The notes under the pieces: model-generated | The model's database searches: none | What the model was told of the DNA's origin: nothing | The model's input: the letters and a program-made list of their open reading frames with translations, nothing else | Source: Owenia fusiformis | Lineage: Eukaryota > Annelida > Polychaeta > Sabellida > Oweniidae | Direction of reading: 5' to 3' | Assembly: GCA_903813345.2 (NCBI GenBank) | Contig: CAIIXF020000011.1 | Location: 24,294,166 to 24,358,165 of the forward strand | DNA: 64,000 bases | Shown here: in pieces, positions 1 through 64,000 of the stretch | How the letters are laid out: each line of letters starts with the position of its first letter | Numbering within the stretch: the first letter of the stretch is position 1 | Program-made: the position numbers and the translations under genes

Positions 1-640
1 GCAAGTTGAAAATTAACTTATTTTTACTGTTTTTTGACGTCAAATATTTCAAAAACGGTAAAAATTTGATGCTGACATATATTGAGAAATATGTAGGGAA
101 TGCTTAAATCTATTAATGATGTAATTTATTGCAGGAAATGATCAAGTATAAGGCAAACTTTAAGAATCTTGTCAATCACAAAACCTGCCATTGACTTTAT
201 ACATGAGAAAGTTTCCTGAAAATGATGAAGTCCTACTTTTTTTCAAATTTTATAGAGTAAACACCAAAAACCGTAATTCCAAGAGCTTTGAAATCTTCAG
301 AAAACATAAGTTGCATATACACCAACTACTAAAAGTTATTTGAAAGTTCTACTTCAACAAAGTGTCTAGCATTTACAGAAAAGTTAACTTTTTGACGTCA
401 AAATCCGCAATTTTTCGGAAACCGGGCGAACTTGGGAAATGGCGATGATAGGTCAAATAGGCATTATGGATATGCATAAAATGAATGTGGATATGACTCA
501 ATCCGAATAGCAGTTTTAATTTGTGCGGCCAATGTTGACGGACGGACGGACGGACCAACGGACGGACCAACGGACGGACGGACGGACGCCTGGTCAATCC
601 CATAGGCTCACTGTGTGAGCCAAAAATGACTAAACTTTCA
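1..640. repeat. Probable dispersed repeat ending in a GGAC-type microsatellite
   Basis: No exon is visible here. The stretch lies within the LTN1 gene, downstream of its third coding exon. The motif TTGACGTCAAA occurs near 35 and 392, and 535-592 is an imperfect ACGG/CCAACGG microsatellite followed by a short self-complementary GGCTCAC..GTGAGCC motif (about 605-620). This looks like the end of an interspersed repeat. The family is not identified. Confidence 0.35.
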
Positions 641-799
641 ATATGACAAGAAATTACCCCTCTTGAATCCATGCTCTTCTCATCTCTGTGAACTTATCAT
701 TGCATAGTAGTAATAGCAAAGCCCCTTAAATGCTTAAAACACCACACTAGTACTAAAATGGTCCAACTGAAAATGATCAGTGTGACCAACTTAACTTAC

Positions 800-2664
800 A
801 AGAGCCATCTTGTTGTAGAGACGAGGCCAGAATGGTAAAGCCCCAAGCACAATATCAGTCTCCTTCTCCTTGCATAATGTACTGAACTCTTGTAGGGCCT
901 GGAATACAATGAAACTGATTGAATACAGTACACATAAATTTGTCTATAGCTACATGTATTTTGCACTGGAGGTCAGTTTTTATCAAAATCCTAAGAAGCT
1001 TCAATCAAGTCAAAACTAAATTACTTCAAGAATGCGCATCTTTTCACAAAAGTCTAACTTGCTTTTGACCCAGAGTTTCCTATCTGTAGCTCAAAATGAG
1101 TACAATTAGTTTAAAATGGGTCACTTTTCATATTGAGCCATCTACCTTTAACTTTGTTGTTGCATCTTTCTTAGCTAATTTTCTAAGAACCATTCGGAAA
1201 TCTGCATCAACATTAGAGTCTGCTTCATCACTGCCTTGCGCTGTTGGCACATAACCAAGATCTCCCGATAGTGCTCCGAAACCAACAAAACCTGTGGCCC
1301 CACCTGGTGTAGTTAACTGCTCAGCTGCCCGGCTGCTACTGGAGGGCTGCAATAATGCAGATTGAAGTATTGTTGGTAAAGAGGGTCATTATGCAATGTA
1401 GTGCAGTGGGAGAAAGGGATAACATTATAATCCAGTAAAACTTTCACTAGAAAAATACAAAGGCCATATGATATGTGGAGAAAACTACTCTACCTTTCGT
1501 AAAAGACCCCTTTGAAAGACAATAAACAAACTTAAATGCTTGTTTTGTTGTTGGCTAGGTAATAATGCCACATATCAATTAAGAATCCACAGTGATCTGT
1601 GGCATTTAGATTATTTGTTTGTTTAGTTCCTTATGGTATCACGTTGTACTTCCAAATCTCTCCAAAATCTTCTTCAAAGTGTTTCTGAAATATCATACCT
1701 TGATACCAGTAATGAGAACTCGTACCAAGATGGCAAGTTCTGAAAATTTTCCAATCGGAGTTGTTCGCCTGTATTTTTTAGATTCAGCTTATTTATACTT
1801 TTCCCTTAGCCTATGGTGTGAAATCAACAAAATCTAATCTATCATAAAGATTTTAAAATTCCCTATCAATATGGCAGAAAAGATACAATAACTCTGCCAA
1901 GGTAAGTCATATACAATCAAGTATCACCATGGTCCAAACAAAAAAGCCCATTATAAATATTGGTAATAGAAGATCCCGCAATTTGATACATCAGATCATA
2001 TCAGGTCCTTAACAGCCATCATAGTAAGATCAACCCCAATGTAGATTCTCCTGACTGTTCTCAATGCAATATCCCTGAGACTATAAAACATTTTGTTTTT
2101 GACTGAACAATTGATGGCAGAAGTGAATGCTTTACTTCTAGGGGCCAAGCACAATCCATGTATAACAATCAGAACTCTCACTGGCCTTACTAGGGATATA
2201 GACAATGATATCAACACCAATATACTACAGAAATTCCAGGCTTTTCTAGCCTCGACAAAGAGATTTTAATATATGCAAGAACTGTACATAGAAGAGATAC
2301 AGTAGTGATTCTGTAAAATATAAAGATGTTCAGCATGATTGAAGATACATTGTAGCTCATCTAATGATCATAATTAGTTTTCTAAGAACTCCTAATACAT
2401 CAAAATTACTAATACGCTCTCTCCAACAAAAAGCAAAGGATAAGTAATAAAAAGTACCAGTAAACCTAAACAGAAACCTAAAGGAAGAAAATAATTCCAA
2501 AAGGATGATGGCACAGGTTGATGAGGAAATATCTGTACAAAAGTAGAATGGATTTCATCAATTTATCAATGCATTTATTATGTACAGACTTATACGTCAC
2601 TTACTTTCACATTTCCCTTGGTTCTGTTAGCCTGAGTTTGTCCCGACTTCTGCTTTCCTCCCAT
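800..2664 (-). CDS. LTN1: Listerin E3 ubiquitin ligase, first three coding exons (5' part)
   Basis: Listerin is the RING E3 ligase of ribosome-associated quality control; it ubiquitinates nascent chains stuck on 60S subunits. Three minus-strand exons join in frame: 2605-2664 (20 codons, start [11 protein letters not shown]), 1146-1346 (67 codons) and 800-898 (33 codons, [15 protein letters not shown]..). All borders are GT..AG and phase 0. The joined peptide contains the conserved listerin N-terminal block, with the motifs [16 protein letters not shown] and [19 protein letters not shown], followed by a segment that fits the start of the HEAT-like repeats ([13 protein letters not shown]). The ATG at 2662-2664 is chosen because the MGGK start and the NVK to PSSSSRAAE junction match the family. 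The rest, including the C-terminal RING, lies left of the window. Confidence 0.9.
1960..2280 (+). repeat. LINE 3' coding remnant inside LTN1 intron 1
   Basis: On the plus strand the reading [17 protein letters not shown], followed by a stop, resembles the Cys-rich C-terminal end of non-LTR retrotransposon polyproteins (CxxC..E(T)xxHFxF). It is short, broken by stops and antisense to LTN1, so it is a dead fragment. The exact boundaries are estimated. Confidence 0.5.
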
Positions 2665-3150
2665 ATTGCTCGACTCGTTTTACTTCCCGACGTTAAAATA
2701 ATCGATAGTTTTACATTTAACGATAGATCTCTTACTTCATAACATGGTTAGCATCATACTCATCTAAATAATGTTGATTATACGTGGAAAGAAAACGTGT
2801 AAAAGGGTTCTTCGAATTTCACAATCAGCATGAAAATTGTTACCGGAAGTAGATTTTTTCTTATAGTGTAAGCAAACACTAAATTATAATTTCTGTGAAT
2901 TGAATAATAATCTTATATAAAGGGATTTTATAGCACATTATGATAAAAACTTATGTATATGTTGAAATCATGCGACATTCATCGTTCTAGCTATACCTAG
3001 AACATTGTTCAATTCCATTATTTTCATATGAAGTTTGTTTACATTCTAGAAATTGCTTAAATTGTGTAAATGGTATGAAGTGTTTTCAGCTACAAGTGGT
3101 CATTTTATGTATAACCTGATCGCCAGTGGCTCTAAATGTCATCCCATATA
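2665..3150. other. LTN1 upstream region, no gene seen
   Basis: This AT-rich DNA lies upstream of the LTN1 start codon and should contain its 5' UTR and promoter. I see no convincing TATA box or divergent gene. Confidence 0.4.
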
Positions 3151-4001
3151 ACACCCTATGCAGACAGAGCCTGTGGGAAATATTGGGTGCGGAGCAAATG
3201 AGCGGAGGGTGCGGAGCTAACGGTTATTTTTGAATTCAAATTTGGGATATTTCTGAAACTAAGCCGTTTTGGGACTTCAAATATACCAAGATATGTGTAT
3301 TTGACACCAAATATCAATACAAGTGTGAAAATAGTAGCGCAATTCATTCTATAGCGACGCAGTGTGCCTTAAACCTTTCCCAGACCTATACATTTTGAAA
3401 TTATCCTTTTAATACTGAGTCCCCAGCATTCATAAAAAATGGTGTTCAAGGTGCACTATCTATACAAATTATTTTTGCATTTTGGAAGCCAGGCAGTATC
3501 TGTGTGATTTTATAAAAATTCGGAAATTTTTTCAGATATGAGCCCCCTCTAAATATTGGGTGCGGAGCAGCTCGATAAACGTAGCTCCGCACCCAATATT
3601 TAGAGGGGCTCATATCTGAAGAACATTTTCGAATTTTTATAAAATCACACAGATACTGCCTGGCTTCCAAGATGCAAAAATAATTTGCATGGGTAGTGTA
3701 TCTTGAACACCATTTTTTATGAATGCTGGGGACGCAGTATTAAAAGGATGGTCTCAAAATATATAGGTCTGGGAAATGTTTAAGGCATACTGCGTCGCTA
3801 TAAAATGAATTGCACTACTATTTTCACAATTTTATTGATATTTGGTGTCAAATACACATATCTTGGTATATTTGAAGTCCCAAAACGGCTTGGTTTCAGA
3901 AATATCCCAATTTTAAATTCAAAAATGACCGTTAGCTCCGCACCCTCCGCTCATTTGCGCCGCACCCAATATTTCCCACAGGCTCTGTCTGCATAGGGTG
4001 T
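3151..4001. mobile_element. 851-bp near-perfect palindromic (fold-back) element
   Basis: The element begins ACACCCTATGCAGACAG and ends with the reverse complement CTGTCTGCATAGGGTGT. The whole stretch is two arms of about 420 bp that are inverted copies around a centre near 3577, with scattered mismatches. Each arm can be read as an ATG-initiated frame of 63 codons (3156-3347 minus and 3805-3996 plus) that are mirror copies of each other. They are probably not genes. The flanks suggest a 2-3 bp AT-rich target duplication (ata), which is not decisive. Confidence 0.8.
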
Positions 4002-4189
4002 ATAATCACGTTTTGCTTTCTAATACCCTGCCATGTCATCTGCCCCGATTTGTCACATGGTAGTGAGACTGGTAACTATACTAACCAAACTCATCTGGCC
4101 CAGTTATCACATTGTATTCCTCACTTATGGACTCTATCGTTCTTGAAATCATATTCATATCTTTATTAATTTTGCTGAATCATTCAATT

Positions 4190-4735
4190 AACTTCTCTAA
4201 TTGTTATTGTATTGTATTGTTATTGTATTGTATTGTATTCACTTCTTCTGATAGAGCCCATTATTGTATTGTCTATTGCATTTTATTGTATTGCATTGTA
4301 TATTGAATTGTACTGTATTGTAAATTGTATTGTACTGTATTGTAGTGTATTGTAGTGTTCATATTTCATTGACATATAATTATGTTGTATTGCATTGTAT
4401 TGTATTTTGTATCTCCTTTTCATAAAGGGCAATACAGATATACATACATACATTGTATTGTATTGTATTGTATTCACTACTTTTGTGTTGTATTGTATTG
4501 TATTGTATTGTATTGTATTGCCTATTGCGTTTTATTGTAGTACAATGTAAATTGTATTGTACTGTATTGTAATATTGTAAATTGTATTGTATTGGACTGT
4601 ATTGTATTGTTCATATTTCATTTACATATAATTATGATGTATTGTATTGTATTGTATTTTGTATCTCCTTTTCATAAAAGGCAATAAAGATATACATACA
4701 TGGTATTGTATTGTATTGTATTGCATTGCATTCTT
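4190..4735. repeat. (TATTG)n pentanucleotide array, probably expanded LINE tails
   Basis: Long runs of ATTGT/TATTG units are interrupted by two near-identical spacers reading TTTTGTATCTCCTTTTCATAAA (around 4400 and 4650). On the minus strand these read as a short tail ending in ..GGAGATACAAAATACAATAC, the usual look of LINE 3' ends with (AATAC)n tails. The array sits at the 3' side of the minus-strand LINE fragment that follows. Confidence 0.65.
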
Positions 4736-4866
4736 CTTCTTCTTCTATTAAAGTACAGACTCCTCTTTAGGATATTTCGTACTATGTGTGCTTGCGTGCG
4801 GTGTATATACAATTGTAGTGTGAGTGTGCATTAAAATGTCTAAAATCGTTTTAAAATCGTCATCAC

Positions 4867-5401
4867 TTAGTACGAAAGCATCACACTCCCTGCCTCCTTC
4901 TTAAAAATGTCCAGGGAATCGATCATGGCTACATTTGCTGGAAGAAGGTTCCATAGTCGTATGGTTGCAGGGAAAAATGAGTAAAGATGTAAATCTACTC
5001 TTGAGGATGGGACAAGGTAGCGTAGGTTGTGACCCCTGGTCACAGATCCTACTGGCTCAAGGTATGCCGCTGGTGGAATGGCTACCTTATGGTGGACTAT
5101 CTTGTAAAGCATGACTACTCTTGTCAAATTACGTCTGTCTTGTAGTGGTGGGCAGCTGCAGATTCCTCAGCATGGTGGTAGGGCTGCTGGTTTGTCTGTA
5201 ATCTTGTGTTATAAATCTGGCTGCTCGTCGCTGTACTCCCTCCACTTGCCCGATTGCCTTCTTCGTGTAAGGGGACCATACGGAAGAGGCATATTCCAGC
5301 TGTGGTCTAACAACGGTGTTATATGCTTGTTTCCTCACATTGCTGGGGCAGGAGCTGATGTTACGACGGAGTTCAAATGATATTAAACGATATTTCAACA
5401 T
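4867..5401 (-). mobile_element. Non-LTR retrotransposon, 3' end of reverse transcriptase ORF (broken)
   Basis: Two abutting minus-strand reading frames (5129-5401, then 4867-5127) together give the typical C-terminal part of a CR1/Jockey-like LINE polyprotein. The first contains VRPQLEYASSVWSPY and VQRRAARFI, the second MLYKIVHHKVAIP and ATIRLWNLLPANV. The frame changes at about 5128, and the RT catalytic core and endonuclease are absent, so this is a 5'-truncated, frameshifted copy. Confidence 0.85.
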
Positions 5402-6244
5402 CCGTATCGCAGAACATTTTATAATATCGTGAATATCTTCATAGTCTCAACAACTTGCCATTGTAAAATGGCGTGCTATACTACATTATGACTGGTTTCG
5501 GATCCATAAATCCAGGCCCATTGCACAAGCCACATATACATGTAAGTCACAATCGTTAAGCTAATATTTATTAACCTTGAAATACCGTGTTATAAAATCT
5601 TGGAAGTAGAAAATAACTTTCTGCTTCTCTTCACACTACTATATTTATCAACCGATAAACCATTAATAAGAAACAGACAAATAAAAACAAATATATAATC
5701 ATTACTAATAAGCCAAATGGGTTGCTCATGAAAGCCAAATGCAAGGTACAGTAGAGTGTCTCTTCCTGTTTAGCCAGGTAACCTAGGTTTTGATGTAGAA
5801 GATGCATTTATTTATTAGTTTGTGCGGTAACTCAGTCTATTAGGGTGAAGATGTTGTTTATCTCATTAAAACACTTAAATGCATTCCGTATTCATTAAGA
5901 ACAGCAGTTTCAACTATGAATCATGAACTCCAGAAGTTTCTGCACGTTTCTTTACAAAAAAGATTGAAAGATTATAAACATTTTAAATTATCACATTAAG
6001 CTGTCACTGAACAACAGGGTAATAACATGTTAAATTACACGACTGATTATCGACCCCATCAGTTGGTAAATTAAACAAAAGATTATCAGGGAATCTAAAC
6101 AGTTTTAAGTAATGTTAACATCATATTTCTCAAATCAATTGTTTGGGCAATTGTTATATATTCCTGAGATTTAAATATAAGATTGCATTTGTTTCAAATC
6201 TGCTTTACAGTCAACTGACGATAGTAATATTTTTATGAAGAAAC
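5402..6244 (+). promoter_or_regulatory. Upstream region of collagen C4-like gene 1, conserved with gene 3
   Basis: No gene is seen. From about 5880 to the ATG the sequence resembles 33170-33646 upstream of gene 3, including the shared stretch ACAGCAGTTTCAACTATGAA. The promoter was therefore copied together with the gene. I cannot place the transcription start. Confidence 0.45.
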
Positions 6245-8914
6245 ATGTTTGTGATTTTTTCCCAACAGGCGCTAGCCATGGGCCTGCTTTGTTTGATGTT
6301 TTCTGTCGTTAGTTCTAAACAAAAGAAGCAAAAGAGGCCGACGTGCACCGAGCGTGTTAATAAAGCGAAGGTAAGACTAAAATATGAAAGTTGAAATATC
6401 AATTTAAAATAAAAATGGGGTATACAGATTATTTCATATATGTTGATGTATGTATTTACGAATCCCAAACCTGACAAAAAGCACTTGATAAAGTTGTGCC
6501 AACGACAAGAAAACCTTACTGATGAAGCAATAAAAGTTATTTGAGAGATATCAAAATGACAAGGAAGGTCTGTTTTGAATTCAAGGTTATGATCAGCAAG
6601 TTAGAAGAGGAATGCAATGTTGACATGAAATGCGATTGGAAACTTCCTCCAGGTAAGAACACACATACTATCGATTATACCATTGGAATTCGGACCAATG
6701 GGGCAACCCCATAATATCAATGGTCGAGAATTGAGAAGATCGATTCTTATAGTAACATCACTGGTCCCGACCTGGTTATAAAGACGTTATGTTTTGACAA
6801 ATTAGATGAACATCCGTCGGATGAAATTTTCATTTTCATCATTTTACCAAGAAGGATGTCGATTTGTTTCCAAATATTTTACCCGCATGTCAGTTATAAC
6901 ATTCGGTTACTGAAAATCTTGTCAGTCACGAGCAAATATATCCAGCAGCTCCAATGATCGAGTGAGAATTCCTCACTTTAGCAGCCAGAATGTTATCTGG
7001 TCAATTTCACCAACATCTTAGTTGCTTAATTCTCCCTCGCGATCCGCTCTTTTAGACGTAACGTCTATAACCAGGTGTGAACAAGCTTCATGTTTCCAGC
7101 AATAGAGCTCGTACGGTTTGTGTGTTCGAAGAAAATTGTGACGTATGTCAAATTGTGATTTATTCTTTTGAATTGTAATCGGTGAACGCACGTATGCTGA
7201 AGATGGATCATTGTAGTTAGAGATTTACCCTATTTACCCCATCTATTAAACCGAGGCATGCGAGCGCCCAATGAGAACAGCAAAACACCAAGAAGGTTGC
7301 CCTTACATAATATAAAAGAAATTTATATTTTTGATAATGGACTCATCTAATTTAACTTTTTAATGGAAAAGTGTCGAGGAAAACCACGGGATCAATACCA
7401 GACGTTTGTCTTGGTTATCATATTGTCTAGGTTTGGGTTACAAGGACACTCAGGGTCAACTTTGACATGTGTACACTTTTAGAAAAAGCCTTTCACAATA
7501 TCCTAGATGCGAGTAGAAATAATCTTGATTTGCGTCATTAAAAATTCACAATTCAGTCAAACTGATGTCATATTTGGAATCTACATGTAAAATTAAATCA
7601 AGAAATGTGATTTCGAAAACAATTTATCAACTTTGAAAATTTAATTTTCTTTGAAAAGTGACTTCTAGGTCGGGGAGATTCTCCATAGACCCAATGTTGT
7701 AAAACCACAAAAAGTGAAATAATGTTTCTTGTGTTGGGCAGATAATATTTTCTTTTACTGGACATATTTTCATTTGTATATAACTATCACATACATAAGG
7801 GTAATATGAAAAGTGAACCACTAAAACTGATGCATATTCAAGTTGAAGGGAATTTTGTAATACCCTGCCATGTTATTTCCCCCGAATCAGCCAACTGGTG
7901 GCGAAACTGGTAACTACCTACTCGCATCTGAGTAATTCCGAGCTCCTTTCTGGATTGGGCATAGTCACAAGGTTTCTCAAAACTAGCTATGTTTGATGGT
8001 TTGCAGAAAATGTTAGTTCTGTCTGGGGGATATACGTGAGATGGGGGAGAACTGTATGCCCTGAGAGTGCTGAAGTGTTTTACGAAGGTATCAGGCTTTT
8101 ATTTACGTATATAAAGATGATTCTATCATTTTACAGTCGACCTACTGTTTCAAACAAAATCCAGATAAAGCATCAGGAATCGATTTAACTTGGAACAATT
8201 TGGATCAAATTCTATACTAAGGGCTGATATGAAAAAGTATCAAACAAGAATCCACAATAAAACATTATTTTGCTGAACTAATAATAAGCCGTTGCTCAAC
8301 AACATATAGGTTTAAGCCTTATTGTAAGATCAGTCACTGGGCTTCATAGATATTTAATTCAACCATGCATTTTTATACTTCTGATACAAGGATGAATGTA
8401 TTTAGGTATAGCAGGTGGCTCCCACTATAACCAAGGTGGAAATGGTGCAAACTATGTCTGTTTGCCGAGAAATCCCGAATGGGGGAAGATTAGTAATGGC
8501 CTGGGTGGTATTGGTGCGTATATCCATGGAGCTGAGTATCAGTTCGGTGCAGGCTATAGCAACCCATTCCTCGGGACAAATGCCCCGAACTCGGAAAATG
8601 CAGAATCGCTCCACGACAATGACGTACCATGTATTGTGTGTCAAGTCCCCCGAAGCGTCGCAATGGTACCAGCCAGACACTCCTGTCCGGATGGTTGGAC
8701 TTTAGAGTACAAAGGTTATCTGGTGGCTCAGCATCATACTCACCCTCAAAACTCTCTCTATGAATGTATGGATAAAGCGCCTGAGGCAATACAGGGTGGT
8801 CATGAAAACAAGGACGGTGCATTATTCTACTCTGTTCAAGCGATTTGCGGATCATTGCCCTGCCCCGAGTACAAACAAGGCGCTGAGCTGACGTGTGTTG
8901 TTTGCTCCAAGTGA
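6245..8914 (+). CDS. Short-chain collagen C4-like secreted protein, gene 1
   Basis: Four exons: 6245-6370, 6586-6652, 8007-8087 and 8406-8914, joined in phases 0/1/1 (GT..AG throughout), about 260 residues. Exon 1 encodes a hydrophobic signal peptide ([16 protein letters not shown]) and a Lys/Arg-rich stretch. Exon 3 carries [10 protein letters not shown]. Exon 4 carries the Cys-rich domain with [53 protein letters not shown] and the end CVVCSK. This is the globular domain of the proteins annotated short-chain collagen C4-like in molluscs, cnidarians and sponges. No Gly-X-Y collagen repeat is present, so the name is only by homology; a secreted matrix or lectin-like role is inference. Exon 2 is shorter and quite different from that of genes 2 and 3. 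There is no nearby homologue of the poly(A) region of genes 2 and 3: sequence of a different kind begins right after the TGA. Confidence 0.85.
6774..7078. mobile_element. Possible small MITE in intron 2 of collagen C4-like gene 1
   Basis: CCTGGTTATAAAGACGTTAT near 6774 is answered by the inverted ACGTCTATAACCAGG near 7060-7075, giving imperfect terminal inverted repeats about 300 bp apart. There is no coding capacity. The target duplication is not clear. Confidence 0.4.
7600..7930. repeat. Dispersed repeat, inverted copy at 53540-53890
   Basis: This intronic stretch (for example AATACCCTGCCATGTTAT, and the run ending TAGACCCAATGTTGTAAAAC) recurs in reverse complement at 53540-53890. A shorter relative is at 4014-4085. 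It behaves as an interspersed noncoding repeat. Confidence 0.55.
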
Positions 8915-9339
8915 ATAGAGACCTTAAGATATACGGACGACCTGTACGTGTACCTGTAATTACACGTACACGTACAGGTTTTTTTAAATGTTCATTTTGT
9001 GCGCCTAAAACAAGTCCTTAGTCACTCGTCGACGTGTACGTGTACGAAACAAGGAATTAGTGGGTATCTGGTGACGAACGTATGATATTTTAATCGGCCT
9101 ACACACATATCCATAGTGATTCTGTATGGAGGAAGTGTAATTTGCTTAAGGCATACAGATATACCAATGGGTGTTAGGTGTTTGGGTGAGGTAAAGATTT
9201 TTTATTTATTTCCAATTGTTGCTATGTAGATATTTATCTCTTGATAATTGTCTCTTGATAATTTGAGGAGATTTGTTTGTGTGTTAATCTGCTTGATTGC
9301 TTGTTTGTTTTATGTAGTGGTTCTTACTATAAAGCACGG

Positions 9340-9735
9340 TGGTCTGTCTGCCTGCCTGCCAACATGTCGTTCAGCCTGTTAACCTGTCGTTCTGACTGCC
9401 AGCCTATCGGTCTGCCAGCCTGTCCGTCTGTCACCCTGTCGGTCTGCCAGCCTGCCGGCATATCGGTCTGTCGGTCTGTCGGTCTGTCGTTCTGTCTGCC
9501 AGGCTGTTGTTCTGTCTGCCAGCCTGTCGGTCTGCCAGCCTGCCAACATTCCGGTCTGTCAGCCTGCCAGCATGTCGTTCTGTCTGCCAGTATGTCAGCC
9601 TGCCGGTCTGCCAACATGTCGACCTGTACAATTGCCGGTCTGGCAGTCTGCCGACATTCCGGTCTGTCAGACTCCCAGCCTGTCGTTCTGTCTGCCAGCC
9701 TGTCGGTCTGCCAACCTGCCGGTCTGTCATGATCA
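9340..9735. repeat. Minisatellite of TGTCGGTCTGCCAGCC-type units
   Basis: About 400 bp of imperfect 4-bp-based units (CTGT, CGGT, CTGC, CAGC) give long open frames on both strands with Ser/Cys/Arg or Asp/Arg/Gln repeats. These frames are composition artefacts and not genes. Confidence 0.85.
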
Positions 9736-9984
9736 GACTGTCTGTCTGTCCGTATCTGTCTACAGCAGTTCGGCCTACTTTTTTTCGATCATGAAGTATT
9801 ATCTTTCTAAATCCTAAGTTTTGGGCTCAAACAAAAATGAAAAAATTGGGATTCTTTTGTTATATTTGAATTTTTGTTTTGTTTTATTTGAATTTTTTTA
9901 AAAAGAATTCAAACAATAATTTGAAAATTAAAAGAAAAAAATGCGACAAAAAATTGGAACAAAAAAAAGAATTTTGATTAAAAA

Positions 9985-10975
9985 GTGATATTCGATGGTT
10001 TGGGACATTTTTTGCTAAAATATGATATCTTAATCCACATATCAAATATATATCTTCACGTGATATTCGATCTATATCCTTGCAACCATGGTATAATATA
10101 GGAATATCTTATGGTTTTGTAAAAATATCATTTACACCCATGAGTGGATATATGATATCTTCATGAGCGCAGTTGATGAGTGACGGTATTGATATCAATG
10201 AATGGATATAAATGATATTTTTTAAAACCATTCGATTGTCCGTTTATCCCAGGGAAATCATTACCCATTAATGTCCATGAGTGGATATATGATATCTTCA
10301 CAAGTAAGCGCAGTGAATGAGAAAAGATATTGATATCCATGAGTGGATATAAATTATATCTTTTCAAAACCATAGGATTGTCCGTACATACATATATATA
10401 CCCCGATGTATGTAGTGTAGAAACAGTCAATTTTTTAAATGTTATATCTTGCAAAAGCGAAACTGTCAAAATGGATGCAGCAGACCAAAATGTTGATGTT
10501 TTTTTCGAAAATAATGAGAATGAGAACACTTTAAAAAACAAATCTGCACTATTGGTGTCCTAAAAACCGCACTCGTGAAATCTTACTTGTCATGAGATAA
10601 ATCAGTTATGCGATGCTCGGTTTTTAATATGGGGTATATTCCTCGGGAAATATGATATCTTACCTCAGACCGTCCGGGCCCTCGGTAAGATATCTATATT
10701 CCCCTTAGCAAGATAGGATATATCCCAAATACAGAACGGCCATAACCCTCATTTATCCCATGGTTGCAAGGATATAGATCGAATATCACCTGAAGATATA
10801 TTTGATATGTGGATCAAGATATCATATTTTAGCAAAAAACAACCATCGAATATCACTTTTGAAACCATCGAATCTCACTTTTTCATATTAGAAATCTTGA
10901 AACCATCGAGTATCACTTTTTATATTAAAAGTGATATTCCATGGTTTCAAAAGTGATATTTGATGGTTTCGATTT
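9985..10975. repeat. AT-rich fold-back structure with internal direct repeats
   Basis: The left arm (about 9985-10092, ending CTTGCAACCATGG) is inverted at about 10758-10870 (starting CCATGGTTGCAAG). Between the arms, a stretch beginning CATGAGTGGATATATGATAT occurs at about 10139 and 10274 as direct repeats. The motif AGTGATATTCGATGGTTT recurs on both strands near the ends. No credible ORF is present. Confidence 0.6.
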
Positions 10976-11590
10976 TTTTAAATTTTCGTCAGCGTATATT
11001 TTACATCAAACAACTGATCAACAGAACAAAACAGTCTGGCATGTAAAGGAGAAAGCGAAATAGTCTATTCTGCCGGAACAGTAGGGCTTTCACATAAGTG
11101 ATACAATAATGGCAATACGAATTGCCATTATTTCATACTGGAAATTATCTGCAACTTTACCATAGGATTCGTTATTTATTGAACCATAGCACATACACAG
11201 CTATTCGACAGATATGTTACTTTTAAATTAATAACATAAATAAACAGCACATTGCTTTTTTTAGTCATTTATCAATGGTTCAAAACTCACGTTCCAACCA
11301 ACCTGTAAAGTGCCAAATTCACGTCTTGCCGCTCGTGTAAAATGAATGAGACCGTGAAATAAATAGTACATAGTTATGTAATACTGATCTCACTCACAAT
11401 CTTTCGCGTACAGGTTCACAACAAGACGACAAAAACGCCCGGCGCTATTGAATTTACACGTCAACGGGATTATAAAACAAGTCAGACGTGTCGAATGGAG
11501 CATAAAGTTACATGATTTGTTGCGCGCGCATCATGTTTCACGTACAGGTACAGGTACAGGTTACTATTTGGTGCAATCTTAAGGTCTCTA

Positions 11591-12549
11591 ATGTTAATGA
11601 AAAGCGACCACTTGTATGTTATCATATATGACAAGTATTAACTTTAGGACATCCATATCATGAAATATTATCCAATGGTATTTTCATCATCTGATAAAAT
11701 TAGAATGTATTTTTCAGATGGCGTATCAACGAAATTTAGGCATAAACTCTACAAAATATTGCGCAACAATGTGTTTCAAATTGTATTTTAGATATATTTT
11801 AGTACAAACTAAAATGAAAGTAGTAGTGTGCATGACAATACATATCTTATCATATAATCGATGGTTAAGGGACACGACAACAACATTTCCGTTGGCACCT
11901 TAAAGGATCATTACATTTTTTTGTATATCAGCAACTTGTACATACGATTCGGATATCTCCCGGGCAACCTGTAATAAAATGTTTGTTTTGTTGCAGATGC
12001 ACAGTCGATCAAAATAAACTCTAATTAAAATATGAGTAACTTAATTGTGATAAACATTTACATTTAGAAAAAGCTTGACGATTTTGATGTAGCACTAATG
12101 TAGCACTGCTATTGTAGTTCAACAAAAATTTGTTGCAAAATATTCTTCACTCAAACTTTGATACTTTTAATGACAGAAACTTTAGCAATTTAACTTGTTT
12201 ACTTAACAGAAATTTAATATTCATAAACATTACTAACTTGTGTTGTTTATGTCGACTAATGTCTCTCATAAAAGCGAATGGACTTCAATATTCGTAGTAA
12301 AATGAAATAAACAGATCACAAATCAAAAGTTAGACAAAAGAATACCAGAGAATTTGAACAGTTTGGAGTAATGTTCGACACCATATTTCTTAAATTGACC
12401 AGGCTATTGTTGTTGACATCGGGTGATCAAACAATACGATTGCATTTGTGGGAGATCATCGTCAGGAACAGAATCCAGACAGATCAGCTGCCTAAACGGA
12501 CCACATCACTGCTCGATCAATTGACGTCGAAAGAAAATTACAAAGAAAG
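11591..12549 (+). promoter_or_regulatory. Upstream region of collagen C4-like gene 2
   Basis: No gene is seen. The last 200 bp before the ATG resemble the upstream sequences of genes 1 and 3 (for example the shared stretch leading into AAAGAAAGATGTTTGTG). A promoter is expected here but no core element can be assigned. Confidence 0.35.
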
Positions 12550-14789
12550 ATGTTTGTGATTTTCTCTAAACAGGTGCTAGCCATAGGCCTGCTTTGTATG
12601 ATGTTTTCGGTCGTGATTTCTAAGCCAAAAAAGAAGCAAAAGAAGCCGACATGCTCCGAGCGTGTTAATAATGCGAAGGTAAGGCAAAAATCGCAAGTCG
12701 CAACAATCCAAATGGAAAATAAGACGGAGTTTTCTTCATTTAAAATTACGCCTTCACTTTACAAATCATTACATTATATAACCACAATTAATTTTTGTAT
12801 GTTAAGCAAAATACACAGTATACTTATGTATTCATTTTGATTTTCGTTTCTCGAGGTATAGAAGCAATGTCAGAAGCCTTATAAAACATGTTTGAGAACA
12901 GAATGATATATCTGTAGATGTGTTCAAACATTGGGAACGTTTTCAGGGAAAAAAGAAATGGTCTACGGTCTACTTCATGATCATCTTGTTTTTTATATTT
13001 ATCTCGGAACGATTAAATCTAATTATGATATAAACCTGGTCTTTCTTTAATATATCACAATGTTATTTTAGATGATGATCAGAAACCTACCAGTCCTCGA
13101 GGAGGAATGTAACGCTACCTTCAACCTGAACAAAATACCACCACCAGGTAAGGTACCTATAACTGTAAAGTTTAAAACGACATTTCCAAAACTTCAGCAA
13201 GATCAACGGGCTTTTTATTTCTTTAACTAAAATTTCCCAGGCAAAATATATAAAAAAATAAGATTGACCAGGGACCCAATAGGGAACATTTTAATGACCT
13301 GCATAAGTACGGTTAAACAGATATTTCATTCTTTAGGGACTCAAAAAACACAGATCAGAATGTCTAAAAAAGGCCAGGTACTCTAGCAGAAATAACCATT
13401 TAAAAATTTAATAATGCCTTAAGTGAATTGCAACTAGTGATATTTTTTCACTAAAAGCAATAATTCAACTAAGATCATTTTCTACAGTCTTACCGCCGAC
13501 AGCAAAAAAGCTGTGACTATAAAAAGTAATGGTCTTCCACTATAAATTCTACATGAAAAGTCGAACCGTCGCACCGGCCGATCAACTTTTTGAAACTTTC
13601 TGAACATTGACTCCTAAATATTGTTCAATTCATGTGAAAATCGGAAATTTAAAATTATTTGTAACTTATGCTGTTTCCGTACATCTCAAAGGTCAGTCAC
13701 TTTTTAAAAATGGTAATTTTAAAGCTTATGTCGTAATCTAAGATGTTTCGGATTACGTATACGTTCAATATTTTTCAGTTAATGTCAATGCTGTGTGGAC
13801 GACCTATGTGAGATGGGGGAGAACTGTATGCCCTGACACCGCTGAGTTGTTTTACGAAGGTAGGCAGGCTTTATGTTGCATTGTTCAAGGGTTTGAAACA
13901 AATCATTTGTAATTGACAATACTAATGCCTTGGTTATGCCTTGATCACATTTGCTCTGATTTATCGGCCGGCGCCCGGCCGATTGCAGTAATTGTTCAAA
14001 ACTGATTTGAACTTGTTTCAATAGCCTTTTTGAAAATCATGCATTCTCAGGGGTTCAATCTGACCTCAAATTTGAGATTTGACCTTCAATTTTGAACATA
14101 ATACTCAATCGGCCAGATCACATCTGCTCCAATTCATCGACCGGCGCCCGGCCGATTGCATATGTTCAAAACTGAATACAATTTTGACCCAGGCAGAAGG
14201 AAATATCAAGTGTTAAGTCTCAATATATTTCTTCCTTACATGTATCGCGAAATTATAGCAATTTTTACAAATATGTTTAGGTATAGCAGGTGGTTCAAGC
14301 CATAGCCACAGTGGAAGCGGAGCAAACTACGTCTGTTTGCCGAAGAAACCCGAGTGGGGAAAAATTATCGCTGGTCTCGGCGGTAGTGGAGCGTATATGT
14401 ATGGAGCCGAATATGAGTTAACTTCAGGTCACAGCAACCCTTTCCTCGCAACGAATGCCCCTAATACAGGAAATGCAGATTCGCTTCACGACAATGACGT
14501 CCCATGCGTAGTGTGTCAAATCCCAAGGGGAGTTTCGATGGTGCCGGCCAGACACTCATGCCCAACGGGTTGGACATTGGAGTACAAAGGCTATCTGGTG
14601 GCTGATCACCACACTCACCCTCGCAGCGCAGTCTTTGAATGCATGGATGAGGCTCCAGAAACAACTCAAGGTGGTCATGCAAGCCAAAACGGTGCACTTT
14701 TCTACTCTGTCCAAGCAGTATGTGGATCGCTGCCCTGTCCCGACTATATACAAGGCGGGGAGCTTACGTGTGCTGTCTGTTCCAAGTGA
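12550..14789 (+). CDS. Short-chain collagen C4-like secreted protein, gene 2
   Basis: Four exons, 12550-12678, 13072-13147, 13779-13859 and 14281-14789, have the same phases as gene 1 and encode about 264 residues. Exon 1: signal peptide (VLAIGLLCMMFSVVIS) followed by KPKKKQKKP. Exon 2: [19 protein letters not shown] with a possible N-glycosylation site (NAT). Exon 3: [19 protein letters not shown]. Exon 4: the Cys-rich domain, exactly as long as in genes 1 and 3 (509 nt), with [49 protein letters not shown] and terminal CAVCSK. Gene 2 is closer to gene 3 than to gene 1, including in the 3' flank. Intron 3 contains a direct repeat (see 13920-14165). Confidence 0.87.
13920..14165. repeat. Direct repeat with a CGGCCGGCGCCCGGCCG palindrome, intron 3 of gene 2
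   Basis: The segment GATCACATTTGCTC..CGGCCGGCGCCCGGCCGATTGCA (about 13945-13987) is repeated with changes at about 14112-14160. The GC-rich palindrome stands out in AT-rich surroundings. Confidence 0.6.
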
Positions 14790-14869
14790 ACTTTACAAAA
14801 GTGATTGAAAAGTATGTTTCATTGTCTCGTAACATTAGAAAAGAATATGTCATCAAAACCAATCTAAAA

Positions 14870-14875
14870 AATAAA
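14870..14875 (+). terminator. Poly(A) signal AATAAA of collagen C4-like gene 2
   Basis: A canonical AATAAA lies 81 bp after the stop codon. An AATAAA at 37181 in gene 3 occupies the homologous position in a conserved 3' UTR (AAGAATATGTC..CCAAT..AAAATAAAAC). Confidence 0.65.
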
Positions 14876-15787
14876 ACTTATACATCTTTGGACGATTAAA
14901 AACGAATTCAAAAGGAAAGTACATCATTACACATTCCAGTGAGCGAAACGTAATTGTGAAATGATACGATGCAATTTGTTTTAAGATTGCTGCTTGCAAA
15001 TTATTTCTCTAAAGAGATCAGAAAATGAAATTATTGCATTAAATGAAAATACGCGTTTACATGTATGTTATTAGCGGAAATGTGCGACACGACAACGACA
15101 AATGGTTGGCATTGCATTCGAAGACTTTTTTTATCCATTGCTAAGGCACTTTGTTAATGTTCCCGAGGATAAGAAATCACCCCCATGAAAAATTACAGAT
15201 GGGGAATAATTTCACTTAAGCAATTTTTCTCTGTCCACTAATATGAAACATTATTGAGCACTATTTACTTAAAAAATAAATATTTCCGATATAAACGTGA
15301 ATAATTCATGTTTGTTTAACTTTGTTGAAAAATTGTATGTTTGTTTCTATTGAACATGTACTTTATATTGTTTTGAAAAAATATTATGCATAATTTGAAC
15401 CTTTGATCTGATTCATTTAGAATCGTAATAAACCATCACATTTATGACTATTTGCTTTCAAAGAGAATCAATGATAGAAAGATCTACTCCATAAGATACT
15501 ATTCCATTTGACGATAAATACAATGACCACTGTGAAAGTTTTCACACGGTGGATGGTAGACTATATAGTTACATTAATACAATGCATTTACAATACAATG
15601 TTCATACGCTTTAAAATATCAGGTCATCTTGTTAAAAAAAATAGTACACCAAACCAAGGCAATTAACATGTAAAATGTCACCACCTGCCATTTGTTACAA
15701 ACACTGAACACCAAACACCGTCCACAATAATTTTGAGATCATAACAATATGTCACCACTTCGTAGTGAAATATCGAATCGTTATTAA
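14876..15787. other. 3' flank of gene 2, homologous to gene 3 flank; no gene seen
   Basis: The first 350-450 bp match the flank of gene 3. That flank is itself split between 37187-37370 and about 52825-53170. The remainder is AT-rich without recognisable features. Confidence 0.5.
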
Positions 15788-16278
15788 CACCCCAGTCACA
15801 TTTGTCGCACGGAGGCCGCAAGTCGACCGCAGAACAATTAAATCGGTGAATTTCTGCGGCGAGCGTAGAAAAACTACGCTCGCCTTGCGGCCTCCGTACG
15901 GCGTATCCAGTTTTTTACAGGCCGCAAGGTCGCCGTAGAAATTATAAATCGGAGTTATAATATTTGTTCATTTCTGAGGTCCCCTTAGAAATCAACTGGC
16001 TCAACAAGATTAAATCATTATTTGTCAATGTTTCACGATCACTTTTCATTTGATATTACATCCTAGCACTATGAATAACATTTATAAATTGTCCTGATGT
16101 AAATAAAATGAGAAAAAGTATTATTTATCAACAGAAATTTAAAATTCGCCGTGCGGTTGCCGTGGGAAATGTGACTGCAAAAGTATGAGAGCGCAGAAAT
16201 TCCACGGCGAGCGTAGAAATGTTACTGGCCGCAGAAATGATAGGCCGCACGGCGGCCGCAGGAAATGTGGCTGGGGTG
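15788..16278. mobile_element. GC-rich MITE with CACCCCAG termini (Harbinger-like)
   Basis: The termini CACCCCAGTCACATTT and AAATGTGGCTGGGGTG are inverted repeats, and TAA flanks both ends, fitting the 3-bp TWA target duplication of PIF/Harbinger elements. The interior is palindromic and rich in GGCCGC. There is no transposase, so it would be non-autonomous. Its right end is also found at the duplication junction at 19174. Confidence 0.65.
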
Positions 16279-16918
16279 TAACTCTAGCTTCTGGGTTGCA
16301 GGGAAAACGGATGTTAGAATATTGCTTCAATTAATTTTTTCTTGAAACCAGCTTAGGCTTATATATTCAGGATATCAATATTCTAGTATGCATTTCTAAC
16401 ATAAAGACAATAACAAAAGCCGAGTTTGTGGTATAAAATACATAGTAAAAGATGTTTCGACGGTTTATTTTACACAGCGCAAAAATATTTTTGTAATCCG
16501 TCACTCTGTGACATCATATTACAAATACCTGGCATAAAATAACAATGTTATGAGTCTATGATTTCATGCACTAGTGATTGTTTGTAATCAAAAATGTACT
16601 GAAATATTTGATCGCCAAGAGTGGTATAAAATACATCTTAGTAGAGGATGTTTCGATTGTAAAGTTATTTTTGTTATTCGTCACTCTTTGACATCATATT
16701 AGAAATACCTGGGATAAAATAAGAATGTTTATAAATCTTTATAATTTCATGCACTACTGAATTTTTGTAATCAAATTAAATATTTGATCGCCACGAGTAA
16801 ACAACAATATATAAAATATTATAGTATATCAAATTAAAATAATTTCACTACCATTTAAATGGTTATCTCGATATTGATAATTTAGATTATATATATTAAA
16901 CATAATTTTCTCATTAAT

Positions 16919-17125
16919 CTATGTCCATAAGGTTATAATTGATAGAATTAAAACACATGTGCTGATTGTCCATGTATTTCCACTGCTTGTGTCATATCGA
17001 GGCGTTTCAGGAATTGGATCAACTCTTGCCATCAACCAATCATATGCCTCCTTCTTTCCAGCGTTTTGTAACATTGGTCCAACAACATCTTTGCATTTTT
17101 GGTGGTACTTGTTAAGCCATTGTCT
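16919..17125 (-). CDS. XPNPEP2: Aminopeptidase P terminal exon, distal duplicate
   Basis: This is a second copy of the 3'-terminal exon, 207 nt including the TAG stop, with intact acceptor and coding sequence. In the parts compared it is identical to 19848-20054. It could serve as an alternative 3' end only if splicing or polyadenylation skips the proximal copy. Whether it is expressed cannot be told. Confidence 0.7.
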   Translation of the reverse strand, partial: RQWLNKYHQKCKDVVGPMLQNAGKKEAYDWLMARVDPIPETPRYDTSSGNTWTISTCVLILSIITLWT

Positions 17126-17448
17126 CTGCGTGAAAAATTAAAAGGTTATCTCCCGTTGAATTCAAATTCGTGACATAAACTTATCCCATAGGATTAGATT
17201 GTCTTTACCATTGTTCCTTACTAGAGAAAGGTACGTGTCTACGTGAGTACACGTACATTTCCGTCCAAAACAAAATGTACACTATTTCATTACTTGTTTA
17301 ACTTGAATTGAACTATCATTCAAACCCTACTGTAAAATAATATGGCAATTATAAAAGAGTGAAGTCGAACCCACATCCTCATATGCATAAGTCGAATTCT
17401 CTTACGTTGACGTCGTATTTTAATATTGGTGATTTAGATTTGTCATAC

Positions 17449-17547
17449 CTGACTGGCTGTCAACAGGTTAACGTCAATCAAATTCTTCTCGAACGGCACC
17501 AATGTCCATGCATCAAATGTCAACCATTGCTTGTTGCCAAAGTTATA
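17449..17547 (-). CDS. XPNPEP2: Aminopeptidase P penultimate exon, distal duplicate
   Basis: This copy of exon 20375-20473 (33 codons, [20 protein letters not shown]) differs by at least one synonymous change (CCAGTCAG against CCAGCCAG). Acceptor and donor are intact. Confidence 0.75.
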
Positions 17548-17698
17548 CTGTAAAATAAGGAATACCACATACGATCAGAAATGAGCTAGATGATCGTCAT
17601 TATAAAGAACCCGAATAACTCATCTTGATAAATCATGTAATCTAATTCCGTCTTCAGAAATTGTTGAAAAGATATATGATGAGTATAATAATGCTGTA

Positions 17699-18608
17699 GG
17701 GTGTTAAAAAAATGCAACCCAAAGAAATCGCTATATCTTGAAAAATACTGGTTCAATTATGTTCATATTTTCAGGAATAAAGAAGAGACTGTGTATGTAT
17801 AGCTCCTGTAAATGGTTAGTTGTAAAACATGATGCCTTGGACAGCTGCTCAAAAGACAGTTGTACTAGGAAAATACAAAAAACGCAGTCAGGGGTGACTG
17901 CAACCTCAAAAAAATTAAATAACTTTCTAACCATAATGTTTTGGCTCTTCAAATTTGGCACAAATCATTTTCATTCACTGTATGGTAAATCTGTAGAGTA
18001 AAATCAAAATCACTTCAGGGACATTACAGTCATGGTTGAAATGCTTTCAAATCGCAGTCAAACACCCTGGTTCAGGGAGACTTAAGAAGGCATTTTGACC
18101 ATGACTGTAAAGTCCCTGGAGTGGTTTTAATGAAACTCCACAAATTCACCACACATTGAATGAGGATAATTTGTGCCAAATCTGAAGTGCCAAAACACCA
18201 TGGTTAGAAAGTTATTTGGTTTTATTGCTGTGGCAGTCACCTCTGACTGCATTTACATATTTTCCGAGAACAACTGTCATTTGAGCAGGTGTCCAAGGCA
18301 TCATGTTTTACAACTTATTGACAACAGGAGCTATACATACACAGTCTCTTCTTTCTTTTCCTGAAAAATGAACATAATTGAATTACTATTTTCCAAGATA
18401 TAGTGATTTTCCATTCACGTTTTTCGTATTTTGCTAGTACAACTGTCTTTTGAGCAAGTGTCCAAGACATCATGTTTTACAACTAACTAACAACAGGGGC
18501 TATACATACACAGTCTCTTCTTTCTTTCCTGAAAATATGAACATAATTGGATGAGTATTCTCCGAGATATTGCGATTTCCTTGGGTTGCGTTTTTCTTTT
18601 GAACACCC
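17699..18608. mobile_element. 910-bp Tc/mariner-type non-autonomous element (GGGTGTTAAAAAAATGCAACCC)
   Basis: The inverted termini GGGTGTTAAAAAAATGCAAC and GTTGCGTTTTTCTTTTGAACACCC are flanked by TA on both sides, typical of Tc1/mariner. The interior holds inverted internal repeats (for example around 18010-18120) and no intact transposase; the small frames inside are spurious. The homologous position in the other duplicate (about 20623) lacks it. A related copy starts at 63392. Confidence 0.85.
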
Positions 18609-18704
18609 TACAAGAATCAGTTAGATTACAATTTCCCACAATACAAGCGCCCATATTTGCTTGTTGACCATCTCAAGGCTTCCATATCATCTCAACCCAA
18701 AGTC

Positions 18705-19000
18705 AACTCAACACTGGTGAAATCAATCAAACGCAACACTGGTAAAATCAATCAAACTCAACACTGGTAAAATCAATCAAACTCAACACTGGTAAAATCA
18801 ATCAAACTCAAGACTGGTAAAATCAATCAAACTCAACACTGGCAAAATCAATCAAACTCAACACTGGTAAAATCAATCAAACTCAACACTGGTAAAATCA
18901 ATCAAACTCAACACTGGTAAAATCAATCAAACTCAACACTGGTAAAATCAATCAAACTCAACACTGGTAAAATCAATCAAACTCAACACTGGTAAAATTG
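18705..19000. repeat. 25-bp minisatellite, short array (about 11 units)
   Basis: Tandem units of ACTCAACACTGGTAAAATCA plus ATCAA lie in the left copy of the segmental duplication, between the EPGYYEDG-type and YNFGNK-type exons. Confidence 0.95.
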
Positions 19001-19116
19001 AACTCCAAGTCAACTTGTTTGTTTTGTGATAAAAAAACGCAATCATATTTATTCGACCTTATCCAATTGAGGAAAGTATGGACAGACTTAAAAAGAGTTT
19101 CACAAGAGTAGCTTAC

Positions 19117-19170
19117 TGTTGTGGTAGCATTAACAACTTCTACGATTGTCTCTAGACGGATTCCGAACTT
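19117..19170 (-). pseudogene. XPNPEP2: Truncated EPGYYEDG exon at the duplication junction
   Basis: The donor and the 3' part of the exon ([18 protein letters not shown]) are present. The acceptor and EPGYYEDG, including the metal-ligand Glu, are cut off at the join with the MITE. The downstream duplicate therefore cannot make a complete active site by itself. Confidence 0.85.
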
Positions 19171-19847
19171 TTTCCGCACGGCGGCCGCAGGAAATGTGGC
19201 TGGGGTGTAACTCTAGCTTCTGGGTTGCAGGGAAAACGGATGTTAGAATATTGCTTCAATTAATTTTTTCTTGAAACCAGCTTAGGCTTATATATTCAGG
19301 ATATCAATATTCTAGTATGCATTTCTAACATAAAAACAATAACAAAAGCCGAGTTTGTGGTATAAAATACATAGTAAAAGATGTTTCGACGGTTTATTTT
19401 ACACAGCGCAAAAATATTTTTGTAATCCGTCACTCTGTGACATCATATTACAAATACCTGGCATAAAATAACAATGTTATGAGTCTATGATTTCATGCAC
19501 TAGTGATTGTTTGTAATCAAAAATGTACTGAAATATTTGATCGCCAAGAGTGGTATAAAATACATCTTAGTAGAGGATGTTTCGATTGTAAAGTTATTTT
19601 TGTTATTCGTCACTCTTTGACATCATATTAGAAATACCTGGGATAAAATAAGAATGTTTATAAATCTTTATAATTTCATGCACTACTGAATTTTTGTAAT
19701 CAAATTAAATATTTGATCGCCACGAGTAAACAACAATATATAAAATATTATAGTATATCAAATTAAAATAATTTCACTACCATTTAAATGGTTATCTCGA
19801 TATTGATAATTTAGATTATATATATTAAACATAATTTTCTCATTAAT

Positions 19848-20054
19848 CTATGTCCATAAGGTTATAATTGATAGAATTAAAACACATGTGCTGATTGTCC
19901 ATGTATTTCCACTGCTTGTGTCATATCGAGGCGTTTCAGGAATTGGATCAACTCTTGCCATCAACCAATCATATGCCTCCTTCTTTCCAGCGTTTTGTAA
20001 CATTGGTCCAACAACATCTTTGCATTTTTGGTGGTACTTGTTAAGCCATTGTCT
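19848..20054 (-). CDS. XPNPEP2: Aminopeptidase P terminal exon with GPI-signal-like tail
   Basis: 207 nt including TAG. Starts [20 protein letters not shown] and ends [20 protein letters not shown] before WT and the stop. A small-residue stretch (SSGN) followed by a hydrophobic tail and no cytoplasmic extension is the usual GPI-attachment layout, so a cell-surface enzyme is inferred. Confidence 0.93.
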   Translation of the reverse strand, partial: RQWLNKYHQKCKDVVGPMLQNAGKKEAYDWLMARVDPIPETPRYDTSSGNTWTISTCVLILSIITLWT

Positions 20055-23000
20055 CTGCGTGAAAAATAAAAAAGGTTATCTCCCGTTGAATTCATATTCG
20101 TGACATCAACTTAACCTACATGATTAGATTGTCTTTACCATTGTTCCTAACTAGAGAAAGGTACGTGTCTACGTGAGTACACGTACATTTCCGTCCAAAA
20201 ATGTACACAATTTCATTACTTGTTTAACTTGAATTGAACTATCATTCAAACCCTACTGAAAAAGAATAGGACAATGTTAAAAGAGTGAAGTCGAACCCAA
20301 ACCCTCAATTGCATTAGTCGAGTTCTCTTACGTTGACGACGTATATAAATATTGGTGATTTAAATATGTCATACCTGGCTGGCTGTCAACAGGTTAACGT
20401 CAATCAAATTCTTCTCGAACGGCACCAATGTCCATGCATCAAATGTCAACCATTGCTTGTTGCCAAAGTTATACTGTAAAATAAGGAATACCACATACGA
20501 TCAGAAATGAGCTAGATGATCGTCATGATAAAGAACCCGAATAACTCATCTTGATAAATCATGTAATCTAATTCCGTCTTCAGAAATTGTTGAAAAAATA
20601 TATGATGAGTATAATAATGCTATAAGAATTAGTTAGATTACAATTTCCCACAATATAAGCGCCCATATTTGCTTGTTGACCATCTCAAGGCTTCCATATC
20701 ATCTCAACCCAAAGTCAAACTCAACACTGGTAAAATCAATCAAACTCAACACCGGTAAAATCAATCAAACTCAACACTGGTAAAATCAATCGAACTCAAC
20801 ACTGGTAAAATCAATCAAACTCAACACTGGTAAAATCAATCAAACTCAACACTGGTAAAATCAATCAAACTCAACACTGGTAAAATCAATCAAACTCAAC
20901 ACTGGTAAAATCAATCAAACTCAACACTGGCAAAATCAATCAAACTCAACACTGGTAAAATCAATCAAACTCAACACTGGTAAAATCAATCAAACTCAAC
21001 ACTGGAAAATCAATCAAACTCAACACTGGTAAAATCAATCAAACTCAACACTGGAAAATCAATCAAACTCAACACTGGTAAAATCAATCAAACTCAACAG
21101 TGGTAAAATCAATCAAACTCAACACTGGTAAAATCAATCAAACTCAACACTGGTAAAATCAATCAAACTCAACACTAGTAAAATCAATCAAACTCAACAC
21201 TGGTAAAATCAATCAAACCCAACACTAGTAAAATCAATCAAACTCAACACTGGTAAAATCAATCAAACTCAACACTGGCAAAATCAATCAAACTCAACAC
21301 TGGTAAAATCAATCAAACTCAACACTGGTAAAATCAATCAAACTCAACACTGGTAAAATCAATCAAACTCAACACTGGTAAAATCAATCAAACTCAACAC
21401 TGGAAAATCAATCAAAATCAACACTGGTAAAATCAATCAAACTCAACACTTGTAAAATCAATCAAACTCAACACTGGTAAAATCAATCAAACTCAACACT
21501 GGTAAAATCAATCAAACTCAACACTGGTAAAATCAATCAAACTCAACACTGGTAAAATCAATCAAACTCAACACTGGCAAAATCAATCAAACTCAACACT
21601 GGTAAAATCAATCAAACTCAACACTGGTAAAATCAATCAAACTCAACACTGGAAAATCAATCAAACTCAACACTGGTAAAATCAATCAAACTCAACACTG
21701 GTAAAATCAATCAAACTCAACACTGGTAAAATCAATCAAACTCAACACTGGTAAAATCAATCAAACTCAACACTAGTAAAATCAATCAAACTCAACACTG
21801 GTAAAATCAATCAAACTCAACACTGGTAAAATCAATCAAACTCAACACTGGTAAAATCAATCAAACTCAACACTAGTAAAATCAATCGAACTCAACACTG
21901 GTAAAATCAATCAAACTCAACACTGGTAAAATCAATCAAACTCAACACTGGTCAAATCAATCAAACTCAATACTGGTAAAATTGAACTCCAAGTCAACTT
22001 GTTTGTTTTGTGATAAAAAAAACGTAATCATATTTATTCGACCTTATCCAATTGAGGAAAGTATGGACAGACTTAAAAAGAGTTTCGCAAGAGTAGCTTA
22101 CTGTTGTGGTAGCATTAACAACTTCTACGATTGTCTCTAGACGGATTCCGAACTTTCCATCTTCATAATAGCCAGGCTCTAAAATATCAATGGTTGTATT
22201 AATATCTATCATATAAGTATATATGCATAAAGTTTTAATTTATACAAAACGGTATTAAAAGCTAACATACTGTGATATTTATTGACAATATGAAATTTCT
22301 AATTTAATCTATTTTAGCATGGAATTAACAGACTCAACTATCATATTTAATTATCAAGAAAGTACATTAATGAATGGGCTTTTAATATTAACTGTTTAAA
22401 ATGTTGTTATGGGTTCATTCTACCCACCATCTGAATACCACTGTCCCTCATATAAAGGTTGTTCATAAGCGGTTTCTCTGTAGCCCATACTTATTCTACC
22501 AGGCCCCTCGTGCACATTGAGAAATGTACCAAGCCCGTGCCCTGTGCCGTGGCGGTAATCCAGACCAACAGAATACAAAGGGCCGCGTGCAAATACATCT
22601 ATATCCCGACCTGCATGCAAATTGGTTACGGGTGTGTAACTAAAGGGTAAGGTAGGTATTTAAAAGATAATTATGATGGTAAGGGACAGATTACTTTAGG
22701 TATTAAGCACACAGTTACATGTAGATTTCTTTGATAAAATATCTCTCATTACATGTTACAATGACCCACATTTGAGTATTTCAATGTTTTGAATGACACC
22801 AATTTAGTGTTCACATTAGACATGTTTAACTGTATGCTGGTTGTTAAAGGTGTTTATTGTTAAAGGGGGAGTGGAGGTTAAGATCAACGTGTTAAGGGTA
22901 AGGGTTATATCCGAGGCAAAGAAACTTGTTACTGTCACAAAAGCAAATATGAGTCCCCCTATCAGTGACACTTCCACAAGGCCCCAAACTAACTGGACAT

Positions 23001-26000
23001 GTGCCCCCAAAAGTTTGGCAAACAGAAATCCTCATTGGATAGTGTGTTAAAGCGAGTGATACACATGCTACACAACTGCTCAAACCCCAATGGAGGAATT
23101 ATGATCATGCAATAATACATATAGTCTTGCTTCAAGACTGTGGATAGTAATATAGTACTTGTATACACTTTACTCTGCTATGTAGCGACATCTTAATTTG
23201 ACTCTATAATTGATGATCATGCATTGTCCTATCTATAGAGCCTCGTCCAAGTCTCGTCTATGCCCTGTCTATGTTGTCACATCTAAATGGGATTCTAGAA
23301 TTGATGATCATGCAGTGTTCTGTCTCTCTATGCAACCGCATATAAGTACGTTACATGACTCTAAAATCGATGATCATGCAGTGTTGTGTCTATGTTACCT
23401 CATCTAAGTAGGCTACATGACTTTAGAATTGATGACAATGCAGTGTAGTGTCTATGTAGCCGCATCTATAAGTACGTTGGATAACTCTAGAGCTGATGAT
23501 CATGCAGTGTTGTGTCTATGTAGCCGCATTATTGGATGACTCTAGAATTGATGATCATGCAGTGTCCTGTCTCTCTATGCAACCGCATATAAGTACGGTA
23601 CATGACTCTAGAATCGATGATCATGCAGTGTTGTGTCTATGTTACCGCATCTAAGTAGGCTACATGACTTTAGAATTGATGACAATGCAGTGTAGTGTCT
23701 ATGTAGCCGCATCTATAAGTACGTTGGATAACTCTAGAGCTGATGATCATGCAGTGTCTTATCTCTCTATGTAACCGCATAAAAGTATGTTACATGACTC
23801 TAGAATTGATGATCATGCAGTGTTGTGCCTATGATACTGCATCTTAGTACGTACGTTACATGACTTTAGAATTGATGTTCATGCATTGTCGTGGTTATAA
23901 ACTATACAGCCACATAATGACTCTAGAACTGATAATCATATACATGTCGCATCGAAATCGATGATCATGAGGAATTGCATCTAGTTGTATCTAAGTAGGA
24001 GAAATCCCAATTAAAGCAGGATGAATAAATGTTTCATGCATTGGTGCACGAACCATCAGAATACCACTGTCCCTCGTAGAGTGGCTGTTCATATCTCGTA
24101 GGTCTGTAGCCAATACGTATCCTACCAGGCCCTTCGTGTACGTTGAGAAATGTTCCAAGTCCGTGCCCGGTACCATGGCGGTAATCCAGCCCAACAGAAT
24201 ATAAAGGGTCTCTGGCAATCACATCAATATCACGACCTACATATATATACATGTACAAAGTAAATTGGTGAGCAAGCACTAGTGCGTGTATATAAGTATT
24301 GTGTCTGTCACATTTATCATTGGTTGTGCTGGAAAAATTGTTCCATATGGGTAAAATCAGAAGAGTAGCCTTGTAAAATAAAAGTGTTGAAAATCATGCA
24401 TGCACGTACTAGAAAAGCAAGGTTGCATATGCCCATAGGCAAAGGTTTTATTGTAAGGTCCATTGTCTAATAAACTACTACTTAACCTCTGCCTATATGC
24501 AAATGTTCCATACCGTTCGGAACCAGTATGATGACTATATACACAATGATGTCATTATTCAATGCACTTATCATTGACTCTGCTAACATTTAAGAATGTC
24601 GCAAATAACTGATCGAAAGGCATGCGTATATGGTCACCATTTTAAACCATATATACGATTATGTGTACCGTCTGATAAAAACATTGCTTCTGCCAATGGC
24701 TGTTCATAAAATCTCTCATAGTAACTTATGCCGATTCTTGTAGGTCCCTCATGCACATTGAGAAAGGTTCCTATGCCATGACCTATACCATGTCTGAAGT
24801 TCATGCCAACTGACCACAATGACCCTGTTGCCATGATACCTATTGCTCTACCTGAAAGCCAACCCTGCTTCTTGATACTACATCGTGGAATATGATATGT
24901 TAAGTAGTATGAAGTGCATACAGTATTATAGGTCTGCCTAGCAAGGCTGGTAGCAGGCTGACCTATTGGATTCAATTATGTGAATCTAAAAATCAAAACG
25001 GATTAAAAAACACATATCTCCTGAAACAAGTCTATGTCGAGGCTCCTATCATACCAGTACTGCAAATAGGTGAAAACCCACATTGATGATAATATTCTGC
25101 TCAAGTGGAAAATGAAATTATTTTGTTCCACGGGGCTACTGACATACCATCAGAGAAAAACAGGGCCTCATATATTGGGGAATCAGCTCGGTCATGGTCT
25201 TGGGTGATATAACAAGTGCCTTCTAGAACATTGAGGACGACTGAGTACAAAGATTGCATAGCTTGCACATTTACAGACCTGCCTCGAAGACAAATGTACA
25301 AGCCCAAGTGAACATTTAAAACTCTCAGGTCTATTGGTTACCATTTTAGTTTGTTGTTACTAGAATCGATGCAATGTTGTTTCTAAAGGTCTGTAGCCAA
25401 TACAGAGCACTCTATCACATCAATATCACGACCTACATACCCTGTACTATGTATATGTACATACACAAATATGTGAAGTTGTGTGCAAGCACTAGTGCAT
25501 GTATCAATTGTGTCTGTGAAATTGATCAATGGTTGTGCTGCAAAACATTTCTCGAAAGGGATGCCATGTTTGCTGGTGGGTAAAATCAGCAAAAAGTAGC
25601 CTTGCAAAACAAAAGTGCGTATAATCATGCATGTACGCACTAGAAAAGCAAGAATACATGGCCAGAGGCAGAGGTTAAATAGTCGACTCCATTGATTAAT
25701 AAACAACTATGACACCTCCGCCTGTATACAAATGTTTCACACCATTCGGAACCAGTATGCATTAATGGTGACTATACTGTACACGATGATGTCATTAGTC
25801 AATGCATTTCTAATGGAATTTTCTCAGATTTGAGAATGGCACCCGAGCTGATTCAAAGGTATACGTATATGGTCACCATTTTAAACCATATATACGATTG
25901 TGTGTACCGTCTGATAAGAACATTACTTCTGCCAATGGTTGTTCATAAAATCCCTCAGAGTAACCCATCCCGATTCGTGTCGGTCCCTCATGCACATTGA

Positions 26001-29000
26001 GAAAGTTTCCTATCCCATGACCTATACCATGCCTGAAGTTCATGCCCACTGACCATAGAGACCTTGTTGCCATGGTACCAATTGCTCTAGCTGAAAGACC
26101 CTGCTGCTTGAAATAAGGTATTTTAAGTAATTTATAAAGTGCATATTTCAGGCCTGTCTGGCACAGCTAGTTGCATGTCGAACTGGCATAGAAAGTCGAA
26201 GCATGTCGAACTAGCATTAAAAAGACGCGCATGCGGAGACTTGGTTCAATTATCTAACCTAAAAGTAGAAATGGCTTAAAAAGTACCATACATCTCATAC
26301 AAATCTTTGTCCAAGCTCTTACTCAACCAGTACTTCACTAAGGTGAAGGCTCGCCCTAATGATGATATGCACCTGAAATACTGTACCACCGACGCTTACC
26401 TTCATATCAATATGTTATTACATCTATAAAGTGACTGTTAGCTGATTTATGGTCCAAAAACTAGTAGACATAGAAAGACACGTGACAAACATTTCATATT
26501 TAAAGGACTGGGTATAAGTAACTATAATATATGTTAAGAAAGAATTTATAGAGGTGGAAGAGTGTGGGTCAAGTGTTTAACATATATTTTGCATGGGTTG
26601 AAAGAATGAGAGTGAAATTCAAAGAATTCAGGAGTAAAATGCAATTCTAAAGATGATGAAATAATCTAAATATAGTTGGACAAGACTTCTGAGATGCCAC
26701 TACTGTAATTGGGAAAGAAGGGAATATATTAAAAAGAGAAAAAGTAAAATAGCGTTATCCCACAGGGCCATTGACATACCATCAGAGAAAAACATGGCCT
26801 CATACATTGGTGAATGGGCGCTGCTATAGCCTTGGCTGATAGAGCCGGGGCCTTCATGAACATTAAGGAAGATACCAATACCATGCCCGGTACCATGTCG
26901 AAAGTCCCAACCGACTGAATACAAAGGTTGCCTAGCTCGCACATCTACAGACCTGCCTGGATTACAAACGTATAAAACTAAAGTGATCATATTAAACTAC
27001 CAGGTCTATTGATCTTTACTGGTTTGGTTACTTTTTTTGATTTGTCGTTCCATCTTACTTTTAATTAAGGTTTGTGAACCCCTGATCATTGTTCCTTTGC
27101 AGATTATCAGGAGCTTAATTAATCATTTTAACAGTTTAGTATTTGGTTATTCTTATCTATGAGACATACTAATAAACTGTTTATCAGAAGTGTGTCCTGG
27201 TCTGCCATCTGCTAAAGGTATTTTTTCAGATATGCAAGACCTATACGTACCTCGACTTTTAAAAGTATTTTTTATAGTTTCATCTCAAAAGCATCTTATA
27301 TATATGGACAATAAACTAAATAATTAAAAGTATTTATGAAACCTAAAATATAGAATATTTATAAGTATTAACTGCCACTGAAAGCAAAAGCCTTGCTTAT
27401 TGTATCGGATTCTTGTCCAAGGGAACTTCAGCCTCATTGATAATACAAAGCGTAAAAAGCATTCAATATATAGGTCTCAGAGCAATATAAAAGATGGCAG
27501 TGCAGTGGTGTTGGTTTGATTATTTCAATAGAGATGAAGAGAAGGAAATAACCCAGGATTCAAAGATGAACTAAGATGCATGTAAAAATAAAGTTAGAAT
27601 ATAGGTTCATCTATGAATTCTGGGTAATTTTACTTCTTCTTAGAGAGAATATATGTAGACAGATCAATTTACTGCACTGCCGTCTTTTATTATTAATTAT
27701 ATGTCCATCTATATTCAAACATTATTTTATCGCCTGTTAGCCCTTGACTTAGTGTCAAAGTATAAGTTTCATCGGGCTTCTTTGCATACCATCTGAGAAA
27801 AACATTGCGTCATACATTGGTGTTTCATAGCCCATTGGGCGGTAACCTATGTTGATCCTTCCTGGGCCCTCGTGTACATTGAGAAATGTGCCTATGCCAT
27901 GGCCAGTACCATGACGATAGTCCCAACCGTTGGACCATAACGGACTACGAGCACGTACATCTATGTCTCTACCTAGATATGTAGTTTCATTGGAAGAAAT
28001 AACATGATACTTCTTCATATAGGTTATCCCACATCAAATAAAGAGCTACACCAACTCTGACTACATTCATAAGATGCTTTTCACTATAATAACTATGAAA
28101 ATCGGTTAAAAAATTATAATGGCAAAACTTTACATATTTTGAAAATATACTCGTACAATGTATATAATGTACATTAATCTAATATATATAAATATGAAGA
28201 ACTAAACTCTATATGCTTACCATATACTCCAACAGGCCAAACTGTGGTTGCAAGGTCTATCGCACCCATCAACACTCTCGTATAGGCTTCCTGAATTTCA
28301 AACATATTTATATTTTATTAATTTCTTAAATACAAGATGATACACTATACATGTGTCCGTGTATATTTAGCACACATGGCAACACGAATAAAAGTATAAA
28401 GGTACAAGATTTCGGTCTTCTAACAAAGAACAGAATAAAATCATTGGTCATATATTATGGCGTTAATCATAGAATCTCGATCTGTACTCCTTAACTAACA
28501 TACTATTTAATTTCCCCCTTCATTGGCTTTAATATATAGATTGTCATGATGTTAAAATGTTGATCTGGTCAGACTTTTTAAAAAGCTTTGCCATGAAGCG
28601 ACACATGCTTTGTTAAAACGTCGAGGGTTTCAGATTTAAAATTACATTATATTTGAAATCTAGTTTGTGGTACTTACTATTTCTTTAGCATCTGGTGTAC
28701 CGAAATGGAAAGTTCTTGTAACATCTGTGGTGCCATCCCTTAACAATTTAAATTAATAAGTCATTAATTCTGTAAATCAGTGATTGAAAACAAGAAAGGA
28801 AAGAAAGAAGCATTTGTACTGAGCATACCCACAAAATACAGAACAGTGAAGTATTTTTTTATCTGCTAATTCCTTTTTCCTCTTTCTATTCTTAGTAATG
28901 AAAAGAATGTATATTTTAAGAATGTTTATTTCAACTAAAAGTATTATCATATCTACTTATATAATCTAAATTATTAAAAACAAATACGCTACTATTTATG

Positions 29001-32000
29001 GTGTTTAAACTGCTTCTTTATTCGGTACATTAATATTCCATAAATACCAAATAAAACAAACAATTTACCAAACCTTTACCCAATTTATCGAATGTTTTTT
29101 TATTTTATCAAATGCAATAATCTATACAATTTATATTCGCTAAATAGTTTCACTTGTTCTTTGTATTGACATTCACATTTGATATTTATACATGTATTTG
29201 TGTGATGCAGCGAATCAATTTGTTTTCATTAACGCACGTATAATTCAATTAATTATTTGTACATTCGGTATTTGAATTATTTATATTCGGTAAATACCGA
29301 ATGCCACATTCGATAAATTTCGTTATTTTTCGATAATTTACGAGACTTTCAATCACGTGATATATTTGTACGATGTAGAATAGCTGCGCGGCCATTCTGC
29401 AAATCTCGAAGTCACGTGACAAAATATCGAACAACAACGCAAGTTATCGAATATTACTTTATTGCATTCGGTAAATAGCAAATTAGCTTTCGGTAAAATG
29501 CATTAACTATGTCATAGAAAAATAAACCATTTGGTAAATATAGGCAAACTTATTTCGGTAGGGTTCAAATAGAAATTCAATATTGTGCATATAATGTGTT
29601 ACTCTTAAGGAATACCATAACAATTTACGCAAAAAAATATAATTTAACGAATGAAATATGTAATTTAATGCACATAGTATTAAGTGATTGGCTATTTTGA
29701 AAACTTAATTTGCTGTAACAAACATATAAACGTTTTTACCGAATGGAAAAATGATTTAGCGAATATAAATGTTTCATATATCGAATATATTTGAATTTAA
29801 TGAATAAAGAAGCAAAAATAATGCCATAACTATTTAAGTCAATTATATCACAATACAAATGAGTATTTGCTACACAACTCACCACAACAAAATAAGATGT
29901 TCAATAATGTGAAACAAATGAAACTTATAACATTATTTCAAATCATTAGGCTATTACTTTTATTTCCTGAAAGGCAAAATACCAAGAAAATAAAGCAGAA
30001 AACAATAAGCATATAAGATATCGGCGAAGCAAAATCATTTTGGGAAAACAATGCAATCTGGATTTTCAATGACAACTAACCAGCTATCATAGCAAGTATC
30101 TACAAAAGGTGAAAAAGCTTGGTGAATATAAATGCTGTATTTAGTAAAGGAATCTTTATTATTAAATCTCACTTAGGTTGCAACACAATATAATGAACTG
30201 TAGTTTATTTTAAAGAATATCCAGCTGTAACAAATAGGTGCACAATCTTTTTTCCATTGTTTTTAAAGATTGAACACTTGGCAAGCTATCCAAAACCAGT
30301 GTGGCACAAATGACGATTGACTGTCACATGCAGGGCACTAAAGCTGAACTAATTATACCCTATGCACTCGTTCAATAGCTGAACAGTTAACACAAAGCAA
30401 ATCAAATTTTAAGCTGTACTTTTCCTGTAACATGCAGTGCACTGAATCTAAACTAATTACACTCACACACTTCTCGATACACTAACCTCGTAGTCAAAAA
30501 GAAAAATTGATCATGGACCATTTACCTTTCATAAGAGTCAGAGCCCACTGCGTGGTTTAAGTTAGATAAACCATTTGTATTGGGTCTTAGGAGAATCATT
30601 ATCATCTATATTATATTTATTTTTCCTAGAACCCAGTGCTCATAGTTTATGCCTAACATAATAACTCATACATGCATTTGGTGTATAAAAGGTTGATTCT
30701 TCTACCGGGAACATGCTAGGTAAAATCAAGACTGCTAACTACTATGTTGGGACTGCGTTCATGTCGGATTTTGCATGCATATGGAGTAACCTTGGGAGAA
30801 TTCACGGAATCCAAATTCCAAAGCAAAGCCAATCTTATCATCTAAAAGCTGAATATCATTCAAATATAAATGTACCACTTACAGGTACTGGCCACCGGAA
30901 TCCAAGAGAAAAGTTCCCTGGGTAGTGACTGGAGAGTTAGTCTGATTACTAGGTCTGTAATGAATTATAGCACCATTGGGTCCAAACCCTGCTATCGTGG
31001 AAAAACTGGCGCCATGGTTAGTAGGGTCACGTCTGAAATTCAAAGATACTCGTATTAAAGATTAAAGGATTCTCAAAATGCCGATACTGGTTTTCGAATG
31101 GATGTGTGTTTGTCCAATGTTCTGCTGTCCATTTGTTTTCCAAGATTATAAAACTGCAAGCAGAAATATTTCATTATTCGTGTAATAATCACATGAATGA
31201 AGGATGCGCATTTCGAGACAACCCAATAACTCACAATTTTGTACGCTGATTAACATCTAGTGAGGTGGTAACTGGTAATCTTGATATCATTGTTTATCTT
31301 ATGGCTGGTATACAATTAGAGTTTGCTTGTAGGTTTCATTACTACAACTTTTGGTCATTTCCCTTTACACACATGCTTTTAAAATTAGATTTGGATACAG
31401 TGTCTTGTATGCCTGTCCTTCCTTCAACAGTTCCTTAAATATTGTTGGAGTATTCAACTCCCATTTCTCTTTACTTACAAGTATTGGCCTCCTGAGTCGA
31501 GGAGAAACACTGCCGTCGTATTTATAGGGCTATTAGTAGCGTTATTCACTGAGTAGTGAATGATGGCTCCATTGGACCCAGATCCACTGATCGTGTCAAA
31601 ACTAGCTCCATGGTTCATGGGGTCACGCCTATTGGGCCAGGTTATATATTAATTTATTGCTAAGCATTATAGATATCAAGCATTGTGATATTTGAAAACA
31701 AATATACATGTATTTGGAAATAAATAAATAAAAGGCATTACACAATCTAATTATATTTTATTGAAATGATATGCTTCGAATTTTATTGTATAATTATATG
31801 AGTATCATTTGAAATCATGAAATGTAATTTTAACATAGCATTACATATATTCTAATAAATTAATATTATTCTCAATTGAACATGTATTTAAGGCCACATT
31901 ATAAAATGATACGTTGTAGTCCATCACACACATGACTTCTTAAAACAACCTTTTCATAACATCCATAAAACAATGATCTTACTGTCTGACTTTCAAGAGC

Positions 32001-35000
32001 TCTTCAACTGCTTGTAGTTCAGTCCATGGTGTCCCTGCTTTTACTTCACGCTCCAAACGTGCAGCAAACTCAATCACATGTGAAGAGTCTCTGGCTTGGC
32101 AGTTTCTCATCCCTTGTCGCTCGACTGGATTCTTTATGGCTTTCATCAAGAGCACGGGGGAAGCGCCCTCTATTACGTTAGTCTATGAAAGACGTGAAAG
32201 GGAGAAGTCAGTAATGAAGGGTTAAATAGTACTGTCGTAACTCAATGTTCATTACTAGTAAATTAAAGTGTAAAGAAGACTCATATCGAATATTGATGAT
32301 CTAAGTGATCATGTCTGATCTGATCATAGCCAGAATAATACTTAGATACACCAAACTACAATTTAATTTTGTTTTATCAGTAGTTCAAATCATAAACTAT
32401 TATCATTTGGACGAAGCGGAATCGGGTATTCCAATGAATTCATAATGCATTGCTTATATACTCAAAAAATACGGAAAAATGGTAAAATCGCATCCACATT
32501 TGAAAGAAAACCCAACGTACCGTGTTATTTTCCCCTTTATCAACTATAGCGTTATAGATGGACTACAACATTTGAAAGAAAGTCTAACGTACCTTGTTAT
32601 TTTCCCCTGTACCAACTATAGCGTTATAGATGGAGTAGCTCTGTACTGGGCTCACCCAGAAGTTATTAGTAGAGGCCACCATACCTTGTAGTTCAGAGAT
32701 GAACGCACTGTAGTCTTTCACCTAAAACATTCATACAATACATATAGCACATCGGGCCAGCCAATCCATGAAGATCATAGAAAGATCAGTGTTGTAAGTT
32801 TAGTATTTCGGCCGAATCAATCATCCTTGCATTCACACACATTACTTGGTTTTCAAATTTTGGTCATATAGAAATAAAAAAATAGTTTCGACAAGAACAT
32901 CTTTCTTATCATAAAATTTTAGAAACACTGCAATACCTTTTAATCAATCAAAATTGCGGTATTGTTTTTGCAATTTCACATCTATTTCTTTATCTGTTCT
33001 CTTTTTCATTTTAGCACTTAAATGCAATTCAATAATTGAGTTGATCATGAAGTCCTCCTATAGGGAATATTATCTACCTAATGTGTACAATAAATGTATA
33101 ACTATAGTATAGTATCTGCTGAGTTTCGAAATAACCCAAACCTCAAAATCATTGTGCATTATTAATACATTCATCCATTAGTAACAGCAGTTTCAACTAT
33201 GAATCATAAACGCAAGAAACTTCTGCAGGTTTGTTTACAAAAAATCATTAAAAGATTATCAACATATTAAGTCATAAAAATACAGCTGCCACGGCTAATA
33301 CAATACTTGATGTAACAATTTATTGTTTAATTTCACTTTTTGTGGTTTCCACTGAAACAAAAGTTGGAATTCTTTGTCAGAAAAATGTGGCAGAATGATT
33401 GATTTTTCAGAGATTGAAACAAAAAGGTAGCACATGTTACAATAACATGGTTGATTATCGGGCCTATCTCTTGATAAGCTGTAATTTAAAAAAATAATAT
33501 CACTGAATCTAAACAGTTTTTAGTAATGTCTAGCATCATGCTTCTCAAATTAGTCTGGCTGTTTTTATATATTCTTGTGATTTAAACATATTTTTGCATT
33601 TGTTTGCACAGTCAACAGCTGACGAAACAGATTTTTACAAAGAAACATGTTCGTGATTTTTTCTAAACAAGCGCTAGCCATAGGCCTACTTTGTTTGATG
33701 TTTTCGGTCGTGATTTCTAAGCCCAAAAAGAAGCAGAAGAAGCCGACATGCACTGAGCGTGTTAATAAAGCGGAGGTAAGACGAACACCCAGTCCCAATA
33801 ATCCAAATAAAATTCAAGAGGGAATTTTCGAAGAACCAATGCCTTTAATTGATAAATTACATTAATTTCAATTTTATTACTTTTATCTGTTTATTTTTAT
33901 TTTTGTTCCTAGAAGTTAGTGAACAATGAACCATTTTTCGAGAAAATTCTTTTGGTTTACACTAGCTACAGATTCATGATAACGCATGCTTTCTTGAATC
34001 TCGGAGTGATTGAATCTATGTTTAACTATGACCTCAACTGGATCTTCATGTAAAATACCACCATGTTATTTCATTTTATATTTCAGATGATGATCAAAAG
34101 TCTACCAGTCCTCGAGGAGGAATGTAATGCAACCTTCAACTTGAACAAGATACCACCTCCAGGTAAAGCACATATAACCGTATGTTTAGAACGATATTTT
34201 CTAAAACATCTACAAGATCACCAGACTTTTTAGTTTTCTTAAATGGCTTACTTAGGGTCAATACAACTCACGTGCGATTTGTTTTGGTCAATACAACTCA
34301 CGTGCGATTTGTTTTGGTCATGGTATAGGAAAAGTAGTACTTAAAACACTAGTTTGCTACTTTGTAGATGTATGGCACGTATATGTGTACATGCATTGAC
34401 AATTAATGTTTGGTAATAGCTAGAAGGAGTGTCAGGGACCGCTGACAGATTATAATTTTGAACCCAAAATTTGAATTATATTTTTGGCGGTCTCAGTAAA
34501 TCAATGATGTAATCAGGTCCTACGTGCTTTTTTCAGGCCCAGAAATCAATGCTCGCTTATAAATGTAGCAAAATCTTTTTTCGTTCGTGGGATATTTTTT
34601 TCACCATATAACCGAACGTGAAGTTTTTGAATAGGACTACATGATCTGAATGGATGCGAGGATTCGATGGGCTGGGATTTGAGAAATTATGATTTGAACT
34701 TTGCCAATTTTACATGTATTCCAATGGGTGAAAAAGTAAGTTGCTTTCTACCTAATATCAACCACATTTATTAGTGAATTTCGAGAAATATGTCGAATTT
34801 AGCCATATTTCGCATATCTTTCTATGGAACCATTTGACGTTTTTCAAATTAACCCCTAAAATTCTGGAGACGACGATCTAAATTTTGCTGAGTCAGCAAT
34901 TTTCGTTTTTTCATTGAAAACAGTACTTTTCAGCCTAAATTGCTACATTTCTGCTCTTTTATCAATTAATTTGATGCAGTTCTTGCCAAATTAAAGGAAA

Positions 35001-38000
35001 CATACCCCAAACGTTCTACAGTGTGCGAAGTTCCAACATTTTGACCCTTAAAACCCGCGAAACACCCAATTTTAAAGGGACGTATTCAGTAAACCTGCAC
35101 AAAAGACAATGCTACTTGAACTAGCCATCAGAACTTCATGAAAAACGAAAAATCAATGATGTTCAGTTTAGTAAAGTAGCAAGTAGTCGTACTCATGAGA
35201 GAATATAAATCACTTGTGCAATTTGTACAACTTTAAACAGCTGTTTTAAGTAGATTAGTATCGTTATGGGCAAAAACCCCCCAAAATAGCCCAAAATTTG
35301 TCCAAAAAATCAAATTTTTCATGCTCAAGGCTGAATTATTTTGTCTATTTTGCTACATTTATCAGTGCAGTGACAAGAAGTCTTGTGGATAGCGCAACTT
35401 TTCCTGAACGTTTCTCTAATAAGATATTTTAATGACAAAATAACTACATTTAGTCTGGAATAAATTGTCACAAAATATAATGACCCAAGGGGTCAAGAGA
35501 ACCCTATAAAATGAAAAGTGCTAAGGGGATTTGAGCAAAAATGTACATATCACTTCATAAAACCCCAAACTTTAAAATTCATATTGAACAAAATGCATAT
35601 TCAGTCAACCATGACACTAATAGGGTCAATACAACTCACGTGCGATTTGTTTTGGTCATGGTTTAGGAAAAGTAGTACTTAAAACACTAGTTTGCTACTT
35701 TGTAGATGTATGGCACGTATATGTGTACATGCATTGACAATTAATGTTTGGTAATAGCTAGAAGGAGTGTCAGGGACCGCTGACAGATTATAATTTTGAA
35801 CCCAAAATTTGAATTATATTTTTGGCGGTCTCAGTAAATCAATGATGTAATCAGGTCCTACGTGCTTTTTTCAGGCCCAGAAATCAATGCTCGCTTATAA
35901 ATGTAGCAAAATCTTTTTTCGTTCGTGGGATATTTTTTTCACCATATAACCGAACGTGAAGTTTTTGAATAGGTCTACATGATCTGAATGGATGCGAGGA
36001 TTCGATGGGCTGGGATTTGAGAAATTATGATTTGAACTTTGCCAATTTTACATGTATTCCAATGGGTGAAAAAGTAAGTTGCTTTCTACCTTAGTACATG
36101 TAAACGGATACTTAATTCCTATGGGACTTAAAAACACAAACCACGACGTCCAAAAAGAGGCCTAGTAGCCTACCACAATAAAACGATCAAAGAATTTAAA
36201 AGGGGGTATAAGATTGCTTCTTTTCACGTTAAATTATAGTTTCGGGATATAGGATATATGGGGTTTGTTTTTATAATGACTGATGTACATTGAGAGTTAA
36301 TTTTTTCTTGCTAGGACGCATTACAATTTATCACTTTCCCCTTGGCTTGAGATATTAATAATGCTTCAAGTGATCATAAAGTACGTTCAATATTTTTCAG
36401 TTAACGTCAATGCTGTGTGGACGACCTATGTGAGGTGGGGAAGAACTGTATGCCCTGACACCGCCGAGGTGTTTTACGAAGGTAGACAGTCTGCTATCGT
36501 TCAATGGCAAATTGTAATTGACATAACAAAGGGAAAATTAAGTGATAATTTAACTGTTTCACGAATTCATAGCAATTGTTGCAAATGTATTTAGGTATAG
36601 CCGGTGGTTCAGACCATGCTCATAGTGGAAGCGGAGCAAACTATGTCTGTTTGCCGAAGAAACCCGAGTGGGGGAAAATTGTTGCTGGTCTCGGCGGTAC
36701 TAGCGCGTATATATATGGAGCCGAATATCAGTTAAGTGCAGGCCATAGCAACCCATTCCTCGCAACGAATGCCCCAAATTCTGAAAATGCAGAATCGCTT
36801 CACGACAATGACGTACCGTGCGTAGTATGCCAAGTCCCAAGGGGCGTTTCAATGGTACCAGCCAGACACTCATGCCCAACGGGTTGGACATTGGAGTACA
36901 AAGGCTATCTGGTGGCTGGTCATTACAATCATCCCCGTAGCGGTATTTTTGAATGCATGGACGAGGCACCCGAGACGAGACAAGGCGGTCATGCAGACCA
37001 AAACGGTGCGCTTTTCTACTCTGTCCAAGCGGTATGTGGATCGCTGCCCTGTCCCGACTATATACATGGCGCGGAGCTGACATGTGCTGTCTGTTCTAAG
37101 TGAACTTGAAAAGTAATTGAAAATTATGTTTCATGGTTCTGTATCATTTGAAAGAATATGTCGCCCAAACCAATTAAAAAAATAAAACCTATTAATTACT
37201 AGCGAATTCGAAATTAAATGGAGGTACATGTACACTATTGAAAATTATAGTGAGCGAAACGTTATTATACATTACGATTTACGATGCTATATGTTTTGAA
37301 ATTGCTTTTTGCATATTATTTCTATAAGGATACCAGAAAATGAAATCACTGCAATGAATGAATATATTATTAGACTCCAGATGAAAATCTGGAGTCTATT
37401 GCTTTTGCCAGTTTTCTTATTATTATTATTAGACTCCAGATGAAATCTGGAGTCTATTGTTTTCGTCAGTTTTCTTATTCTTCTTCTTCTTATTATTCTA
37501 TACCAGTTTTCTCAATAACCATTAGGTTTTCAGTAAAGTCAATCATTTGGTCAATTTAGGTTCAGTATCTAGTTCCTCGGAAATTGGGTCAAATTTTTAT
37601 CTAGGTCAAAGGTCAAGAACTAGGTCAAATCCAGTACTTTGTCACTTTTTTCGATTTTCTCGGTCGTCCTTCAATATTTTCGATCCGGGTTTTTTTCATT
37701 GTGTTCCTTATAAAAAAGTAGAAATCCTAAGGTCGATTTAGTTTTTTGATATCTCAAACCGATTTCGAGATATCAGTGTCCGAAAACGAGGTCCAAAAAA
37801 AAGTTCTACGAATTAAATGGCCAGGATATTAGTCTTATAGGAAATTTTCTCAGGATTCCGAATCTGAAAACCAAATTTCGATCTGACTTCCCGTTCGGAA
37901 GTTATGGCGTTTTGAATGCTCAAAAATTGCTAAATTTGGTGCCCATGTTAAGTCAATGGGAAAAAAGATTTTTTTGAAGTGAAAAATACAAAATATAGAC

Positions 38001-41000
38001 TGAGTTCAGCTAAATATAATGAAAGCTTTTAAAAGAATGGGACCTCAAAAGCCATGTAGCTTTAAAATTTGGACATCAAAATGCCTAGGTCAGAATCTAG
38101 GTCAAATTCAAAGTTTTTTCTTATTTTTGCGATTCTGACACTACAGATTAATTATATTCTTCAAAATTGTGTATACATGTAGCCAAGAGTGTGCTAATAG
38201 TGTTAGCCTTTTGCCGTCAGAAAGTATTTTGCCCCACTTTTGAGATATGGTGTCCGAAAAGTAGGTCAAAATAAAAAATTCTCCAAATTTAACGTGTGAG
38301 TTATGAACTAAGTATAGAATTTCCTCAGGAATCCAAATCTGCAAACCAAATTTCGATCCGACTACCAGTTCGGAAGTTATGACATTTTAAAAGCTCAAAA
38401 ATTGCTAAATTTGGTGCCCCATGTTATGTCAATGGGAAAAAATATTTTTTTGAAGTGAAAAATACGGAATATAGACTGAGTTCAGCTTCATATAATCAAA
38501 GCCTTTAAAAGAAGGGGACCTCAAAAGCCATCTAGCTTCACAATTTTGACACCGAAATGCCTAGGTCAAAATCTAGGTCAAATTCATAGGTTTTTCTTAT
38601 TTTTTCGATTCTGACACTACACTTTAATTATATTCTTCGAAATTGTGTATACATGTAGCCAAGAATATGCTAATAGTGTTAGCCTTTTGCCGTCAGAAAG
38701 TATTTTGACCCACTTTTGAGATATGGTGTCCGAAAAGTAGGTCTAAATAAAAAGTTCTCCAAATTGAATATATGAGTTATGAATTAAGGGTAGAATTCTG
38801 TCAGGAATCCGAATCTGCAAACCAAATGTCGATCCGACTTCCGGTTCGGAAGTTATGGCGTGTCCGAAAAGTAGGTCAAAATAAAAAATCTCCAAATTTA
38901 AAGTATGAGCTATGAATTAGGAGTAGAATTTTGTCAGGAATCCGAATCTGCAAACCAAATTTCGATCCGACTTCCGGTTCGGAAGTGATAGCGTTTTGAA
39001 ATTTCGAGAAAAATCGATCTGATGGTATCCTGATAGAAAGTCAAGAGTAGAGAAGAAAATATAGAAAAAATCATCCATCCTTCCTTCATATCTTTTCCTT
39101 CCTATCCTTCCTATCCTATCCTATCCTTTCTTCCTATTCTATTCTATCCTATCCTTCTTTCTTATTCTATCCTATCGTTCTTTCCTATTCTATCCTATCC
39201 TATCTTCCTATTTTATTTATCCATCTCTTTCTAGATGACTCAGCTTATTTTGGATGACTCGGCTTATTCTGGATGACTCGGCTAAAAAAAAGTCTAGATC
39301 TGGTGTTACGTTCGAAAATAACAGAAAGTAAAAACAGCAATTAAAATATGATAACAATATATTTATATTTTGAAAACTAAATAATATAACAATAATATAA
39401 AGGAGGTTTAATACTTATGTGATGTCCAATCAATGATACGGCTTATTCTTGATGTCGATAAATGTCGTTGACGATACTTGAGAATGTTCCGGATCACGAA
39501 ATGTTTCAATAATCGATAATAGTTCTCCAATGTTTGTAATAATCCAATAATGTTTGTTGTAATCCTATAATGTTCGTATCCAATAATGTTTGATGATAAT
39601 CCACAAATGTTTGATGATAATCCACAAATGTTTATGATAATCCACGAATATATATGATAATCCGTATATAATGTATGTTGTAATATATGTCCATATAAAG
39701 TCCTCAGGTTGTATGTTTGTAGTGTTATAAATGTTCCCACAGTAGGTGTCTGTAATAATCCGCTAAGAAGATGTCCCTTTGATAAACTTTGAAATTCTGC
39801 TTTATTTAGTTCCTTTGAGATGTCCAGTTATGATTTCTTAATTATCTGCTAATGAGAGTCACTGTGCTGTTCTTTTTATAATGTGAAAGAATGATCCAGA
39901 AACGAATCTTCTGGAACTACATCTTGATTGGACATCTTTAGTGACATGATTAAATTTTAATGAATGGTTATAATTTCTAGAACTCTCTGGATGGTCAAGG
40001 GTTAATGAGTCATTCAGTTCAGTTTTGTTTACAAGATACAGTGTATAATGTCATTGTGACCTTGACCTAAGATCTCTAATAAAGAATAGCTCAATATATA
40101 CAGCAAGCATACATTACAAATTAAACTATAGGTGAATATAGTAGAATATAATATACATGTAGCTCACTACTGTAACACCTCCCTCCTTAAAAGAAAAGTT
40201 TTGAATGCAATGAAAAACTTTTACAAGAATATCTTGAGTAGCGAGCGTTACAATTTCTAAAAGTGAGGTTGAGACTTACATGATATTAATTTTACAATAG
40301 TCCTTTTATATGCAGTATGTTTACAAATAATATAATACTTTCTATCGTTACAGTGTGAGTACAATCTAATAACATATAATGTTCTGTAATAATGTGTTAC
40401 AATAGTATCATACTACAATAGTATCAAACTAAGTTATGCATCAAGTCATAAATACAATACATGCAATAGATCATATAACATATACAATAGCATACATTTT
40501 TGAGTCTGACAAACACAAAACTAGTACAATGTTTTAAATTATCACATGATCTTAATAAGTATGTCTAATAGTACACTCTCATATTATCAAGCAATCTTGT
40601 GACACTATTTAATGATCACCTATAATGCTCACATAATCTAGATACAATCTTATAGTTCATATAATATCAATTTCACTATTTAGGCAAATGTTTTTATATA
40701 TTGTTAAAATAAAGTGACAGTTATCACAAATCTCTAATTTGCCTACCATATAATATAATCTTCATGAGTTAATCATTATAATTTACAATATCTGACTCTT
40801 GAATAACATGCATGTATAGTTGTCATTTACATACAAGTTTGGCCTATGAGCTAAGAGCACAAGCTCATGTTGAGTAAAGAAATTTTATCACGCTCAACAT
40901 ACTTTTTCATCATGTGTAGCTCTCTACAGCTCACAGGAGTAGTTTTATCAATGCAAATGAAATCATTCAGCACTGAGTCAGACTTTGAGTAAGATTTAAA

Positions 41001-44000
41001 CTCTTTTGAAAGCCCAACAAATGTGAAATTGTTGATTTGTGATTTCACAATATACTTGGTTTTGCTATTCCTAAACATAAGGAGTGATTTTATTTCTAGA
41101 AACTGTGTGGCCATAGACAGAATAGTGAGCAGATATTGATTATCAGATTTTGTTTTTGGTAGTGGACCAACACAGTCAATAAGAACCTTACTAAATGGTT
41201 CATCAAATGCAGGTATAGGGTGTAAAGGAGCAATTGGAATTTTCTGGTTAGGTTTCCCTACCATTTGACATGTATGACAAGACCTACAATACTCTTGGAC
41301 ATCTTGTTTTAATTTGGGCCAATAGAAATGATTGAGTATTTTATGGTATGTTTTAGTTACTCCTAAATGACCTGCCATGGGAGAATCATGAGCTAGACTC
41401 AAGATTTCCTTATGATATGATTTTGGGACAACAATTTGATGTACAATTGCCCAATCATCTTCAGGGGAAGCTTCAGGGGGTCTCCACTTTCGCATTAATA
41501 TGCCATCCTTTTTGTAGAAACAAACAGGGACCTTGACAGCTTCATCAATAGTAAGACATCTTTTATGAAGATCAATGAGTGATGGATCATGCTCTTGTTC
41601 ATAAATTAACATGTGTTTAGAATGAGGATCATTTTTCAAAGAATCACTATCAGAAATAGAGGATGAAACCTCAGAACTAGAAGAGGATGAAACCTCAGAA
41701 CAAGGAGGGGATGAAACCTCATGAACACTAGCAGAAGAAGATGAAACTTCATCAAGACTAGCAAGAGCGGGCGAAACCGCATTAAAATAGTGATCCTGCT
41801 CAGAAGGTGAATCACCTCTGGCAATAGGCTTTTTCAATGAAGAATTTGCCTCAATAGTTGACTGCTTGGCTCGAACAGAAGGCTGTTTCAATGAAGAATT
41901 TGCCTTTAAAATAGGATAAGGACCATCTTTAACAAGTGGTGAGTGACATTCATCATCAAACAAGGAGCTTAAAAACCCACTATCAAAGTCATCTCCCACA
42001 GACGAATCCCCGCTATCAGCTAACCTTTTAGCCATAGCCCTAGTAACAGCACAAGCAGGATATATATCTGAGTCCTCTTGGACAGAATCCTCAATAGAAC
42101 AAGGCTGATCTGAAACAATGGGGTCTAATGATACCTTACCCCCAGCTAAATCATTGCCTAAAAGCAATGCGACTCCTTCAACAGGAAGTTGTGGCCTAAC
42201 ACCAACAATAACTGGCCCTTTGACTAACTCTGATGTGATATGAATACGATGGAGGGGAACTTTAGTAAAACCTAATTCAATGCCTTGCATCAAAATATGG
42301 GTACCTGTGAATGACTCCTCAGATAAAGGAAGGACACCTTCTAACAACAAAGTCTGAGATGCACCCGTGTCTCTAAGAATCTTAATTGGCTTTGAATTGG
42401 TATCATCACTTGACAGTGACACAGATCCTTCAGACATGAAAGGCTTATAATCCTCCATAATATCACTATGAGTAGATTTCTCAGTATGAGTATATGAATC
42501 CCAAACAATGGGCTTTCTTGAAATGGGAACTGTAGCACAACCATTTGAATGAGCAGAACCAGACATCTCTCTTCTATTCTTAATCCTATAGCATTCAGAA
42601 ATAAGATGACCAGGCTTTTTACAATAGTTACAGGTGACATTTGATTTTGGACCTGAAGAATTTGATTGATCTGATTTTGAGCTAGAACTCTGTGATGAAT
42701 AAGACTGGTCTTTTGCTTTGTTTGATGTATTTGATGATGAGGACTGATTTGATTTAGAGTCATATGAAGGTTTGTTACCTTGATAACCTCTATAGTTAGG
42801 ATTGCCCTTGATAAAACTACCCTTGTGAGTAAGAGCATAATCATCAGACAGGGTGGCAGCTTGACTTAAAGTTTCTACCTTGTGTTCATCTAAGTAAGTT
42901 CTAATGTGATATTGAACACAGTTTTTAAATTGTTCTATTAGCATAAGCTCTCTGAGCTTCTTAAACTCTTCAGATACATCTTTAGAGACAAGCCACCTGT
43001 CAAAAAGCTGCTCTTGCTCTCGAGCAAACTCAACATGGGTTTGGTCACTCTGTTTGTGGGCATTTCTAAATTTTTGTCTGTAAGCTTCTGGCACTAGTTC
43101 ATAAGCTTTAAGAATTGCATTTTTAACTAGGTCATAATCAGAGCATACTTCTCCTGAGAGAGAGGCAAATATTTCACTAGCTTTACCAATGAATACACTC
43201 TGGAGCATAACTGGCCATGCTGATTTAGGCCAATCGAGGCTTTGAGCGACTTTTTCAAAATGCGTAAAGTATTTATCAACATTTTTCTCCTGAAATTTAG
43301 GTACAAATTTGAGAAATTTTGAAGCGTCAAATCTATTTTCAAAATGTTGATGCATAGTAGCATGTTCATCAGTTTTAGATTGAGCTTCTATTTCCAAACG
43401 TTTTAATTCAATTTCTCTTTGAATTTCTTGTTCTCTCATTTGTCTTTCATTTTCTCTTTTTTCTCTTTCATTTTGCATTTCTAACTCTTTTTCTCTTAAT
43501 TCTTTTTCATTTTGCAACTCTTTTTCTCTCCTTTCATTTTCAAGCTCTTTTTCTCTTATTTCAAGCTCTTTAAGCCTTATAGGATCTACAGGCTCAACAT
43601 GCTGGACTGGCTCTACAATAAGCTTTAATGCTTCTTCTGGTAATATTTCTTCCGCTACCAAATATGGTACCAGAATATTTTTTATTGCACCTTTTCGGTA
43701 TGAAGTTTTTACTGCCAAACCAACATGTTTTGCTAGTGCCAGAAGTTCAGTTTTCTTTAAACTGTCAAATTCCTCCAAAGAGGGCGCTTCTAAAAATGTC
43801 TCAACCTCAAAACTCATTTTCAATTAATTGCTGTCTTCACAATTTAAATATACAATTTTGGAATTTTGAATTTTAAGATTTATGAATTTTAGCTTGTTGT
43901 AGTTGTATCCCGGACGAGCCCCCAATTTCTGTTACGTTCGAAAATAACAGAAAGTAAAAACAGCAATTAAAATATGATAACAATATATTTATATTTTGAA

Positions 44001-47000
44001 AACTAAATAATATAACAATAATATAAAGGAGGTTTAATACTTATGTGATGTCCAATCAATGATACGGCTTATTCTTGATGTCGATAAATGTCGTTGACGA
44101 TACTTGAGAATGTTCCGGATCACGAAATGTTTCAATAATCGATAATAGTTCTCCAATGTTTGTAATAATCCAATAATGTTTGTTGTAATCCTATAATGTT
44201 CGTATCCAATAATGTTTGATGATAATCCACAAATGTTTGATGATAATCCACAAATGTTTATGATAATCCACGAATATATATGATAATCCGTATATAATGT
44301 ATGTTGTAATATATGTCCATATAAAGTCCTCAGGTTGTATGTTTGTAGTGTTATAAATGTTCCCACAGTAGGTGTCTGTAATAATCCGCTAAGAAGATGT
44401 CCCTTTGATAAACTTTGAAATTCTGCTTTATTTAGTTCCTTTGAGATGTCCAGTTATGATTTCTTAATTATCTGCTAATGAGAGTCACTGTGCTGTTCTT
44501 TTTATAATGTGAAAGAATGATCCAGAAACGAATCTTCTGGAACTACATCTTGATTGGACATCTTTAGTGACATGATTAAATTTTAATGAATGGTTATAAT
44601 TTCTAGAACTCTCTGGATGGTCAAGGGTTAATGAGTCATTCAGTTCAGTTTTGTTTACAAGATACAGTGTATAATGTCATTGTGACCTTGACCTAAGATC
44701 TCTAATAAAGAATAGCTCAATATATACAGCAAGCATACATTACAAATTAAACTATAGGTGAATATAGTAGAATATAATATACATGTAGCTCACTACTGTA
44801 ACACTGGAGTCTGAAATTGAACTTCGTTCAATTTCCAAAATCTAGTTATTATTATTCTTTCTTCCTCTTCCTCCTTCCCAGATTTCTCACCAACTAGAAG
44901 AGCTTACTTTAAGCTGCTTACATGATCAACTAGGGAATGTATCTGGGATGATGGGAAATTAGGTCAAATTTTTATCTAGGTCAAAGGTCAAGAACTAGGT
45001 CAAATCCAGTACTTTGTCACTTTTTTCAATTTTCTCGGTCGTCCTTCAATATTTCCAATCCGGTTTTTTTTCATTGTGTTCCTCATAAAAAAGTAGGGGA
45101 AAACAGGTCGATTTAGTTTTTTGATATCTCAAACCGATTTCGAGATATCAGTGTCCGAAAACGAGGTCCAAAAAAAAGTTCTCCCAATTCAATGTCCACG
45201 CTACTGGTCTTGGAGGAAATTTTCTCAGGATTCCGAATCTGAAAACCAAATTTCGATCCGACTTCCGGTTCGGAAGTTATATCGTTTTGAAAGCTCAAAA
45301 ATCGCTAAATTTGGTGCCCATGTTAAGTCAATGGGAAAAAAGATTTTTTTGAAGTGAAAAATACGAAATATAGACTGAGTTCAGCTAAATATAATGGAAG
45401 CTTTTAAAAGAAGGGGACCTCAAAAGCCATCTAGCTTAAAAATTTGGACACAAAAATGCCAAGGTCAAAATCTAGGTCAAATTCAAAGCTTTTCCTTATT
45501 TTTGCGATTCTGACACTACACTTTAATTATATTCTTTGAAATCGTGTATACATGTAGCCAAGAGTGTGCTAATAGTGTAAGCCTTTTGCCGTCAGGAAGT
45601 ATTTTGACCCACTTTTGAGATATGGTGTCCCAAAAGTAGGTCAAAATAAAAAATTCTTCAAATTTAACGTATGAGTTATGAATCAGGGGTAAAATTTTGT
45701 CAGGAATCGGAATCTGCAAACCATATTTCGATCCGACTTCCGGTTCGGAAGTTATGGCGTGTCCAAAAAGTAGGTCAAAATTAAAAAAATTCTAAATTTA
45801 ACGTATGAGTTATGAATTAGGGGTAGAATTTTGTCAGGAATCCGAATCTGCAAACCAAATTACGATTCGACTTCTTGTTCAGAAGTTATGATGTTTTGAA
45901 AGCTCAAAAATCGCTAAATTTGGTGCCCCATATTAAATCAATTGGACCGAATAATTTTTTGAAGTGTAAAAATACAAGATATAGAATGAGTACAGCTAAA
46001 CATAATGAAAGCCCATAAAAGAAGGGGACCTCAAAAGCTACTTTCCTTCAAAATTTGGACACAAAATTACCTAGTTCAAAATCTAGGTCAAATTCTTAGT
46101 TTTTTCTTATTTTTGCAATTCGGACACTACACTTCAATGATATTCTTCGAAATTTTGTATACATGTAGCAAAGAGTGTGCTTATAATGTTAACTTTTTGC
46201 CGTCAAGAAGTTTTTAGACCCACTTTTGAGATCTGGTGATTGAAATGTAGGTCAAAATAAAAAGTTCTCCAAATTTAACGTATGAGTTATGAATTAGGGG
46301 CATAATTTCCTAAGGAATACGGATCTGAAATTAAAATTGCAATCCGACCCCCGGTTAAGATTCTTAGCCATTTTGAAGTTTGAAATTCGCACTTGCCAGT
46401 ATTCACGATGCAGATTGATCAAATAAACTTTCAAAAAGTCCTACATACCCTACTTTACCTCCCTACCTACTCAGCTACTTATTTGACTACTTACTCAATT
46501 GCTTAATTAGTTATTACTTACTTAGCTACTTACTCAGCTTTTTACCCAGTTACTTACTCAGCTACTTACTCAACTGCTACTAAGGTACTTACTCAACTAA
46601 TTACTCAGTTACTTACTCAGCTCTTTACTGATCTATCTAGGTCAAATAAATCTGGAGTCTTAAATTGAACTTGTTCAATTTCACAAATCTAGTTATTAGA
46701 CTCCAGATGAAATCTGGAGTCTATTGTTTTCGTCAGTTTTCTTATTCTTCTTCTTCTTATTATTCTATACCAGTTTTCTCAATAACCATTAGGTTTTCAG
46801 TAAAGTCAATCATTTGGTCAATTTAGGTTCAGTATCTAGTTCCTCGGAAATTGGGTCAAATTTTTATCTAGGTCAAAGGTCAAGAACTAGGTCAAATCCA
46901 GTACTTTGTCACTTTTTTCGATTTTCTCGGTCGTCCTTCAATATTTTCGATCCGGGTTTTTTTCATTGTGTTCCTTATAAAAAAGTAGAAATCCTAGGGT

Positions 47001-50000
47001 CGATTTAGTTTTTTGATATCTCAAACCGATTTCGAGATATCAGTGTCCGAAAACGAGGTCCAAAAAAAAGTTCTACGAATTAAATGGCCAGGATATTAGT
47101 CTTATAGGAAATTTTCTCAGGATTCCGAATCTGAAAACCAAATTTCGATCTGACTTCCCGTTCGGAAGTTATGGCGTTTTGAATGCTCAAAAATTGCTAA
47201 ATTTGGTGCCCATGTTAAGTCAATGGGAAAAAAGATTTTTTTGAAGTGAAAAATACAAAATATAGACTGAGTTCAGCTAAATATAATGAAAGCTTTTAAA
47301 AGAATGGGACCTCAAAAGCCATGTAGCTTTAAAATTTGGACATCAAAATGCCTAGGTCAGAATCTAGGTCAAATTCAAAGTTTTTTCTTATTTTTGCGAT
47401 TCTGACACTACAGATTAATTATATTCTTCAAAATTGTGTATACATGTAGCCAAGAGTGTGCTAATAGTGTTAGCCTTTTGCCGTCAGAAAGTATTTTGCC
47501 CCACTTTTGAGATATGGTGTCCGAAAAGTAGGTCAAAATAAAAAATTCTCCAAATTTAACGTGTGAGTTATGAACTAAGTATAGAATTTCCTCAGGAATC
47601 CAAATCTGCAAACCAAATTTCGATCCGACTACCAGTTCGGAAGTTATGACATTTTAAAAGCTCAAAAATTGCTAAATTTGGTGCCCCATGTTATGTCAAT
47701 GGGAAAAAATATTTTTTTGAAGTGAAAAATACGGAATATAGACTGAGTTCAGCTTCATATAATCAAAGCCTTTAAAAGAAGGGGACCTCAAAAGCCATCT
47801 AGCTTCACAATTTTGACACCGAAATGCCTAGGTCAAAATCTAGGTCAAATTCATAGGTTTTTCTTATTTTTTCGATTCTGACACTACACTTTAATTATAT
47901 TCTTCGAAATTGTGTATACATGTAGCCAAGAATATGCTAATAGTGTTAGCCTTTTGCCGTCAGAAAGTATTTTGACCCACTTTTGAGATATGGTGTCCGA
48001 AAAGTAGGTCTAAATAAAAAGTTCTCCAAATTGAATATATGAGTTATGAATTAAGGGTAGAATTCTGTCAGGAATCCGAATCTGCAAACCAAATGTCGAT
48101 CCGACTTCCGGTTCGGAAGTTATGGCGTGTCCGAAAAGTAGGTCAAAATAAAAAATCTCCAAATTTAAAGTATGAGCTATGAATTAGGAGTAGAATTTTG
48201 TCAGGAATCCGAATCTGCAAACCAAATTTCGATCCGACTTCCGGTTCGGAAGTGATAGCGTTTTGAAATTTCGAGAAAAATCGATCTGATGGTATCCTGA
48301 TAGAAAGTCAAGAGTAGAGAAGAAAATATAGAAAAAATCATCCATCCTTCCTTCATATCTTTTCCTTCCTATCCTTCCTATCCTATCCTATCCTTTCTTC
48401 CTATTCTATTCTATCCTATCCTTCTTTCTTATTCTATCCTATCGTTCTTTCCTATTCTATCCTATCCTATCTTCCTATTTTATTTATCCATCTCTTTCTA
48501 GATGACTCAGCTTATTTTGGATGACTCGGCTTATTCTGGATGACTCGGCTAAAAAAAAGTCTAGATCTGGAGTCTGAAATTGAACTTCGTTCAATTTCCA
48601 AAATCTAGTTATTATTATTCTTTCAGAATCTTCCTCCTTCCCAGATTTCTCACCAACTAAAAGAATTTACTTTAAGCTGCTTACATGATCAACTATGGGC
48701 AGTACCTGGGATGATGGGAAATTAGGTCAAATTTTTATCTAGGTCAAGGGTCAAGAACTAGGTCAAATCAACATTCTGTCAATTATCTTCGTTGTTGTTT
48801 GTCGTAACCACTTCATCTTAGTTTCTACATGTAGCTTAGAAAAAAACAAATCGAGAGTGTGCCATCCGTTTTTTGATTACTCTTAGCGATTTTGAGATAT
48901 GGCGTCCTGAAAGTAGGTCAGAACCAAAAAGTTCTCCAAATTTAACATATGAGCTATGAAATAAGGGTAGAATTTTATCAGGAATCCGAATCTGCAAACC
49001 AAATTTTGATCCAACTCCCCGTTCGGAAGTTATGGCGTTTTGAAAGCTCAAAAATCGCTAAATTTGGTGCCCATGTTAAGTCAATGGGAAAAAACATTTT
49101 TTTGAAGTGAAAAATACGAAATATAGACTGAGTTCAGCTAAATTTAATGAAGGCTTTTAAAAGAAGGGGACCTCATAAGCCATCTAGCTTCAAAATTTGG
49201 ACACCAAAATGCCTAGGTCAAAATCTAGGTCAAATTCAAAGTTTTTCCTTATTTTTGCGATTCTGACACAACAGATTAATTATATTCTTCGAAATTTTGT
49301 ATACATGTAGCTAAGAGTCTGCTAATAGTGTTAGCCTTTTGCCGTCAGAAAGTATTTTGCCCCATTTTTGAGATATGGTGTCCGAAAAGTAGGTCAAAAT
49401 AAAAAATTCTCAAAATTTGACGTTTGAGTTATGAATTAAGTATAGAATTTTCTCAGGAATCCGAATCTGCAAACCAAATTTCGATCCGACTTTCGGTTTG
49501 GAAGTTATGGCGTGTCCGAAAAGTAGGTCAAAATAAAAAGTTTCCAAATTTAACGTATGAGCTATGAATTAAGAATAAAATTTTCTGTGGAATCCAAATC
49601 TGCAAACCAAATTTCGATCCGACTTCCGGTTCGGAAGTTATGGCGTTTTGAAAGCTCAAAAATCGCTAAATTTGGTGCCCCATGTTATGTCAATGGGAAA
49701 AAATATTTTTTAGAAGTGTAAAATCCGAGATATAGACTAAGTACAGCTAAACATAATGGAAGCCCATAAAAGAAGGGGACCTCAAAACCTTCTAATTTTG
49801 AAAATTTGGACAACAAAATGCCTAGGTCAAAATCTAGGTCAAATTCAAAGCTTTTCCTTATTTTTGCGATTCTGACACTACACTTTAATTATATTCTTCG
49901 AAATTGTGTATACATGTAGCCAAGAGTGTGCTAATAGCGTTAGCCTTTTGCCGTCAAAAAGTATTTTGACCCACTTTTGAGATATGGTGTCCCAAAAGTA

Positions 50001-53000
50001 GGTCAAAATAAAAAAATCTTCAAATGTAACGTATGAGTTATGAATAAGGGGTAGAATTTTATCAGAAATCCGAATCTGCAAATCAAATTTTGATTCGACC
50101 TCCTGTTCGGAAGTTATGGTGTTTTGAAAGCTCAAAAATCGCTAAATTTGCTGCCCCATGTTATGTCAATGGGAAAAAAGATTTTTTTGAAGTGTAAAAT
50201 ACGAGATATAGACTGAGTACAGCTTAATATAATGAAAGCCTATTAAAGAAGGGGACCTCGAAGGCTACTTAGCTCCAAAATTTGGACACCAAAATGCCTA
50301 GGTCAAAATCTAGGTCAAATTTATAGTTTTCCCTTATTTTTGCGATTCTGACACTATATTTAAATGATTTGCTTTAAAATTTTGTATACAGGTAGCAAAG
50401 AGTATGCTTATAGTGTTAGCGTTTTGCCGTCAGAAAGTATTTTGACCCACTTTTGAGATATGGTGTCCGAAAAGTAGGCCAAAGTTAAAAGTTTTCCAAA
50501 TTTAACGTATGAGTTATGAATTAAGGGTAGAATTTTCTCAGAAATCTAGATCTGCAAACCAATTTTCGATCCGACTACTTGTTCTGAAGTTATGGCGTTT
50601 TGAAATCTCAAAAATCGCTAAATTTGGTGCCCCATGTTAAATCAATGGGACCGAATAATTTTTTGAAGTATAAAAATACGAGATATAGAATGAGTACAGC
50701 TAAACATAATGAAAGCCCATAGAAGAAGGGGACCTCAAAAGCTACTTTCCTTCAAAGTTTGGACACCAAAATACCTAGTTCAAAATCTAGGTCAAATTCA
50801 TAGTTTTTTTTATGTCCCCACCACATAGTGTGGGGCCATATTGTCGGCCTAGGCGCGTCCGTCTGTCCGTCCGTCTGTCTGTCCGTCTGTCTGTCCGTCC
50901 GTACGTCCGGCTGTTTTCTCCAAAACCGCTACAGATATCACCTTCAAATTTTCAGGGATAACTTATGAGTGCATACAGATGTGGATGAAAAAAAATTAAC
51001 TCGATACCTACTTCCTGTCGGCCATTTTGAAGTCAAATGCTAAAATCCTTGTCTGCAAACTTTAAGAAAAACGGCTTCACAGTTGCTTTTAAAACTTTAA
51101 CATCTTGTTCAGCTCACTTCATTCTAGATCTGATTAGGTTTTGGACCTGTTAGCTCAGTCATGTCAGCCATTTCGAATGTTCTAAGAAAAGTTAGCGCAC
51201 GATAATACTTTGTATCATATTGAATGGTGTTTTTCAGTTTTCATACTTTAACTTTTTAGTAGCTTTATAAATAATTTCAGGTGTACTTTGTTGTAAAAGC
51301 CTATGTTATTGTTAACAGTAGTTATATGTGATAATTTTGTAAAAAGATTTCAGCAAAAACTCATAATCACTTTTTTATTGTCGGCCATTTTGGATTCTTC
51401 CGTCCTAAAATCTTGTCTGTAAAGTCTTGTCTACGCGTTTTCAGGTGAACCGTTTGGTAGATCAATTTCAAATTTTCAGGGATGATTCTTAGTATGAGAA
51501 TCTAGATCTGATTAGTTTTTGGGCATTCTGGGTAAATGTCAAGGCAGCCATTTTGGATTTTCCGTCCTAAAATCTTGTCTGTAAAGTCTTGTCTACGCAT
51601 TTTCAGGTGAACCGTTTGGTAGATCAATTTCAAATTTTCAGGGATGATTCTCAGTATGAAAATCTAGATCTGATTAGTTTTTTGGCATTCTGGATAAATG
51701 TCAAGGCAGCCATTTTGGATTTTCCGTCTTAAAATCTTGCCCGTAAAGTCTTGTCTACGCGATTTTAGGTGGACCGTTTGGTAGATCAATTTCAAATTTT
51801 CAGGGATGATTCTTAGTATGAAAATCTAGAACTGATTAGTTTTTGGGCATTCTGGGTAAATGTCAAGGCAGCCATTTTGGATTTTCTGTCCTAAAATCTC
51901 GTCTGTAAAGTCTTGTCTACACATTTCCAGGTGAACTGTTCGGTAGATCAATTTCAAATTTTTAGGGATGATTCTTAGTATGAAAATCTAGAACAGATTA
52001 GTTTTTGGCATTCTGGATAAATGTCAAGGCAGCCATTTTGGATTTTCTGTCCTCAAATCTTGTCTGTAAAGTCTTGTTTACATATTTTCTTATTGTGTCG
52101 GTAAAGTCTTATCTACTCATTTTTAGGATAACCATTTGACGGGATCACCCATAGGTGGGGACATATTGTACACATTTGTGTTCTTGTTTTATTTTGCGAT
52201 TCTGACACTACACTTCAATGATATTCTACGAAATTTTGGAAACTTGTAGCAAAGAGTGTGCTAATAATGTTAACATTTTGCCGTCAATAATTTTTTTGAC
52301 CCACTTTTGAGATATGGTGTCCAAAATGTAGGTCAAAATAAAAAGTTCTCCAATTTTAAAGTATGGGTTATGAATTAGGGGTAGAATTTCCTCAGGAATC
52401 TGGATCTGGAATTAAAATTGCAATCCGACCCCCGGTTTAGATTCTACGCCATTTTGAAGTTTGAAATTCGCACTTGCCAGTATTCACGATGCAGATTGAT
52501 CAAATATACTTTCAAAAATTCCTGCATACCCTACTTTACCTCTCTACCTATTCAGCTACTTATTTGACTACTTACTCAATTACTTAATTAGTTATTACTT
52601 CCTTAGCAACTTACTCAGCTACTAACTCAGGTACTTACTCAGCTACCTACTCAGCTTTTTACTCAGTTACTTACTCAGCTACTTACTCAACTACTACTAA
52701 GGTACTTACTCAGCTAATTACTCAGTTACTTACTCAGCTCTTTACTGATCTATCTAGGTCAAATAAATCTGGAGTCTTAAATTGAACTTGTTCAATTTCA
52801 CAAATCTAGTTATTATTATTATTTAATGTATTAATACCGGAAATAAGAGACAGGACAACGACAAATTGTCGGCACTACATATACAGCTTTTATCCCTAGC
52901 TGGTCATTCTGGTATGCCAGAGCCCCTCTTATCTGCCGTTTGCGAGAGAAGGAAGGAAAAAGACAAAGGGGGCGCGGCTATCGCGATGCTAGCTGGTAGT

Positions 53001-56000
53001 CATTCTGTTAAATGTTCCTGAGGATAAGAAATTATCCATATGAAAAAATAAACAGATGCAAATATGTTCTCTCAATCAACATATCAATATTTCAATTATA
53101 TCTTATTTTCTTTTACTGTTTACTGATCCACGGAAACAAGCATTATTGGTCCAAAATATAAAATAAACGTAAATAATTTATTTATATTTGCACTTCTAGC
53201 GACTTTGCACTAGCTTGAAACAAACCATACATGTCATGTCCATAGAATGACTCGAATCATAGGATTGTACGTGAATCAAAGGATTGTACGTGTAGATTAA
53301 TTACTCGGTTGTCGAAGAAAAAAAGAGATAAAAAGACATACCCATACCACAATGCCATCTTTCAAGCATCCTGGTGTCTTTGAGATAAATCGTAGACTTT
53401 TTGAGAATTTTTACATTTCCCCTTGATCATACGATGTCATAAAAATAGTTGCTTAAATCTAGCGCAGAATTGTAGATAAACGAAAGTGAAGACATACATG
53501 CATGTAACTCCTAATATTACTGTTATTTCCTACCAAAGAAGTACAATAACTCAGATGCAAGTGAGTAGTTACCAGTTCCACCACCAGGTGGCTCATTCGG
53601 GTCATATAGCATGGCGGGTAAAGTAGAAAGTTCCCTTTAACTAAAATATTCATCAGTTTTAGCGGTTCAATTTCCATATCGCCCTTTCATATCTAATAGT
53701 AAGCAAATTAAAATATGCCAAGTAAAAGGAAATATTATATGTCCAATACAAGACAAGATATTTCACTTTTTGTTATTCTGTAACATGGGGTCTATTGGGA
53801 ATCTCCCCGAACTAAAAGTCACGTGCACATTTTCAAAAAGAATTAAATTTTCAAATTTGATAAACAATTTTCGAAATCAAGTTTGTCTGCAACAAATTAT
53901 ATAACATCAGATATGGATAATTCACGTCCTTTCAAAAGTTAAAACATTGTATTTTTGTTTTTTTCCTCAGATTGTCAAAGTTTAAAGAACAAACACGACA
54001 CTTATAACAATATAGTCATCGAGCTGTAAAACAGTTAACTTAAACCAAGAGGAAAAAGTTTACACCGTTGTCAGTAGGGAGTTTAAGCTTGCAGATAAAA
54101 TCGAAACACCAACCTATACGTATGACCAATCGCCCGTACAAATGCATCACTTAAATATGTTCCGTTCACGTTTAGGTTGTGAAAAACATTGCAAGCTTAA
54201 ACTCCCTTATAATGTTTGACAACCGGAAATCACCCACAAATAGCTTGTTTTTAAAGACGCTTGGTTATTCTAGAAGCTAATTTTGTTGCCCAGTACAATC
54301 TGAGGGACAGTTATTCTAAATTGATGAATTAAACAAGTGGTTCCCGTGGAGACAACTGATTGGCAAACTTTTGAAGGGCGGTGTAACATACCTCAACGCA
54401 GAGGCCAGTCTTTCCGGTACATGACCCATCATTGCCCGTGTTCAGGTGATTCGTCATACCCTCTTGTCCCAATCTCTCGCTTTTCTTCATTATGTAGAAC
54501 CTAAACAATAAGATAAATAGATTACTGATAAAATGAAAATGTTTACATTGTCCTTAACTTCATATTATGTCCCATTATATTTCTAAGATTCATGTTTCCT
54601 TAATTTTTTAGTATAGTCTAGAACAAGAGGTACATCAGCTTATATATGTTCCACAAAAAAGCCTCGCGACTTTAAAATAACTATTTCCCCACTTTTTCAT
54701 TAAATCAACAATGAAACAAAAATCATCCCTAAATTTGAACTAAATTGCTTACATTGGATTTCCAGTCTTCCTAACAATGGTATACGAAAAGAACACGGGA
54801 TTGTATGCTATGTCAGATCCTCTTAGGTTGAACAGCCCTACAAATAATACATAGTTTTACGACATTGATAATGTAACAATGGTACGAAAAGAACACGGGA
54901 TTGTATGCTATGTCAGATCCTCTTAGGTTGAACAGCCCTACAAATAATACATAGTTTTACGACATTGATAATGTAACAATGGTATACGAAAAGAACACGG
55001 GATTATATGCTATGTCAGATCCTCTTAGGTTGAACAGCCCTACAAATAATACAAAGTTTTACGACATTGATAATGTAACAATGGTACGAAAAGAACACGG
55101 GATTATATGCTATGTCAGATCCTCTTAGGTTGAACAGCCCTACAAATAATACATAGTTTTACGACATTGATAATGTAACAATGGTACGAAAAGAACACGG
55201 GATTGTATGCTATGTCAGATCCTCTTAGGTTGAACAGCCCTACAAATAATACATAGTTTTACGACATTGATAATGTAACAATGGTATACGAAAAGAACAC
55301 GGGATTGTATGCTATGTCAGATCCTCTCAGGTTGAACAGCCCTACAAATAATACATAGTTTTACGACATTGATAATGTAACAATGGAATACGAAAAGAAC
55401 ACGGGATTGCATACTACCATGTATGTTAGATCCTCTCAGGCTCATTTGATAATGTAACAATGGTATACGAAAAGAACACGGGATTGTATGCTATGTCAGA
55501 TCCTCTCAGGTTGAACAGCCCTACAAATAATACAAAGTTTTACGAAATTGATAATGTAACAATGGTATACGAAAAGAACACGGGATTGTATGCTATGTCA
55601 GATCCTCTTAGGTTGAACAGCCCTACAAATAATACATAGTTTTACGACATTGATAATGTAACAATGGTATACGAAAAGAACACGGGATTGTATGCTATGT
55701 CAGATCCTCTTAGGTTGAACAGCCCTACAAATAATACAAAGTTTTACGACATTGATAATGTAACAATGGTACGAAAAGAACACGGGATTATATGCTATGT
55801 CAGATCCTCTTAGGTTGAACAGCCCTACAAATAATACAAAGTTTAACGATATAATGTAATAAAGAATGGCAGTGCACTCTAATAATATATTATATATGTT
55901 TATATATTAGCTGCTCATGTTCACTACATGTTTTTTTCCATGCGCTTTGTGAAAATGAAAAATGGGAGGTGTGCATGTTTACTGACATTAGCTGCTAAAA

Positions 56001-59000
56001 CTATTGGAAAATTGTTTAATTACTCCATATCAAAAGCATATACATGAACTTTCAGTTCGAGATGATTGTACTCTGGTCTACTTACATGCATTTTCATCAA
56101 GTTTGGAAAGAACAAGCGCATCTGCTCCAGCTGTTGTCATCTTGGACTGTAGCTCTTCTACTTTGTTAGACCATGCCCTTCCTGAGTGGTGATACATAAC
56201 AAAATAGTACAAATTATTACGAAATAGTTTATTCAAAAGTATTGTTCCTAGCATATCAAGATGTTAATTAGTTAGATACATAAATAAATCAGCTTACATT
56301 TATTGAGCGTGATGCCAAAAAGAACTTTCTCTGGCCATAAGCAATGGTGTGGTAAAAGATACAAATCCTGGTAATACTATAATCATTTTATCAGAGGGGA
56401 AAAGTATACAACAGCAATCATCAAAGTAATAAACATAGGCTAAGGGCGATAAAAGTATAAGAATTCTATCTGCTTCTGCTGCCATCTTTATTTTGGCCTA
56501 AAAGCTATGATCATGAATATTAAAATTCCTATGGGTCATGATTACACGTTCACGTGTGAGTTCTCTCAAAAACGTGTAGCTTGATCTTCCTAGCTATTGA
56601 TAGAGTTGTTTCAATAAGGTTTACCTGTGTAGGTCATGTTCATTATTAGCAGTCTGTTTGCTGGTTGGGCTGGTCTATTCACTGTCCAGATCAGATCTAT
56701 GAGGTTGGTGGTGATGGGAACAAAACTGATCGCCTCTTCACTCTCCTCCATTATCCGTTTGTAACTTCTCCAGGAATCTATCAAAATAACATTTGAAGTT
56801 GCAACTAGTAGGAGGAATTTTGCAAGCATAGCATGTAAAAATCCCCTTGTATGACTTAGACCGCCTATTCCAACCAACTTAACAAACGTGATATACTGTA
56901 TGTTTTGCATTGATTTTAGCCAAAACTGAAATTCAAACAAAGTAAATGGATATCTTTTTATCAAGTATCTGTGAAAACGCAGAGTGATTGTTTTTAATAT
57001 TAATTCACCACAGATATTTTATTCAGTGCCTTGTATAAAAATGGATTAATTATTTTTCTAATTCATACCAGGAATTTTATTCAGAAATTGACGTTCGTAA
57101 TAATAATGACTTCCAAGATGTCCACCTGTGTAGCTCAGCGGTAGCGCAGGTACCTCTTACGCAATAGGTCCCGGATTCGATCCCCGGTTCAGGCAAGACT
57201 AAAAAATTTGCTTGTTTGCGTGAAGTACTTCAGGGTGTTTGACTGAGTGGTCCGCAACTCGTACAAAAGGCTGCGGTGTGTACTTGTATGTCTATGTATA
57301 AGTGCACATAAAAGAACACAGGGCTCCTTCAAGGAGGGGTTTCTGGAGGGGTTTCTGGGTCTATCTTCCAGGTTAATTACGTAAATTACGACCGTTTATA
57401 TATGGGATATACCCAAGAGGTATTGCTCACCTTCATTGGTGGTAAACAAAATACAATACAATACAATTACATGCTTTAGTAGAAAGTGAATCCCAATTCT
57501 AATTGTACAAATACACTTACCTATTCTAAAGAGACTGGGATCGGCACCAACTCGTCCATTTTGTGGTACTTCGTCTCTCAGCCATCTTGTAATACTTGGC
57601 ACTCCACTCTCTCCTGAAATTATGAAGAATGGGTCAGCAACGCTGGGTTGTGTTTGATAGTAAGTGTGCGATCAAGAAGGCAACAAAATCTTAGATACTG
57701 GTATGTTTCAAGCTTCGTTCATTAAAATGTAATCACTTTGTATGAATAATCAAACGGATTTATCTTTCGATCTAGCTTTTTGAAGTGCTCTGTCATATCC
57801 CTATCCGAAATAGAGCAAATGGTTATGACACATTGGTAAGACACATTGGTAAGGGATGGGCTGAAACACTGCTATAACGGACCATGCCTGAGACCATCAT
57901 TATGTTAGTCTCAGATTAAACTAATAGATTTTTGTAACGGACTTACCTGATCGCATCAAAATCCAGCTGCAGTCCATCTCTTGGTCAGCCGCTAAGAAAT
58001 ATCTACCGTCTGTCCATAAAGCTTGTTTGGTTCTGGTGACCACAACTGTACCTATAACATTATAATATAGTGATATAACACTTGGCATAATTCAAAAATA
58101 TTTGCTCACTGGACAGAGATTTTATCAGATTCTTCACAGTGTAACAGATCACTTTTGAAAAATATAGACAATTTCTCATTTTGATAGATTTTCTTATCAG
58201 AGTAGTTTAAAAATGTTGACATACTCAAATCTATGATGTAAAATTGCCTGCACAGTTATGCCTGGTTCAGATTGTTTCATAGTCTTCGATTTATTTCTAA
58301 AAACTTAATTTTATATTTATCTACATTTTTTACTGTAATGTTGTATTTTTTCTCTCTTGATGTCTAGTTTTTTGTATTTTAGAATCTTATAAAATAGAAA
58401 AGATTATGAATTGTTTGTTCTTTGTATGTGAGAGGATTAAAGCTAAAATGATATTGAGTATCATTTTTAAAGTTAAACTATGATAACTCATGGTGAGGTA
58501 TAACCAATAACCGTATTCTTAATACAAGTTAAAGCACGCAGGATTCTTGGGATCATAAATACATATTCAGCTCGGGTATCATAGATCAAATATATTAGGC
58601 TAATCCTTGACACTTTATTTTTTCCTTGAAGCGAAATGACAACTTATATCAAATATAAAGGTATTGTTACATCATTTGATTTAGGAATTCTTATTTGAAG
58701 TTTCTGTTAATAGTTCTCGGATAAACTTCTCTTTTAAAGTGAATCAAATAAAAAGTTGGGAAACGCACAAAGCTTGGATAACGTATTATTTACTGAGGTA
58801 TAAGATATTAAGCGATTATCCAAACTGTGTTTTATCATAACCCGAGGATCCGAGCATAGTATAAGGTAGATAAAGGAAAACTTTTAGAAAGGGTAGGTAT
58901 ATGAAAGCAATTATGGAGTAATTGTGTTTTTGTGTCACCAAATGCAACCATCACCGACACCAACAAACCTGACGACCCCTTGTAACCACTTATAAATCCG

Positions 59001-61985
59001 ATTCTTGCCGCAAACTCCGACCGACCCTAAAATGATAGTTCGATAGAAGAAGTAGAAGAGGTAAAAGAAAAGTCTAAGATAGGATCTCAAGATAAACATA
59101 CGTCTATAAAAACTAGAATCACATCGGGTTTAGAATGAAATATGAAGGTTTTAGGAGCTACTTAGGATAGGCATCACAAGTTCAATGTCTAATAGGAAAC
59201 TAAATAAATCTAGTTTTGAGTTAGACCCCCTCCCCCAAAAACTAAATACCATGATAGTTGATCGCGGATTTCACGTGTTTTCTTGGACGTGCACTCTCGT
59301 GTGGGCATTAACATAATTTATTTAGAATTCTTCAAACATGACAACAACAGTAGGCATAATATTCCAGTTGCATGCATCTCGATTAAGAAAGCATCGGGTA
59401 AATCTTTATTTTTAACCATTCCAAGGCATTCTGAGTCAAAATTGCAATAAAATTAAAATGTTGAAATTTGTCGGATAGCAAACTGAAATGGCTTTGACCC
59501 CCCCCCTAACTAGATTTATTTAGTTTCCTATCAGACATTGATCTTTTGATGCCTCCCCTTACTCCTCACTAAATGACATGGGTGTCTGGCCAATATTTAA
59601 AATGTTTTATTTGAAATTATTTCTGTCGCCCTTCAGCGTATTGTTAATACTCAAGCTGTTCAAAGGATATGAACACTTTCATAATATATAGATTGATGAT
59701 GAGCTTAAGACTGATAAAACATATAACATTATACAAATAGTGACTGCCATTGAGGGCAATAGGGTAAATTATTTCCCCGAGGGAATATCCTCTACAATGT
59801 ACTATTCCCGAAGCCGCAGGCTGAGGGAATAGTACATTGTAGAGGATATTCCCAAGGGGAAATCATTTACACTATTGCTCGAAATTAGGCAGTCACTATT
59901 TGTTTTATTATATACCCTATACTGACTCTTGTCCCGTTTCCTCTGCGAAGGCCAAAAAAGGCATAGAAAGCCCCCTCCCCGGGTCCATTGTTAGCATTAT
60001 AAGCTGTGACGTCATCAGATGCTCAACAGAATTTTTTGCCTCTGAGACTCTCACTTGACAAATTCAATCGCGTTTAACACGCGGAATAGATTATCATAAC
60101 ACTTGAAATTACACAGACGTATTGAGCTTAGGGAACTTTATACACGTTGCTTATACTGTATTGTTCACGCACGTCTGTCATGGTGAACGAAGTTGATTTG
60201 TGTTTGTGCTCATCCTCCATTTTTCTGTTTTTCGTCTGCGCAGTGATGATGCGCAGACGTTTCCAAGGGTAATAGAACTTGCAATTGTGACGTCAGCGGG
60301 CAATAGTTCAAATGTATATTCCCGCTGACGTCACATTTGAGGGAATATAACTTTCCGAGGGAAATAGTAAATCTATTTCGGAACACGTGACTAGGTATTG
60401 ACCTCATCAGGATTAGTGTTACATATTGGGTATATAATAAATGGCAATATGCGATGTTAGAACATATGCAATATAGAGGGAGTATTCTAGTACAAATAGA
60501 CAGTATGTTCATCTGATTGAAGTCAAAAAGTAGGGCCAAAGAAGGTCAAGAATATATATCATACTTTTCCTCCAAAAATGTCACATTTCGATATAATCAT
60601 TACAAAATGTACATTTTCATAATAAAATGTGTTGAAATTATTTCAATAATACCCTTCTATGCGTGCGTAACGTAAATGCCAACTTCACTTCCGATAATTC
60701 TAAGAAACGTTTTGTCTGGCTTGAAAACGTCAACAAATTCTATTGAAGCTATGCCACAATTGAATTTTTTCGAGTCCCACAGAGATAAGATAACCTTTCT
60801 TAACATATCTATCACACAGTAGGTTATATTTTGTTATTCTTGGAGGAGAAGTATGACCCATAATGCATTTCTGCTTCCGTGCAACGTCATACCTGAGGAA
60901 CCCTGGAAGTTGCTCGTATATCCAATGCGTTTATCATACTCAGATACGTATTCACTCTGCAATGTTGGTACATGTATAATATAATGGCAGTCATGGTTGG
61001 AATAATTATATATTGTAGATCCTAAACAACATTGTGCAGCGCCGTTCATCAAATAGTGCTGCTTTAAGGATGTTCCCCGGAGAGTAAGATTTGTTTGTAA
61101 TAATATTTAACTATTCCCAATAATAACTTGGCGCTCACCTTTCATTAAATCTCATGTATAATCAGATGTTAATTCCCCTCAAAATACAGTTAGGATTATT
61201 TGGTATAACTTATTCTAAGCCCACAAAAACGTTCAAGCTAATTGTATATACTTCATATTTTCAAAATAGAAATTATGGGTTGGTGACCATCCTTTTCATC
61301 CTTGGATTAACAATATTTAACAGTTTAAGTTTATTTTCCAAAGCAGTAAATGATGTACATTGTTGACGAAATAGTTGCACAACAATACTGTGTTTGATCA
61401 TGGGCTCTACCACCGATAGCAGCCCATGGTTTGATCAATACTTTTGATAAGTACTGGTTCTGATACAAACCTTGATAGAATCGGAGATTAAAGGAACTCA
61501 TCAGAATGCATTTGGATTTCAAATCGTCATACTTTTGCTTAAGAATGACATGTCGTTTTTACATATAAATTTGTATGTTCATGTGTAGGCCTAGTTTGGT
61601 TGATTGTAAATACATCTTGTTGACATTTTCAATAGCTTGAAGATCGATTGTTTTAATCCCCGAACTAACTCAGTCAAATATTTAAAAAAGAATTTCAAAC
61701 ATTAAATAAAAGATCTCTTGAATATAACATGAAACACAGTAGTACAACAAACAGGTAAACTGACACTCGAGAAAGATTAAAGTAAACATAGAAAATAAAA
61801 ACCGAGCTATGATAAAGTGATGATATGATACACAAGAATCAAAATTTGATGTTACCCACCTGATGCTGGTCGTTCATGGGAATGATATATGCATCGATGC
61901 CTTGTTGTGTATATGTAGAATTGCTGAATAATGCCCTCAAAGCCGCTATCCTCGCCCTAGTGTCGATGGCTGTAGGTGGATCATT
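19848..61985 (-). CDS. XPNPEP2: Aminopeptidase P (Xaa-Pro aminopeptidase), GPI-type XPNPEP2-like, with multiple alternative catalytic exons
   Basis: This enzyme removes N-terminal residues before proline; the XPNPEP2 type is an ectoenzyme. Exons, 5' to 3': 61860-61985, 60893-60956, 57947-58051, 57521-57613, 56625-56777, 56086-56181, 54753-54837, 54392-54500, 32593-32721, 31983-32182, one of 31479-31628/30883-31032, 28678-28738, 28221-28290, one of the seven-copy array (22428-27972), 22102-22178, 20375-20473 and 19848-20054. Every join keeps frame with GT..AG, giving about 670 residues, the size of the family. Order: creatinase-like N-terminal domains ([39 protein letters not shown]), then the pita-bread catalytic domain with metal ligands Asp (DSGGQY), Asp (DGTTDVTRT), His (HGxGHG), Glu (EPGYYEDG) and Glu (GIRLE). 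The end, [20 protein letters not shown], is a hydrophobic GPI-signal-like tail. The signal-peptide exon was not found. A 21.7-kb intron contains collagen-like gene 3. Confidence 0.92.
20375..20473 (-). CDS. XPNPEP2: Aminopeptidase P penultimate exon
   Basis: 33 codons, phase 0: [20 protein letters not shown], then [13 protein letters not shown]. Matches the (L)TFE..(T)(L)(V)P(F/Y)..(N)LID..LL block of the family. Confidence 0.95.
20715..21983. repeat. 25-bp minisatellite, long array (about 50 units)
   Basis: Same unit as at 18705-19000, with scattered variants (ACTAGTAAAA, a one-base deletion GGAAAATC, GGCAAAA). It lies in the intron between the EPGYYEDG exon and the penultimate exon. It is several times longer than in the sister copy. 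Confidence 0.97.
22102..22178 (-). CDS. XPNPEP2: Aminopeptidase P exon [15 protein letters not shown]
   Basis: 77 nt, phase 1 to 0: [20 protein letters not shown], then VNATTT. Both remaining metal-ligand Glu residues (EPGYYEDG and GIRLE) are here. The first Glu codon is completed by the last G of whichever array exon is used, and each of the seven copies does end in G. Confidence 0.95.
22428..22610 (-). CDS. XPNPEP2: Alternative catalytic exon N7 (HGTGHG, last copy)
   Basis: 183 nt, phase 1 to 1, acceptor CATGCAG, donor GTGGGT. Reads [61 protein letters not shown]. It is nearest to the constant EPGYYEDG exon, 249 bp downstream, and is the natural default copy. Confidence 0.93.
23160..23990. 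repeat. Higher-order minisatellite in the intron between N7 and N6
   Basis: Units of about 60-65 bp contain TTGATGATCATGCAGTGT and a ..GCATCTAAGTACG.. stretch. Four-unit blocks of roughly 245 bp (for example 23290-23530 and 23535-23780) repeat as larger periods. No coding signal. Confidence 0.85.
24054..24236 (-). CDS. XPNPEP2: Alternative catalytic exon N6 (HGTGHG)
   Basis: 183 nt, phase 1 to 1, acceptor TATGTAG, donor GTTCGT (weaker than the others). Reads [61 protein letters not shown]. Closest to N7. Confidence 0.92.
24669..24851 (-). CDS. XPNPEP2: Alternative catalytic exon N5 (HGIGHG)
   Basis: 183 nt, phase 1 to 1, acceptor CTTTCAG, donor GTACAC. Reads [61 protein letters not shown]. 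It is the HGIGHG sister of N3. Confidence 0.92.
25148..25282 (-). CDS. XPNPEP2: Decayed catalytic exon N4 lacking the metal-binding histidine
   Basis: 135 nt, phase 1 to 1, with acceptor (TTCGAG) and donor (GTATGT) still present. Reads [20 protein letters not shown], then [20 protein letters not shown] and LFFSD. A 14-16-residue in-frame deletion removes [11 protein letters not shown].., and NVHEG has become NVLEG. If spliced in, it would give an inactive but in-frame enzyme; more likely it is dying. Confidence 0.8.
25383..25436 (-). pseudogene. Remnant of an eighth catalytic exon
   Basis: An N6-like start (acceptor and GRDIDVI) is joined, by an internal deletion that removes HGTGHG and NVHEG, to a later piece (GYRP-like) that runs into a stop. 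The flanking intron at 25436-25690 matches that of N6 at 24237-24480, showing the same origin. Confidence 0.8.
25908..26090 (-). CDS. XPNPEP2: Alternative catalytic exon N3 (HGIGHG)
   Basis: 183 nt, phase 1 to 1, acceptor CTTTCAG, donor GTACAC. Reads [67 protein letters not shown] is changed to HGIGHG and the leading Gly to Ala; both His remain. Sister of N5. Confidence 0.92.
26780..26956 (-). CDS. XPNPEP2: Alternative catalytic exon N2 (HGTGHG, two codons shorter)
   Basis: 177 nt, phase 1 to 1, acceptor ATCCAG, donor GTATGT. Reads [59 protein letters not shown]. Catalytic residues are kept. The loop after NVHEGPG is two residues shorter than in the other copies. Sister of N4. Confidence 0.92.
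27790..27972 (-). CDS. XPNPEP2: Alternative catalytic exon N1 (HGTGHG)
   Basis: 183 nt, phase 1 to 1, acceptor TATCTAG, donor GTATGC. Reads [20 protein letters not shown], then [39 protein letters not shown] and SD. The second His of HGTGHG is the metal ligand; the His of NVHEG corresponds to the second catalytic His of the fold. First copy after the constant exon. Confidence 0.93.
28221..28290 (-). CDS. XPNPEP2: Aminopeptidase P exon [19 protein letters not shown]
   Basis: 70 nt, phase 0 to 1, ending ..VWPVGVYG. It is the constant exon immediately upstream of the seven-copy alternative array. Donor GTAAGC. Confidence 0.93.
28678..28738 (-). CDS. XPNPEP2: Aminopeptidase P exon [15 protein letters not shown]
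   Basis: 61 nt, phase 2 to 0: [20 protein letters not shown]. The second Asp of DGTTD is a bridging metal ligand in this family. Confidence 0.95.
28739..30882. other. Long AT-rich intron downstream of exon K2; nothing recognised
   Basis: This is the intron between K2 and the DGTTDVTRT exon. It contains many ATTCGGTAAAT/ATTTACCGAAT motifs on both strands around 29000-29800, suggesting an old simple or fold-back repeat. I see no exon or RNA gene. Confidence 0.5.
30883..31032 (-). CDS. XPNPEP2: Aminopeptidase P alternative exon K2 (DSGGQYL, 3' copy)
   Basis: 150 nt, phase 2 to 2, with GT..AG ends: [50 protein letters not shown]. It keeps the metal-ligand Asp and the length of K1 but differs at several positions (for example [10 protein letters not shown] against [10 protein letters not shown]). 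Both copies are open, so neither looks like a pseudogene. Using both in one mRNA would keep frame but duplicate a structural element, so alternative use is likelier. Confidence 0.9.
31479..31628 (-). CDS. XPNPEP2: Aminopeptidase P alternative exon K1 (DSGGQYL, 5' copy)
   Basis: 150 nt, phase 2 to 2: [50 protein letters not shown]. The Asp of DSGGQY is the first metal ligand of the enzyme; F(D)TI.G.G.N.A..HY lines the active site. Donor GTAAGT. A second exon of identical length and phase follows at 30883-31032. Confidence 0.92.
31983..32182 (-). CDS. XPNPEP2: Aminopeptidase P exon: start of catalytic domain
   Basis: 200 nt, phase 0 to 2: [20 protein letters not shown], then [21 protein letters not shown] and [15 protein letters not shown]. 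This is the K.(V/I)KN..E..G(M)(R)..(H/A)(R)D helix pair that opens the pita-bread fold. Confidence 0.92.
32518..32565 (-). pseudogene. Partial duplicate of exon 32593-32721 (3' end and donor only)
   Basis: ACGTACCGTGTTATTTTCCC and onward repeats the 3' end of the neighbouring exon with its donor, about 75 bp away. The acceptor and the first two thirds of the exon are missing. It could act only as a competing donor. Confidence 0.75.
32593..32721 (-). CDS. XPNPEP2: Aminopeptidase P exon [11 protein letters not shown]..
   Basis: 43 codons, phase 0: [20 protein letters not shown], then [19 protein letters not shown]. It follows the SCTG exon after a 21.7-kb intron. Confidence 0.92.
33647..37103 (+). 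CDS. Short-chain collagen C4-like secreted protein, gene 3 (nested in the aminopeptidase intron)
   Basis: Four exons: 33647-33775, 34087-34162, 36401-36481 and 36595-37103, with phases and sizes identical to gene 2, about 264 residues. Exon 1: [20 protein letters not shown] and KPKKKQKKP. Exon 2: [20 protein letters not shown]. Exon 3: [20 protein letters not shown]. Exon 4: [49 protein letters not shown]-equivalent [10 protein letters not shown], and CAVCSK at the end. It is transcribed opposite to the aminopeptidase gene and lies wholly inside its intron 32722-54391. Intron 2 is expanded by a long direct repeat. Function beyond a secreted Cys-rich domain protein is unknown. Confidence 0.88.
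34254..36091. repeat. Pair of about 470-500-bp direct repeats with an 868-bp spacer, intron 2 of gene 3
   Basis: 34254-34753 and 35622-36091 are almost identical (AGGGTCAATACAACTCACGT to GTTGCTTTCTACCT). The left copy has one extra tandem 30-bp unit at its start. The spacer has no ORF of note. The ends are not TG..CA, so an LTR pair is not supported; a local duplication or an unusual non-autonomous element is possible. Confidence 0.85.
37181..37186 (+). terminator. Poly(A) signal AATAAA of collagen C4-like gene 3
   Basis: AATAAA lies 78 bp after the stop, in a 3' UTR stretch conserved with gene 2. Confidence 0.65.
39304..40177 (-). repeat. 3' LTR of the retrotransposon
   Basis: 874 bp, indistinguishable by eye from 43930-44803. 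Preceded on the coding strand by the polypurine tract AAGGAGGGAGG. Confidence 0.93.
40178..40188 (-). promoter_or_regulatory. Polypurine tract
   Basis: AAGGAGGGAGG on the coding strand lies directly before the 3' LTR, the expected plus-strand primer position. Confidence 0.85.
40189..40850. other. Noncoding stretch between polyprotein stop and polypurine tract
   Basis: AT-rich 660 bp with no ORF. It probably corresponds to the remnant 3' untranslated region after deletion of the integrase 3' half. Confidence 0.6.
40851..43823 (-). CDS. Retrotransposon gag-protease-partial integrase polyprotein (990 residues)
   Basis: Order seen: N-terminal region; charged coiled coil rich in [11 protein letters not shown] (about residues 80-150); gag core ([20 protein letters not shown] to about 345); Ser/Gln-rich stretch; CCHC zinc knuckle [14 protein letters not shown] (about 396-410); aspartic protease motif DTGASQTLL (about 485); long acidic, Ser-rich linker with degenerate EVSSSS repeats; then integrase His-His-Cys-Cys zinc domain ([28 protein letters not shown], about 813-850) and the first strand of the integrase core ([11 protein letters not shown]). 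The catalytic core then breaks off into an unrelated tail ending at the stop. Between protease and integrase, where RT and RNase H should be, only linker is found. It cannot copy or integrate itself. The ORF has stayed open, consistent with youth or with selection on gag. Confidence 0.9.
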   Translation of the reverse strand: MKMSFEVETFLEAPSLEEFDSLKKTELLALAKHVGLAVKTSYRKGAIKNILVPYLVAEEILPEEALKLIVEPVQHVEPVDPIRLKELEIREKELENERREKELQNEKELREKELEMQNEREKRENERQMREQEIQREIELKRLEIEAQSKTDEHATMHQHFENRFDASKFLKFVPKFQEKNVDKYFTHFEKVAQSLDWPKSAWPVMLQSVFIGKASEIFASLSGEVCSDYDLVKNAILKAYELVPEAYRQKFRNAHKQSDQTHVEFAREQEQLFDRWLVSKDVSEEFKKLRELMLIEQFKNCVQYHIRTYLDEHKVETLSQAATLSDDYALTHKGSFIKGNPNYRGYQGNKPSYDSKSNQSSSSNTSNKAKDQSYSSQSSSSKSDQSNSSGPKSNVTCNYCKKPGHLISECYRIKNRREMSGSAHSNGCATVPISRKPIVWDSYTHTEKSTHSDIMEDYKPFMSEGSVSLSSDDTNSKPIKILRDTGASQTLLLEGVLPLSEESFTGTHILMQGIELGFTKVPLHRIHITSELVKGPVIVGVRPQLPVEGVALLLGNDLAGGKVSLDPIVSDQPCSIEDSVQEDSDIYPACAVTRAMAKRLADSGDSSVGDDFDSGFLSSLFDDECHSPLVKDGPYPILKANSSLKQPSVRAKQSTIEANSSLKKPIARGDSPSEQDHYFNAVSPALASLDEVSSSSASVHEVSSPPCSEVSSSSSSEVSSSISDSDSLKNDPHSKHMLIYEQEHDPSLIDLHKRCLTIDEAVKVPVCFYKKDGILMRKWRPPEASPEDDWAIVHQIVVPKSYHKEILSLAHDSPMAGHLGVTKTYHKILNHFYWPKLKQDVQEYCRSCHTCQMVGKPNQKIPIAPLHPIPAFDEPFSKVLIDCVGPLPKTKSDNQYLLTILSMATQFLEIKSLLMFRNSKTKYIVKSQINNFTFVGLSKEFKSYSKSDSVLNDFICIDKTTPVSCRELHMMKKYVERDKISLLNMSLCS
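43907..43924 (-). promoter_or_regulatory. Primer-binding site, tRNA-Pro type
   Basis: The plus strand reads ATCCCGGACGAGCCCCCA, the 3' end of a proline tRNA including CCA. The minus (coding) strand is therefore complementary to that tRNA, 5 nt downstream of the 5' LTR, where a minus-strand DNA primer should anneal. Confidence 0.88.
43930..44803 (-). repeat. 5' LTR of the retrotransposon
   Basis: 874 bp, TG..CA. Contains the same spurious 110-codon frame as the other LTR, with tandem AATCCACAAATGTTTGATGAT-like units that probably reflect short internal repeats. Confidence 0.93.
48563..48580. other. Empty integration site of the LTR element in the sister repeat
   Basis: GATCTGGAGTCTGAAATT is exactly what is expected from joining the left flank (..GATCTGG) and right flank (CTGGAGTCTG..) of the LTR element with one copy of CTGG. 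Confidence 0.9.
50807..52190. mobile_element. 1.4-kb nested repeat with GTCCCCACC ends
   Basis: It interrupts the parent repeat within a ..TTTTTT..TATTTTTGCGATTCTGACAC context. It starts TATGTCCCCACCACATAGTG, has a CCGTCTGTCCGT microsatellite, and then about five imperfect 170-190-bp tandem units (GTAGATCAATTTCAAATTTT.. and AGCCATTTTGGATTTT). It ends CATAGGTGGGGACATATTGT, inverted to its start. No coding capacity. Confidence 0.75.
52813..54391. repeat. Gene 3 flank remainder, inverted dispersed repeat and a hairpin MITE
   Basis: 52825-53170 resumes the flank homologous to gene 2 (15080-15300). 53540-53890 is the inverted copy of the repeat at 7600-7930. 54070-54210 is a hairpin element with GGGAGTTTAAGCTTGCA at one end and TGCAAGCTTAAACTCCC at the other. 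No genes are seen. Confidence 0.6.
54392..54500 (-). CDS. XPNPEP2: Aminopeptidase P exon with [11 protein letters not shown]
   Basis: 109 nt, phase 2 to 0: [20 protein letters not shown], then [16 protein letters not shown]. The paired Cys motif SCTG..CV is typical of the secreted/membrane (XPNPEP2) branch rather than cytosolic XPNPEP1. Confidence 0.85.
54753..54837 (-). CDS. XPNPEP2: Aminopeptidase P exon [19 protein letters not shown]
   Basis: 85 nt, phase 1 to 2, with the highly conserved [16 protein letters not shown] block. Acceptor ATTTGTAG, donor GTAAGC. This full-length copy is followed upstream in the intron (54838-55860) by about ten truncated copies. Confidence 0.95.
54838..55860 (-). 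repeat. Array of about ten truncated copies of the WLFNLRGSD exon (100-102-bp units)
   Basis: Each unit contains the acceptor and the first ~65 nt of exon 54753-54837 ([19 protein letters not shown] on the minus strand) plus ~35 nt of intron. The exon is cut after its ATTGTTA, so RKTGNPM and the donor are missing. Several units have lost 2 nt (TATACG to TACG), shifting the frame, and one unit (about 55385-55450) is shortened and rearranged. These are pseudo-exons that present a series of decoy acceptors upstream of the real exon. Confidence 0.93.
56086..56181 (-). CDS. XPNPEP2: Aminopeptidase P exon [15 protein letters not shown]..
   Basis: 96 nt, phase 1 to 1: [20 protein letters not shown] followed by [11 protein letters not shown](W). 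It leads directly into the WLFNLRGSD exon. Confidence 0.92.
56625..56777 (-). CDS. XPNPEP2: Aminopeptidase P exon, second N-terminal subdomain start
   Basis: 153 nt, phase 1 to 1: [20 protein letters not shown], then [17 protein letters not shown](V/I)D..W..RPP is the conserved linker between the two N-terminal subdomains. Confidence 0.92.
57122..57466 (+). mobile_element. tRNA-derived SINE in an aminopeptidase intron
   Basis: The head (57124-57196) looks like a tRNA gene, with A box TAGCTCAGCGGTAGCGC (57131-57147) and B box GGATTCGATCC (57173-57183), but it cannot form a proper CCA-ending acceptor and continues into a 270-bp body. The tail is AATACAATACAATAC. It is therefore a SINE and not a functional tRNA gene. 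The tail repeat is the same as that of the LINE fragments near 4.2-4.7 kb. Confidence 0.8.
57521..57613 (-). CDS. XPNPEP2: Aminopeptidase P exon [11 protein letters not shown]..
   Basis: 93 nt, phase 1 to 1: [19 protein letters not shown], then [12 protein letters not shown]. Acceptor TTTCAG, donor GTAAGT. Confidence 0.92.
57947..58051 (-). CDS. XPNPEP2: Aminopeptidase P exon with [13 protein letters not shown]
   Basis: 105 nt, phase 1 to 1: [17 protein letters not shown] followed by [23 protein letters not shown]..QAxxQ(M/L)D..W is diagnostic of aminopeptidase P. Donor GTAAGT. Confidence 0.95.
58052..60892. other. Aminopeptidase intron with two fold-back elements
   Basis: 59189-59540 is bounded by inverted AGGAAACTAAATAAATCTAG / CTAGATTTATTTAGTTTCCT next to C-rich tracts. 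59715-59925 is a near-perfect hairpin (arms about 100 bp, centre GAAGCCGCAGGCTG), continuing to about 60440 with further inverted pieces (GACGTCAGCGGG..CCCGCTGACGTC). No exon is visible between 58052 and 60892. Confidence 0.65.
60893..60956 (-). CDS. XPNPEP2: Aminopeptidase P exon [10 protein letters not shown]..
   Basis: 64 nt, starts phase 0 and ends phase 1: [21 protein letters not shown]. It matches the SEY..R..TGF.GS(S)G block of the family. Donor GTATGA. Confidence 0.9.
61860..61985 (-). CDS. XPNPEP2: Aminopeptidase P exon: N-terminal domain start
   Basis: 42 codons, phase 0 at both ends: [17 protein letters not shown].. to [11 protein letters not shown], the first conserved block of the creatinase-type N-terminal domain. 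The acceptor is TTCTTCAG and the donor GTGGGT. It is the most upstream exon I can identify. Confidence 0.9.
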
Positions 61986-63391
61986 CTGAAGAATGCATGC
62001 AGAAGAATGTACAAGAGGCAATGAAATGCCCTCATACCATTGTAGTATCCAAAACCAGAGTATTATGTAACACTTTTCATTTCCAAAAACATGTAAATTG
62101 CCATGGCATAATGTGTATGTGTCAATTTTCCAGAGAACAATATAACATATATATTTTATGATTAATAAACACATTCATTTAAACGCCCATGGATCTTTCA
62201 GCCTATCGCCCATGGGCGTTAAATACGACTAAAGATGTAACCCATTAGTCTCATTAAGGAAATCTGTACTACATTCTTATTTGCATTTGCATTATTTCAA
62301 GAATGTTCCTAATATACATGGAAGCCATTGTTACTCGTTATAAGCAAGACACTTATACTAATAAATCGACATAATCATATGAAAATGCGGTCAGTATAGC
62401 CCTAAATGCATTATTCATATTCATATATTATATATGCATGAAAGGGTGTTGATTACCAATGCAATCAGAATTGATAGTATCGAACGAGAAACGACATGTC
62501 AATGTTATAAAATACTAAACACATGTACATAAGGTGGTTTAAAAACGATGACTATTGTGAAGTGTCTATTATCGAAATGATCTCCAAGTTGGATCTCTGA
62601 ATTAGTTCGCAGATGATCTAGACATTTTAACCACATAACCCCATTACAAACCGGCAAGAAATTGTCATCATTTTTGTAAGGGGTCAGTAGTTTGCCAAAA
62701 TGAATTAATATCAAACTCACAAAGCTCCATCATAATGGTACACACTCTTGGATTTTCTTCCAGTATATGAACATTAATTTTGTGCTCAATTTTTTTTGCA
62801 TATAACAAACAAATTCATTGTCAAACTTTCTTTTTTCAAATTCGTTACACAATTGTAGCTCTTTTGAAAAGCCGTGACATATGTGTGTTATATTTATATA
62901 TATTTTTGGAAATAAATCATTAACAAAAAATCTAAGTATTTTAGAGCAAGTCGATGCTAAAATATCTAGCAAAATGATCGAAATGATTGTTTCACAGCTC
63001 AGTCGTCTTTGCTATGGATTCCCAAAACACGTCGAAATCTTTTCAAGTATCCAACGTTCGATGAGGTATGTATCATGGTACTAATGATCAAGTCAAGGTT
63101 TATCAAGAGCCAATAAATAACTCAGAGATAGAACTCAGGAAGATTTATTGTCATATTAACTGTTGATAAAACGTTCACATAACGATCAACATAACTTAAT
63201 AAAGAGCTTTCGATATTTATAAGTTATTTGGTCAACTTGCACGTAAACTTGTTATTGTAAATGAATATACAAGGTGTTACATAACGAAGGATATTAGTAA
63301 AAAATCTCAAAATGTCGGATGTAATATAACGTCCAAATGCAAACCATTTGTAAGTTTTAAAATGTATTTATCATCCTATATGACATATACA
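61986..63391. other. Upstream intron or 5' region of the aminopeptidase gene; no exon recognised
   Basis: The signal-peptide exon should lie here or beyond the right edge. I could not identify a minus-strand ATG followed by a hydrophobic leader and a fitting donor. A short hairpin AACGCCCATGG..CCATGGGCGTT sits at 62180-62221. Confidence 0.4.
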
Positions 63392-64000
63392 GGGTGTTAA
63401 AAAAACGCAACCCAAGGAAATCGCTATATCTTGGAAAATACTTAACCAATTATGTTCATATTTTCAGGAAAGAAAGAAGAGACTGTGTATGTATAGCCCC
63501 TCTTGTTAATTAGTTGTAAAACATGATGTCTTTGACACTTACTCAAAAAACAGTTGTACTAGCAAAATACGAAAAACGCGAATGGAAAATCACTATATCT
63601 TGGAAAATACTAATTCAATTATGTTCATTTTTTCAGGAAAAGAAAGAAGAGACTGTGTATAGCTCCTGTTGTCAGTAAGTTGTAAAACATGATGCCTTGG
63701 ACACCTGCTCAAATGACAGTTGTTCTTGGAAAATATGAAAACGTAGTCAGAGGTGACTGCCACAGCAATAAAACCAAATAAGTTTCTAACCATGGTGTTT
63801 TGGCACTTCAGATTTAGCACAAATTATCCTCATTCAATGTGTGTTGAATTTGTGGAGTTTCATTAAAATCACTCCAGGGACTTTACAGTCCTGGTCAAAA
63901 TGCGTTCTTAAGTCTCCCTGAACCAGGGCGTTTGACTGCGATTTGAAAGCATTTCAACCATGACTGTAAAGTCCCTGAAGTGATTTTGATTTCACTCTTC
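63392..64000. mobile_element. Second GGGTGTTAAAAAAACGCAACCC element, cut by the window end
   Basis: The left terminus and interior match the element at 17699-18608 (for example AGAAGAGACTGTGTATGTAT and AAACATGATGCCTTGGACA), running off the window. The internal frames are spurious. Confidence 0.8.

Follow-up and report, generated by a model that had tools for sequence, protein, structure and literature searches.

Tandemly duplicated exons at three places in an aminopeptidase P gene of Owenia fusiformis, with catalytic residues inside the candidate alternative exons

The gene and its constant exons

The window, a stretch of 64,000 nucleotides on contig CAIIXF020000011.1 of the annelid Owenia fusiformis, carries on its minus strand a gene for a complete three-domain aminopeptidase P, whose recovered exons join into 666 codons without a stop. 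The nearest solved relative of the joined reading frame is human XPNPEP1 (E 3.3e-153). In the form that takes exon copies x3a, x12a, and c7, the Pfam models PF01321, PF16189, PF00557, and PF16188 all score above cut-off, and in the order expected (Creatinase_N, Creatinase_N_2, Peptidase_M24, Peptidase_M24_C). The human enzyme has metal ligands D415, D426, H489, E523, and E537 and second-shell histidines H395, H485, and H498 (PMC5774706); alignment of the c7 form to human XPNPEP1, with positions counted by hand, finds all five ligands and all three histidines. Judged by its sequence, the gene is an animal aminopeptidase P of family M24B, three-domain type, and X-Pro cleavage is predicted. An earlier note on this DNA had placed the exons in one gene, which the joined open frame, the exon borders, and the phases bear out. 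The constant exons, all on the minus strand, are:

61860-61985: x2, first recovered coding exon, ending ...MNDQHQ, phase 0
57947-58051: x4
57521-57613: x5
56625-56777: x6
56086-56181: x7
54753-54837: x8, final unit of the minisatellite at 54772-55849 and its sole unit with a GT donor
54392-54500: x9
32593-32721: x10
31983-32182: x11
28678-28738: x13, DGTTDVTRT, with a metal-ligand Asp
28221-28290: x14, preceding the array
22102-22178: x16, following the array, with two metal-ligand Glu
20375-20473: x17
19848-20054: x18, last coding exon including the stop, with a hydrophobic tail

The C-terminus in x18, beyond the M24_C domain, is hydrophobic and, judged by eye, resembles a GPI signal; the product is perhaps a membrane-anchored, XPNPEP2-like form. 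A sister gene on C5 has its stop directly after the M24_C domain. A scan upstream of x2 for the exon with the start codon gave two candidates, neither convincing, and a tRNA scan found none.

Two local repeats lie in or near the gene. A second exon array of ten copies at 54.8-55.9 kb, first suggested by a PF16189 search, was rejected: the repeat is a recent minisatellite with a unit of about 100 bp and 97% matches, whose units contain the acceptor and up to the first 66 of the 85 nt of x8, without the x8 donor. Behind the gene, second copies of x17 (17547-17449, 98.99% identity) and x18 (17125-16928, 100%) lie within a duplication of the 3' end that spans 2.9 kb. We take it as a recent partial duplication, the x16 copy being cut to 55 of 77 nt with its acceptor end gone.

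Three clusters of duplicated exons

At three places in the gene, homologous exons lie side by side, matching in phase and each having its own splice sites. These features, again on the minus strand, are:

60893-60956: x3a, alternative copy 1, 64 nt, phase 0 to 1
58969-59026: x3b, alternative copy 2, 58 nt, phase 0 to 1
31479-31628: x12a, alternative copy 1, ...FLLDSGGQY, substrate His and metal-ligand Asp, 150 nt
30883-31032: x12b, alternative copy 2, ...FLLDSGGQY, 150 nt
27790-27972: c1, intact
26780-26956: c2, intact, 177 nt, two residues shorter
25908-26090: c3, histidines intact; G, T, and I replace the family's D, R, and T; donor GTACAC
25387-25432: relic of an eighth copy, c6-like scraps
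25148-25282: c4, open frame, HGxGHG deleted, HEG changed to LEG
24669-24851: c5, sister of c3
24054-24236: c6, intact
22428-22610: c7, intact, sister of c6

The array of the catalytic-histidine exon runs from 27972 to 22428, between x14 and x16, and has the seven copies that the earlier note had counted. As that note also stated, all seven are spliceable, with phase 1 at both ends and lengths that are multiples of 3, and each ends in the G that completes the Glu codon of the next exon. All seven have AG/GT borders, and the lengths are 183 nt in five copies, 177 in c2, and 135 in c4. Since c4 lacks HGxGHG and has LEG for HEG, six of the seven (c1, c2, c3, c5, c6, and c7) are catalytically complete, keeping all three histidines; this agrees with the number claimed. 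By its sequence, c4 looks to be decaying. A destroyed eighth copy survives as scraps at 25432-25387 that match c6 exactly (19/19 and 17/17 nt). In a family alignment of 48 bacterial loci, all of which were used, each of the D, R, and T positions lost in c3 and c5 is near-invariant (47/48 relatives).

The neighboring exons had been described as single. This is true of x13 and x14; it is not true of the gene, in which x12 and x3 have two copies each. Copies x12a and x12b share 71% amino acid identity. The x3 exon encodes a segment of the N-terminal domain near the active site; x3a is 42.9% identical to the C5 exon over 21 amino acids, and x3b is 52.9% identical to x3a over 17 amino acids, with E about 0.005 in about 96 kb and a placement that differs between the aligner and BLAST. 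In human XPNPEP1 the x3 residue Glu41 touches His498 and is reported to be dispensable for catalysis (PMC5774706). Together the three clusters make up about 20% of residues and include ten of the 15 positions in the table of apstatin contacts of C. elegans APP-1 (PMC4404410), with each cluster represented, which supports the proposal that the copies differ around the active site.

A joined peptide was searched against the whole 498-Mb assembly, where all counts of matches are lower bounds. The matches listed at E ≤ 10 number at least 13, ten in this gene and three in the C5 sister, and include six of the seven array copies, c4 being the one absent. Because all of these listed matches fall in one or the other gene, the array is not a product of chance. 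The assembly yielded only a single further three-domain gene of this kind, with weaker, sub-cut-off matches elsewhere. In a control region of 23 kb around the C5 sister, x3a, x12, and the array exon each have a single counterpart, that of x12 being split in two and that of the array exon weak in its second half (E 0.16).

Selection and history of the copies

Purifying selection acts on the intact pairs tested in the array and in x12, with omega of 0.06-0.2. For the six complete array copies, a codon model has its optimum, read from an 8x3 grid, at omega 0.12 and kappa 1 (lnL -903.7; free fit -903.3), compared with lnL -976.3 at omega 1 and kappa 2. Pairwise likelihoods, each tested against omega 1, give omega 0.195 for c3/c5 (2dlnL 12.0), 0.059 for c6/c7 (43.4), 0.10 for c1/c2 (36.9), and 0.124 for x12a/x12b (25.0). 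For c2/c4 the value is 0.825 (2dlnL 0.2), and from this comparison c4 looks near-neutral.

Across the six pairs compared, DNA divergence between copies is 11-38%. In four of these pairs (c6/c7, c1/c2, c1/c6, and x12a/x12b) exon identity is 67-81%, and their 100-nt flanks are 48-53% identical, the level of shuffled sequence (mean 52-53%). Synonymous divergence is high, with dS of 0.96 for c6/c7, 4.9 for c1/c2, and 2.7 for x12a/x12b. The flanks of c3/c5 and c2/c4 are still partly alignable, their origin being a younger block duplication: the block of c2, c3, and the relic matches the block of c4, c5, and c6, with an intron identity of 78%. To judge from these remains, two redundant partners decayed after the block duplication while c3 and c5 both stayed. 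Copies c3 and c5 differ at nine of 142 nonsynonymous sites, against about 31 differences expected at the intron rate (p 5e-7).

Choice among copies and its meaning

We consider it likely that one copy is taken from each cluster, which would allow up to 2x2x6 = 24 enzymes from one gene. The duplicated clusters comprise x3 with two copies, x12 with two, and the histidine exon with six catalytically complete copies, one apparently decaying, and one relic. The spliceosome would pick one copy per cluster, with the frame enforcing the choice only at x3. The x3 copies are 3n+1 nt long, so the frame permits exactly one; inclusion of both, or of neither, shifts the frame and leads to a stop. The x12 and x3 clusters strengthen the case for alternative exons, and x3 adds a choice that the frame enforces. 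Array and x12 exons are all 3n long, and an mRNA with two copies would stay in frame; the earlier caution that frame alone does not force exclusivity thus holds for the array. That note also proposed a search for docking and selector sequences, as in Dscam exon 6, where every copy is preceded by a selector with which a docking site can pair. A coarse scan of 300-nt stretches, in this one species, gave no signal beyond shuffles (15/24 and 4/24 shuffles were equally good).

It is unlikely that a single copy per cluster is used and that the others are leftovers of exon duplication whose decay is pending. Such an account fits the decay of c4 and the relic, and since c4 is evidence that a copy can be lost, some of the others might seldom be spliced in; some copies also have weak donors, those of c3 and c5 (GTACAC) agreeing with consensus at five of nine positions and those of c1 and c6 at six, where constant exons have six to nine. 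However, the pairs with much synonymous change (c6/c7, c1/c2, x12a/x12b) keep omega at 0.06-0.12, their flanks are randomized while their exons are not, and after the block duplication two copies visibly decayed while c3 and c5 did not. We find it similarly improbable that use is alternative but non-exclusive, with several copies per mRNA, and so repeated catalytic segments, or with skipping. Equal phases and lengths of 3n in the array and x12 would let any number of copies keep the frame, but the segment is part of the catalytic domain, and its motif occurs exactly once in 47 of the 48 bacterial relatives, the 48th locus ending ahead of the motif; skipping, moreover, loses all three histidines, and combining x3 copies leads to a stop.

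Some copies might instead serve as alternative last exons through intronic polyadenylation, giving truncated, inactive or decoy proteins. Read-through beyond each of the seven array donors meets a stop after 2-26 codons, and A[A/T]TAAA occurs within 600 nt downstream in three of the six copies examined (98 nt after c1, 216 nt after c5, and six times after c7; c2, c3, and c6 have none). Yet chance occurrences of this signal would be expected in AT-rich introns, the products would be missing the metal-ligand Glu residues that x16 supplies, and all seven copies keep a GT donor and, as last base, the G needed for the Glu codon; we regard this explanation as very unlikely. Least credible of all is an assembly artefact in which paralogues or haplotypes were collapsed. 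Recent near-identical repeats do exist here (the x8 minisatellite and the 2.9-kb duplication of the 3' end), but the DNA divergence of the six copy pairs stands against collapse, as do the order and phases of the copies, consistent with one gene. Furthermore, among the assembly matches listed, the flanking exons do not occur a second time, and apart from the C5 sister no other contig has a copy.

Under selection of one copy per cluster, isoforms would share the scaffold and metal chemistry, and what varies would be the substrate-site walls and a dimer-contact position; the copies would be expressed, and the isoforms would differ in peptide preference. We also lean, slightly, toward a bolder reading, in which the active site is built combinatorially (2 x 2 x 6), one gene replaces a peptidase family, and c3 and c5 form a specificity class of their own. 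Three clusters, duplicated independently of one another, would provide the exchanged parts: the substrate His together with a metal Asp, the histidines for catalysis and metal binding, and an N-terminal-domain segment reaching the active site. Copies c3 and c5 have given up D, R, and T, yet they retain all three histidines and are conserved as a pair.

Tandem alternative exons are already known; new here is the location of catalytic residues inside the exchanged exons, and it is this that makes the case unusual. The insect muscle myosin heavy chain gene (Mhc) likewise encodes an enzyme and has several separate clusters of tandem exons, mutually exclusive within each cluster and combined into many isoforms, with one cluster adjoining the ATP site (PMC2257972). 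Mhc, however, is an arthropod motor protein with EST support, whereas here a metallopeptidase, known from genomic sequence alone, has its catalytic histidines and a metal ligand inside the exchanged exons. Human UGT1A also joins tandem exons for the substrate-binding site to constant exons, producing many enzyme variants, but through thirteen alternative first exons with their own promoters (PMC9013439) rather than three internal clusters. The oyster alternative oxidase CvAOX resembles this gene as an invertebrate enzyme with a duplicated, alternatively spliced exon, one copy of which has changes around functional sites; it has one pair of last exons (PMC5589949), against 2 + 2 + 7 at three internal places here. 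In human tandem duplicated exon substitutions, homologous exons are similarly swapped in a constant protein, and the exchanged regions tend to avoid ligand-binding residues, holding 14% of residues and 10.7% of predicted functional residues (PMC9741552), unlike the enrichment in contact positions seen here. The Owenia enzyme is the same three-domain enzyme as XPNPEP1 (human 3ctz, C. elegans APP-1 4s2r), and its constant exons and six complete array copies preserve the metal and catalytic residues of XPNPEP1. The literature searches made found no alternative versions of these exons in XPNPEP1-type enzymes, in line with the earlier statement that no such case is known to have been described in aminopeptidase P.

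At more than one site within a single enzyme gene, selection has kept several versions of exons with catalytic or metal-binding residues. If transcripts confirm their use, the locus would amount to a combinatorial peptidase library made by nature, and it would allow one to test directly whether splicing can stand in for gene duplication as a source of panels of enzyme specificities.

An aminopeptidase P gene with clustered exon copies

The assembly holding the window comprises 498,259,871 bases in 525 contigs, with 12 of the 15 contigs C1-C15 chromosome-sized (31.9-62.2 Mb, 477.5 Mb in sum) and the other three of at most 0.66 Mb. On the minus strand of C11:24294166-24358165, a gene was reconstructed with a second three-domain aminopeptidase P gene, on contig C5, as guide. 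Its 17 exon positions (x2 to x18, the fourteenth being an array of exon copies) join into a single open frame of 666 codons that reaches to two codons short of the stop; a scan for a first exon with a start codon identified none upstream of x2. The joined protein matches human XPNPEP1 (3ctz) over query residues 12-639 (E 3.3e-153) and scores over cut-off for all four Pfam domains characteristic of a three-domain aminopeptidase P. Because its C-terminus beyond the M24_C domain is hydrophobic and, judged by eye, GPI-signal-like, whereas in the C5 sister a stop is read directly behind that domain, the C11 gene may be of the membrane-anchored type and the C5 gene of the cytosolic type. On another contig, G000:C3:29490035-29505961 has two adjoining Creatinase_N matches with M24 matches nearby, possibly two tandem X-Pro peptidase genes.

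Exon copies in three clusters of the gene

60956-60893, minus, x3a, 64 nt, phase 0 to 1
59026-58969, minus, x3b, 58 nt, phase 0 to 1
31628-31479, minus, x12a, 150 nt, phase 2 to 2
31032-30883, minus, x12b, 150 nt, phase 2 to 2
27972-27790, minus, array copy c1
26956-26780, minus, array copy c2
26090-25908, minus, array copy c3
25432-25387, minus, relic of an eighth array copy, two scraps left
25282-25148, minus, array copy c4, HGxGHG missing, LEG in place of HEG
24851-24669, minus, array copy c5
24236-24054, minus, array copy c6
22610-22428, minus, array copy c7

The seven-copy array described in the earlier note was confirmed: c1-c7 are all in phase 1 at both ends, each with the terminal G, and six are catalytically complete, c4 being the exception. 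The accompanying claim that neighbouring exons are single is right for x13 and x14 but not across the gene, as x12 and x3 are each present in two copies. The x12 copies share 71% protein identity. Exon x3b, two residues shorter than x3a, is supported by its place, phase, splice borders and 9/17 identities to x3a; its SEF either equals the family SEY or belongs to a replaced segment, the answer varying with the alignment. Within 23 kb around the C5 sister we found one x3a match, one x12 match in two pieces, and one array-exon match whose second piece is weak (E 0.16).

Several repeats lie within or beside the gene. A minisatellite of ~100 bp units (54772-55849, 97% matches) repeats the x8 acceptor about ten times, together with as much as three quarters of x8 but not its donor; these are decoy acceptors ahead of a constant exon. 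A 72-bp tandem duplication (32496-32634) repeats the end of x10 with a GTACGT donor, and a degenerate 66-bp/192-bp minisatellite (23294-23893) occupies the intron between c6 and c7. The 3' end of the gene has undergone a recent tandem duplication of ~2.9 kb (16280-19171), in which the x17/x18 copies are 99-100% identical and the x16 copy is truncated on its acceptor side; the intron that follows x16 contains ~51 copies of a 25-bp satellite (20715-21982), and its duplicate ~12 (18705-18998). In the 21.7-kb x9-x10 intron, a 990-aa ORF on the gene strand, resembling a retroelement polyprotein by eye, lies between two identical 333-base ORFs (39408-44366), which suggests a young LTR element; on either side of it, at 37843-39283 and 47110-48550 (9,267 bases apart), stands the same series of tandem repeats, with units of 476 bp, 133 bp and less. 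Three related plus-strand ORFs (8396-8914, 14337-14789 and 36576-37103, the last in the same intron, opposite to the gene) presumably resemble short-chain collagen C4-like proteins; a Pfam search of the first and last gave no match.

Divergence and selection among the copies

The block of c2, c3 and the relic matches that of c4, c5 and c6 in exons and introns alike (82% identity over 543 nt where c3 and c5 lie, 78% across the intron that follows). Block duplication would make sense of the array order, with c4 and the relic apparently decayed since and c3 and c5 both kept. Compared at the 15 array-exon positions whose conservation reaches 90% or more among 48 bacterial relatives, c1 differs once, c2, c6 and c7 twice each, c5 four times, c3 five times and c4 thirteen times. 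Both c3 and c5 have lost D, R and T, each present in 47/48 relatives, and retain all histidines, evolving under constraint; c6 and c7 have Q for M in common. This pattern resembles separate classes more than it does random decay.

Nei-Gojobori dN/dS among the six complete copies reaches at most 0.19 over 15 pairs, dS being infinite in 10 of them, and is 0.69 for c2/c4. In a codon model fitted over 24 grid points, omega ~0.12 beats omega 1, kappa 2 by ~70 log units for these six copies. Pairwise likelihood gave omega 0.195 (c3/c5), 0.059 (c6/c7), 0.10 (c1/c2) and 0.124 (x12a/x12b), with omega 1 rejected in all; for c2/c4 it is 0.825 over 45 codons, and omega 1 is not rejected. For c6/c7, c1/c2, c1/c6 and x12a/x12b the exons are 67-81% identical with flanks at the level of shuffled sequence, whereas flanks of the block pairs align partly (c3/c5 57% and 77%, c2/c4 64% and 57%). 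The c3/c5 intron yardstick (p 5e-7) scores gaps as differences and is hence somewhat generous. These patterns in the array and at x12 speak for the copies being used and are silent on the mode of splicing.

Exon choice and the active site

Most likely, one copy of each cluster (x3, x12, array) would be chosen per mRNA, for up to 2x2x6 = 24 enzymes. The frame enforces a single choice at x3: since both copies are 3n+1, a full-length protein needs exactly one, and with both joined, or neither, the frame hits stops. It gives no such constraint at x12 or the array. Steric exclusion through very short introns is unlikely because those between copies measure 296-1443 nt (array), 446 nt (x12) and 1866 nt (x3). 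The docking/selector sequences that the earlier note suggested looking for did not emerge from a coarse search, in which sites pairing with at least 5/6 array introns occurred at shuffle level. Copies c3 and c5 have the weakest donors of the gene (5/9 consensus positions), which would be compatible with exons whose use is regulated, or with poor exons.

In human APP1 the metal site comprises D415, D426, H489, E523 and E537, with H395, H485 and H498 in the second shell; Glu41 hydrogen-bonds His498, yet catalysis does not require it (PMC5774706). By the 3ctz alignment, with positions counted by hand, x12 holds H395 and D415, the array exon holds the Trp477 position along with H485, H489 and H498, and x3 corresponds to human residues 40-61, Glu41 included. 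The Trp477 position, W in 45/48 bacterial relatives, is W in c1, c3 and c5 and Y in c2, c4, c6 and c7. The inhibitor table in the available part of a C. elegans APP-1 study (PMC4404410) has fifteen residues, Asp424 without a contact value. After a shift of 23 in chain numbering, ten fall in exchanged exons (x3 one, x12 four, array exon five) and five in the constant exons x4, x13 and x16. Post hoc, this is 10/15 listed positions in 131/666 residues (p 8e-5) or, in the fairer exon-level test, all three cluster exons of 17 falling within the six that contain listed residues (p 0.03). The same part of that study has the inhibitor end facing a solvent-exposed loop, 505-509, not resolved in the structure; it aligns to the array exon behind HEGP, a stretch highly variable among copies.

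Tandem alternative exons are already known as a kind. The available parts of the sources describe five to nine clusters in arthropod Mhc (PMC2257972), alternative first exons encoding the substrate site in UGT1A (PMC9013439), one pair in oyster AOX (PMC5589949) and, for human substitutions between tandem exons, swapped regions that tend away from ligand-binding residues (PMC9741552). Among the papers listed in a search of mainly open-access literature, none was seen to describe an aminopeptidase P with duplicated or mutually exclusive exons. What seems to be new is the predicted placement of catalytic residues inside the exchanged exons of a peptidase, and in several clusters.
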